From positions 1-38,263 of the forward strand of contig JACPGB010000013.1 of NCBI GenBank assembly GCA_016182655.1: a DNA stretch of 38,263 nucleotides, given 5' to 3'. The notes below the pieces were generated by a model. The model was given only the letters and a program-made list of their open reading frames with translations, had not been told where the DNA came from and searched no databases. How positions within the stretch are numbered: the stretch's first letter is position 1; each line of letters opens with the position of its first letter. Source of the stretch: Deltaproteobacteria bacterium. Lineage in GTDB: Bacteria > Desulfobacterota > GWC2-55-46. The position numbers were made by a program, and so were the translations under genes. This document shows positions 1 through 38,263 of this stretch, in pieces.

Positions 1-1
1 G

Positions 2-229
2 TGCTCGATAGGGTCCGCGGGGCTCATGCCGGTCTCTTCGGCCACGGCCGGGATGCTCGCGATGTCGGCGAAACTCGATATCGACAAGTTGCAAAGGCTC
101 AAACCGAACGCCGCCTTCATGGAGGAGGGCGAGAGGCTCCTCTATGACTTCATAAAGTTCCAGATAGGGAAGGAATTGAAGACAAAGAGGTTTCTGGAGA
201 AGATGAGGAAGGCCGAGGCGAGAGTTTAG
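2..229 (+). CDS. recO: DNA repair protein RecO, C-terminal fragment (5' end outside window)
   Basis: The reading frame is open to the left edge, so this is the tail of a gene starting upstream; an internal ATG at 26 is not the real start. The last ~40 residues (FMEEGERLLYDFIKFQIGKE, then KTKRFLEKM) resemble the C-terminal helix of RecO, where a GK/GRxLKSRxFLxxM ending is typical. RecO loads RecA onto SSB-coated gaps together with RecR. The position directly before glyQ supports this, since recO-glyQ is a known order in deltaproteobacteria. The assignment rests on a short tail plus context, so it is moderate. Confidence 0.55.
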   Translation, partial: CSIGSAGLMPVSSATAGMLAMSAKLDIDKLQRLKPNAAFMEEGERLLYDFIKFQIGKELKTKRFLEKMRKAEARV

Positions 230-230
230 C

Positions 231-351
231 AGGTTACACAAAAAGTCCATCTGCTTTGTTGTCATCGTCATTCGTAGCTGCGGCGTACAAAAAGAGTACG
301 CCTCGCTCCTCTCTCCTCGACGCCTCGCATCTGGAGCTTTTTGTGCAACCT
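231..351. repeat. 121-bp dispersed palindromic element, copy 1
   Basis: The element starts two bases after the recO stop. Its ends are inverted repeats (AGGTTACACAAAAAG on the left; the right end read in reverse is AGGTTGCACAAAAAG). An inner stem GGCGTAC/GTACGCC closes around a short A-rich loop. A second copy of exactly the same length lies at 5172-5292. Confidence 0.8.
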
Positions 352-365
352 GGATTTGTGTTTTT

Positions 366-394
366 TTGACCCGGCGCGGGTTTTGATGTAGAAT
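366..394 (+). promoter_or_regulatory. Sigma-70-type promoter for glyQ
   Basis: TTGACC at 366-371, a 17-nt spacer and TAGAAT at 389-394. Transcription would start near 401, leaving a leader of about 200 nt before glyQ that carries the repeat at 451-535. Confidence 0.5.
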
Positions 395-450
395 GAGCCG
401 GGTTTTGTCCACCGGGTTTGATTCCAAACGGCTTCTCGCATCATTTAAAT

Positions 451-535
451 CTCCTCCCCCTTGACGGGGGAGGAGGGGTGGGGGTGAAGAGGATTTCACC
501 CTCCCCTCAATTCCCTCCCATCGAGGGAGGGGAAG
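451..535. repeat. Two G/C-tract hairpin repeats ('A' hairpin family)
   Basis: Two adjacent hairpins of the CCCTCCC/GGGAGGG type lie in the glyQ leader, followed by the glyQ Shine-Dalgarno sequence AAGGAGG at 591-597. They match the 'A' part of the three-hairpin composite repeat seen elsewhere in the window. The 372-base gap 230-601 otherwise holds only the 121-bp element and the promoter. Confidence 0.7.
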
Positions 536-601
536 TATAAGTAGATACTTAGTCACTGGGTAGTCCATTGTGGTAAAAGAAGCGGCGATAAAGGAGGCCG
601 T

Positions 602-1486
<885 letters not shown>

Positions 1487-1495
1487 CATTAGCGG

Positions 1496-1756
1496 ATGCC
1501 GCCAACCGGGTCATCAGGAGCTTCTAATGGAGCTTGCTGGAAATTGATATTCATGGGAGGGCTGGCCGGCGCCGCTATTATTCAACTTTATATCGTAGTC
1601 GCGGCCTTTCGAGAGAAGATCGTCCAGGGCATATTGTGCCTTTTCGTCCCCGGATATATCCTTTACTATGCGCTTAAGGAAAAACGGGCAAGACTGCTCG
1701 CAGGATGGGTGGCGGGGATAATCGCCCTTATAGTCGGAGCGGCGATGCTTTCCTGA
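1496..1756 (+). CDS. Small hypothetical membrane protein
   Basis: I do not recognise this family. The ORF of 86 codons begins 9 nt after glyQ and encodes about three hydrophobic segments (roughly residues 17-36, 42-58 and 68-85) separated by short basic stretches (KEKRAR), so it is probably an inner-membrane protein. An in-frame ATG at 1553 would give a 67-residue product starting MGGLAGAAI; I cannot decide between the starts because neither has a clear Shine-Dalgarno. The strong terminator just after the stop suggests it is the last gene of the glyQ transcript. Confidence 0.5.
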   Translation: MPPTGSSGASNGACWKLIFMGGLAGAAIIQLYIVVAAFREKIVQGILCLFVPGYILYYALKEKRARLLAGWVAGIIALIVGAAMLS

Positions 1757-1779
1757 ATAAAATATAAATCGCAAAAAAG

Positions 1780-1815
1780 AAAAGGGTGGGCCTTTGCCCA
1801 CCCTTTTCAATTTTT
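1780..1815. terminator. Bidirectional intrinsic terminator
   Basis: A perfect 12-bp stem (AAAAGGGTGGGC at 1780-1791, loop CTTT, complement at 1796-1807) is followed by a T-rich tail on the plus strand and preceded by an A-rich run that gives a T tail on the minus strand. It separates the convergent glyQ operon and the hydrolase gene at 1845. Confidence 0.9.
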
Positions 1816-1844
1816 AAATCCGTAAATAAGATATCGTTATTCAG

Positions 1845-2930
1845 TCAGAAAATACGTCCCGCCATCTCCTTAATGCTCTTCTTGAGCTGTACGGAAAAAT
1901 TGTCGAAACTCCCGTCGATATTCCCGGAATAGTACGCTGGCTGGCTCTCATAGCCATAGAGGGCGTTCGGGGGATTTCCGATGTCTTCGCCGTTCATCCT
2001 CGTCCATACCGAGCTCCCGTTTGTCGCGGCGTTCAAGAGATCGACGGCGTGCTTGTTCCCGTACCATAGTGGAGGGTAGTCGAAGGACTGGTAATCCTGG
2101 TTCGGCGGCTGCATGTGGTCCCATTCGGACTGTATCCTCATGTACGCGGACGTGACAGACCCTATGTAGTTGAGAGCCTCCCTTTCAGACCACCATTGGA
2201 TATTTTCCGCCGAAGGGTCGTCTGCGGTGTCCTCTCTTCCTCCGAACATCCCGGACATCTGCGCGGTCTTGTCGTTGGCCGTGTCGCTGTCGAGGAGCCA
2301 TGCGTCGGCCATGATGACATAGCTGTCGGACGGGCCTTCCACGTCGATGAGGTATTTGACATTCAGGCCCGGGTCCCTTCCGAGGCATCCGGCGGCCATC
2401 GAGATGCCGAAAGAGAAGCTCACGACACCGATGTTGTCCTGGTCCGCGAGCGGGTTCGTCTTCGCGTATTCTATTACAGCCTTCAGGTCGTCCTGATGGA
2501 CCAGCCCGTTGTAATTTTCTACCCCTTCGCTTGCGGGGTCGGTCTCGGTGCCGGAGCCCCTGCCCTGCGGGGTGAAGGCGTAGATAATGTACCCCTCGTC
2601 CGCGAGCTCGGCGAAGGCCTGTATGTCGAGATACCACATGGAGCTTCCGAGCCCGCCGGGGACGATTATGATCACAGGGAGCTTTTCTCCTGTGCCGGCG
2701 GAAGGCGTCTTGGACCTGACGAAGATAAAGTTGCCGTTCGTGGATTTTATCCACGCGTTCTCGACGAGGGGCGCAGCCTCCCCGCCCCCGCTCGGAGAGG
2801 TTTCATCCACGGTCTCCGGAGTATCGCTTGCAGTGTCTACCCCACCGTTGCCGCACCCGGACGATACGGTCAAAAAAAGGACTAAAAGCCCGATCGATAA
2901 AGCTTTTCTTGTGTTGCTTGCCGGTCTCAT
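1845..2930 (-). CDS. Secreted alpha/beta hydrolase (dienelactone hydrolase-like), probable lipoprotein
   Basis: The 361-residue protein begins with an export signal (basic start, then LSIGLLVLFLTVSSGCG). The cysteine at the end of the hydrophobic core suggests a lipoprotein, although the lipobox is weak (S at -3). A Ser/Gly/Glu-rich linker leads into an alpha/beta hydrolase fold: VIIIVPGGLGSS resembles the oxyanion-hole loop, GYIIYAFTPQGRGSGTETDP the region after strand 4, and VVSFSFGIS the nucleophile elbow, with Ser in place of the first Gly of GxSxG. It probably hydrolyses an ester or peptide in the periplasm; the substrate is unknown. Dienelactone hydrolase and S9-type acyl-peptidase are both possible relatives. 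Confidence 0.75.
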   Translation of the reverse strand: MRPASNTRKALSIGLLVLFLTVSSGCGNGGVDTASDTPETVDETSPSGGGEAAPLVENAWIKSTNGNFIFVRSKTPSAGTGEKLPVIIIVPGGLGSSMWYLDIQAFAELADEGYIIYAFTPQGRGSGTETDPASEGVENYNGLVHQDDLKAVIEYAKTNPLADQDNIGVVSFSFGISMAAGCLGRDPGLNVKYLIDVEGPSDSYVIMADAWLLDSDTANDKTAQMSGMFGGREDTADDPSAENIQWWSEREALNYIGSVTSAYMRIQSEWDHMQPPNQDYQSFDYPPLWYGNKHAVDLLNAATNGSSVWTRMNGEDIGNPPNALYGYESQPAYYSGNIDGSFDNFSVQLKKSIKEMAGRIF

Positions 2931-3100
2931 CAGGTTTTTAATTCCTTTTACAGGCGCATTTGCAGGTTCAAAGGCACGGCTTTTTCAGTGAAGAAAACCT
3001 CTTGGCATTACGGCATGGGCGTAAGGAGAGCGCGCACGGGTCGGATATGAAATCGAAATGAAAACAGGACAGGCTTTAAGGCAGATTTTTGAGAGACGGT

Positions 3101-3589
3101 CTATTCCGTCGTATTCTTCTTCCCCTTTACGACTATCGTCCCGGCGATCCTGTCGCCGAACCTTTCTCCAAGGTCGTCGGTATAGATGAGTATCATCTCC
3201 ATGCCGAGGACCGCCGCCCAGGAGAGGAATACGATGACCTTGCCCAGGTACGGTATCCAGCCGAGGATGTAATATACCACGATGAGGACGGCGAAGACGG
3301 AGTTCCTGATTATCGACTGCTTGAAGTCGCACTGCGTGGCCGGGTCTTCAAGAGAGACTGTCTTGAGGCCGATTATCCTCTTTCCGATAGACCCGCCCTT
3401 GAGCCCGTCCGAGATGAGTATGTAGGTCGTCCCGGCCAGAGGCCCCACGGCCGTCGGGAAGACGAAGAAAGCGCCCATGATGAGGATGTCTATGAACTTG
3501 GCGATGAAACGCTCGAGGACATAGGTCTTCACGAGAGGCCCTTCGGCCTCTTTATCCTCGTGCGCCTTAAACGGGATATCCTCTGCCAT
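3101..3589 (-). CDS. RDD-family integral membrane protein
   Basis: The 162-residue protein has the RDD family layout. After a charged N-terminus (ca. 1-25) comes RFIAKFIDILIMG, where R and D of the first helix are the family signature. A second helix follows (VGPLAGTTYILI), then GGSIGKRIIGLKTV, the conserved loop of RDD proteins, then two further helices (ca. 95-140), ending in RFGDRIAGTIVVKG. RDD proteins are small polytopic membrane proteins with a few known cases of ion or sodium transport; the function here cannot be told. It starts 7 nt after the DUF4177-like gene (3597-3830) and probably shares its transcript. Confidence 0.85.
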   Translation of the reverse strand: MAEDIPFKAHEDKEAEGPLVKTYVLERFIAKFIDILIMGAFFVFPTAVGPLAGTTYILISDGLKGGSIGKRIIGLKTVSLEDPATQCDFKQSIIRNSVFAVLIVVYYILGWIPYLGKVIVFLSWAAVLGMEMILIYTDDLGERFGDRIAGTIVVKGKKNTTE

Positions 3590-3596
3590 TGTCCCC

Positions 3597-3830
3597 TCAG
3601 TCGGAATTCCGCGTGAACAGTATGAACGCCATGGCCGGGCGTTTTGAGGAGTCCCGCATGGCGAAGTGTATGCCGTCGAGGTTCCAGCCCTCGCGGACGC
3701 GCTCGTTTATGGCCTTCTCAATCTCTTCGTCCGTTACGGTCGAGAGGCCCTCGCGGACGCGCTCGTTTATGGCCTTCTCAATCTCTTCGTCCGTTACGGT
3801 CGAGAGCTCTATGACTTTATAGTTCAGCAT
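3597..3830 (-). CDS. Small DUF4177-like protein with an exact internal 20-residue duplication
   Basis: This is a 77-residue protein. The start (MLNYKVIELSTVTDEEIEKA) and the end (GWNLDGIHFAMRDSSKRPAM, then AFILFTR) fit the compact DUF4177 pattern, in which a strand, a helix and a 'GW.l..i' strand follow each other. The middle is unusual: the helix-forming 20 residues beginning LSTVTDEEIEKAIN and ending REG occur twice in succession, encoded by two identical 60-bp units. Without the second unit the protein would be about 57 residues, the usual size. The function is unknown. It lies just upstream of the RDD gene. Confidence 0.7.
   Translation of the reverse strand: MLNYKVIELSTVTDEEIEKAINERVREGLSTVTDEEIEKAINERVREGWNLDGIHFAMRDSSKRPAMAFILFTRNSD
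3687..3806. repeat. Perfect 60-bp tandem duplication inside a gene
   Basis: Bases 3687-3746 and 3747-3806 are identical over all 60 positions. The flanking bases differ (A at 3686 versus G at 3746; G at 3747 versus C at 3807), so the unit is exactly 60 bp and keeps the reading frame. Confidence 0.97.
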
Positions 3831-3901
3831 ATATTATAGCACCGCCCGCGCCTTGTCGGCGTGACTTTCATCGGGGGAGATCTCACGCTCCTGAATCCCC
3901 C

Positions 3902-3936
3902 AAAAAAAAAAGGCGGGGGGCTTTCGCCACCCCGCC
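3902..3936 (-). terminator. Intrinsic terminator of the cobA-hemD/hemB/ahbD operon
   Basis: Read on the minus strand, a GGCGGGG...CCCCGCC stem with a GAAAG-containing centre (3912-3936) is followed by an unbroken run of at least nine T. It lies 24 bases beyond the ahbD stop codon. Confidence 0.9.
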
Positions 3937-3959
3937 AGATTATACCAGAAAAAAATCCG

Positions 3960-5144
3960 TTATCTATAGACCTTCTTTTCCCCGCCTTCGGCGGCCTCGG
4001 CGGCCTTTTTATCGTCCCGGGCCTTCTTTGCGGCTTCAGTTGGCTGGTAGGTGCAAAACGGCTCTTCGTCCATGTAGTTTGCGGTAAAGGCGAATGCCCT
4101 TGCCCTGCAACCGCCGCATACCTTCCTGAACTCGCAGTACCCGCACCTGCCGTTGTAGTCGTCCCAGTTCCGCATCTCCTGGAATACCTTGGAGGTGTCC
4201 CATATCGTATGGAAGGGCTCTTTTCTTATGTCGCCGCACTCCACATCAAGGAAGCCGCAGATCTGCACCTTGCCGGTGTTCGAGACGAATGCGAAGGACT
4301 GTCCGCCCATGCAACCCTTACTCATGGCGTCGAGCCCGTGGGTCTCTGGCGTGACAATTACGCCCTTCTCTTTTTCCTTTTGCCTGAATATCCTATAGTA
4401 ATGGGGGGCGCAGGTCGGCTTGAACTGGAGCGGCACCTTGTCCCTCATCTCATGGAACCACGAGAGCGACTTCTCGTACTCCTCGGGGGATATCTCCTGG
4501 TCCTTCAACTGAGCGCCCCTGCCGGTCGGCACAAGCAGGAACGGGTGGTGCGCTACGGCCCCGAGGCTTATGACGAGCTCGAGTATCTTAGGCAACTCCG
4601 CGAGGTTGTGCTTGGTGATGGTGGTATTGACCTGAAACGGGAGCCCGACCTTCTTTACGCTCTCTATCGCCTGCATGACGGAAGCGAACGCGCCGTTGAC
4701 CCTTCTAAAGTTGTCGTGGCTCTCGGCGGTCGCGCCGTCTATGGAGAAGGAGACGCGCTGGATGCCGGAGTCTATCATCTTCTGCGCGGTTTCAACCGTC
4801 ACGAGGAAGCCGCAGGGGGCCATGACCATGCGAAGACCCAGCTTGGTCCCGTACTTGGCTATGTCCCAGATGTCGTCGCGGAGCATCGGCTCCCCGCCGG
4901 TCATGATGATTATCGGGCTTGAGAAAGAGGCGACGTCGTCTAAGAAGTCGTAGCATTCCTTTGTGGCAAGCTCGTTAGGGTACGGGCCGAACCTCGCCGC
5001 CGCCCTGCAATGTATGCAGTCCAAGTTGCAAGACCTCGTCAACTCCCACGCTATCAGCTTCGGCAGCCATTTTCTGCCGCCGCTCTTGTCCGGTCCTTTC
5101 GCCATCCCAGGCACCTCGTGCGGATGGCCTTTCGGCATATGCAT
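3960..5144 (-). CDS. ahbD: Radical SAM/SPASM heme synthase AhbD-like (Fe-coproporphyrin III decarboxylase)
   Basis: The 394-residue protein carries the radical SAM cluster motif CNLDCIHC (C39, C43, C46) after a His/Pro-rich N-terminus, then MTGGEP (SAM binding) and GTKLGLRMVMAPCG. A cysteine-rich SPASM region (CGFLDVECGD ... RCGYCEFRKVCGGCRARAFA ... EEPFC) would hold a second 4Fe-4S cluster. AhbD converts Fe-coproporphyrin III to heme b by oxidative decarboxylation of two propionates, the last step of the siroheme-dependent pathway; the paralogue NirJ acts in heme d1 synthesis. The position downstream of hemB and cobA-hemD favours AhbD. ATG 5144 is preceded by AAAGGAG at 8 nt. AhbA, AhbB and AhbC are not in the window. 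Confidence 0.82.
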   Translation of the reverse strand: MHMPKGHPHEVPGMAKGPDKSGGRKWLPKLIAWELTRSCNLDCIHCRAAARFGPYPNELATKECYDFLDDVASFSSPIIIMTGGEPMLRDDIWDIAKYGTKLGLRMVMAPCGFLVTVETAQKMIDSGIQRVSFSIDGATAESHDNFRRVNGAFASVMQAIESVKKVGLPFQVNTTITKHNLAELPKILELVISLGAVAHHPFLLVPTGRGAQLKDQEISPEEYEKSLSWFHEMRDKVPLQFKPTCAPHYYRIFRQKEKEKGVIVTPETHGLDAMSKGCMGGQSFAFVSNTGKVQICGFLDVECGDIRKEPFHTIWDTSKVFQEMRNWDDYNGRCGYCEFRKVCGGCRARAFAFTANYMDEEPFCTYQPTEAAKKARDDKKAAEAAEGGEKKVYR

Positions 5145-5171
5145 AACGGATACTCCTTTTCTGGATTGGCC

Positions 5172-5292
5172 GGCTGCTGAAAAAGTCCATCTGCTTTGTT
5201 GTCTTTGTCGCTCGTCACTGCGGCGTCCCTTACTACAGTACGCCTCACTCCTTGCTCCTCGACGCCTCGCATATGGAGCTTTTTGAGCAGCC
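5172..5292. repeat. 121-bp dispersed palindromic element, copy 2
   Basis: This is the second copy of the element at 231-351, of identical length, with a near-identical core (AAAGTCCATCTGCTTTGTTG; CTCCTCGACGCCTCGCAT). The terminal arms read GGCTGCTGAAAAAG and, in reverse, GGCTGCTCAAAAAG, so both arms changed together relative to copy 1. It occupies most of the hemB-ahbD gap. Confidence 0.8.
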
Positions 5293-5330
5293 TGACCCTC
5301 ATAGGATTTTCAACGACTGCTATAAAGCAA

Positions 5331-6305
5331 CTACTTCTGGAGGACTTTTGCCGCCTCCTTGGCGAAATAAGTAAGTATCATGTCGGCCCCGGCGCGCTTA
5401 ATGGACGTGAGAGACTCCATCATCGCCCTCTCGCCGTCAATCCAGCCCTTCTCTGCCGCGGCCTTTATCGTCGAGAACTCGCCGCTTACGTTGTACGCGG
5501 CGGTCGGGTATCCGAACTCTTCCTTTATCCTTCTTATGATGTCGAGATACGGGAGCGCGGGCTTTACCATGACGATGTCCGCGCCTTCCTCGATGTCGAG
5601 CGCCACTTCCCGCATCGCCTCGTCCGTGTTGCCGGGGTCCATCTGGTAAGAGCGCCTGTCCCCGAACTGCGGGGTCGATTCCGCCGCCTCCCTGAAAGGC
5701 CCGTAGAAGGCGGATGCGTACTTTGCCGCGTAGCTCATGACCGGGATGTGGGAGAAGTCGTTCTCGTCAAGCGTATCCCTTATCGCGGCGACGCGCCCGT
5801 CCATCATGTCCGAGGGGGCGACTATATCGGCCCCGGCCTCGGCGTGGGAAAGGGCCTCCCTGGAGAGCAACTCGAGTGTGGCGTCGTTGTCGACGTCCTT
5901 ACCTTTTATGATACCACAGTGGCCGTGCGAAGTATATTCGCACATGCAGACGTCCGTTATGACCGCAAGGCCCGGGACCTTGTTTTTTATGGCCTTTATA
6001 GCCTCCTGGACAGGCCCCCTGGGGTCGAAGGCGGTGGAGCCTTCCTCGTCCTTGTGCTCCGGGATGCCGAAGAGGATGACCGCCGGGATGCCGAGCCCCT
6101 TTACCTCTTTCGCCTCTTTTACGATGTTATCGACCGAGAGCTGTGAGTGGCCGGGCATGGAGGTTATCGGCTTCTTTACGTTCTTCCCGAAGGTGACGAA
6201 CAGGGGGAGGATGAGGTCGTTGGGGGTGAGGTTCGTCTCCCGGACCATGTTCCTGATGGTCTCGGTCTTGCGGAGCCTTCTTGGACGATAAAACGGGAAG
6301 TTCAT
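5331..6305 (-). CDS. hemB: Delta-aminolevulinic acid dehydratase (porphobilinogen synthase)
   Basis: This enzyme condenses two 5-aminolevulinate molecules to porphobilinogen in the cytoplasm. The 324 residues are full length. Visible are the zinc site [13 protein letters not shown] (C120, C122, C130), the Schiff-base lysines in [15 protein letters not shown] (K195) and [11 protein letters not shown] (K248), and the family motif RSYQMDPGN. The triple-Cys site points to a Zn-dependent rather than purely Mg-dependent enzyme. The start ATG has AGGAG six bases upstream and lies 9 nt after the cobA-hemD stop, so the two are surely co-transcribed. Confidence 0.97.
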
Positions 6306-6314
6306 ACCGATCTC

Positions 6315-7838
6315 CTATTTCTTTCTGAAGTATTCTGCCATCGCATTAGTCAACGCCGGGATGGTATAGTCCTTCGGCATAATATCGACCTGAATGCCAT
6401 ATTCTTTAGCGGTATCGGCGGTTATCGGGCCGATGCAGGCTATGGTGACGCCCTTTAAAAGCCCCGGCAACTCGGCCTTCTTGAACATGGAGGCGAAGTT
6501 GGTGACGGTCGAGGACGAGGTGAATGTGATCACATCTACCCCGCCTTCTGTAAGGAGCTTTTTAAGCTCCCCGGCCTCCTTTGTGGGCCTTATCGTCTTA
6601 TAGGACGGGACGACATCTATCCTGCCGCCGAGCCTTTTAATCTCCTGCGGTATTATCTCCCTCGCCTGCATGGCTCTCGCGAGGAGGAACTTTTTCCCCT
6701 TGATGCGCCTCTTGCCGAGGGCGTCGAGTACGGCCTCCGCCCTGTATTCCTTCGGCGTCAAGTCTACCTTTATGCCGAGCTTCTTTATCGCCTTTTCGGT
6801 CATGGGGCCTATGGCGCAGATCTTTACGCCCTTGAGCTCCCTTAGATCCTTGTCGAGTTTATAGAGCCTTTCAAAGAAATATTTTACGCCGTTGACGGAA
6901 GTGAATATCGCCCAGTCGTAGGACGAGAGCTTTTTGATCGCCTTGTCGAGCGGCTTCCAGTCAGGCGGTGCGACGGTCTTGATCGTGGGGAAGGTAATCG
7001 GCTCCGCGCCGTTCCTCTCAAGTAGCTTCGAGAAATCCCCTGCCTGCTCAAGGGCCCTTGTTACGAGGATGCGTTTTCCGAAGAGCGGCTTCGTCTCGAA
7101 CCAGTTGAGTTTCTCCCGTAAACTGACCACATCCCCGACGACTATAATAACCGGCGGCCTCATCTCCTGTTCGCCGGCAAGCGCGACGATTGTGCCGAGG
7201 GTGCCGGACAGGCACTTCTGCTTGGTCATCGTCCCCCAGCGCACAAGCGCCACCGGGGTCGACGCGGCCCAGCCGTTCTCAAGGAGTTTGGAGGTTATAA
7301 GAGAGAGGTTCTTCCACCCCATGAGGAAGACGAGAGTGCCTCTGCCGACAGAGAGCCTGTCCCAAGCGATGTTCGACCTCTCCTTTAAGGGGTTCTCCTG
7401 CCCCGTTATGAAGGTAACCGAGGACGCGAGGTCCCTGTGTGTAAGCGGTATGCCCGCGTAGGCCGGTGCGGCTGTGGCTGAAGTGACGCCCGGGACTATC
7501 TCGAAGGGGATGCCTGCGGCAACGAGCTCTTCCGCCTCTTCGCCGCCACGCCCGAAGATGAACGGGTCGCCGCCCTTGAGCCTTACGACCATCTTGCCTT
7601 TTTGAGCGAGCGAGATAATGAGCCTGTTTATCTCCTCCTGCTCCATCGTCTTCTCGGAGCCTTTTTTCCCGACATAGATCGTCTCTGCGCCGGGCCTGGC
7701 GTTTTCGAGAAGGCGCGCGTTGGCGAGGAAGTCGTAGATGACGGCGTCGGCCTCTTTGAGCGCCTCAAGGCCTTTGACGGTCATGAGGCCCGGATCCCCG
7801 GGCCCCGCCCCGACCAGAAAAACTTTGCCAGTAGTCAT
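6315..7838 (-). CDS. cobA-hemD: Fused uroporphyrinogen-III C-methyltransferase / uroporphyrinogen-III synthase
   Basis: The protein has 507 residues. Residues ~4-245 form SUMT (CobA), with VFLVGAGPGDPGLMTVKG (SAM-binding loop), VVRLKGGDPFIFGRGGEE and VPGVTSATAAPAYAGIPLTHR. Residues ~253-507 form HemD, with two Rossmann-like halves (KRILVTRALEQAGDFSKLLE; DVITFTSSSTVTNFASMF; IACIGPITADTAKEYGI). HemD cyclises hydroxymethylbilane to uroporphyrinogen III and CobA methylates it twice to precorrin-2, so the fusion channels flux to siroheme, siroheme-derived heme or cobalamin. This fusion is well known in deltaproteobacteria and clostridia. A good promoter lies upstream at 7954-7982; the Shine-Dalgarno is weak. 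Confidence 0.96.
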   Translation of the reverse strand: MTTGKVFLVGAGPGDPGLMTVKGLEALKEADAVIYDFLANARLLENARPGAETIYVGKKGSEKTMEQEEINRLIISLAQKGKMVVRLKGGDPFIFGRGGEEAEELVAAGIPFEIVPGVTSATAAPAYAGIPLTHRDLASSVTFITGQENPLKERSNIAWDRLSVGRGTLVFLMGWKNLSLITSKLLENGWAASTPVALVRWGTMTKQKCLSGTLGTIVALAGEQEMRPPVIIVVGDVVSLREKLNWFETKPLFGKRILVTRALEQAGDFSKLLERNGAEPITFPTIKTVAPPDWKPLDKAIKKLSSYDWAIFTSVNGVKYFFERLYKLDKDLRELKGVKICAIGPMTEKAIKKLGIKVDLTPKEYRAEAVLDALGKRRIKGKKFLLARAMQAREIIPQEIKRLGGRIDVVPSYKTIRPTKEAGELKKLLTEGGVDVITFTSSSTVTNFASMFKKAELPGLLKGVTIACIGPITADTAKEYGIQVDIMPKDYTIPALTNAMAEYFRKK

Positions 7839-7953
7839 ATATGAAAAGGTTTCTCCATTCCTTTATAGCAAGGGAAGATTAACGGAATTGAAATGTAAGG
7901 ATTAAAAACGTTTAAGGAAACCAAAGGCCCCTAAGCCCCGGTAAAGCCTTGCC

Positions 7954-7982
7954 ATTATAACAGATGAAGGGAGGGTTATCAA
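7954..7982 (-). promoter_or_regulatory. Sigma-70-type promoter for cobA-hemD/hemB/ahbD
   Basis: On the minus strand TTGATA (7982-7977), a 17-nt spacer and a perfect TATAAT (7959-7954). The start would be near 7947, giving a leader of about 110 nt. Confidence 0.65.
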
Positions 7983-7990
7983 ATGAAAGC

Positions 7991-8184
7991 AGTCCTGGCC
8001 GGACGGGCAATTTCGTATCGGAGGGGCGTGCGCGGGGGAGGGCCGAAGAGCCCCGTTTTGACATTGGCCGTACGCCGAGTACCCGGACGGGCAATTTCGT
8101 ATCGGAGGGCTTCGCTTTAATGACGTCCTTGTGCGCCGGATTTGAAGTCGGCCCAGCGCCGAGCAGTCCTGGCCGGACGGGCAA
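7991..8184. repeat. Cluster of direct repeats (CCGGACGGGCAA family)
   Basis: A 27-base unit beginning CCGGACGGGCAATTTCGTAT occurs identically at 7999-8025 and 8083-8109, 84 bp apart. The 20 bases at 7991-8010 recur identically at 8165-8184, where the copy then diverges. No plausible gene covers the region; the 743-base gap 7839-8581 holds the promoter, these repeats and the hairpin elements listed next. Confidence 0.75.
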
Positions 8185-8216
8185 AGTTCGTAATGAGGCG
8201 GCCTGCTTCTTTAACC

Positions 8217-8358
8217 TCCCCTCCCTCGACGGGAGGGGACAGAGGGGAGGGTGATTTTGAAGGTCAAAAGAAATACGACCTCCCCCGGCCCCTCCTTGTT
8301 AAGGAGGGGAGCCGTTAATCTCCTCCCCTTTTTTCAAGGGGAGGTTGGGAGGGGTCGG
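8217..8358 (+). repeat. Three-hairpin composite repeat, copy 1 (order A-B-C)
   Basis: Hairpin A (CCCCTCCCTCGACGGGAGGGG plus a second G run), an A-rich linker ending AAAAGAAATACGACC, hairpin B (CCCCTCCTTGTTAAGGAGGGG) and hairpin C (CTCCCC, T-rich loop, GGGGAG) follow one another. Copy 2 at 9181-9324 has the same order and nearly the same sequence. Confidence 0.85.
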
Positions 8359-8418
8359 TTTCGAGCATTTAGAGGTTACATCACGCACCGTCCAAAGAGG
8401 GCAGGGTATCTCTCTAAA

Positions 8419-8458
8419 CCTCCCCTCCCTTGACGGGAGGGGAATGAGGGGAGGGTGA
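8419..8458. repeat. Single A-type hairpin repeat
   Basis: One isolated A hairpin (CCCCTCCCTTGACGGGAGGGG followed by GAGGGGAGGG), 60 bp after composite copy 1. Confidence 0.75.
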
Positions 8459-8465
8459 GGTTTTT

Positions 8466-8552
8466 GTCATTGCGAGGAGCGCAAGCGACGAAGCAATCTC
8501 AAGGGGCTTATAACGCCAAAAGATGAGATTGCTTCACTTTATTCGCAATGAC
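8466..8552. repeat. 87-bp palindromic repeat (GTCATTGCGA ... TCGCAATGAC)
   Basis: Terminal inverted repeats GTCATTGCGA/TCGCAATGAC and inner arms GAAGCAATCTCA/TGAGATTGCTTC surround a short unpaired centre. This type of intergenic palindrome is widespread in bacterial genomes. A degenerate relative lies at 30340-30410 and a half copy at 30617-30647. Confidence 0.85.
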
Positions 8553-8581
8553 AGGCCTTGATTTATCAAGCAGCCAAGGCC

Positions 8582-9052
8582 TCAGTCTCCCACAATCTCA
8601 CCGGGCCTGAATATCGCGAGCCAGAAGACAAAGGGGATGGTGATGAGGAGGACAAGGGCAGAGATTATCGAGAACTTGTCGTAGAGGAGCATCGCCTCTG
8701 CAATGCCTACCCCGGTCGAGAAGGCCTTTTTTATAATAAAATCATAGATATAGAGGTTCGCGAGCTCGAACGGTACGAATACCGCGAAGACGATTGCGAG
8801 CTTCCTCTTGAGCCAGCGGGCGTACCTTAATTCAGGCACAGCGGAGCGCATGAAAAAGCCGCTTGCGATGAGGATGAGTAGGCCCGCGGCTTCCAGGTGA
8901 ACGAGATTTATGAACCTGTCCAAGAGCCAGAGGACGACGGCGTCGTTTTTTTGATAACGGGCAAGGAGGAAGAGTAGATAGCCGCCGGTCGAGGGGCCTA
9001 TCCAGAGTATGAGCCCTAAAAGATGCGCGAATTTGGCGTGTTTGTAATACAC
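8582..9052 (-). CDS. Integral membrane protein, DUF2269/CopD-like
   Basis: The 156-residue protein has four predicted hydrophobic helices (about 7-30, 48-68, 84-105 and 125-147). Histidines at the membrane face of helix 1 (KFAHLLGLILWIG) and in helix 2 (NLVHLEAAGLLILIASG) with a following GFF and a basic RYARWLKRKL loop recall DUF2269 and the CopD/HemJ-like helical bundle, in which such histidines can bind heme. I cannot assign a substrate. GTG start at 9052 with AGGGGG at 6 nt. It lies alone on the minus strand between repeat clusters, close to the heme genes. Confidence 0.6.
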   Translation of the reverse strand: MYYKHAKFAHLLGLILWIGPSTGGYLLFLLARYQKNDAVVLWLLDRFINLVHLEAAGLLILIASGFFMRSAVPELRYARWLKRKLAIVFAVFVPFELANLYIYDFIIKKAFSTGVGIAEAMLLYDKFSIISALVLLITIPFVFWLAIFRPGEIVGD

Positions 9053-9124
9053 CGCTTCCCCCCTGAAAAGAGGATATCGGAGGGGTTGGCCAAGTCAAGG
9101 CGAGGGGGCTTTTTGGGCAGGGCT

Positions 9125-9156
9125 TGTTGGGTTACGCTTCGCTAACCCAACCTACG
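9125..9156. repeat. Short hairpin repeat (GTTGGGTTACGC family)
   Basis: TTGGGTTACGC and GCTAACCCAA form a hairpin around a TTC loop, followed by CCTACG. Related copies lie at 9851-9883, 10350-10384, 10397-10430 and 11190-11222. Confidence 0.75.
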
Positions 9157-9180
9157 CTGACTTCTTAATTATCTGAGATC

Positions 9181-9324
9181 TCCCCTCCCTCGACGGGAGG
9201 GGATTGAGGGGAGGGTGTAATTATGGCGATTAAAAAGAAATACGACCTCCCCTGGCCCCTCCTTGTTAAGGAGGGGAGCCGTTTATCTCCTCCCCTTTTT
9301 TCAAGGGGAGGCGGGGAGGGGTCG
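9181..9324 (+). repeat. Three-hairpin composite repeat, copy 2 (order A-B-C)
   Basis: Same order and spacing as copy 1: A at 9181-9216, the linker with AAAAGAAATACGACC, B at about 9247-9279 and C at about 9287-9324. With the small hairpin at 9125 it fills the 328-base gap 9053-9380; I see no gene there. Confidence 0.85.
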
Positions 9325-9380
9325 TTTTGCCTTATAAGTTGCTCTTGAATAATAGGCCGCTGAAATCGTAAACTCCCATC

Positions 9381-9800
9381 ATGATACGCGTAACCGACAA
9401 GATCCAGATAGACGAAAGCGAGATACAGGAGGAGTTTGTCCGCTCGCGGGGCCCCGGCGGCCAGCATGTGAACAAGGTCTCGACGGCCGTGCAACTCCGT
9501 TTTGACATCAGGTCCTCGAAACTGCCTGAGGAGGTCAAGGAGAGGCTCATCCGCCTCGGGGGACACCGGGTCACCGAAGAGGGCGTCATCATAATCTCGG
9601 CGCAGGAGACGCGGAGCAGGGAGATGAACAGGGCCGAGGCGTTGGAAAAGCTCCTGGACCTTATCAGGAAGGCGACGGAGAGGCCCAAAAGAAGGATAAA
9701 GACAAGGCCGTCGCTCTCGGCCAAAAACAAGAGGGTCGTTGAGAAGAAAACAAGAGGCGGCACCAAAAAGATGAGGAGGAAGGTGAAGGGGGAGGAGTAG
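9381..9800 (+). CDS. arfB: Peptidyl-tRNA hydrolase ArfB (ribosome rescue factor)
   Basis: ArfB (YaeJ/ICT1) rescues ribosomes stalled without a stop codon by hydrolysing peptidyl-tRNA. At 139 residues it is the normal size for ArfB, much shorter than RF1/RF2. The catalytic loop RSRGPGGQHVNKVST (GGQ at about residues 26-28) is intact, and the C-terminal tail is very basic (RPKRRIKTRPSLSAKNKRVVEKK), as needed to enter the empty mRNA channel. It is the only plus-strand gene inside the otherwise minus-strand tetrapyrrole region and is flanked by repeats on both sides. Confidence 0.93.
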   Translation: MIRVTDKIQIDESEIQEEFVRSRGPGGQHVNKVSTAVQLRFDIRSSKLPEEVKERLIRLGGHRVTEEGVIIISAQETRSREMNRAEALEKLLDLIRKATERPKRRIKTRPSLSAKNKRVVEKKTRGGTKKMRRKVKGEE

Positions 9801-9883
9801 GGTTTGTGGTTGGGGTGGCTTTTTAGCCCAACAAAAATAAAAGGAAGAAATGTTGGGTTTCGCTGCGCTCAGCCCAACCTGCG

Positions 9884-10294
9884 TTACTCCTGTACGACCT
9901 TTGGCATAGGTCTTGGGTTCTTTTGTAAGCGATATTCAATTACTTCTTGAACCACAGTATCTTTACCATCGGATTTTATTTTTTGAATTTGTCGTTCTGA
10001 AGCCTCTATCGCCAAATTTCTACCATATGAACCTCGTGCGTTTGAAAGATAATAATCCAAAGTGGCGCGTTCCAGAGTGTAAAATTGTTGACCGCATTTG
10101 CTTTGTGCTGCTTCCGCAATCTCAAAAGCTGTTGCTTCAGATTCAGAATAGGTTTTAGCAGTAATGATCATACATTCAGCATAAGTTTTCATAGCAGTTT
10201 CCCATACGCCATATGCCGCCTCGTGGTTATCTTTTTGAGTTATGGCACAGCCCGTCGCAACTGCCAATATCAATGCTAAAAGTAAAAATCTCAT
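9884..10294 (-). CDS. Small AT-rich putative lipoprotein
   Basis: From ATG 10294, preceded by an AGGGGG-type Shine-Dalgarno, the product is 136 residues. It begins with a lipoprotein-like signal (MRFLLLALILAVATGC) and then a predicted helical, charged domain (ECMIITAKTYSESEATAFEI ... ERQIQKIKSDGKDTV). I do not recognise the family. The base composition is clearly more AT-rich than that of neighbouring genes, and hairpin repeats abut both ends (9851-9883 and 10350-10430), so it may be acquired DNA. An upstream extension in the same frame runs through repeat DNA and is not coding. Confidence 0.65.
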   Translation of the reverse strand: MRFLLLALILAVATGCAITQKDNHEAAYGVWETAMKTYAECMIITAKTYSESEATAFEIAEAAQSKCGQQFYTLERATLDYYLSNARGSYGRNLAIEASERQIQKIKSDGKDTVVQEVIEYRLQKNPRPMPKVVQE

Positions 10295-10349
10295 GGGGCC
10301 CCCTGCGTTATTATGGTCTACTCGTAAGCCTCCTGTCAAGCAGACAGTC

Positions 10350-10430
10350 CCGTAGGTCGGGTTAGCTTTAGCGTAACCCGACATCTTGTAAAGTCCTGTA
10401 GGTTGGGTTAGCGAAGCGTAACCCAACAAT
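10350..10430. repeat. Two adjacent GTAGGTYGGGTTAGC hairpin repeats
   Basis: GTAGGTCGGGTTAGC...GCGTAACCCGACA and GTAGGTTGGGTTAGCG...GCGTAACCCAACA lie side by side. In the second the stem differs on both arms (CGGG/CCCG versus TGGG/CCCA), so pairing is kept. Confidence 0.8.
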
Positions 10431-10442
10431 CCCTTTTAAATT

Positions 10443-11150
10443 TTACCTCTTCCCCTTCTTCCCCGGGCACTGGACCGGGGTCTCGGTGTCGCTCGCGAGG
10501 TCGTGGCTGAAACATTTGGCCGGGATGTCCTGCATCCGGCACTCGTCGAGGAACATTTTTATAACCGCCGTCTTCCCCTCAATCGACAACATCTCGTACC
10601 CTATGGGGCTCTCCGATTTTTTGACAGGGACCTCTGCGCCCCGTTCCCCGTCGAAGATGTAGATGCCATAGGAGCAGTGCGCCTTTTTGTCTCCCACGGC
10701 CTTCAAATCGTCCATCCAGGTGTATTCCTCTATCTCGAACGGCGTCTCTTTCCATTTAAGGGTCTTGTTTAACGCGATCGCCTTCGGGGCGGCGTCTGCT
10801 TTCTCGGATGGGACGATGACGAAGTCGTCCTTCGGGCTGAAAATGAGCTTTCTGTAGATGTCCGCCTCGGTCAGGGTTTTCTTGTCGCCGGGGTCCCTGA
10901 AATTGACTGTACGGACGAGGCCGTCGGTGTCGAAGAAGCTTATCCGCCAGAGGGCGCGGGTGTCAGGGTCGACCTTCGCCTTTTTCGGCTCAACGGACCC
11001 TTTTACAAGCGTGAATGTGATCTCGAACCTGCCCGAAGGTGTGTGGATGGTCTTTTTGGCCATAGGGTTACCGAAGCCCATCGAGAGAAGGGCGAAAATG
11101 ACGGAGACTACGGGCAGGATGAGGCGCGCGGGGTTCAGGTGTTTTTTCAT
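10443..11150 (-). CDS. Hypothetical exported protein, tandem paralogue A
   Basis: From the ATG shared with its paralogue (MKKHLNPARLILPVVSVIFA) the protein has 235 residues. The N-terminus is a Sec-type signal or membrane anchor. The rest looks beta-rich and periplasmic, with four cysteines (KAHCSYG, DECRMQ, AKCFSH, VQCPG) that could form two disulfides. I do not recognise the family. It shares about 92% identity with the next gene upstream (18 differences in 235 residues), and the duplicated unit is 796 bp, including the upstream hairpin repeat. No function can be assigned. Confidence 0.75.
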   Translation of the reverse strand: MKKHLNPARLILPVVSVIFALLSMGFGNPMAKKTIHTPSGRFEITFTLVKGSVEPKKAKVDPDTRALWRISFFDTDGLVRTVNFRDPGDKKTLTEADIYRKLIFSPKDDFVIVPSEKADAAPKAIALNKTLKWKETPFEIEEYTWMDDLKAVGDKKAHCSYGIYIFDGERGAEVPVKKSESPIGYEMLSIEGKTAVIKMFLDECRMQDIPAKCFSHDLASDTETPVQCPGKKGKR

Positions 11151-11162
11151 GATGGTCTCGAT

Positions 11163-11222
11163 TGTAGGGTGGGCTTCGCCCACCAGTCCCGTAGGTCGGG
11201 TTAGCATGGCGTAACCCGACAT
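11163..11222. repeat. Hairpin repeats GTAGGGTGGGC and GTAGGTCGGGTTAGC
   Basis: The first hairpin (GGTGGGC TTC GCCCACC) is duplicated at 11958-11980 as part of the gene duplication. The second has a CGGGTTA/TAACCCG stem and is present only here, between the two paralogues. Confidence 0.8.
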
Positions 11223-11238
11223 CTTAAAATAACAACAA

Positions 11239-11946
11239 CTACCTCTTCCCCTTCTTCCCCGGACACTGGATTGGCGTCTCGGTGTCGCTGGCGAGGTCGT
11301 GGCTGAAGCATTTTGCCGGGATGTCCTGCATCCGGCACTCATCGAGGAACATCTTTATCGTCGCCGTCTTTCCTTCAATCGACAACATCTCATACCCTAT
11401 GGGGCTCTCCGATTTTTTTACCGGGACCTGCGCGCCCCGTTCCCCGTCGAAGATGTAGACGCCGTACGAGCAGTGCGCCTTCTTGTCTCCCACTGCCTTC
11501 AAGTCGTCCAGCCAGGTGTATTCTTCTATCTCGAACGGCGTTTCTTTCCATTTAAGTGTTTTGCTGAGCGCGATGGCCCTGGGGGCCGTGCCTGCGACCT
11601 CGGGCGGGACAATGACGAAGTCGTCCTTCGGGCTGAATACGAGCCTCCTGTAGATGTCCGCCTCGGTCAGGGCCTTTTTATCGCCGGGGTCCCTGAAGTT
11701 GACGGTACGGACGAGGCCGTCGGCGTCGAAGAAGCTTATCCGCCAGAGGGCGCGGGTGTCCGGGTCGACCTTCGCCCTCTTCGGCTCTATTGACCCTTTT
11801 ACAAGCGTGAATGTGATCTCGAACCTGCCCGAAGGGGTGTGGATGGTCTTTTTGGCCATAGGGTTCCCGAAGCCCATCGAGAGGAGGGCGAAAATGACGG
11901 AGACTACGGGCAGGATGAAGCGCGCGGGGTTCAGGTGTTTTTTCAT
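11239..11946 (-). CDS. Hypothetical exported protein, tandem paralogue B
   Basis: A 235-residue paralogue of the gene at 10443-11150, with the same signal region (MKKHLNPARFILPVVSVIFA), the same four cysteines and the same C-terminus (PIQCPGKKGKR). Most substitutions are conservative (V/I, K/R, L/F). The most divergent patch is IVPPEVAGTAPRA versus IVPSEKADAAPKA. Both copies keep full-length frames, so both are probably expressed, but no Shine-Dalgarno is clear at either start. The function is unknown; the pair could be periplasmic or membrane-tethered proteins of a lineage-specific family. Confidence 0.75.
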   Translation of the reverse strand: MKKHLNPARFILPVVSVIFALLSMGFGNPMAKKTIHTPSGRFEITFTLVKGSIEPKRAKVDPDTRALWRISFFDADGLVRTVNFRDPGDKKALTEADIYRRLVFSPKDDFVIVPPEVAGTAPRAIALSKTLKWKETPFEIEEYTWLDDLKAVGDKKAHCSYGVYIFDGERGAQVPVKKSESPIGYEMLSIEGKTATIKMFLDECRMQDIPAKCFSHDLASDTETPIQCPGKKGKR

Positions 11947-11957
11947 GATGGTCTCGA

Positions 11958-12432
11958 TTGTAGGGTGGGCTTCGCCCACCAGATCATTTTTTTGTAATCC
12001 CCCTCAATCCCCCTTTAGGAAAGGGGGAGGTAAAAGGACATTCTCCTTTATTCCTTTTTCATCAGGGGAGGCGATGCCGCAACTGGATTCCAGCTTGAAG
12101 CACGCGGGAATGACAGCTTTTGGTGGGAGGAGCCCACCAAACAAACCTTTAAGACGACCCCTCCCCACCTCCCCTTGTTAAGGGGAGGTGATAAAGCCCC
12201 CGGCATCCGTCTTCTGTTCCCCTCCTTACCAAGGAGGGGCAAGGGGAGGTCGTATTGTTTTTTACGATGGAATTCTTTCACCCTCCCCTTCATCCCCTCC
12301 CATCAAGGGAGGGGAGACACCGCAACTGGATTCCCGCTTTAAGCACGCGGGAATGACAGTTTTGGTGGGCGGAGCCCACCCTACAATCACAGAATACGCC
12401 CCTCTCCTTGTTAAGGGGAGGGGGCACGCTAA
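11958..12432. repeat. Mosaic of intergenic hairpin repeats
   Basis: This is part of the 699-base gap 11947-12645. In order: a GTAGGGTGGGC hairpin (11958-11980); a C-rich half repeat near 12000-12030; an ACTGGATTCC...GCGGGAATGACA element (12081-12116); a GGTGGG/CCCACC hairpin (12119-12140); composite copy 3 (12155-12316); a second ACTGGATTCCCGC...GCGGGAATGACAG element (12324-12359); an inverted GTGGGC hairpin (12360-12384); and a lone B/C-type hairpin (about 12402-12432). I see no gene. Confidence 0.75.
12155..12316 (-). repeat. Three-hairpin composite repeat, copy 3 (inverted orientation)
   Basis: It reads C-B-A on the plus strand, so A-B-C on the minus strand. A short insertion (about 15-20 nt, GATAAAGCCCCCGGCATCC) separates C and B. 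The B-A linker retains GGTCGTATTG...TTTTTTACG. Confidence 0.8.
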
Positions 12433-12479
12433 ATTATATTTAAAAGTTTAGGAAGGATGACGGAATTGGTGAAGCTATT

Positions 12480-12642
12480 GCGGGAAACTTTCTGTAGAAA
12501 GTTTCCCAAATTTTCTTCAATGCTTTTTGCATTTCCCAATTAGCGGCCCCCCCGCTATTTTTTCGTGGGGGGCCGCTAATTGGAACTAAAAGTTTTTGAA
12601 GAGAGTCTGAGAGAAACTTTTTACAAAAAGTTTCTCTCAGGT
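12480..12642. repeat. Foldback element with nested hairpins downstream of hemC
   Basis: The centre is a perfect 17-bp inverted repeat (CCAATTAGCGGCCCCCC at 12536-12552, complement at 12567-12583) around a 14-nt loop. Each outer arm carries its own hairpin: GGGAAACTTTC/GAAAGTTTCCC at 12482-12507, and a perfect 16-bp stem CTGAGAGAAACTTTTT at 12607-12622 with its complement at 12625-12640. The two outer arms are related to each other in inverted orientation. The element ends 5 bases beyond the hemC stop. Confidence 0.85.
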
Positions 12643-12645
12643 TTT

Positions 12646-13590
12646 CTACGCAGACCCCGGGGGGTTTACCTGGTAGAGCTCTTTGAGTATGTCGTATGCG
12701 CCCATCTTGAGGAGTCTTTCGGCGAGTTCGACTCCGAGTGTTTCGCAATTCTCCTTCGGGCCGGTGACTACGTCTTTTACGAAGGTCTTTCCGTCCGGGC
12801 TTGCGACAAGGCCCTTGAGCGTAAGCGTTTCTCCGGAGAGGGTCCCGTACGCCGCGATAGGCACCTGGCAGCCGCCTTCGAGCCTCTTAAGGAGCGCCCT
12901 TTCTGCCCGAACAGCGTATGAGGTCTCGGGGTGGTCGAAGAACGCGACGAGGTCGTTTATGTACGCGTCGTTAGTCGGGGTCTCTATGCCGAGCGCGCCC
13001 TGGCCTATGGCCGGAAGGCTCACTTCGGGAGAGAGGAGCTCGGTGATCTTGTCCGCCCATCCGAGCCTTTTAACGCCAGCGCCCGCGAGGATGATCGCGT
13101 CGAAGTGGCCGTCGTCGAGCTTTTTAAGGCGAGTGTCGAGGTTTCCGCGAAGCTGTAAAATCTCGAAGTCGGGCCTTAAGTGAAGGAGCTGGGATTGCCT
13201 GCGGAGGCTCGAAGTGCCGATCTTCGCGCCTTTCGGGAGGTCGAGGAGCTTTACTTTATTTCTGCTGAATACCGCGTCCCTCGGGTCTTCGCGTTCGGTT
13301 ATGCAGCGCAGGTGGAGCCCGTCGGGGAAGAAGGTCGGGACATCCTTCATGGAGTGTACCGCGAGGTGGACCCTGCCTTCGAGGAGCGCCTCTTCTATCT
13401 CCTTTACGAAGAGCCCTTTGCCGCCGACCTTTGCGAGCGGTACGTCGAGGATCTTGTCTCCCGTCGTCTTTATCTTGGTGAGAGATACTTCGATGTCCGG
13501 GTATTTTTTTTCGAGCTCTGATTTTACCCAGTTCGCCTGCCAGAGGGCAAGGGCGCTGCCGCGGGTGCCGATGATCACTTTTTTCTTCAA
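12646..13590 (-). CDS. hemC: Porphobilinogen deaminase (hydroxymethylbilane synthase)
   Basis: It polymerises four porphobilinogens to hydroxymethylbilane in the cytoplasm, the step between HemB and HemD. The 314 residues are full length. Visible are IGTRGSALALWQANWVKSEL, the VHSMKDVPT loop with the catalytic Asp (about D83), GTSSLRRQSQLLHLRPD, QLRGNLDTRL and the dipyrromethane cofactor cysteine in LEGGCQVPIAAYG (C241). The start is TTG (13590), with the plausible start peptide MKKKVIIGTRGSA. It is separated from hemA by 318 bp of repeats, so it may not be efficiently co-transcribed with it. Confidence 0.96.
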   Translation of the reverse strand: MKKKVIIGTRGSALALWQANWVKSELEKKYPDIEVSLTKIKTTGDKILDVPLAKVGGKGLFVKEIEEALLEGRVHLAVHSMKDVPTFFPDGLHLRCITEREDPRDAVFSRNKVKLLDLPKGAKIGTSSLRRQSQLLHLRPDFEILQLRGNLDTRLKKLDDGHFDAIILAGAGVKRLGWADKITELLSPEVSLPAIGQGALGIETPTNDAYINDLVAFFDHPETSYAVRAERALLKRLEGGCQVPIAAYGTLSGETLTLKGLVASPDGKTFVKDVVTGPKENCETLGVELAERLLKMGAYDILKELYQVNPPGSA

Positions 13591-13663
13591 AGCCTTATTA
13601 CCTTCCTGTTAGTTGTATAGTCCCATCTCTCACAAGCGGATGGGAGACTTACTGCGGCTCAAC

Positions 13664-13813
13664 CCGACCTACCCTTAGCAAGGGGAGGAGTTCTTATAGC
13701 TCCCCTCCTTACCAAGGAGGGGTAGGGGGAGGTCGTATTTCTTTTTACAATTTTAGAGGGTAAGTTCACCCTCCCCTCTTGTCCCCTCCCGTCCATCGGA
13801 TAGGGAGGGGAGG
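13664..13813 (-). repeat. Three-hairpin composite repeat, copy 4 (inverted, degenerate)
   Basis: The C hairpin has lost its outer arm, B is intact (CCCCTCCTTACCAAGGAGGGG), and the A hairpin has an enlarged loop (CCCTCCCGTCCATCGGATAGGGAGG). With a further hairpin at 13875-13902 (CTCCCCTTGTCAAGGGGAG) it fills the 318-base gap 13591-13908; no gene is seen there. Confidence 0.75.
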
Positions 13814-13908
13814 TTTAGAACATAGCCGGGACTGGAAAGTCCCGGCTATAGAAAAAGCTTGACTGCGACCCCACCCTGCCTCCCCTTGTCAAGGGGAGGA
13901 GAGAAATC

Positions 13909-15213
13909 TCAATCGTCGTTGTTCTGCGCCTTTTTTACGGCCTCTTCGTCTATGGTCAGGTCGAAGAGCTTCCTTATGGTGTCGATGTACAAATCCCCCT
14001 CCACCTTGTTCGCCTCTTTCTTGAGGTGCGTGACTGGGTGGTGGAGGATTTTATTCACTATCGCGGAGGTCATGGCGTCGAGCACCTTCCGGTCTTTTTC
14101 GGAAAGGTGATTCAAGGACGCGAGCCCCTTCTGCATCTCCGCCTTCCGTATCTGGTCGCATGTCTGGCGGAGCGATATTATCGTGGGGACGACATCGAGC
14201 GACTTTATCCAGCGATAGAACTTCTCTATCTCCTCTTCGACTATCCTCTCGGCCGCCTCCGCCTCCTTGGAGCGTTCCTGGAGGTTGGCCACGACCACGC
14301 CCTGGAGGTCGTCTACGTCGTAGACGTAGCAGTTGTCGACGTTGTTCACGAGCGGGTCGATGTTCCTCGGGACCGAGATGTCGATGAAGAACATCGGCTT
14401 CTGCTTGCGCTCGCGCATGACCTCGTGTATCTGGTCGGGCCTTATGATGAAGTTAGGCGCGCCGGTAGAGGCGATGACGATGTCGACGTTTTTGAGATAA
14501 TGGGGGAACTCCCTGAACATTATCGCCGTGCCGCCGAAGCCCTTGACCATCTCGACGGCCTTTTCATAAGTGCGGTTGGCTACGAGTATCTCCCTGATGC
14601 CGTTCGTAAGGAGGTGCTTGGCCGCAAGCTCGGCCATCTCTCCGGCGCCGATGAGCATGCAGGACTTTCCGGAGAGGTCGCCGAATATCTTTCTCGCAAG
14701 CTCTATCGCCGCAAAGCTGATGGATACGGCGGACTCGCCAATTTTAGTCTCGCTCCTTATCCTTTTGGCGACCTGGAAGGCCTTGTGGTAGAGCTTGTTT
14801 ACTATGACCCCGGCGGTGTTGAATTGCACCGCGTAGCCGTAGGAGTCCTTTACCTGTCCGAGTATCTGGGGTTCCCCCATTACCATGGAGTCGAGCCCGG
14901 CGCCGACCCTGAAGAGGTGCTTTACCGCGTCCTCGCCCAAGTGGACATATAGATGCTCATCGAGCTTTTCAAGCGGGATGGCGTGGTAGTCGGACAGGAA
15001 CCTCTTTATCTGCCAGACACCCTTTTCCATGTCGTTCGTGATAGCCAGCACCTCGACCCTGTTGCAGGTGGAAAGTATCACGCCCTCGTTAAGCCCGAAG
15101 TGGTTCGTGAGCTTCTTAAGGGGCTCGCCGATAGTCTGTGAGGGGAACGAGAGCTTCTCCCTTATCTCTATCGGCGAGGTCTTATGGTTGAGTCCGACTA
15201 TTATGAGGTTCAT
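13909..15213 (-). CDS. hemA: Glutamyl-tRNA reductase
   Basis: It reduces glutamyl-tRNA to glutamate-1-semialdehyde with NADPH, the first committed step of C5-pathway tetrapyrrole synthesis. The 434 residues are full length. Visible are IVGLNHKTSPIEIREKLSF, the active-site cysteine in ILSTCNRVEVLA (C50), the NADPH-binding segment SCMLIGAGEMAELAAKHLL and VNRTYEKA-type residues after it, IASTGAPNFII and FFIDISVPRNIDP. The C-terminal helical dimerisation domain runs from about 320. It starts 17 nt after ccsA, an order (hemX/ccsA-hemA) common in bacteria. hemL is not in the window. Confidence 0.97.
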   Translation of the reverse strand: MNLIIVGLNHKTSPIEIREKLSFPSQTIGEPLKKLTNHFGLNEGVILSTCNRVEVLAITNDMEKGVWQIKRFLSDYHAIPLEKLDEHLYVHLGEDAVKHLFRVGAGLDSMVMGEPQILGQVKDSYGYAVQFNTAGVIVNKLYHKAFQVAKRIRSETKIGESAVSISFAAIELARKIFGDLSGKSCMLIGAGEMAELAAKHLLTNGIREILVANRTYEKAVEMVKGFGGTAIMFREFPHYLKNVDIVIASTGAPNFIIRPDQIHEVMRERKQKPMFFIDISVPRNIDPLVNNVDNCYVYDVDDLQGVVVANLQERSKEAEAAERIVEEEIEKFYRWIKSLDVVPTIISLRQTCDQIRKAEMQKGLASLNHLSEKDRKVLDAMTSAIVNKILHHPVTHLKKEANKVEGDLYIDTIRKLFDLTIDEEAVKKAQNNDD

Positions 15214-15230
15214 CTTCTATTCCGCATTAT

Positions 15231-16049
15231 CTATTGCGAGAGCCCGTGGGCCCCGCCTGAGACGAGATTTATGATGATGAACGAAGCAAGGAGTATCATG
15301 AACGCGGTCCCTGAGAATATCGCCGCCTTCCTGCCTCTCCAACCGGCGGTGAGCCTGCCGTGGAGTAGCGCGGCGTACAGGAACCATGTGATGAGCGACC
15401 AGATCTGCCGGGGCTTCCAGTCCCAGTAGCTCCCTACGGCGTACTCGGACCAGACCGCGCCGGTGATGATGGCGACGGTAAGGAGCGGGAACCCATATTG
15501 TAGACACTTGTAATTGAGCTCGTCCAATACCTCAAGCGAGGGGAGTATGAAGTAGAGCCCCTTGAGCTTCCTCTTTTTAAGGTACCTCTCCTGGATGATG
15601 TACATTATCCCCAGGAAGAAGGCGAGCGCGAAGAAGGCGTTGCCCATAAACGCCAGTATCACATGGACCGGGAGCCAGTAGCTTTCAAGGACCGGCGCAA
15701 GCGGTATTATCTCCTGCGGCAGGAGAGACGCGCTCAATATCAGGAGGAGTGCGAACGGGGCGATGAACGCGCCGAGGACCCTCTGCTTGTACTTGAAGAG
15801 GAGGAACATGTAGAGAGCGATGACGATCCAGGAGAAGAATGTAAGCGACTCGTGGAGGCTTGTGGCCGGGGTCCTGCCCGCCGCGACCCAGCGGGTGACG
15901 ATGGTGACCGTGTGGGCCGCGAACCCGGCCAGAAGGATATACTGCGCCGCGTCGAGGAGCCTGTCCTTGCGAGCGAAGAGGTACCCTATGTAGACGAAAG
16001 TGGCCACCAGGTATGCGACCGCCGTTATATGGAAGAAGATTTCACTCAA
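15231..16049 (-). CDS. ccsA: CcsA/HemX-type cytochrome c assembly membrane protein
   Basis: The 272-residue polytopic membrane protein has about eight hydrophobic segments. The tryptophan-rich signature of the CcsA/CcmC/CcmF family is present as GSYWDWKPRQIWSLITWFLYA (about residues 208-228), which handles heme at the outer face of the inner membrane. Conserved-looking histidines occur in HTVTIVTRW, SLHESLTFFSW, LPVHVILAF and LLHGRL. CcsA with CcsB (ResB) delivers and attaches heme to cytochromes c; HemX-like members next to hemA may instead tune HemA levels. The start is a TTG overlapping the end of the upstream pseudogene by 8 nt. Confidence 0.88.
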   Translation of the reverse strand: MSEIFFHITAVAYLVATFVYIGYLFARKDRLLDAAQYILLAGFAAHTVTIVTRWVAAGRTPATSLHESLTFFSWIVIALYMFLLFKYKQRVLGAFIAPFALLLILSASLLPQEIIPLAPVLESYWLPVHVILAFMGNAFFALAFFLGIMYIIQERYLKKRKLKGLYFILPSLEVLDELNYKCLQYGFPLLTVAIITGAVWSEYAVGSYWDWKPRQIWSLITWFLYAALLHGRLTAGWRGRKAAIFSGTAFMILLASFIIINLVSGGAHGLSQ

Positions 16050-16640
16050 TATTTTTTGTCCTGCCCCTGCCCTTGTTTTTCGGACCCATACCCAGGTCTG
16101 AGAGCGAATACCCCTTCCCGAGTAGGTCTTTAAGGTATGCGTCTATCTTTTCGAATGAACCCTCCTTTATCCAGACCAATATCGGAGAATCCACCAAGGC
16201 TTTGATAACTCTTTCTTTTTTAACACGATTGATGTTGCTTTTCAACAGCTTATTCCGGACCTTGCCGATGAAAGGAGCGGGTCCCGGTCTACTATGGAGG
16301 GCACAATGAACGAGCATCTCTCCGGGTCGTCGACCGTGTTTATAAGGACCCCTCGTTTTTGCGCCTCATTATATACGGAGGCGTTTACCGCCCTGTCGTT
16401 TGAGGCCGAGACCGCGAGGAAGACGCCGATGAGATCGCCCTCCTGGTACTTCCTTTTTATGAGCTCGATGCTTCCCTTATCCGCAAGTCCCTTTACGGCC
16501 TTTGAGGCCGTCGGGCTTACGACCGTGACCTCTGCCCCGGCTGAGAGGAGGCCTTCGATCTTCCGGAGGGCGACAGCTCCCCCGCCTATTACGAGGCACT
16601 GCCGCCCCTTTATGTCGAGAAATACCGGATAGTATCGCAT
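16042..16640 (-). pseudogene. Precorrin-2 dehydrogenase (CysG N-domain/Met8-like), internally deleted and frameshifted
   Basis: The first frame (from ATG 16640) reads as the NAD-binding domain: YYPVFLDIKGRQCLVIGGGA, then VALRKIEGLLSAGAEVTVVS, TVDDPERCSFIVPSIVDRDP. It then leaves the family pattern and stops at 16242-16244. A second frame continues with a typical C-terminal part (FIGKVRNKLL, KKERVIKALVDSPI, YLKDLLGKGYSLSDLG) and ends at 16042. Between IVDRDPLL and FIGKVRN the conserved segment that normally reads like 'AISTGGxSPxxARxxRxxLE' is missing, so roughly 35-40 codons are deleted with a frame change near 16262-16275. The enzyme oxidises precorrin-2 to sirohydrochlorin; this copy should be inactive unless the sequence is wrong here. 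Confidence 0.8.
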
Positions 16641-16649
16641 TTATGGGGG

Positions 16650-16655
16650 ATTATA
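16650..16655 (-). promoter_or_regulatory. Consensus -10 box for the hem operon, close to the start codon
   Basis: A perfect TATAAT on the minus strand ends 9 nt before the ATG at 16640, so a transcript from it would be nearly leaderless. No convincing -35 is present. The upstream DNA (about 16660-16790) is strikingly AT-rich and holds an inverted repeat GGAAGATTA (16735-16743)/TAATCTTCC (16775-16783). Confidence 0.4.
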
Positions 16656-16847
16656 CCCTCATCCTATCCTTTTTCGTCATAAAAATAGAAAAATTTAGAA
16701 AAATATCAGGCATGTGCCGGGGTATTATCTCAGGGGAAGATTAAAAAAGCCTGAAAAAGAGATATAAATTTTAATAATCTTCCGGGTAGTGGATAGGCGC
16801 TACGATGTGAAAAATTAATGATAAACGAGCCTTTTGCTCAGGCGGGG

Positions 16848-17093
16848 TTAGCGGTCGTTTTTCCCCTGCGTCTTTCGCGCCTCCGAAAGCTCCCGTTTGA
16901 GCTTTATCCTCCCGGGTATCGAAGCTATGAACGCCGTCGCCAACCCGGCGACAAACGTCGCAAGGAGCACGAGCACGAGCGGGGCCTCGAAGGACCACCT
17001 GAGAAAGGAGACTATCGTCGATTGCGAGTTCTGGACCGAGAAGACCACCGCGATAAAGGCGAGGACGATCGCGACCACGAATGAAATGCCCAT
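16848..17093 (-). CDS. LapA-like (DUF1049) small membrane protein
   Basis: From ATG 17093 (AAGGGG upstream) the product is 81 residues: a first membrane helix (MGISFVVAIVLAFIAVVFSV), the polar loop QNSQSTIVSFLRW, a second helix (about 38-60), and a charged tail (KLKRELSEARKTQGKNDR). This QN-x-x-x-V-x(2)-FL spacing between two helices is the DUF1049/LapA pattern. LapA-type proteins are linked to envelope/LPS assembly in E. coli. A longer TTG start at 17150 is less likely. A GGGCCCG/CGGGCCC hairpin lies upstream at about 17127-17145. Confidence 0.8.
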   Translation of the reverse strand: MGISFVVAIVLAFIAVVFSVQNSQSTIVSFLRWSFEAPLVLVLLATFVAGLATAFIASIPGRIKLKRELSEARKTQGKNDR

Positions 17094-17233
17094 AGGCCCC
17101 TTTTTACGGAGGTTTTTTATGAATAGAGGGCCCGTCCGGGCCCTCCGCAATCGACAGGTGTTATTTGAAACTCAATCTCGCCTACTCGAAAGATATTTTA
17201 CTCAGAGCAAACCGCGTACTGTAGCAGGGCCTT

Positions 17234-18682
17234 TCAGACGACCTCCCCGATATGCCATGCCTCGTCGCCCGAGGCGGCGGCGTATACCATCATCACCTCT
17301 CCCCGGCATTCGCTCAAGGGCAGGCGTATCTCGTAGTTATTCGCCTTAAGCGACTCCGCAAAATGGAAGACCGAAGGCCTGAAGACCTCGCCGTCAAATG
17401 CGGTGTCTATCATGACGGATGAGAGCGCGTCGACCCCCTTTTCCCCGAATCTTTCTATTTTTATGACGCAGGTATCGGTCTTTTCGTCTATCGAGTACCT
17501 TGATTTGACTTTGGGGGTGGGTCTCTTGTGGCAATGCGCGCTTTCACCGGCCTCGAAGAGCGAGAACGGGCGCGGCCCTTTGCCAAAGCGCCTCTTCGGG
17601 TTCTCGAGAGACTTAGACGATGCGATGGATAAAAGCCGCTCCTCGACCGTCCGCATGGACAACTCGCCCGAGTCTATCCCTATCCAGCGTCTGCCGAGCT
17701 TTTCAGCGACGGCGAGTGTCGTGCCCGCGCCCGCGAATGCGTCGAGCACGAGGTCGCCATTATTCGATGCGGCGTTTATGATGCGCGCGAGGAGCGCTTC
17801 GGGCTTCTGCGTCGGGTATCCGGTCTTCTCTTCAGTGCTCAAGTGCATGGCGTCCGGGATGTCGTCCCAGACATCTCCCACGAGCTTGTCCTCGATGAGC
17901 CGGTCGCCGTCCTCTTTAAGGAAGTATTTTATCCGGATGTTCCCGTTTTTAGTCTCGTAGACGCGGCCGTCTTTCCTCAAGGCCGCAATTGAAGCGTCGG
18001 TGTAGTCGCCGCGCGGAGAGGTCTTGAACCACCTGCCGGATGAGTCCTCTCGGAACCCCGCCTCGCCCTTCCGCACCCTCTTTTGCGTGAACTGCTGGTT
18101 AAAGACGCGGTGTTTCCCCCCGTACCAGAGTATTATATCGTGGTTCCTGGAAAACTGAGACGCTATCGCCTTCGCGCCCCTGCCGCCGTAGCTCCAGACG
18201 ATGTCGTTAAGGAAGTTCTCCTCGCTGAAGACCTCGTCCATTATTATCTTGATCGAATGGGCCTTCTTCCAGTCGAGGTGGACGAATATGGAGCCGTCGT
18301 CCGAGAGCAACTCGCGTAGCAGTATCAGCCTTTTCCGGAGGAACTCTATAAAAGAGGGGCCGATGATCTTGTCATCGTATGCGCGGTGCTCTTTCTTTGA
18401 TTTGAACGAGAGGTTCGTTGCGAAGGGCGGGTCGATGTATACGAGGCGCACGCCCTTTGAGCCGTCTCCGTTCCGGAGGAGCCCCTCTTGCTTCATTTCA
18501 AGGAGCGTCTTCAAGACCGGCAGGTTCTCTCCGTGGATGAGCATGTTCAATGATGGACCTTGCCCAAAGGCCTTTGTCTCGATGAGCGGCGCGGCCTTGA
18601 CTGAGAGCGCCTTCGCCTCCGTGACCTTGCCCGGGTAGACGAGCTCGCAAGCACCGTTTTTTTCAACCTGCTTTTTTATCAT
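17234..18682 (-). CDS. Orphan beta-class DNA methyltransferase (adenine-N6 or cytosine-N4; Mod-like)
   Basis: The 482-residue protein has motif IV as YIDPPFAT (DPPF at 84-87) before motif I as LDAFAGAGTTLAVAEKLGRR (314-320), the permuted order of beta-class methyltransferases such as type III Mod and CcrM-like enzymes. GYPTQKPEALLARII just before motif I is also typical. DPPF fits adenine-N6 methylation, though N4-cytosine is not excluded. Residues after about 360 form an extra C-terminal region that I cannot name. No restriction subunit is adjacent (neighbours are a LapA-like and a ferredoxin gene), so it is an orphan methylase or part of a broken system. Confidence 0.9.
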   Translation of the reverse strand: MIKKQVEKNGACELVYPGKVTEAKALSVKAAPLIETKAFGQGPSLNMLIHGENLPVLKTLLEMKQEGLLRNGDGSKGVRLVYIDPPFATNLSFKSKKEHRAYDDKIIGPSFIEFLRKRLILLRELLSDDGSIFVHLDWKKAHSIKIIMDEVFSEENFLNDIVWSYGGRGAKAIASQFSRNHDIILWYGGKHRVFNQQFTQKRVRKGEAGFREDSSGRWFKTSPRGDYTDASIAALRKDGRVYETKNGNIRIKYFLKEDGDRLIEDKLVGDVWDDIPDAMHLSTEEKTGYPTQKPEALLARIINAASNNGDLVLDAFAGAGTTLAVAEKLGRRWIGIDSGELSMRTVEERLLSIASSKSLENPKRRFGKGPRPFSLFEAGESAHCHKRPTPKVKSRYSIDEKTDTCVIKIERFGEKGVDALSSVMIDTAFDGEVFRPSVFHFAESLKANNYEIRLPLSECRGEVMMVYAAASGDEAWHIGEVV

Positions 18683-18829
18683 TCAGGTATTCTATATAAA
18701 ATTTCCGTTATATGAAAGTGTTTTGAGGCCGATATCGGGCCAAAAAGGCATTACGCGGATGAGCGAAGTTTTTCCTTGATTTGAAAGGCCGTTTGCCTGA
18801 ATATGAATGTCTGAAAGAAAGGAGGCCGC

Positions 18830-19147
18830 ATGAAACCATACAGGCTCCACATATTCGTCTGCCAGGGCAAGAGGTGCGCCGCAAAGGGCTCCGAGGAGCT
18901 CCTTGATACGCTGAAAGATCGGATAAAGAGGGAAGAGATAAAGGACGTCAAGGTCTCGAAGAGCGGGTGCATGAAGGTCTGCAAGGAAACCGAGACAGAG
19001 GGCGAGTATTCCCCGGCTGTCGTCATATACCCAGAGGGTATCTGGTACAGGAAGGTGACTGTAGCCGACCTCGACGATATAATCGAGAAGCATGTCAAAA
19101 AAGGGGAGGTCGTCGAAAGGCTCCTCCATTACAGGATGGTGAAGTAG
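18830..19147 (+). CDS. Thioredoxin-like [2Fe-2S] ferredoxin
   Basis: The 105-residue protein has cysteines in the pattern C11-X4-C16 (HIFVCQGKRCAAKG) and C47-X3-C51 (KSGCMKVCKE), the ligand set of NuoE-like/thioredoxin-fold [2Fe-2S] ferredoxins. The segments VVIYPEGIWYRKV and DLDDIIEKHV match the end of this domain. It is probably a soluble one-electron carrier; its partner is unknown. AGGAGG lies 6 nt before the ATG. It is divergent from the methyltransferase and followed by an A-type hairpin repeat. Confidence 0.88.
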   Translation: MKPYRLHIFVCQGKRCAAKGSEELLDTLKDRIKREEIKDVKVSKSGCMKVCKETETEGEYSPAVVIYPEGIWYRKVTVADLDDIIEKHVKKGEVVERLLHYRMVK

Positions 19148-19170
19148 CCCGTCAGGGGCGCGCTTCTATA

Positions 19171-19210
19171 ATCTCCCCTCCCTTGATGGGAGGTGACTAA
19201 GGGGAGGGTG
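19171..19210. repeat. Single A-type hairpin repeat
   Basis: CCCCTCCCTTGATGGGAGG followed by GGGGAGGGTG, between the ferredoxin gene and the FG-GAP protein gene. Confidence 0.7.
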
Positions 19211-19252
19211 AAGTCTTTCACAGGCATCACCCGGACAAAGGCATAAGACCGC

Positions 19253-20878
19253 ATGAAGCTTACCTCATACATCAAGATATTCATCTGCCTCATTCTCCTC
19301 TCCATACCTTCGGCGGGGTACGCGAAGACCGTAAGGATAGCGGTCATGCCCTGGAAGGTCAACTCATCCGAGGACATGGAGTTCGTAAAGAACGCCGTAG
19401 CGGACATGCTCTCGTCCCGGCTCGGCTCAAAGGACTCAATCGAGCTCATCCGCCCTGAGGCGATAAAAGAGGCGCTCGGGGATAAGAAGGCATTAAGCGA
19501 ATCCTCGGCGATAGAGGCCGGTAAAAAGCTCAAGGCCGACTACGTCCTCTCGGGCTCCCTTACCGTCATAGGGACCGCCGTGTCCATGGATGCGAGCCTT
19601 GTGGAAGTCTCAAGCGCGGCCTCCACCCCCCTTTACTCGAAGGCCTCGGGGCTCGACTCCGTCGTCGGTCTCATAGACAAGCTCTCCGAGGATGTCCTCG
19701 TTGCGACCGGCCTGAAACAGCCTGTACTGCCGCCGCTCCCGAAGGCAGAGGCAAAGGAGACGCTTACGGCCAGGAGCGACGCGAAGGATGTGGCCCACAG
19801 GCCCGAGGCAGAGAGCTACATCGTAAAGCCGACGGAAGAGGCCAAGAGGCCCGTCATCTGGAAGAGCGCGCTGATCGAAGGCTTATTTAAGGCCGCAATC
19901 TCGGTTGACCTCGACAACGACAATGTGAAAGAGATAGTCCTCCTTTCAGATAAGTCCATCATCATCGCCAAAAAGGACGGGGACGCCCTTAAATCCATTA
20001 AGGAATTAAAAGAGAGCGGGCACGGGGAGTTCTTCGCGGCCTCCGCAATCGACGCCGACAAAGACGGCGCGGAAGAGCTCTACATCTCAAGGATAGAGAA
20101 CGAGCGCGCCTCCGGGCTTGCAATCGAGTTCAGGGATAACGACTATAGGGTAGTCTCAAAGGACATTCCCTTTATGATGAGGACCGTCGAGGGGGAGAAG
20201 GGCACAGTGCTTATCGGCCAGAGGTTCAGGAAGTCCGACGGCATCTACGGAGCGCTGGTTATGCTTGAAAAGAAAGGCTCATCTGTCGTCGAGAAGGGTC
20301 CTTATCCCGTCGCGCTTACGAGAAAGGCCGACATATACAGGTTCGATTCCGTCGACCTTACGGGCGACGGTGTAGCCGAGCTGTTGACGCTGGATGAGAG
20401 GGGATATCTCCACATCTATAAGAAGGGTGACTCAGGCAAGTGGGAGGAAGCGGTGAAATCCGTCGACTACTTCGGAGGCACGCTCAACTACATCAGGTTC
20501 GGGTCCGACCAGCCCGGTGTCGCCGAGCAGGATCCGATCTCTATCGAGGGCAGGTTCTTCCACGCGGATTTGAATAGCGACGGCAAGGTCGAGGTGATCA
20601 TAAAGAAGAACACGCCGGGCGGGCTCGGGCGGAGCGCCGAGAGGGCGTCGTCGTACAAGAGCGGCGAGGTGATGAGCCTCTCGTGGGATGAAAAGGCGAT
20701 GAGCCTTGTGGCTGAGAACTGGCGGACGAAAGAGATCGGCGGGTATGTCTCTGACTTTTTCGTCGGGGACATCGACGGGGACGGGGTGAGCGAGGTGACC
20801 CTGCTCGTCGTCGAGGGGACCGAAAAGCTCTTCGGGACCCCAAAAAGTTATATACTTTCGCTCCGTCTTTCTATATAA
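19253..20878 (+). CDS. Exported FG-GAP/VCBS-repeat protein with TolB/FlgO-like N-terminal domain
   Basis: The 541 residues begin with a signal peptide (MKLTSYIKIFICLILLSIPS, AGYA). Residues ~25-150 (VRIAVMPWKVNSSEDMEFVK ... ADYVLSGSLTVIG) resemble the domain of FlgO/CsgG/TolB-N-type periplasmic or outer-membrane proteins. After a Pro/Lys linker the rest is a run of FG-GAP-like blades with calcium-loop motifs: DLDNDNVKEI, DADKDGAEEL, DLTGDGVAEL, DLNSDGKVEV, DIDGDGVSEV. A beta-propeller in the periplasm or at the cell surface is likely; its binding partner is unknown. It ends 39 nt before the tRNA gene. Confidence 0.8.
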   Translation: MKLTSYIKIFICLILLSIPSAGYAKTVRIAVMPWKVNSSEDMEFVKNAVADMLSSRLGSKDSIELIRPEAIKEALGDKKALSESSAIEAGKKLKADYVLSGSLTVIGTAVSMDASLVEVSSAASTPLYSKASGLDSVVGLIDKLSEDVLVATGLKQPVLPPLPKAEAKETLTARSDAKDVAHRPEAESYIVKPTEEAKRPVIWKSALIEGLFKAAISVDLDNDNVKEIVLLSDKSIIIAKKDGDALKSIKELKESGHGEFFAASAIDADKDGAEELYISRIENERASGLAIEFRDNDYRVVSKDIPFMMRTVEGEKGTVLIGQRFRKSDGIYGALVMLEKKGSSVVEKGPYPVALTRKADIYRFDSVDLTGDGVAELLTLDERGYLHIYKKGDSGKWEEAVKSVDYFGGTLNYIRFGSDQPGVAEQDPISIEGRFFHADLNSDGKVEVIIKKNTPGGLGRSAERASSYKSGEVMSLSWDEKAMSLVAENWRTKEIGGYVSDFFVGDIDGDGVSEVTLLVVEGTEKLFGTPKSYILSLRLSI

Positions 20879-20917
20879 TATGGGTCTTTAAACCTTCCTC
20901 GCAATCCAATCAAAAAC

Positions 20918-20993
20918 GGCGGTGTAGCTCAGTTGGCAGAGCAGGGGTCTCATAAGCCCCGCGTCGGTGGTTCGACTCCACCCACCGCCACCA
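20918..20993 (+). tRNA. tRNA-Met (anticodon CAT), elongator type
   Basis: A complete cloverleaf: acceptor GGCGGTG/CACCGCC, D arm GCTC...GAGC, anticodon stem GGGGT/GCCCC with loop CTCATAA, T arm GGTGG TTCGACT CCACC, and an encoded CCA. The paired G1-C72 argues against the initiator; tRNA-Ile with a modified CAT anticodon is not formally excluded. Confidence 0.95.
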
Positions 20994-21061
20994 GATATTT
21001 CAGACAATCCGATTTTTATAATGGGGTCAGGGCCGCCTCGGGATCAGGCGGCTTGGTATCA

Positions 21062-21102
21062 ATGGATACTTGACTTCTCATTATGGATATTTTATTATCC
21101 AT
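21062..21102 (+). promoter_or_regulatory. Promoter and ATGGATA operator of the HTH-MNT/HEPN operon
   Basis: TTGACT (21070-21075), a 17-nt spacer and TATTAT (21093-21098) form a good promoter. ATGGATA occurs at 21062-21068 and 21083-21089 (21 bp apart, two helical turns), and its complement TATCCAT at 21096-21102, so a palindrome covers the -10 box and a direct repeat flanks the -35. This is the layout expected for autorepression by the HTH antitoxin. Confidence 0.55.
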
Positions 21103-21104
21103 TC

Positions 21105-21713
21105 GTGAAGATACGCAGGGTCCTTGAATCCATATTCGGCAGTCCTGCAAAGGTAGGTATCCTCAGGGTGCTCTTTGTCTCCCCCCAGCCGTTGAGCGGA
21201 AGGCAGGTGGGGGAGCTTTCCGGGCTTACCCACAAAGGGGCGATACAGGCGTTGGGGTCTCTGGTCGAGCTCGGCGCGGTCAGGCAGCGAAGAGTCGGAA
21301 GGGCTTACCAGTACTCTCTCTCGAAGGGGAATATCTTTGTCGAAAAGATCATAGCCCCGTGCATCAAAGCGGAAAAAGGACTGCTTGATGATTTAAAAAA
21401 TGACATTGTCGCGCATTTCGGAAAGGATGCCGTCAGCCTTGTCCTGTACGGCAGTCTTGCCAGGGGCGAAGAGAAAAAGGGAAGCGATATAGACGTCATT
21501 GCCGTGGTAAGGGGTAAAAACGAAAAAACAGAGGTCGAGGAAAATGCCGCCTCGAAGGCCCCGTATTTTAACGAGAGATACGGCGGACTGCTGTCCCTTC
21601 AATGTTTTACTCTCGATGAGATTAAAAGAAGGAAGGCCCTGCCCCTTTTTAAATCCATAAAGAAAGAGGGGGTGCTTCTTTCCGGCAAGCCCCTTGGGGG
21701 AATATCCGGGTGA
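21105..21713 (+). CDS. HTH-nucleotidyltransferase (MNT) antitoxin of a HEPN/MNT module
   Basis: Residues ~1-75 form a winged helix (RVLESIFGSPAKVGILRVLF, GRQVGELSGLTHKGAIQALG). Residues ~90-200 form a minimal nucleotidyltransferase with the active-site signature YGSLARGEEKKGSDIDV (GS at 116-117, D128 and D130). In HEPN/MNT toxin-antitoxin pairs the MNT protein can neutralise the HEPN RNase by AMPylating it. I chose GTG 21105 because the family starts at this point and the promoter -10 lies just upstream; transcription would begin at or next to this codon, so the mRNA may be leaderless. ATG 21021 is an alternative giving 28 extra, odd residues. It overlaps the HEPN gene by 4 nt. Confidence 0.8.
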   Translation: MKIRRVLESIFGSPAKVGILRVLFVSPQPLSGRQVGELSGLTHKGAIQALGSLVELGAVRQRRVGRAYQYSLSKGNIFVEKIIAPCIKAEKGLLDDLKNDIVAHFGKDAVSLVLYGSLARGEEKKGSDIDVIAVVRGKNEKTEVEENAASKAPYFNERYGGLLSLQCFTLDEIKRRKALPLFKSIKKEGVLLSGKPLGGISG

Positions 21714-22120
21714 CAAAGAAGCGGAAGACGAGGGCCGTAGAGAAGAGCCAGTACCGAGCCTTTCTTTCAAAGGCGAATGACTTTGCATTCATGATGGAGA
21801 TGGCCCTTAAGGAGGGCAAGTGGAACTCAGCCGGGTTGCAGGCTGTCCATGCCGTGATCTCCGCCAGTGACGCCGTCATCGTGTATTACGGCGGCGTAAG
21901 AAGCTCGGAGCTTGACCACAGGGAGGTCGTCGGCCTGCTTCAAGATATCATAGGAGAGGACGCTTCGACCGCAGGCAGGCATGTAATAAGGGTTATCGGG
22001 AAAAAGAACCTTGTCGAGTACGAAGAAAGGGTTATCACACAAACAGAGGCAAGGGATATGGCGGATCATGCGAGAAGGTTTCTTGAATGGGCGGCTGGAA
22101 TGCTGCCAGGAAAGGATTAG
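21710..22120 (+). CDS. HEPN-domain protein, putative RNase toxin
   Basis: The 136-residue all-helical protein is translationally coupled to the MNT gene through a GTGA overlap. It carries FLSKANDFAFMMEMALKEG, AVHAVISASDAVIVYYGGVR and an R64-X5-H70 motif (RSSELDH), consistent with the RX4-6H RNase signature of HEPN proteins, then a C-terminal helix EARDMADHARRFLEWAAGM. It probably cleaves or otherwise disables RNA when free of its partner. The neighbouring orphan CRISPR array starts about 100 bp downstream, hinting at a small defence locus. The assignment rests on gene pairing and motif rather than close family recognition. Confidence 0.75.
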   Translation: MTKKRKTRAVEKSQYRAFLSKANDFAFMMEMALKEGKWNSAGLQAVHAVISASDAVIVYYGGVRSSELDHREVVGLLQDIIGEDASTAGRHVIRVIGKKNLVEYEERVITQTEARDMADHARRFLEWAAGMLPGKD

Positions 22121-22193
22121 GCGTTAGAGGATTATAGGGATGCAAGACCATATACCGCTACCGGATATTCAGTCAAGCTATTCGAAATAATAT

Positions 22194-22543
22194 TGGTGGG
22201 CGGAGCCCACCCTACGAGACTTGATGAATAAAGGATTGAAACATATTGTTGCCGAGGTCATCGGAGAGCGTGGACTGCCCCGTAAGGAACTAAGACTTGA
22301 TGAATAAAGGATTGAAACTTGGAGAGGCGGTTGCCGCCGTTCGTGCCGTCGAGTGTAAGGAACTAAGACTTGATGAATAAAGGATTGAAACGTCACAGCC
22401 TGAGGTACGAAGCCCTCTTCGTTGAACTTGTAAGGAACTAAGACTTGATGAATAAAGGATTGAAACGCAGTGGACCGAAACATCGAGATAACGATTAATA
22501 GGGCGTAAGGAACTAAGTCTTGTAGGGTGGGCTCGGCCCACCA
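22194..22543. repeat. 29-bp inverted repeat bracketing the CRISPR array
   Basis: The left arm 22194-22222 and the right arm 22515-22543 are reverse complements with 2 mismatches. Each consists of the dispersed GTAGGGTGGGC hairpin repeat plus 7 bases (AGACTT side) belonging to the CRISPR repeat. The rest of the 483-base gap 22121-22603 is the array and a terminator. Confidence 0.85.
22217..22522 (+). CRISPR. Orphan CRISPR mini-array: 3 full and 2 truncated 37-bp repeats, 4 spacers
   Basis: The repeat begins GTAAGGAACTAAGACTTG and ends ATGAATAAAGGATTGAAAC. Full copies at 22282-22318, 22355-22391 and 22430-22466 are identical. The first copy keeps only repeat bases 12-37 (22217-22242) and the last only bases 1-18 with one change (22505-22522). 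Spacers are 39, 36, 38 and 38 nt. The 3' ATTGAAAC end sets the plus-strand orientation and is common in type I and III arrays. No cas genes and no leader are present in the window. Confidence 0.97.
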
Positions 22544-22573
22544 AAAAAAAGCCCGGGTCAAAATCCCCCGGGC
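22543..22573 (-). terminator. Intrinsic terminator of the gene at 22604-23305
   Basis: On the minus strand a GCCCGGG/CCCGGGC stem with an 8-9 nt loop is followed by eight T. Its T run directly touches the right hairpin of the CRISPR bracket. Confidence 0.9.
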
Positions 22574-22603
22574 CATTCAATCAGAATCTTTTCAAACCTT
22601 CCT

Positions 22604-23305
22604 CTAATTCCTCACCGGCTGTTGCGGGTTGAAGACAAAGCTTATCCCGTGCGCCTTGTATGCGTCCCTGATGGCGTTGGTCGCGAGCTTATATGATTTA
22701 TCAAGCTCCTCAAGACAGCCGTAGTAGTTGTTATCCTCGAGCGCGGCGTGCGATATCATGAGAGAGTCCTGCGCCTCGGCGAGCTGTCTGAACGCGCTCT
22801 CGTCCGGGAACCTCCTAAGTATCCGCTCGGCCGTATTGATGAAGACGACCGCCTCCTCCATATTCTTCTTTATGGTGGTCTCCTTCTTCTCCGCCTCCCT
22901 CTTCTGGGTCTGGAAAGACTCCTCGTACATCACGAGCTCGCGCGTCTCCCAGTTCTGCTCGTTCGATACGAGTATCATAGCGTGCGTGGCCAGCTGGACG
23001 ACCTCTATGAAATCCTCGACCGAATAGGTGTACTGGGCGGTTTCGTAGTGGAATATCCCTTCCTTCATCATGAGCTGGGCGTTTTTCAAAAGAGAGGCCG
23101 CCTCCTTGTTTTCGCCCTGGGCGACTATCTTCTCGGCGGAGTTGAGGTAGGACTTGCTGCTCTCCATCTTGGTCAAAACATCGTTTTTTGCCCTGGTATC
23201 AGATTCGATGTTCGCGCCCTTATGCTCGGGATGGTCGTCGGCCATTGCGGAGGCCGCTAAAAAGATCATCAGCAGAAAGATGATAAAGACCGATTTTTTC
23301 GCCAC
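22604..23305 (-). CDS. Exported helical protein of unknown function
   Basis: From GTG 23305, which has GAGAGGTG a few bases upstream, the product is 233 residues with a clear signal peptide (VAKKSVFIIFLLMIFLAASAMA). A TTG at 23338 would put extra charged residues before the signal and is less likely. The mature part is almost wholly helical and rich in Glu, Lys and Ala (SSKSYLNSAEKIVAQGENKEAASLLK; LMISHAALEDNNYYGCLEEL), suggesting TPR-like or four-helix hairpins in the periplasm. I do not recognise the family. It is divergent from the cytochrome b gene; the 221-bp gap contains a CAAGCCC/GGGCTTG hairpin near 23434-23453. Confidence 0.75.
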   Translation of the reverse strand: MAKKSVFIIFLLMIFLAASAMADDHPEHKGANIESDTRAKNDVLTKMESSKSYLNSAEKIVAQGENKEAASLLKNAQLMMKEGIFHYETAQYTYSVEDFIEVVQLATHAMILVSNEQNWETRELVMYEESFQTQKREAEKKETTIKKNMEEAVVFINTAERILRRFPDESAFRQLAEAQDSLMISHAALEDNNYYGCLEELDKSYKLATNAIRDAYKAHGISFVFNPQQPVRN

Positions 23306-23526
23306 GGGACACCTCTCTTTAACCCGCCTGAACGCCAAGCTGGGTCGTTCTCAGGCGTTATAATAATCCCGCGCCCATTAAAAAATTATTAGACCTCAAG
23401 GCCATGCTTAAAAACCCAAAATATCAAGTGGTTGCAAGCCCATTCGGGGGCTTGTCCCCGGGGTTTAATAAAGTCTTAACCTTCAGGCTGATATAAGTTA
23501 TTTATACGCTGTAGAAGGGCAAAAAT

Positions 23527-24441
23527 ATGGACAAAAAACCGAATACCAAAAAGGCAAAAAAAGGCTCTATCGTAAAGTGGCTGTTCATAGTCCCGATTTC
23601 AGCGGCCATCGTCATACTGGGCTATGAGAACGCCACGCAACATTATTATCCCGCGTACAGCATCCTGAGCGCGTTGCACCGTAGCGGCCTCTTCACCTCG
23701 GTCCCGGCCCTGCACAGGCCGAGCAAAGGCATCTGGCTGCCGCTCGGGTGGCTCGGCGGCGGGATGATGTGCACCCTCATGGTCTACAGCCTCAGAAAAA
23801 GGGTGCACGCCCTGAACCGTCTCGGGTTGCTAAAGAACTGGCTCCTCGTCCATATATTCCTCGGCCTCATGGGGCCGACCCTCATAGTCTTCCATACGAC
23901 ATTCAAGCTGAACGGCCTCGTTGCCACGAGCTTCTGGGCCATGATAGTCACCATGTGCTTCGGGATGCTGGGCAGGTACATCTATGTGCAGATACCGCGC
24001 TCGATAAACGGCACGGAGCTGAAATCCGGCGACATAGACGCACTCGTCGCCTCGTTGGACAAGGACCTCGGGGAGATGCTTCCGGACGCAAAGCTCGGGA
24101 GCATGTTGGAGAAGATAATCGCGCCGGGCGCGGACGCGGCGTCCATGAACCCCCTTAAGGCGCTCTTTTTCTACATCCGGAACGACTTCGGCAACATGTA
24201 CCGGATAATGGAGCTGAAAGCGAAGCTCAAGAGCCAGTACAACCTGCCGGGTAGTGCGCGCCGCGAGATAGTCTCTGTCTTCAAAAGGAAGGCCGCGCTC
24301 GTAAGGAAAAGGAGCTTTCTTAAGACCTCGCAGACGCTCCTCAACTACTGGCATGTGATACACATACCGCTCGCCTTGCTCATGTTTTTTATTATGTTCC
24401 TGCACATCGCGGCCTACTTCATATTCAGACCGACGGTCTAA
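23527..24441 (+). CDS. Cytochrome b-like membrane protein, putative diheme quinone-interacting subunit
   Basis: The 304-residue protein has membrane segments near 17-35, 68-88, 104-124, 132-152 and 276-300. Histidines placed like heme ligands occur in KNWLLVHIFLG (H109), LIVFHTTFKLNG (H123), LLNYWHVIHIPLA (H276, H279) and FIMFLHIAAYF (H293), the usual arrangement of a b-type cytochrome bundle. A soluble loop of about 110 residues (160-270) splits the bundle. The next gene, 4 nt downstream, encodes a 26-heme cytochrome c, so the protein probably passes electrons between the quinone pool and the periplasmic hemes. The exact family is not recognised. Confidence 0.78.
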   Translation: MDKKPNTKKAKKGSIVKWLFIVPISAAIVILGYENATQHYYPAYSILSALHRSGLFTSVPALHRPSKGIWLPLGWLGGGMMCTLMVYSLRKRVHALNRLGLLKNWLLVHIFLGLMGPTLIVFHTTFKLNGLVATSFWAMIVTMCFGMLGRYIYVQIPRSINGTELKSGDIDALVASLDKDLGEMLPDAKLGSMLEKIIAPGADAASMNPLKALFFYIRNDFGNMYRIMELKAKLKSQYNLPGSARREIVSVFKRKAALVRKRSFLKTSQTLLNYWHVIHIPLALLMFFIMFLHIAAYFIFRPTV

Positions 24442-24445
24442 AAAG

Positions 24446-26482
24446 ATGTCTAAAAAGCCCTTCAACGGAGCGGCCGGCAGGGAGTCTCTCAAAGCCCTGC
24501 CGATTCGCGCTTTCTTATTAACGGCGCTCGTCCTCTCCGCGCTCTCATGCGTCCTGCCGGCCCGCGCCATCGGGGCCGACACCACGGGCTGGCTATTCAG
24601 CCCCGGCGAGCTTTCGAAAAAACACTCCAAATACGAGGGCATGGGGAACTGCACCCTCTGCCACACCGTGGGTAGCGGCGTGACGGCCGGGAAGTGCCTT
24701 GACTGCCACGACAAGCTCGCCGAGCGCATAAAGAGGAACGAGGGCGTGCATGCGCGCTTCAAGGACCCCTGCATAACCTGCCACGCCGAGCACCAGGGCA
24801 AGGACCACAGCCTCATAAATATAAAAGAGAAGGAGTTCAAGCACGATCTCACCGGCTTTATCCTCAAGGGCAAGCACACCGCGCTAGAGTGCAGGAAGTG
24901 CCATAAAACGCAGGGCGTCTACTCGGGCCAGGTAAGGGAGTGCGTCTCCTGCCACAAGGACAAGCACGAAAAACAGCTTGGGACAGAGTGCAGCAGGTGC
25001 CACGAGCCGGACGGGTGGAAGGAGAAGCTCAAATTCAGCCACGACAAGGACAGCAGATTTACGCTTAAAGGGGCCCACACCAGGCTCTCATGCTCGAAGT
25101 GCCATGTGAACGGGCGTTTCAAGCTGGAGTACAACAGTTGCGGCACCTCCGATTGCCACGGGGACAAGCACAAGGGGCAGTTCGGGAAAAGGGAGTGCAC
25201 CGAGTGCCACAAGAGCACGATGGAGAAGTGGGACTTGGCCGACTCTTTCGACCATTCCGTCGCGGCCTTTTCACTCAAGGGGAAACACGCGAAGCTCGTC
25301 TGCGCCAAATGCCATGTGAACAAGAAGTTCAAGCCCCTTGAGCACTCGACCTGCGGGGCCGCCAACTGCCACGGGGACAGGCACAAGGGCCAGTTCGGGG
25401 AGAAGCAGTGCACAGAGTGCCACTCGAAGACTATAGAATCGTGGTCCGCCAGGGACACGGTAGAGCATTATAAACTGAACTTCAGGCTCCGGGGCCGCCA
25501 CGACCAGATAGAGTGTGCCAAGTGCCATGTGAACGGCAAGTTCAAGTCGATGGAGTACGGGAGCTGCGGTGTCGCCGCCTGCCACGGAGACTTTCATAAA
25601 GGCCAGACGAGCAACAAGGCGTGCACCTTCTGCCATCTCGACGACATCGTTTCATGGAAGATAAGGGGGATATTCGACCATTCCAGGGTCTCGGAGTTCG
25701 AGCTCAAAGGGCGGCACGCGAAGCTTGAGTGCGGCAAATGCCACAAGAAGGGGCATCTTAAGCCCATCGAGCACGGTAGCTGCGGCGCGGCCAACTGCCA
25801 CGGTGACAGGCACAAGGGCCAGACCGGAAGTAAGCCATGCCTCGAATGCCACGACAAGGCGTCCTTCAACTGGAGGATATACAAGGACTTCGACCACGCC
25901 GCTAAAACGGAGTTCGAGCTCAAGGGCAGGCACCTGAAGGTGGAATGCTCGAAGTGCCACGCAAAGGGCCGCCTTAAGCCGCTTGAGCACAAGACCTGCG
26001 GCGGCCCCAACTGTCATTCGCACGACCACAGGAAGAAGGTCGAGGGCAAGGCCTGCGCCGACTGCCACGACCGGGGCTCCAATACATGGAATGTCCCGCA
26101 GGAGGTCTTCGACCACGGGAAAGAGACCAGATACGCGCTTACCGGCAGGCACGCCGAGCTCTGGTGCTCGCAATGCCACAAGGGAGAGAGGTTCAAATTC
26201 GACGGGTGCGTGGCCTGCCACGGGCCAAAGGACCCGCATGAGAAGCTCCTCGGTGTGACATGCGACAAGTGCCACACGCCCGAGGGCTGGAAGAAGGTGA
26301 ACTTCGACCACGACAGGGACACGACATTCCCGCTCGTCAGGGAACACGCGGTGAAGGAGTGCATCAGGTGCCACAGCACCAAGGTATTCGCCGATACGCC
26401 GAAGAAATGTGAGAGCTGTCACGGGAAGACCGGGACAGGCAACATACTGCCGCGCTACAGGGATTACGAGGGCATGCCGTAA
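24446..26482 (+). CDS. 26-heme c-type cytochrome with five tandem triheme repeats
   Basis: The 678 residues begin with a signal sequence (AFLLTALVLSALSCVLPARA). I count 21 CxxCH and 5 CX4CH motifs (CGTSDCH, CGAANCH twice, CGVAACH, CGGPNCH), i.e. 26 potential hemes, about one per 26 residues. The central part is a repeat of ~68 residues, five times over: CxKCHvngkfk, then CGxxxCHGDxHKGQ, then CtxCH, then a FDHS..F.LkGrHaklE stretch that supplies distal histidines. CX4CH is known from cytochrome c3. It should act as an electron wire in the periplasm. It is coupled to the cytochrome b gene; its last 19 bases overlap the convergent FeS/FAD gene. Confidence 0.95.
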   Translation: MSKKPFNGAAGRESLKALPIRAFLLTALVLSALSCVLPARAIGADTTGWLFSPGELSKKHSKYEGMGNCTLCHTVGSGVTAGKCLDCHDKLAERIKRNEGVHARFKDPCITCHAEHQGKDHSLINIKEKEFKHDLTGFILKGKHTALECRKCHKTQGVYSGQVRECVSCHKDKHEKQLGTECSRCHEPDGWKEKLKFSHDKDSRFTLKGAHTRLSCSKCHVNGRFKLEYNSCGTSDCHGDKHKGQFGKRECTECHKSTMEKWDLADSFDHSVAAFSLKGKHAKLVCAKCHVNKKFKPLEHSTCGAANCHGDRHKGQFGEKQCTECHSKTIESWSARDTVEHYKLNFRLRGRHDQIECAKCHVNGKFKSMEYGSCGVAACHGDFHKGQTSNKACTFCHLDDIVSWKIRGIFDHSRVSEFELKGRHAKLECGKCHKKGHLKPIEHGSCGAANCHGDRHKGQTGSKPCLECHDKASFNWRIYKDFDHAAKTEFELKGRHLKVECSKCHAKGRLKPLEHKTCGGPNCHSHDHRKKVEGKACADCHDRGSNTWNVPQEVFDHGKETRYALTGRHAELWCSQCHKGERFKFDGCVACHGPKDPHEKLLGVTCDKCHTPEGWKKVNFDHDRDTTFPLVREHAVKECIRCHSTKVFADTPKKCESCHGKTGTGNILPRYRDYEGMP

Positions 26483-27765
26483 TGGGTCTCGATTTTAAGC
26501 CCGATGGATTTGAGGAATGCGTTGGGGAGCTCGCCGCCGGCGAATACATAAATGTAGTCGTTCGGGACGGTCTCGATGGCCCCGGCGACGTCCAGCTTGG
26601 CTTCCTTCGGTAGTATCTCGGTCACGTTGGAATTGAGGACGAGCTTCACGCTCCCCTTTTTAACGGCCTCGTCAAGGCGCGTCTTGTTGCCCGCCTTGAT
26701 GCGCCCGAAGGTGTCCTTGCGGTATGAGAGTATTACTTCATTGCCCTCGGCGGCGATGGCCATCGCCGCCTCGACGGCGCTGTCGCCTCCGCCCACGACT
26801 ATCACTTTTTCGTTCTTGTGCTGTGCCGGGTCTATGAGCCTGTAGGAGACCTTGGGCATGCTTTCGCCTGGCACGCCGAGCTTTCTGGGCGTTCCCCTTC
26901 TGCCGAGGCAAAGGAGGAGTTTCCGCGTAGTGTACTCCCCGCCTGCTGTCTTTACCTTAAATCCGTCCGGCAGGGTCTCTACACCCGTCAGCTTCTCCTT
27001 CGTGTTTATCTTGAGCCCCGTGTCCTGTTTTATCTTGTTCCAGAGCTCCATGATCGTCTCTTTGGTCGTCTCCCTGAACTGCACCTTTCCGTACAAAGGC
27101 AGTTCGACGGGCGCGGTCATGACGATTTTGCGCACCGGGAAGTTGGCCACCGTGCCGCCGAACTCATCCTGGTCGATGAACAGGTAATTGAGCTTTTTTT
27201 CCATTGCCTTCAGGGTCGCCCCAATACCGGCCGGCCCCGCGCCAACGACGAGGACGTCGTAGACCCCGGCGCTTGCCGCGCCCGCGTCCTTGAGGCTCTC
27301 GGCCATGTTGTTCATGGCCTGAATGCCCTGGACGAGCGAGTTCCTTATAAGCCCCATGCCCCCGAGCTCACCCGCTATGTATATGCCCTTGACGTTCGTC
27401 TCGAAGTACGGGTCGACGTACGGTATCTCAACGCCCCTTTTAGCGGTGCCGAAGACGAGCGTTATCGCGCCGACCGGACAGGCGAGCGCGCAGGCGCCGT
27501 GCCCGACGCACATCGATGCGTTTATGAGCCTGCCCTTGCCGTTTGAGAGACCTATGACGTCCTTTTCATGGCAGGCCTTGACGCACGCGCCGGACCCGAT
27601 GCACTTGTTCGGGTCGATGTAGGGGTGGAGGGAGATGGGCTCGTAAGTGCCGCATTCTTTCGCCTCCTTGACCTTCTCGGAGACGACGGCATGTTTCTTT
27701 TTCTCGTGGCGGATGAATATAGAGAGCGCTATCGCGAAGAGTATTATCGTGACAAGGATGACCAT
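26464..27765 (-). CDS. Membrane-anchored FeS/FAD pyridine-nucleotide oxidoreductase (thioredoxin reductase-like fold)
   Basis: The 433-residue protein has an N-terminal membrane helix (MVILVTIILFAIALSIFI), a two-cluster ferredoxin domain, the segment GIYIAGELGGMGLIRNSLVQ, then an FAD domain (VLVVGAGPAGIGAT) and an NAD(P) domain (VIVVGGGDSAVEAAMAIA). The two FeS motifs are C55-x5-C61-x3-C65 (CIGSGACVKAC) and C86-x5-C92-x3-C96P (CVGHGACALACP). In each, the usual second cysteine is Ser or His, so the clusters may be 3Fe-4S or non-Cys-ligated. The thioredoxin reductase CxxC is absent (FIDQDEFGGTVANFP), so it is not a disulfide reductase. It probably exchanges electrons between NAD(P)H and the cytochrome module encoded convergently. 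Confidence 0.85.
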   Translation of the reverse strand: MVILVTIILFAIALSIFIRHEKKKHAVVSEKVKEAKECGTYEPISLHPYIDPNKCIGSGACVKACHEKDVIGLSNGKGRLINASMCVGHGACALACPVGAITLVFGTAKRGVEIPYVDPYFETNVKGIYIAGELGGMGLIRNSLVQGIQAMNNMAESLKDAGAASAGVYDVLVVGAGPAGIGATLKAMEKKLNYLFIDQDEFGGTVANFPVRKIVMTAPVELPLYGKVQFRETTKETIMELWNKIKQDTGLKINTKEKLTGVETLPDGFKVKTAGGEYTTRKLLLCLGRRGTPRKLGVPGESMPKVSYRLIDPAQHKNEKVIVVGGGDSAVEAAMAIAAEGNEVILSYRKDTFGRIKAGNKTRLDEAVKKGSVKLVLNSNVTEILPKEAKLDVAGAIETVPNDYIYVFAGGELPNAFLKSIGLKIETHYGMPS

Positions 27766-28040
27766 ATGGATTGCCTCGGGGTTTATTTTATCATACCCGC
27801 GGGATCCTTAAAACTGCATTAGAAAACCCTGGAGTATGCCCGGGTGGGCCTGGCCGGTAAGGGATGGAGATGGAAAACGGCAGGGTTTTATGGAATCAGA
27901 CAAAATCTTTATAATTCAAGGAATCTGGTTGCGCCCTGCGGGACCGCATCCGAAATAAATTCATGAGATATGGTATGCTATTTATTAAATAGTCCCTTTA
28001 TACTACTTGCTGAAATATGGCAGGGTCCCGGAGGTTAAAT

Positions 28041-28205
28041 ATGAAACTGAATATACAAGTAATGAAAACTGAAAAGACTCTTGAAAAAATGTTTTCGGTT
28101 GAATTAACCGGGGACAGAAGCAAGGGTTTAGCCTCCTTTGAGAAACTCTCCATCGAGTTGTATATATGGGCTTGTGAAGAAGGATTATTTGAAGAAACAA
28201 AATGA
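28041..28205 (+). CDS. Small hypothetical protein (54 residues)
   Basis: The ATG at 28041 has an ideal Shine-Dalgarno (GGAGG at 28030-28034, 6 nt spacing), which decides this start over a longer one at 28017. The product, MKLNIQVMKTEKTLEKMFSV then ELTGDRSKGLASFEKLSIEL, ends in an acidic tail (WACEEGLFEETK). It has no membrane segment and one cysteine. I do not recognise it. The local composition is AT-richer than the flanking genes. No terminator or partner gene is evident; 220 bp without clear features separate it from uup. Confidence 0.55.
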   Translation: MKLNIQVMKTEKTLEKMFSVELTGDRSKGLASFEKLSIELYIWACEEGLFEETK

Positions 28206-28425
28206 GGAGACAATACGCGGAACGCCCGGTGGGATAATATAGAATACCTTTTCTAAAAAAACTCGTACCATTTCGCGTTAACCTCGATGCTCGTCTTGTC
28301 CCCAAGCCCACAGTAAGCTTTTCAAATTTGTTTTCCGCTTAGCCTTTTAACGCAAGTTCGCCCTTGTCTTTGGGAGGCGGTAAGTTTAAGATTAAGGGTC
28401 TGGAATACCGTACGGAAGAAGGACG

Positions 28426-30312
28426 ATGGCCTTAATAAATTTACGAAAGATATCGCTGGGTTTCGGGAGCCCGAGGCTCCTTGACGGTGTCGACCTGCAG
28501 ATAGAGAAGGGCGAGCGGGTCTGCCTCGTCGGGCGTAACGGCGCCGGAAAATCGACCCTTATGCGCCTTATAAGCGGCGAAGTCCAGCCGGACGGAGGTG
28601 AAATCACCCGCGCGCCGGGGCTCAAGGCCGCCGTCCTCTCGCAGGAGGTCCCAAAGGACCTGACAGGGACCGTCTTCGATGTGATAACCGGAGGGCTCGG
28701 CGACGTACACGGGCTCATGGCCGAGTATCACGCGGCGGTTAGCGCCTGCGAGGCGGGCGGAGAAAAGGAGCTTGCCGAGCTTGAGCGGATACATCACGAG
28801 CTGGAGACAAGGGGCGCGTGGCTCTCTACCCAGAGGGTCGAAACCGTGATATCGAGGCTCAAACTCCCGGCGGACGCGGAGTTTTCAGAGCTCTCGGGCG
28901 GGTATAAAAGAAGGGTGCTCCTTGGGATGGCGCTTGTCGCCGAGCCCGACCTCCTCTTGCTTGACGAGCCGACAAACCACCTCGACATGGACTCCATCGA
29001 CTGGATCGAGGAGTTCCTTTTGGGCTACCGTGGGACGCTTTTGTTCGTGACGCACGACAGGATGCTCATGCAGAAGCTCGCTACCCGCATAATCGAGCTC
29101 GACAGGGGCCGCCTCATGAACTGGCAATGCGATTACGGCGAGTACCTCAAGAGGAAAGAAAACCTCCTCAATTCAGAGACCCAGCAGAACGCCCTTTTTG
29201 ACAAAAAACTCTCGGAGGAAGAGGCCTGGGTGCGGCAGGGCGTCAAGGCCCGGAGGACCAGGAACGAGGGCCGCGTCCGGGCGCTCATCGAGATGAGAAA
29301 GCAGAGGGCCGAGCGGCGTGACCTCGAAGGGTCCGCAAGGATAAGGACGCAAGAGGCGGACATCTCCGGGAAGCTCGTCATAGAGGCGAAGGGGATCGGG
29401 TTTTCGTATGGCGACCGCCCCATCATCAATGATTTCTCGACCGTGATCATGCGGGGGGACAAGGTCGGCATCATGGGGCCGAACGGCTCGGGGAAGACTA
29501 CGCTACTTAACCTACTCCTCGGAAAACTCGAACCCGCAACCGGCACCGTCCGCCTCGGCACGCGCCTTGAGGTCTCGTACTTCGACCAGCTCAGGGCTAC
29601 GCTCGATGAGGAGAGGACCGTGCAGGACAACATCGCGGACGGCAACGACCAGATAATAATAGACGGCAAGCCCCGTCACATAATCGGCTACCTCCAGGAC
29701 TTTCTCTTTACGTCCGACAGGGCGAGGACCCCGGTAAAGGTGCTCTCGGGCGGTGAGAGGAACAGACTGCTCCTCGCGAAGCTCTTCTCAAGGCCATCGA
29801 ACCTGCTTGTCATGGACGAGCCGACGAACGACCTCGATATCGAAACGCTCGACCTCCTCGAAGACATCATCGTCGAATACCCCGGGACGGTCCTCCTCGT
29901 AAGCCATGACAGGACTTTTCTTAATAACGTCGTAACGAGCACGATGGTCTTCGAGAGCAACGGATTGAACGAATATATCGGCGGATACGACGACTGGCTT
30001 CGCCAGAGGCCGCAGGCGGAAGAGAAGATCGATAAGAAGCCCAAAAGAGAGAAGCCTAAAAAAGAGAGGGCAGTAAAGTTGAGCTTCAATGAAGAGAGGG
30101 AGCTAAAGGACCTGCCCGAGAAGATAGAGTCGCTTGAGACGGAACAGGGCGTCCTATACGGCACCATGTCCGACCCCGCCTTTTACAGGCAGGGCGGGCA
30201 AAAAACGGCAGAGGCCAAGGCGCGGATGGCGGAGATAGAGGCGACCCTTAAGGCGTCTTACGCGAGGTGGGAAGAGCTGGAGGCGAGAAAAGACGCGTCC
30301 GCGGGGGCTTAG
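28426..30312 (+). CDS. uup: ABC-F family ATPase Uup
   Basis: The 628-residue soluble protein has two ABC ATPase domains. Domain 1 has Walker A GRNGAGKST (about 36-44), signature LSGGYKRR and LLDEPTNHLD. Domain 2 has Walker A GPNGSGKTT, signature LSGGERNR and MDEPTNDLD. An inter-domain charged linker (KARRTRNEGRVRALIEMRKQ) is the P-site tRNA interaction region of ABC-F proteins. The C-terminal basic and coiled region (KLSFNEERELKDLPEKIESL ... ARWEEL) marks it as Uup rather than EttA. ABC-F proteins act on the ribosome; Uup also affects transposon excision and replication-linked tolerance. ATG with AAGGA close upstream. Confidence 0.93.
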   Translation: MALINLRKISLGFGSPRLLDGVDLQIEKGERVCLVGRNGAGKSTLMRLISGEVQPDGGEITRAPGLKAAVLSQEVPKDLTGTVFDVITGGLGDVHGLMAEYHAAVSACEAGGEKELAELERIHHELETRGAWLSTQRVETVISRLKLPADAEFSELSGGYKRRVLLGMALVAEPDLLLLDEPTNHLDMDSIDWIEEFLLGYRGTLLFVTHDRMLMQKLATRIIELDRGRLMNWQCDYGEYLKRKENLLNSETQQNALFDKKLSEEEAWVRQGVKARRTRNEGRVRALIEMRKQRAERRDLEGSARIRTQEADISGKLVIEAKGIGFSYGDRPIINDFSTVIMRGDKVGIMGPNGSGKTTLLNLLLGKLEPATGTVRLGTRLEVSYFDQLRATLDEERTVQDNIADGNDQIIIDGKPRHIIGYLQDFLFTSDRARTPVKVLSGGERNRLLLAKLFSRPSNLLVMDEPTNDLDIETLDLLEDIIVEYPGTVLLVSHDRTFLNNVVTSTMVFESNGLNEYIGGYDDWLRQRPQAEEKIDKKPKREKPKKERAVKLSFNEERELKDLPEKIESLETEQGVLYGTMSDPAFYRQGGQKTAEAKARMAEIEATLKASYARWEELEARKDASAGA

Positions 30313-30339
30313 AGCTGATAAAAACAAAACGGGCCGCCT

Positions 30340-30410
30340 TTGCGAGCGAAGCGAAGCAATAACATTATCTGAGATTGTTTCGTCGCAGATTTGCTGTTAC
30401 TCGTAATGAC
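30340..30410. repeat. Degenerate palindrome related to 8466-8552
   Basis: GCGAAGCAATAACATTATCTG and a right half ending CTCGTAATGAC preserve the GCAAT...GATTG and AATGAC landmarks of the 8466-8552 element, but the arms no longer pair perfectly. Confidence 0.55.
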
Positions 30411-30415
30411 AAAAC

Positions 30416-30559
30416 CGACCCCTCCCCACCTCCCCTTGTAAAAAGGGGAGGAGATATATCAACGGCTCCCCTCCTTTAAAAGGAGGGCAAGGGGAGGCCG
30501 CAGTTTAAAATAAAAAAATCTTCACCCTCCCCGCTATCCCCTCCCGTCGAGGGAGGGGA
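30416..30559 (-). repeat. Three-hairpin composite repeat, copy 5 (inverted orientation)
   Basis: Reads C (CTCCCCTTGTAAAAAGGGGAG), B (CCCCTCCTTTAAAAGGAGGG) and A (CCCCTCCCGTCGAGGGAGGGG) on the plus strand. Between it and the uup stop lies the degenerate palindrome; together they fill the 351-base gap 30313-30663. Confidence 0.85.
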
Positions 30560-30616
30560 AGTTTTTTGGGTAATTCCATGGGGGTGCCGAAAAACTTTTT
30601 TAGCTATTCAATTCTC

Positions 30617-30647
30617 TGGAGATTGCTTCGCAAGCTCGCAATGACAG
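30617..30647. repeat. Half copy of the GCAATGAC palindromic repeat
   Basis: GAGATTGCTTCGCAAGCTCG followed by CAATGACA matches the right arm of the 8466-8552 element. It lies 17 bp before the helicase start. Confidence 0.65.
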
Positions 30648-30663
30648 AATACGAAAGGCATAA

Positions 30664-32646
30664 ATGGCATATCTTAAATCCTTAAACCCCCTCCAGCGCA
30701 AGGCCGCGACATACGGCAAGGGGCCCATGCTCGTGCTCGCGGGCGCCGGTAGCGGCAAGACAAAGGTTCTTACCTCGAGGATCGCCCATCTTGTCATCGA
30801 GAGGAAGATCGAACCCGGGAACATCCTCGCCGTCACCTTCACGAACAAGGCGGCGGGGGAGATAAAAGAACGGCTTGAGAAATTGATCGGGGACAGGACG
30901 GAAAAGATCTGGGCAGGGACTTTTCATACCATCGGACTCCGGATAATAAGGGAAGAGGCGAGTCTGCTGGGCCTTAAGTCCAACCTGACCATCTACGACG
31001 ACGAAGAGCAGACATTGCTCGTCAATTACGTCATGTCCGAGCTCTCGATCAGCAACAAGGATTTGCCGTACAAGACGGTGCTTTGGGAGATAAACCTCGC
31101 GAAGAACAACTGTCTCGCGCCTGACGAATACGCGAGGAAGAGCGAGTCCGACCTGAAGGCCGTCGTCGCCCCGATATACAAGGCCTACCAGAAGAAGCTT
31201 ACTTCCATGAACGCGGTCGACTTCGGGGACCTCATCTGCAAGCCGATACAGTTGCTCCAGTCGAACGAGCTTGTCCTTAAAAAATACCGGGAGAAGTTCT
31301 CTTACATCCTGATAGACGAGTACCAGGACACCAACAGGTCCCAGTACATACTTACGAAGCTCCTCTCATCCGGGCAGATGAACCTCTGCGCCGTAGGCGA
31401 CCCGGACCAGTCGATCTACGGCTGGAGGGGGGCGTCCATCGAGAATATCCTGAAGTTCAAGGAGGACTACCCCGAGGCAATCACGGTAAAGCTCGAACAG
31501 AATTACCGATCGACAAGGAACATCCTCGGCGCGGCCAACTCAGTGATTGCGAACAACGAGGACAGGATAGAGAAGAACCTCTGGACTCAAAACGACCTTG
31601 GAGAGCCCGTTGCGTACGAAGAAAGCCTCAATGAAACCGAAGAGGCCCGGTTTGTAGTCAAAAACGTAAAAAAGCTGATGTCAACGGACGCGGCAGTCAG
31701 GTTCAAGGACTTTACGATCCTCTACAGGACCAATACGCAGTCGAGGGCCTTCGAGGAGTTGTTTTTTGAGGAAGGCATACCGTATACGATAATCGGGGGC
31801 TTTAAGTTCTTCGACAGGCGGGAGATAAAGGACGCGCTCGCGTACCTTAAGGCGATACTCAACCCGGACGACTCGCTCAACTTCTTGCGGATAGTGAACG
31901 TGCCGCCGAGGGGCATCGGAAAGGCGACGCTTGAGAGGGTACACAAGATAAGCGGCGCGCACAACTTGACGCTTTACGAGGCGTTCAGGAAGGGAAAGCG
32001 GGATAATATCTTCGGTGAGAGCGCGAACGACTTCATAGGCACTTTCGAGATGCTCCGGGCAGAGGCCTCGGAGATGCCCTTGCATGAGTTCGTCGGAAGG
32101 GTCCTCGACATCACCGGGTACGAGGACTTCTGGGCGTCGAAGAAGACCGAAGAGGCGGACGTGCGGGTCAAGAACCTTCAGGGCCTTGTCGCCTCGATAA
32201 AGAATTATGAAGCGACCCACAAACGAGCGACCCTCGGCGATTATCTGAACCTCGTCTCATTGATGAGCGACGCCGACCAGCTTGAAGACAAGCACAACAG
32301 GGTGACTTTAATGACCATACACTCCGCCAAGGGGCTCGAGTTTCCGTTCGTCTTCATGGTGGGGATGGAAGAGGGGCTCTTTCCCCATAAGAGGTCGATC
32401 GACGACGAGACCGTCGAAGAGGAACGCAGGCTTTGCTACGTGGGGATGACCCGTGCGAGGAGGCGGCTCTTCCTTCTTTCAGCCAAGAACCGTAGCGCGG
32501 GCAAGGAGGTCTCCTCGCAACTGCCTTCGAGGTTCATCGCGGAAATCGACCAGGCATTCGTAAGCAGGAAAGAGTATATCCCGGCAGGGACGGCAAAGGA
32601 CCATATAGAGGCGATAAGACGGCTACTGAACCCCGTGCAGGGCTGA
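30664..32646 (+). CDS. UvrD/PcrA/Rep-family ATP-dependent DNA helicase
   Basis: The 660-residue superfamily 1A 3'-5' helicase has motif I AGAGSGKTKVLTSRIAHL (27-33), motif Ia VTFTNKAAGEIKERL, motif II DEYQDTNRSQY, motif III VGDPDQSIYGWRGA, motif IV LEQNYRST, motif V TIHSAKGLEFPFVFMVGMEE and motif VI EERRLCYVGMTRARRRLFL, all intact. Such enzymes unwind DNA in nucleotide-excision and mismatch repair or clear protein roadblocks at forks. The length is close to Rep/PcrA and the C-terminus lacks a long extension, so I leave the exact orthologue open. It is followed after 23 nt by the NlpC/P60-like gene. Confidence 0.95.
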   Translation: MAYLKSLNPLQRKAATYGKGPMLVLAGAGSGKTKVLTSRIAHLVIERKIEPGNILAVTFTNKAAGEIKERLEKLIGDRTEKIWAGTFHTIGLRIIREEASLLGLKSNLTIYDDEEQTLLVNYVMSELSISNKDLPYKTVLWEINLAKNNCLAPDEYARKSESDLKAVVAPIYKAYQKKLTSMNAVDFGDLICKPIQLLQSNELVLKKYREKFSYILIDEYQDTNRSQYILTKLLSSGQMNLCAVGDPDQSIYGWRGASIENILKFKEDYPEAITVKLEQNYRSTRNILGAANSVIANNEDRIEKNLWTQNDLGEPVAYEESLNETEEARFVVKNVKKLMSTDAAVRFKDFTILYRTNTQSRAFEELFFEEGIPYTIIGGFKFFDRREIKDALAYLKAILNPDDSLNFLRIVNVPPRGIGKATLERVHKISGAHNLTLYEAFRKGKRDNIFGESANDFIGTFEMLRAEASEMPLHEFVGRVLDITGYEDFWASKKTEEADVRVKNLQGLVASIKNYEATHKRATLGDYLNLVSLMSDADQLEDKHNRVTLMTIHSAKGLEFPFVFMVGMEEGLFPHKRSIDDETVEEERRLCYVGMTRARRRLFLLSAKNRSAGKEVSSQLPSRFIAEIDQAFVSRKEYIPAGTAKDHIEAIRRLLNPVQG

Positions 32647-32669
32647 ACAGGGCTCTACGATAAGGAGCA

Positions 32670-33287
32670 TTGGCAATCGGGCTCAATCAGGTACATCGTC
32701 TGGATACCATAAATACCTACTCGATAAACGGCGCGAGGCTCGCGACCGGCGACCTCATATGCACGCATGACGGCGGGCCGTCGCCAAGGCTCCCGGGCTT
32801 GTTGTGGGGGCTCGTCGGGCTCCTGATCCCCGGCGAGGTCGACCACATAGCCGTATACGTCGGGCCGGGCGGGAGGTGCGTCGAGGCCGGCGGCAGGTTC
32901 AGGATAAGGAAGTTCTCGGCGCCGGAGACCTGGGACGGCGGAAGGATGTATAAGGAGAGGGGCTTTGTCGATTCGTTTCTCGGCGCGGCTTACCCGCTCG
33001 CGGGAAGGGGTCTGACAAAGGCGCGGGAAAAGGAGATACGGCTGAGCGTCGCGGACTACTGCCTCAGGCAGGCCGAGGCCGGGAAATATTACAACTTCAA
33101 TTTTTTCGACTCGAATACCGAAAAGAGGTTTTACTGCAGTCAGCTCGCCTACAAGGCCTACCTTGAAAACGGGATCGACCTCAATACCGGGAGGCGTTTT
33201 CTCGGCATTCCCGGGACGGAGCCTATTATATTCCCGCAGGAGATCTGGGACGCCTGCGCCAATGAGCGCGGAAGGTGTTGTAGATAG
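32670..33287 (+). CDS. YiiX/YebB-like permuted NlpC/P60 cysteine hydrolase
   Basis: The 205-residue protein has the circularly permuted NlpC/P60 order, His before Cys: ARLATGDLICTHD, then EVDHIAVYVGPGGRCVEAGG (H59, E72), then KRFYCSQLAYKAYLENGIDL (C156 as nucleophile). Members cleave amide or ester bonds in cell-wall peptides or lipids; no signal peptide is seen, so it may act in the cytoplasm or on the inner leaflet. The start is a TTG with AAGGAG only 2 nt away, an unusually short spacing. No better in-frame start exists before the domain, so the first residues are uncertain. It converges on the S24 regulator. Confidence 0.82.
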   Translation: MAIGLNQVHRLDTINTYSINGARLATGDLICTHDGGPSPRLPGLLWGLVGLLIPGEVDHIAVYVGPGGRCVEAGGRFRIRKFSAPETWDGGRMYKERGFVDSFLGAAYPLAGRGLTKAREKEIRLSVADYCLRQAEAGKYYNFNFFDSNTEKRFYCSQLAYKAYLENGIDLNTGRRFLGIPGTEPIIFPQEIWDACANERGRCCR

Positions 33288-33355
33288 GCGGTTAGCGGTT
33301 AGACCGGGAAGGGCCCTGAAGATGGGGCGGACACCCGGGTCTTAAGCCTGAAGGG

Positions 33356-34021
33356 TCAATAGCTCTGGTACAGCCAGACGACCTTGCCTATTACGAACTG
33401 CGTGCTCAGGTCCCCGGCATAGACAGCCGTGTGGGGAAAAGTCGGGTTGTCGGGTTTTAAAACCACCTTGTCGGGGTGGATGAAGACCCGCTTGATGCTA
33501 ACGCCCTCGAAGTTCAGCCACACGGCGTAGATGTCGCCGCTAATGAGCCGCTTGTCATTGACGTCCACCCCGACGGTCGCGTCGTGGTGGATATTCGGCG
33601 CCATAGCCTCGCCCCTTACCCTCAAGGCCAAGGGCCCTTTCACATAATCCTTTTTCGGGACCATCACGCTGTCCATGGGGTCTGTGCCGGGAAAGTTATC
33701 CGGGCCCCCCGCGGACAGCATGTCATAGACCTTTACGCAGACGAAGTGCTCTCCGAATGCGGCCCTCGGCTCGCAGGCGTGTTCGGTGTTGATCATGTCG
33801 TAGCTCGACATGGGCCCTGAGCCGGTAAGGAGCCAGTCGAGCTTCACCCCGCCGATAAAGGAGATCTTGCGGAGCGCCGTTATATCCGGGTTCCGTTTGT
33901 CCTTTTCGTAGTCGCTAATAGTGGCCACCCTGTTGAAATCAAGCCTCTTTGCAAATTCCGCCTGATTGACTTTCAGGATCTCCTGCCTGACATAGCGTAT
34001 TCTTTCACCGAGGGTTGACAT
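33356..34021 (-). CDS. Phage-type HTH/S24 repressor with catalytic Ser replaced by Ala
   Basis: Residues 1-70 form an XRE-type helix-turn-helix (NQAEFAKRLDFNRVATISDY, EKDKRNPD). Residues ~95-221 form an S24/LexA-CI peptidase domain. VKVYDMLSAGGPDNF holds an Ala-Gly pair (104-105) at the usual self-cleavage site, and VSIKRVF keeps the catalytic lysine (K177). However the nucleophile motif, normally GDSMxP, reads RGEAMAP with Ala at 139, so RecA-induced self-cleavage should be impossible. It would be a non-inducible repressor or a ligand-responsive regulator. It is divergent from the CI-type gene at 34223; no Shine-Dalgarno is evident. Confidence 0.88.
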   Translation of the reverse strand: MSTLGERIRYVRQEILKVNQAEFAKRLDFNRVATISDYEKDKRNPDITALRKISFIGGVKLDWLLTGSGPMSSYDMINTEHACEPRAAFGEHFVCVKVYDMLSAGGPDNFPGTDPMDSVMVPKKDYVKGPLALRVRGEAMAPNIHHDATVGVDVNDKRLISGDIYAVWLNFEGVSIKRVFIHPDKVVLKPDNPTFPHTAVYAGDLSTQFVIGKVVWLYQSY

Positions 34022-34035
34022 AAAAATACAGTTGG

Positions 34036-34077
34036 GCGTAAAGTTTCACTTGACATTTATACGCAGTAGCGTAAAAT
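34036..34077 (+). promoter_or_regulatory. Divergent promoter/operator between the two phage-type regulators
   Basis: Plus-strand promoter TTGACA (34050-34055), 16-nt spacer, TAAAAT (34072-34077). Half-sites GCGTAAA at 34036-34042 and 34069-34075, with an inverted TTTATACGC at 34056-34064, surround it, so a repressor bound there would cover the -35 and -10. A transcript would have a leader of about 140 nt containing an AGGAGG...CCTCCT hairpin. Confidence 0.5.
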
Positions 34078-34222
34078 CATGTGATGCTCTTGGTAAGAAG
34101 TTCAGGAGGTCTTTAAACATACAAGATTTTGGAGTCCTCCTTATAGCATTTAGCCGTCTTTCAGTCAATACGCAACCGGAAAAAAAAGATAAAAATATAA
34201 CGAAAGGGGTTTTGAGCAGGAG

Positions 34223-34675
34223 ATGGCCGTTAATTATTCAAAGATATTTGACAGGATGCTCAAGGCGGGCGGGTTGAAGAACGGGTCTCAGCTGGCTAAG
34301 GCCCTTGGCGTCTCTCCGCAGGCGGTCTCTAATTACAAAAAAAGGGGGGAGTTGCCTGCGAGCCTCATTTTCAAATTCGCGGAGACGTACAGCGTCTCTA
34401 TCGACTGGCTCCTTAACGGCACGGCCAACACCGGGCGGATGACGGAGCTCGCGAAACCCGCGTACGCGCTTGAAGCGGACGACTATTATTCCGTCGAGAG
34501 GACCGACAAGCCCGAGTGCCCGTCGAGCATAAACGACCTCATGATGCTCACGCCGGACGAGATCATCTACGTAGGTAGGCTCCTTAAGGTACTCCGGGGC
34601 CCGGAAAAGTACGTGCCCGCCGTAAAGGTCTGCATAGACTCGTTTTTAAAGGCGGGGGAGAAGCCGAACAGTTGA
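34223..34675 (+). CDS. CI-repressor-type HTH protein
   Basis: In this 150-residue protein, residues ~5-65 match the phage CI repressor helix-turn-helix domain (FDRMLKAGGLKNGSQLAKAL, GVSPQAVSNYKKRGELPASL, SVSIDWLLNG). The rest (about 70-150) is a small acidic and helical region without an S24 peptidase, so it is a short repressor or a Cro-like antagonist of the divergent S24 protein. AGGAG directly abuts the ATG and AAGGGG lies further upstream, so the start is a little uncertain. No other phage genes are near; the pair may be a domesticated switch. Two terminators follow. Confidence 0.82.
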   Translation: MAVNYSKIFDRMLKAGGLKNGSQLAKALGVSPQAVSNYKKRGELPASLIFKFAETYSVSIDWLLNGTANTGRMTELAKPAYALEADDYYSVERTDKPECPSSINDLMMLTPDEIIYVGRLLKVLRGPEKYVPAVKVCIDSFLKAGEKPNS

Positions 34676-34682
34676 GAGGGGC

Positions 34683-34706
34683 GCCGCCTTAGGCGGCCCT
34701 TTTTTC
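34683..34706 (+). terminator. Intrinsic terminator after the CI-type gene
   Basis: GCCGCC TTA GGCGGC stem, then CCTTTTTTC on the plus strand. Confidence 0.85.
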
Positions 34707-34725
34707 GAGACCATGAGACAGGCGA

Positions 34726-34758
34726 GGGCGGCCCTTCCGAGAGGGGCCGCCCGTATTT
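34726..34758 (+). terminator. Second terminator-like hairpin
   Basis: GGGCGGCCC (34726-34734) pairs with GGGCCGCCC (34744-34752), followed by GTATTTTT. It may back up the preceding terminator; its T run is on the plus strand, so it is less suited to the convergent permease gene. Confidence 0.65.
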
Positions 34759-34787
34759 TTATGTGCCGCGTCCCCTTTCAGAACCCA

Positions 34788-36743
34788 CTAAACCCTCACC
34801 CTTATCGGGAGTATCACGGTCGTTATCCCGCTCCACTGAAGTCTCCGCTGTATCGCGAACGCCGTCTCGTTATGGAGCATCTTGTGGTAGAACTTCTCCA
34901 GCCTGAAGGTGAGCTGTCCGGTAAAGACCATTATCCTCGGGAACTCGCTTGCAAGGGCCTTGCAGGCCTTTTCGGCGCTTTCGACTACGTCGGTCCCCTT
35001 GTCCATCCTGTAATCAGCCGGGAAACCGAGTTTCCGCGCCAGCGTAGCGTACTTCCCGAGCGACTCCTTCACAGAGGCCTCGAGCCTATCGAGCTCTTCC
35101 GCGCCCTTGAATGTGCCTGAGTCGATGACCGCGATGGAGACGAAGATGATGTTTTTCATCTGCGGGAAGTTCGTTGCGGTCGACAGGAGCGTGTGTATCC
35201 CGAACCCGTTGTAGCCGGATACCAGTATCACGGCCGTCGGCTCCTTGGGGTTTACCGGCTCGGAGTTTACGGGCCCGAAGACCGGCATGTTCATGAGCAT
35301 CTCGTCCAATTGGGCCGTGCCCTTTTCGACCTTCCTGTAGTGGCTCTTTATGGTGTAGCACCCGGCGATAACTACCGAGGTTATAAGGAGCGTCACCCAT
35401 CCGCCCTCCATGAACTTCTCGTACGATGTCACCAGGAGTATGGTGACGCAGAGGACGAACCCCACCGCGTGTACGGAGAGGTGGCGGAGCCAATGAGGGT
35501 CGGATGAGCGCCTCTGGATAAAGAGGCGCGCCATGCCGAGCTGGGAAAGGGAGAAGGTGAGGAAGACGTTGATCGAGTACATGACGACGAGGGCGGATAC
35601 CGAGCCGTTGGTATAAAAGAGCAGAACAAGTGCCGATACTCCCATGAGAACTACCCCGTTCTGCATCGACAGGCGCTCGGACAACGCCGAGAACCTGTGC
35701 GGGAACCATGAGTCGACCGCCATGTTCGCCATGACGCGGGGGCCGTCGACGAAGCCGGTCTGCGCGGCTACAAGGAGGAGCGCGCCCTCGGAGAAGATGG
35801 TTATGAAGGATATGAGCGGCCCACCTGTCCAGTCTCCGTAGAGGGCGTCGGCGAGGACCGCGTTCAGGGTCCTCCCCTCGACAGGCGCGATCCCGACGAG
35901 GGGGTACGATACGAAGAGCACCCCTGCGGTGAACGCGAGGGACACGGCCATGTACGCCATCGTGCGCTTCCCAGTCTGCACCCGCGGCTCCCTCATTATC
36001 TGGAGCCCGTTCGAGACCGCCTCTATCCCGGTGTAGGTGCCGCCCCCGAGCGAGTACGCACGAAGGAGTATTGCGAGCACCCCCGTTGCGCCGATCGTCG
36101 AGAGGTCGGCCGATAGGCCCGAGCGGAAGCCGTGGATAAGCGCGCCGAACCTGTCGGAGTGCGTATAGAGCCCGTCGAGCAGGAGGAGGGCGTGCGTGAT
36201 TATGAAGGTAAAGAATATCGGGGCGAGGACGGCGATCGATTCTTTCACCCCCCTGATGTTCAGCACTATGAGGAATACGATGAGCAGGGCCGCGAACGGG
36301 AGCTTGAACTCGTGATATCGAAGCGGCAGGAAGCTCCATACGGCGTCGGCGCAGGAGGCGATGGAGACGGTTATGGTGAGGACATAATCGACGAGGAGGG
36401 CGGACCCGGAGGCGACCCCCGGCTTTTCGCCGAGCATCCGGGAGGCGACTATGTAGCCGCCTCCGCCGTATGGGAAGTGCTCGATTATCCTCGTGTACGC
36501 GTAGGAGATGACGAATACGGTAAATACCATCATCCCTGCGATGACGAGCGAGAGGTAGGCGTGAGAGCCGAGCGCCTTGAATGCCTCCTCGGGGCCGTAG
36601 GCCGAGGAAGACAAGCCGTCCGCTCCGAGCCCTATCCACGCAAGCACCGGGATGAGCGAGATCTTGTGGAAGACGGCGGCGGTCACCGGCTTCGGCTCGC
36701 CGAAGAGCCTTCTTTTTATACCCTTGCGCCTGTCCTCTTCCAT
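34788..36743 (-). CDS. APC-superfamily permease with C-terminal cytosolic domain (KimA/amino-acid-permease-like)
   Basis: The 651 residues have about 12 membrane helices between ~28 and ~470. Segments such as LAWIGLGADGLSSSAYGPEE, FPYGGGGYIVASRMLGEKPG and SLGGGTYTGIEAVSNGL are the substrate-site loops of APC transporters. A soluble C-terminal region of about 170 residues (VILVSGYNGFGIHTLLSTAT, KNIIFVSIAVIDSGTFKG, VMVFTGQLTFRLEKFYHKML-like) resembles a USP-type nucleotide-binding fold. Related proteins include potassium importers of the KimA group as well as amino-acid permeases, so the substrate is uncertain. AGGGGG lies 4-5 nt before the ATG. Confidence 0.85.
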   Translation of the reverse strand: MEEDRRKGIKRRLFGEPKPVTAAVFHKISLIPVLAWIGLGADGLSSSAYGPEEAFKALGSHAYLSLVIAGMMVFTVFVISYAYTRIIEHFPYGGGGYIVASRMLGEKPGVASGSALLVDYVLTITVSIASCADAVWSFLPLRYHEFKLPFAALLIVFLIVLNIRGVKESIAVLAPIFFTFIITHALLLLDGLYTHSDRFGALIHGFRSGLSADLSTIGATGVLAILLRAYSLGGGTYTGIEAVSNGLQIMREPRVQTGKRTMAYMAVSLAFTAGVLFVSYPLVGIAPVEGRTLNAVLADALYGDWTGGPLISFITIFSEGALLLVAAQTGFVDGPRVMANMAVDSWFPHRFSALSERLSMQNGVVLMGVSALVLLFYTNGSVSALVVMYSINVFLTFSLSQLGMARLFIQRRSSDPHWLRHLSVHAVGFVLCVTILLVTSYEKFMEGGWVTLLITSVVIAGCYTIKSHYRKVEKGTAQLDEMLMNMPVFGPVNSEPVNPKEPTAVILVSGYNGFGIHTLLSTATNFPQMKNIIFVSIAVIDSGTFKGAEELDRLEASVKESLGKYATLARKLGFPADYRMDKGTDVVESAEKACKALASEFPRIMVFTGQLTFRLEKFYHKMLHNETAFAIQRRLQWSGITTVILPIRVRV

Positions 36744-36864
36744 TTACCCCCTGTACGCTTTCGAGGCCCCGCGGTCCAGCCAGACACCACGGCATAATAG
36801 ATAAAGGATAGCAGATTTGCCATGGACCGGCATTGCCGCCCTGGATAAAGGTATTTTCCTTGGC

Positions 36865-36893
36865 TTGACTCTACTTAGGGGACAGGTTACATT
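36865..36893 (+). promoter_or_regulatory. Possible slyD promoter
   Basis: TTGACT (36865-36870), a 17-nt spacer and TACATT (36888-36893), upstream of slyD. The -10 matches only 4 of 6 consensus bases. Confidence 0.4.
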
Positions 36894-36957
36894 TGAGATA
36901 GGAAATAAATCGGGATGCGGATCTGAATAGCCTGCCTGTAAACGGTTATCTGTCCCC
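36878..36957. repeat. GGGGACAG...CTGTCCCC inverted repeat in the slyD leader
   Basis: GGGGACAG at 36878-36885 is complementary to CTGTCCCC at 36950-36957, and the adjacent GTTAC/GGTTAT partly extends the pairing. The ends resemble GGGGACAG-type REP palindromes found near TnpREP/RAYT transposases in other genomes; no such gene is in the window. Confidence 0.5.
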
Positions 36958-36986
36958 ACCCATATACAAAATAAGGAGGGGCAACA

Positions 36987-37439
36987 ATGGCACAGGCAAA
37001 AAAAGGCGACCATGTGAAGGTGCACTACAAGGGCACCCTCGAAGACGGGTCCGAGTTCGACGCATCGTTCAACCGCGAGCCCATCGAGTTCACCCTTGGG
37101 GAAGGCATGCTGCTCCCCAGGTTCGAGCAGGCCGTCGAAGGCATGGATGAGGGCGAGACGAGGAATATAAAGATCCCGGCGGAAGAGGCCTACGGGCCGT
37201 ACTTTCAGGACCTTGTGATAGAGTTCGAAAAGGAGCAGTTCCCGCCCGACCTCGACCCCAAGATAGGCGAGCACCTCGAGCTCCAGCAGGAGGACGGGTC
37301 CTCGACGGTCGTAAAGATAGTGAGCATCTCCGGCGACAAGGTGAGCCTGGACGCTAACCACCCGCTCGCGGGCAAGGACCTCCTCTTTGAGATAAGGCTC
37401 CTGGCCGTAAACACATGCTGCGGAGACCATTCGCACTAA
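36987..37439 (+). CDS. slyD: FKBP-type peptidyl-prolyl isomerase SlyD
   Basis: The 150-residue prolyl isomerase and chaperone has VKVHYKGTLEDGSEFDAS at its start, EFTLGEGMLLPRFEQAVEGM and the insert-in-flap chaperone domain between about residues 70 and 125, ending with DANHPLAGKDLLFEIRL. The C-terminal CCGDHSH is a short metal-binding tail; SlyD proteins bind nickel and help hydrogenase maturation, although this tail is much shorter than that of E. coli. AAGGAGG lies before the ATG. A very strong terminator follows, so it is a single-gene unit. Confidence 0.95.
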   Translation: MAQAKKGDHVKVHYKGTLEDGSEFDASFNREPIEFTLGEGMLLPRFEQAVEGMDEGETRNIKIPAEEAYGPYFQDLVIEFEKEQFPPDLDPKIGEHLELQQEDGSSTVVKIVSISGDKVSLDANHPLAGKDLLFEIRLLAVNTCCGDHSH

Positions 37440-37450
37440 GGTTTTTATAG

Positions 37451-37483
37451 GCGCGCGCGGCCGCAAGGCCGCGCGCGCTTTTT
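37451..37483 (+). terminator. Very strong intrinsic terminator after slyD
   Basis: A perfect 12-bp GC stem (GCGCGCGCGGCC at 37451-37462, complement at 37467-37478) closed by a GCAA tetraloop (GNRA class) and followed by TTTTT. Confidence 0.95.
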
Positions 37484-37780
37484 AATTTATGTACGCCTTT
37501 GCTTTTTGCATTTGCGCCCTGCCGGGCTTTTTTTCGGCATGGGGCTTCGCTCCCTCCGCCCTCCCCCTCCCCGCTCGGCGCGGTGCCAGAGTTCTTCGGA
37601 AGCTATAGCGGTAGAGGTAAACGAATCGCCTTCGATACGGACTTTGCCAGTCCGGCGAGGACCGCTCGCCTCTTAGAGCGCTGTCGAGCCTTTTTACTTC
37701 CTCGGCTCGCTCACTAGACTTCCTCCCTTAAGGTCGCTCACCTTGGGGAGTTTTGAAAAACAAAAAAACCGCAAAAAGTT

Positions 37781-37864
37781 CCCCCTCTCCCCTTGTGGGA
37801 GAGGGCCGGGGTGAGGGGGAGTTTTTCACCCTCCCCTTTTCCCCTCCCATCAAGGGAGGGGAAG
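37781..37864. repeat. Two A-type hairpin repeats
   Basis: CCCCCTCTCCCCTTGTGGGA with GAGGGCCGGGGTGAGGGGG, then CACCCTCCCC...CCCATCAAGGGAGGGG. The 699-base gap 37440-38138 contains the terminator, these hairpins, the palindromes at 38041-38126, and a region (37500-37740) of GC-rich sequence in which I see no gene. Confidence 0.7.
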
Positions 37865-38040
37865 TTAAGAGACGAGTTTTTGTTCTGTTTTTCTAACACA
37901 CGGGCGCATGGCGGAGAGCGCCTAAGGGCGGCCGGGGTGAGCGAGCAGGGGGAGGATAGACGCGCGAAGCGCGCAAGATGGCCTTTGGCAAAAATGATTT
38001 AAATAGTCAGACCAGCCGCTGTCGGGCTACGAATTAAAAA

Positions 38041-38126
38041 GGGTTCAGGTTGCAAACCTGAACCCGCAAAAGGTGCACATTCTCAGAAGTACCAATTCCA
38101 ACTACGGCGGGTTCAGGTTTGCAACC
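38041..38126. repeat. GGGTTCAGGTT palindrome and truncated second copy
   Basis: A perfect 11-bp stem (38041-38051 with 38055-38065, loop GCA). A second left half, GGGTTCAGGTTTGCAACC (38109-38126), is cut off exactly where the insertion sequence begins. Confidence 0.8.
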
Positions 38127-38127
38127 A

Positions 38128-38263
38128 GTACTGTCCGGTTAAAAAAGCGTAGCTTGCAACGGCTCTTCTCTGAAGGCCCTTAGTCGTTCTGGTTTAAGGG
38201 TCAGGATGTCCACGAGGGTCTTCCGGTCGAAGAGCGTTTCACGGATGACGCGGCTTAGGTTCA
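38128..38263 (-). mobile_element. Insertion sequence, one end only (continues past the window)
   Basis: The outer end begins at about 38128 with TACTGTCCGGTTAAA, which looks like a terminal inverted repeat, and a transposase C-terminus starts within it. The other end and any target duplication lie outside the window. Confidence 0.55.
38139..38263 (-). CDS. Transposase, C-terminal 40 residues (IS4-like), 5' part outside window
   Basis: An open minus-strand frame enters from the right edge and ends at TAA (38139-38141). It reads NLSRVIRETLFDRKTLVDIL, then TLKPERLRAF and REEPLQATLF. The pattern '..L..TLF.K..L..LL ... NQ/LQxxLF' at the extreme C-terminus, with the stop codon inside a TACTGTCCGG-type end, recalls IS4-family transposases of the DUF4372 group. 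The fragment is too short for certainty about the family, but a transposase is the best reading given its position at an IS-like terminus. Confidence 0.5.
   Translation of the reverse strand, partial: NLSRVIRETLFDRKTLVDILTLKPERLRAFREEPLQATLF

Follow-up and report, generated by a model that had tools for sequence, protein, structure and literature searches.

In CysG, the site occupied by tetrapyrroles lies between the helical domain and the Rossmann fold, D104 is a catalytic residue required for both activities of the enzyme, and P133 forms a platform for the tetrapyrrole, as described in the portion of the report used here (PMC7018833). Among solved structures, the SirC-type precorrin-2 dehydrogenase (PC2DH) of PDB entry 3dfz is the closest in sequence to the homologue from G003, a genome of the same genus as the one examined in this study (E 2.3e-30), and intact relatives share its Rossmann domain and its order of segments. 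The gene described below differs from both systems. Compared with 3dfz, its middle segment is missing and its helical domain is out of frame. When aligned to the N-terminal domain of CysG (PDB 1pjq and 6p5x), in which D104 of the G003 protein also falls on CysG D104, the remaining open reading frame retains this Asp and the P106 position, whereas the segment from S128 to P133 has been deleted. Moreover, it is a separate gene, and the methyltransferase resides in a cobA-hemD fusion. A further point of comparison is provided by internal promoters of bacterial operons, as treated in the part of PMC12083536 used here. The promoter predicted in our study likewise lies inside an operon, but within the coding sequence of the upstream gene, with conservation at the codon level among genes with identities as low as 29% to that of G003, and it precedes ccsB even where its host gene is elsewhere or absent.

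The DNA stretch analysed (the window, 38,263 nucleotides) is contig C19 of a deltaproteobacterial draft genome (the source genome) of 2.91 Mb in 60 contigs that is 97.6% complete. The PC2DH gene includes the following features.

16640-16042, minus strand: PC2DH gene, whole as assembled, in two frames
16242..16640, minus strand: N-terminal part of the PC2DH gene, a 132-aa open reading frame with the Rossmann NAD(P)-binding domain and the Asp aligned to CysG D104; its final residues lie outside the ancestral frame
16271..16275, minus strand: site at which the 100-bp deletion and the change of frame occur, placed by DNA alignment with same-genus genes
16042..16271, minus strand: C-terminal part of the PC2DH gene (helical domain), in a shifted frame that is open up to its own end
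16240..16245, minus strand: predicted -35 box TTGAAA, containing a premature stop codon TGA (16244-16242)
16217..16222, minus strand: predicted -10 box TAAAAA, of the extended -10 type with TGT in front of it, after a 17-nt spacer

Upstream of this gene is an adenine-specific DNA methyltransferase-like gene (17234-18682) that is also present in G001, G002, and G003. Farther away, four copies of a 39-nt repeat, one of them only 69% alike, recur at a spacing of 73 to 76 nt in a CRISPR-like mini array (22205-22467).

The 132-aa open reading frame matches the NAD-binding family PF13241 over its full length (118.3 bits, cut-off 22.1), and it exceeds the cut-off for TIGR01470 (cysG_Nterm; 127.9 versus 62.3 bits) while covering only positions 1 to 122 of 205. 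The C-terminal continuation is found in a different frame, within an open reading frame (16042-16317, minus strand) that overlaps the first by 76 bases (16242-16317) and that, taken alone, matches no Pfam or NCBIfam model. Alignment of the DNA with the genes of G001, G002, and G003 yields a single net gap of 100 bp, equal to 33 codons plus one base, with matching flanks on both sides. As this alignment shows, the assembled gene corresponds to a predicted ordinary SirC/CysG-N-type PC2DH minus one 100-bp piece. The internal deletion and frameshift reported in the preliminary description are thus borne out, as are its two recognisable ends in good condition. The region bearing the AISTGG.SP motif is indeed lost, but the size of the missing piece had been overestimated at 35 to 40 codons.

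Because the deletion removes the tetrapyrrole-binding middle segment with its P133 platform and leaves the helical domain in another frame, where tblastn splits the match, we infer that the assembled gene is a null allele from which no working enzyme would be expected, even though the catalytic Asp is kept. The 76-base overlap and the open frame of the C-terminal half could be taken to mean that an enzyme is still produced, either by ribosomal frameshifting within the overlap or by two interacting halves. We regard this as very improbable, given that 33 residues including the platform are missing in any frame and that inspection by eye reveals no slippery heptamer at the junction.

The preliminary description had named the occurrence of the same short architecture in other genomes as an observation that would speak against a defect. 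A tblastn search with the intact G003 protein matched 98 loci, and the two-frame split was seen only in L001 and L005, which are both copies of the locus under study. Since no other homologue compared is split or gapped, the short form is, among the genomes compared, private to the source assembly. The TIGR01470 cut-off is passed in 51 of 59 genomes, the source genome included. Some match to this model occurs in 41 of 42 good genomes, although the matches in G031 (98% complete) and G046 are merely hemA-like or partial, the former only hemA-like. The whole-genome search for a second PC2DH that had been suggested previously was run with profiles on the 97.6%-complete source genome and found none. 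Its other PF13241 matches were rejected as candidates, as one corresponds to hemA and the others were assigned, from the sequences of their open reading frames, to a FabG-like reductase and an IlvC-like protein. G004 was considered as a possible second case of loss; its cobA-bearing contig C198 stops at 10394 bases, short of the place expected for the gene from the G003 order.

The consequences of a missing PC2DH depend on the tetrapyrrole genes of the window, which are as follows.

15231..16049, minus strand: ccsB (cytochrome c assembly; hemX-like position), the first gene behind the predicted promoter
13909..15213, minus strand: hemA, glutamyl-tRNA reductase, intact
12646..13590, minus strand: hemC, hydroxymethylbilane synthase, intact
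6315..7838, minus strand: cobA-hemD fusion, which makes precorrin-2, the substrate of PC2DH, intact
5331..6305, minus strand: hemB, intact
3960..5144, minus strand: ahbD, heme b synthase, intact and above its family cut-off

The stretch from cobA-hemD to hemC holds a tandem gene pair (10443-11979), each member of which shares about 80% identity with the lone G003 copy, and this stretch is longer in the window than in that genome.

The presence of ahbD had led to the proposal that an AhbD-type heme route must either be rewired or draw on another sirohydrochlorin-forming enzyme. This proposal finds no support in the gene content of the source genome, where HemE, the ferrochelatase HemH, and HemY are encoded by one cluster on contig C40. 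AhbD can complete the coproporphyrin route by decarboxylating coproheme, and it occurs beside hemY and hemH, according to the sections of two reports used here (PMC10548856, PMC7242693). With AhbD as the predicted enzyme of this step, and if HemY acts on coproporphyrinogen, all components of the coproporphyrin-dependent pathway (HemE, HemY/CgoX, HemH/CpfC, and a coproheme decarboxylase) are represented. The siroheme-dependent (Ahb) pathway is not, as the best AhbC match reaches 360.6 bits against a cut-off of 650, and the protein concerned scores higher as NirJ1, also under that cut-off. No AhbC above its cut-off was found in any of five genomes of the genus. Since HemE, HemH, HemY, and AhbD are all present, heme can, by prediction, be made through coproporphyrin without PC2DH. 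AhbD is no marker of a siroheme route in the source genome, and its presence should not be read as proof that heme is made from siroheme.

The AhbA/AhbB pair (siroheme decarboxylase alpha and beta) is found in G000, G002, and G004 and is absent from G003 and G001, which keep PC2DH nevertheless. This retention, together with the lack of an AhbC above its cut-off, suggests that PC2DH would supply the routes to siroheme and cobalamin and, in genomes that have one, a heme-d1-like route. The predicted consumers of sirohydrochlorin look intact in the source genome. These comprise NirB, a sulfite-reductase-like protein, a cbi cluster with a chelatase-methylmutase fusion, CbiG, and CbiD, and an AhbA/AhbB pair beside a NirJ-like protein that would belong to the heme-d1-like route. 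Without PC2DH, all three routes would be cut off from sirohydrochlorin, barring another means of oxidising precorrin-2, and thus the intact state of the consumers sits badly with a real loss of PC2DH. At one locus (L163; G000 C3:66000-80000), AhbA/AhbB, a NirJ/AhbC-like radical SAM protein, and a beta-propeller protein adjoin cytochrome c oxidase subunit I.

Downstream of the deletion, the PC2DH gene carries the predicted promoter boxes, which are intact in the window. Codon conservation among 29 homologous genes is highest at G003 residues 161 to 180, where it reaches 0.70 to 0.77 per 15-codon stretch as compared with 0.25 to 0.58 for all other stretches. Of the 151 columns scored across 79 distinct genes, residues 164, 166, 167, 174, and 175 are the five with the most strongly frozen codons. 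In 77 of the 79 genes, Leu 166 is encoded by TTG, a codon whose share of the remaining Leu codons is 12% in one gene group (n = 1185) and 13% in the other (n = 837). Two patterns of boxes are evident. The first (TTGA(A/C)N, 17 nt, and a TAAAAA-like box, mostly with TGN before it) is found in 43 of the 79 genes, from the gene's own family and its neighbours. The second (TTGACN, 18 nt, and TA(C/T)AAT) is found in 29, mostly from Geobacter-like records. In all 29 of the latter, the Asn codon within the TA(C/T)AAT box is AAT, which is used for 72 of 164 Asn codons elsewhere. Thus, 72 of the 79 genes, which are related and hence do not represent independent events, carry sigma-70-type -35 and -10 boxes at a spacing of 16 to 18 nt that are conserved beyond coding need, and seven fit neither pattern.

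The boxes are the unique best promoter-like match of the gene in 65 of 77 cases (two of the 79 genes were left out of the shuffle test as too short), and their mean score of 9.9 exceeds the 7.6 obtained for synonymous shuffles. Taken singly, 43 of the 77 reach p < 0.05 and 34 are not significant. The site was chosen after the codon conservation had been seen, such that the column ranking and a PC2DH gene sited elsewhere (see below) serve as the checks that are independent of the motif. A generic promoter scan, which accepts only -10 boxes ending in T, does not list the window site. We take GSU3282-3284 to be the locus tags of the corresponding Geobacter genes, and a map of transcript starts reportedly exists for Geobacter sulfurreducens. 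Among the entries listed by a literature search with few subscription journals in its scope, no account of a promoter inside a PC2DH gene was found. From these patterns, the 3′ part of the gene apparently holds a deeply conserved sigma-70-like promoter, which is predicted to serve ccsB-hemA-hemC.

If this is the role of the boxes, they should stay with the downstream genes rather than with the host gene. Initially, 18 contig loci gave no PC2DH hit. Two of these (L112 and L123) were dropped because nearer queries found the gene or its end, and seven others lacked ccsB or its upstream DNA. Each of the nine loci that were kept includes ccsB together with 400 or more bases of its upstream DNA, in which even the nearer queries revealed no PC2DH. 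Boxes are located upstream of ccsB in four of them (L067, L108, L127, and L135), and no such boxes are found in the other five (L091, L125, L126, L131, and L133). At L108, just a weak match to a PC2DH remnant is present (E 0.002), whereas at L067 the boxes are situated 84 bases before ccsB in an apparent PC2DH tail. The genome of L067 (G059, which by coordinates is the same as G007) encodes PC2DH on contig C33, behind an open reading frame read as secF. This gene has CTT AAG and other codons at the matching positions, and the boxes are absent. The fact that L067 keeps the boxes while the PC2DH gene of the same genome is without them indicates that the constraint is one that follows ccsB-hemA and not the enzyme, though five of the nine loci are boxless. 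The PC2DH gene of G007/G059 (L164 1248-2057) also encodes an 18-residue insert (SYPSPFRGEGRVGVGG-like), the DNA of which resembles a dispersed repeat through which the reading frame continues.

Constraint on synonymous sites does not by itself identify an element, and the residues concerned are partly conserved themselves, so the frozen 3′ block could be maintained for another reason, such as an RNA element or a protein motif with codon bias. We consider this unlikely, as the constrained positions match the -35 and -10 consensus and the boxes remain with ccsB when PC2DH is sited elsewhere. A known RNA element was rejected, given that no Rfam match was found in the region 15900-16800.

The preliminary description attributed the lesion either to a recent loss or to an assembly error, and this choice is consistent with the absence of a second PC2DH and with a 100-bp gap that is private to the locus. 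Whether the 100 bp are missing in the organism or only in its assembly is about even, slightly toward artefact. An intact gene may be present in the organism, with the 100 bp dropped when contig ends were joined or with a minority strain variant entering the consensus, to which we assign an even chance. This possibility is favoured by the wide occurrence of PC2DH (51 of 59 genomes exceed its family cut-off), by the intact appearance of every sirohydrochlorin consumer, and by the fact that PC2DH is the sole frame-changing sense gene among the window genes matched to G001, G002, and G003. Moreover, the N-terminal half looks to be under purifying selection (dN 0.081, dS 0.703 versus G003), which points to either an artefact or a recent event. 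Against an assembly fault, the breakpoints in the relatives have no repeat that would trip an assembler, sharing a few bases at most as judged by eye. The missing piece is found in no other contig of the source genome, where the best chance match has an E value of 0.039 as compared with 2e-47 for G003 itself. This piece also folds no better than its shuffles (z 0.61), and a hairpin within it was rejected as the cause of the deletion on the same measure.

A real and recent loss in this lineage, to which we give somewhat less than an even chance, would be tolerated because of the other heme route and the spared hem promoter. Sirohydrochlorin would then arise by oxidation of precorrin-2 independently of PC2DH, or siroheme and cobalamin would no longer be made. 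The presence of HemE, HemH, HemY, and AhbD and the sparing of the promoter-like boxes are compatible with such a loss, and other genomes appear to be without the gene, including G031 as well as G060 and G062 (completeness unstated). A precedent is offered by Paracoccus denitrificans, which, in the portion of the source used here, is described as having no obvious PC2DH candidate yet requiring siroheme as the precursor of heme d1 (PMC4063343). The values of dN and dS against G003 are 0.104 and 0.301 for the C-terminal half, a ratio above that of the N-terminal half, though its synonymous sites are frozen. However, the sirohydrochlorin consumers are without sign of decay, and no candidate replacement enzyme was found in the source genome. 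The remark in the preliminary description that the gene exhibits no other decay is correct for its two ends, but is weaker as evidence of recency, since the conserved promoter-like element inside the gene partly explains the state of the 3′ part. Indeed, the low dS there is what promoter constraint would give, and therefore the good state of this part cannot date the loss.

Taken together, we consider it probable that the window carries a SirC/CysG-N-type gene from which 100 bp are deleted, that the gene is null as written, that a 3′ promoter for ccsB-hemA-hemC has been spared, and that heme can be made independently of PC2DH. Because the broken gene seems to carry the promoter of its neighbours, the deletion is probably harmless to them, and the essential early tetrapyrrole genes ccsB-hemA-hemC should stay expressed. 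As an instance of gene loss, the finding is modest, as it concerns a single broken copy from one draft assembly and may be an artefact. Of greater importance is the predicted embedded promoter, which would explain how a gene that no longer functions can seem intact at its 3′ end. More tentatively, and below even odds in our estimation, the ccsB-hemA promoter may be locked inside a siroheme gene in these deltaproteobacterial lineages, such that, when the gene is lost or moved, erosion would proceed only as far as the promoter and a short fossil of the gene would remain. In that case, the window would represent an early, real stage in which the enzyme is dead and the promoter tail is kept. L067 serves as a natural experiment in this regard, as the gene is found elsewhere and the promoter stayed. 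The predicted promoter offers a testable account of how the hemA operon may be controlled in a group that includes Geobacter.

Follow-up and report, generated by a model that had tools for sequence, protein, structure and literature searches.

Introduction

Three kinds of described system come closest to the locus reported here. The first is formed by GTAG-type REP elements and their transposases. A GTAG beside a short palindrome is the defining feature of a REP (PMC3733652, PMC8266576), and the REP transposase TnpAREP cuts at CT (PMC8266576). The second is formed by inverted REP doublets, described as BIMEs or REPINs (PMC3116915). The third is the type III-A (Csm) CRISPR-Cas system with a satellite array in trans. 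In the literature searched, we found no report of REP-CRISPR junctions, and papers on REPs touch CRISPR only in passing.

The locus lies in a 38,263-nt stretch of DNA (hereafter, the window) from a draft deltaproteobacterial genome that is 97.6% complete and consists of 60 contigs. Here, a short CRISPR array is joined on both sides to REPs. Our preferred reading, to which we assign a probability of roughly 0.6, is that the array is a leaderless type III-A satellite fragment located at a breakpoint and joined to the heads of two REPs, of which the left one was there earlier.

A truncated CRISPR array shares its repeat with a type III-A locus

Three identical 37-bp repeats on the forward strand of the window (22282-22318, 22355-22391, and 22430-22466) alternate with four spacers of 39, 36, 38, and 38 nt (22243-22281, 22319-22354, 22392-22429, and 22467-22504, same strand). 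Direct repeats separated by unique spacers of regular length identify this stretch as a CRISPR array. Both outermost repeats are truncated: the first remnant (22217-22242) corresponds to repeat bases 12-37 and the last (22505-22522) to bases 1-18 with an A14→T substitution. At both truncations, in opposite orientation, stands the same GTAGGGTGGGC hairpin, and an inverted repeat of 30 nt, mismatched at two positions, surrounds the array (22193-22222/22515-22544, 93% complementary). A first-pass annotation, made from the sequence alone, had described these repeats, spacers, truncations, and hairpins, and its description proved exact when the coordinates were checked. Compared to a complete type III-A array, the window array has only three full repeats, truncated repeats at both ends, and no leader adjoining its first repeat, where the left REP and the tRNA flank stand instead. 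The lack of a leader weakens the claim that the array is complete, and only that claim.

The array had been called an orphan. This is refuted by the presence in the same genome, on contig C31, of a second array with an identical 37-mer repeat and nine spacers, which directly follows the csm5 gene of a cas6-csm1-csm2-csm3-csm4-csm5 type III-A locus. The accompanying statement that cas genes and a leader are missing thus holds for the window but not for the genome. The spacers of the window array (36 to 39 nt) and the 3′ end of its repeat, ATTGAAAC, which is common in type III repeats, are also in line with a type III-A satellite. Unlike the repeat, the spacers differ: none is common to the two arrays.

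A search that recovered Cas1 from 9 of 14 control genomes detected none in the window genome. Growth of either array in the usual way is therefore not to be expected, except if cas1 is encoded in a missing part of the genome. None of the other genomes searched within the genus and the family carries the 37-bp repeat, which was found, at ≤2 mismatches, in only one class-level relative (G055). The type III-A module was therefore probably acquired horizontally.

The C31 array starts directly after the csm5 stop codon (L035 13901-13930), without a leader. Its first repeat is also shortened at the 5′ end, with homology from base 13, and there is no REP at that place. Both arrays of the genome adjoin an MNT-HEPN pair, which is located to the left of the window array (window 20967-22120) and, as an NTP_transf_2 plus HepT-like pair, to the right of the C31 array (L035 14697-15358).

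The hairpins at the array ends are GTAG-type REPs

At ≤1 mismatch, GTAGGGTGGGC occurs five times in the window compared to 0.71 expected, a count reached in 0 of 100 shuffles. The genome contains 22 matches at ≤2 mismatches, including those of a second stem type (GTGCGC). As in known REPs, GTAG is followed by a 7-bp perfect stem with a 3-nt loop, and the element is multicopy in its own and in related genomes, being present through the genus and the family in the related genomes searched. The dispersed hairpin at the array ends is thus a GTAG-type REP. Three proteins encoded in the genome score above the NCBIfam cut-off for the REP-associated tyrosine transposase (RAYT), NF047646, and are candidate cognates of the array-flanking REP; one of the three genes has a REP of the second stem type ~1 kb away. 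The family differs from known GTAG REPs in having a motif of its own, AGYC, ~6 nt before GTAG and in numbering tens of copies rather than hundreds.

The left REP (22194-22221, reverse strand) consists of the core GTAGGGTGGGCTCCGCCCACC at 22195-22215 and the head AGTCTC at 22216-22221, which faces the array. The right REP (22516-22542, forward strand) has the head AGTCTT at 22516-22521 and the core GTAGGGTGGGCTCGGCCCACC at 22522-22542.

Two minor observations concern other REP copies. Two adjacent reverse-strand genes at window 10443-11979 have near-identical 5′ regions and a REP equally far upstream of each, which looks like a tandem duplication that took its REP along. Apparently the same REP differs in its head between two relatives, a tandem GTAGTCTC-GTAGTCTC being present in G004 and none in G003 (L155 and L132).

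The array-flanking REPs face each other in an unusual orientation

Among close REP pairs of the genus (members ≤60 nt apart, in the stretches read), 11 of 12 are tail-to-tail; the twelfth (L038) was scored as tandem on the basis of a degenerate copy. Normal close pairs have 9 to 29 nt between their members. The array-flanking REPs, in contrast, are arranged head-to-head, 310 nt apart. Another head-to-head pair was scored in L046, where the second member is a weak match. As in BIMEs and REPINs, the two REPs at the array are inversely oriented; unlike in those doublets, their heads point toward each other across 310 nt of CRISPR DNA, and neither the spacing nor the orientation is the usual one. 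The array with its REPs is therefore not a normal REP-bounded unit, and a REPIN-type unit was rejected as a candidate.

The same data bear on the earlier proposal that the array was transferred in one piece, flanked by inverted ends. Such a transfer, in which a 350-bp REP-array-REP segment would behave as an enlarged REPIN-like composite and carry the array to the tRNA-Met site, could be imagined since inverted REPs abut both array ends and the genome encodes RAYTs. However, the normal pairs are tail-to-tail with short spacing, the segment occurs once in the genome, and the left REP is already present in a sister species (see below), making this scenario highly improbable.

The 7-mer shared by the two junctions belongs to the REP head

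The remnants start at repeat base 12 and end at repeat base 18, and so have bases 12-18 in common (AGACTTG/AGTCTTG). This had been taken for a possible target duplication and the single mismatch in the last remnant for a hint of conversion. The sequence match is real; the CRISPR origin of bases 12-18 on both sides is not secure, AGTCT(C/T) being a recurrent 5′ head of the REP family. Among 62 REP copies aligned with their flanks, 21 have AGYC at positions −6 to −3 before GTAG, and conservation falls at −7. AGTCT at −6 is present in 5 of 60 copies when the array pair is left out. A REP in G001 (G001:C43, AGTCTTGTAGGGTGGGCTCGGCCCACCA) is identical to the right-hand head plus core, with no CRISPR sequence nearby. 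Since the motif precedes GTAG in REPs away from the array, the shared 7-mer, judged from these alignments, is REP head and not a target duplication, which leaves the latter unsupported. To our knowledge, duplications are not expected from IS200/REP-type single-strand transposition. Likewise, both AGTCTC on the left and AGTCTT on the right can be REP sequence, so that A14→T does not call for conversion. Gene conversion of the last repeat was rejected on this ground.

The boundaries of the array have to be read accordingly. Repeat bases 12-16 in the first remnant are common with the left REP head, and CRISPR identity is therefore certain only from 22222. On the right, the 3′-truncated repeat is assigned bases 1-13 (22505-22517, forward strand) and is certain to base 11, A12-G13 being common with the REP head.

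The AGYC motif may be either part of the mobile element or its preferred target. No clean empty REP site was found when 24 joined REP flanks were searched for in five genomes of the genus; most cross-genome matches turned out to be orthologous REPs or dispersed repeats of other kinds.

The CRISPR repeat contains a single near-palindrome, AAGACTT, that resembles the REP head: it has AGTCT on the bottom strand and one mismatch to AGTCTTG on the top strand. Both junctions fall on it. When REP heads from elsewhere were combined with random repeat positions, an overlap as good as that observed arose in 0.16% of pairings for the left junction and 0.13% for the right. The joins were thus probably guided by sequence. 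Because TnpAREP cuts at CT and the shared motif terminates in CT at either junction, cutting by RAYT is possible; we consider it and microhomology recombination about equally likely as the joining route.

The left REP probably predates the array at the tRNA-Met site

The left anchor of the locus is a tRNA-Met (CAT) gene predicted by ARAGORN (20918-20993, forward strand), which is kept in G001, G002, and G003. It is followed on the same strand by an open reading frame for an MNT nucleotidyltransferase (20967-21713; PF01909, E = 3.7e-9; PADLOC PDC-S09 and PDC-M05A), whose listed start overlaps the tRNA and whose true start is probably further in, and by the gene for its HEPN partner (21710-22120; PF05168, E = 2e-5), absent from the site in G001 and G003 as judged by synteny. 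At 22153-22176 (forward strand), the tRNA 3′ end and flank occur a second time in degenerate form, ACCGCTACCGGATATTCAGTCAA; by alignment, this copy is the orthologue of what immediately follows the tRNA in G003. The MNT-HEPN pair, lying between the tRNA and this copy (window 20994-22176), resembles a small insertion at a tRNA site from which no integrase remains.

In the sister species G003, tRNA-Met is followed by the flank, an orthologue of the left REP, and GAGACT, which align with window 22153-22221, but not by an array. Beyond the REP is unrelated DNA and then a repressor-like gene matching that at window 33356. The order in G001 is the same, with a damaged REP; G002 has neither REP nor array within 400 nt from the tRNA start. 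No array was thus present at this site in G001, G002, or G003. The presence of the left REP at the same place without the array indicates that it is probably the older of the two. Alternatively, an ancestral array could have been lost in G003, its AGTCTC being a remnant. By our reading of the sequences, G003 and G001 retain a C-terminal remnant of the window gene 32670-33287, so these lineages did lose DNA here; gain of the array in the window lineage is therefore likely but not proved.

These comparisons also bear on whether two REPs could have been inserted separately by RAYT into a once longer array, after the CT of AAGTCT/AAGACT, with subsequent loss of the outer parts. Both junctions are located directly after AAGWCT, the CT specificity of TnpAREP would fit, AGYC enriched upstream of GTAG could be a target motif, and three RAYT genes are at hand. 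Yet the left REP of G003 occupies the same tRNA-Met flank without CRISPR sequence, no array remains outside the REPs, and the repeat has AGAC rather than AGYC on its top strand, so that the right side requires an additional A→T change. We consider separate insertions unlikely. The earlier suggestion of a decaying array hit twice by a palindromic element is therefore retained in part: the decaying fragment, the two palindromic elements, and the boundaries inside repeats stand, while a hit on the left side is not supported, given the G003 REP.

To the right of the array, an intrinsic-terminator-like hairpin with a T run (22543-22574, reverse strand), read from the sequence and not among the terminator scan matches, is located downstream of a conserved gene with no family assigned (22604-23338, reverse strand). 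The block containing this gene (22566-28808) is found at another locus in G001, without the array. The left and right blocks adjoin nowhere but here, and with REPs being repeats and the genome a draft, one may suspect that two contigs were misjoined across a REP during metagenome assembly. Against this, the array is well inside the contig, the 30-bp repeats are shorter than an ordinary read, and the sequences that border the extra block in the window genome (G000), tRNA-Met (20918) on one side and the genes at 33356-37430 on the other, are contiguous in G001 and G003. The window contig is thus coherent and represents a locus with an insertion, and an assembly artefact is highly improbable.

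Proposed origin of the locus

According to our preferred reading, a small leaderless satellite fragment derived from the genome's own type III-A system would have arrived after a REP was already established beside tRNA-Met. The fragment may have been trapped at the breakpoint of two chromosomal blocks, each ending in a GTAG-type REP, and linked to both REPs at their 5′ (head) ends through the AAGACTT of the CRISPR repeat, whose likeness to the head AGTCT(C/T) on both strands could have served recombination at microhomology or, alternatively, cutting by RAYT after CT. A bolder version, which we regard as quite doubtful, is that RAYT recognizes AAGWCT in CRISPR repeats, cuts after CT on either strand, and thereby trims arrays, splices them to REP ends, and relocates working mini-arrays.

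If the joining was RAYT-driven, the locus would be a rare natural record of REP transposase cut sites and would link REP transposases to the way in which CRISPR arrays break up and spread. If microhomology recombination was responsible, the locus is a tidy case of a satellite array in decay where a rearrangement has its breakpoint, and it cautions that the conserved end of a repeat element can mimic a target-site duplication.

Spacers and possible use of the array

The array and the HEPN gene share a strand, the array starting 96 bp downstream and the left REP lying between them; no promoter-like site was found on the array (forward) strand. Transcription by read-through from MNT-HEPN, processing by the C31 Cas6, and loading into the Csm complex are possible but putative.

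Spacer targets were sought in IMG/VR, with four 22-mers as exact strings and with one degenerate pattern, and in phages by BLAST; none was found, and the CRISPR repeat core was absent from the viral contigs searched. Spacer 1 is identical at 29 of 33 nt to a type I-E spacer of G003 over the full length of the latter (G003:C18:14244-14276; L103 745-777). By our reading, the opposite strand carries an open frame, GQ[S/Y]TLSDDLGN, in which three of the four differences are synonymous, suggesting that the type III-A fragment and the type I-E system of G003 probably target one gene. Type III systems need a crRNA that is antisense to the target mRNA, and the crRNA of spacer 1 is predicted to be so.

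The type I-E array of G003 (G003:C18) has 82 repeats in the stretch read. Genes of phage head type (phrog_220) break its continuity (L178 ~7268-10070), which suggests that phage DNA was inserted within it.
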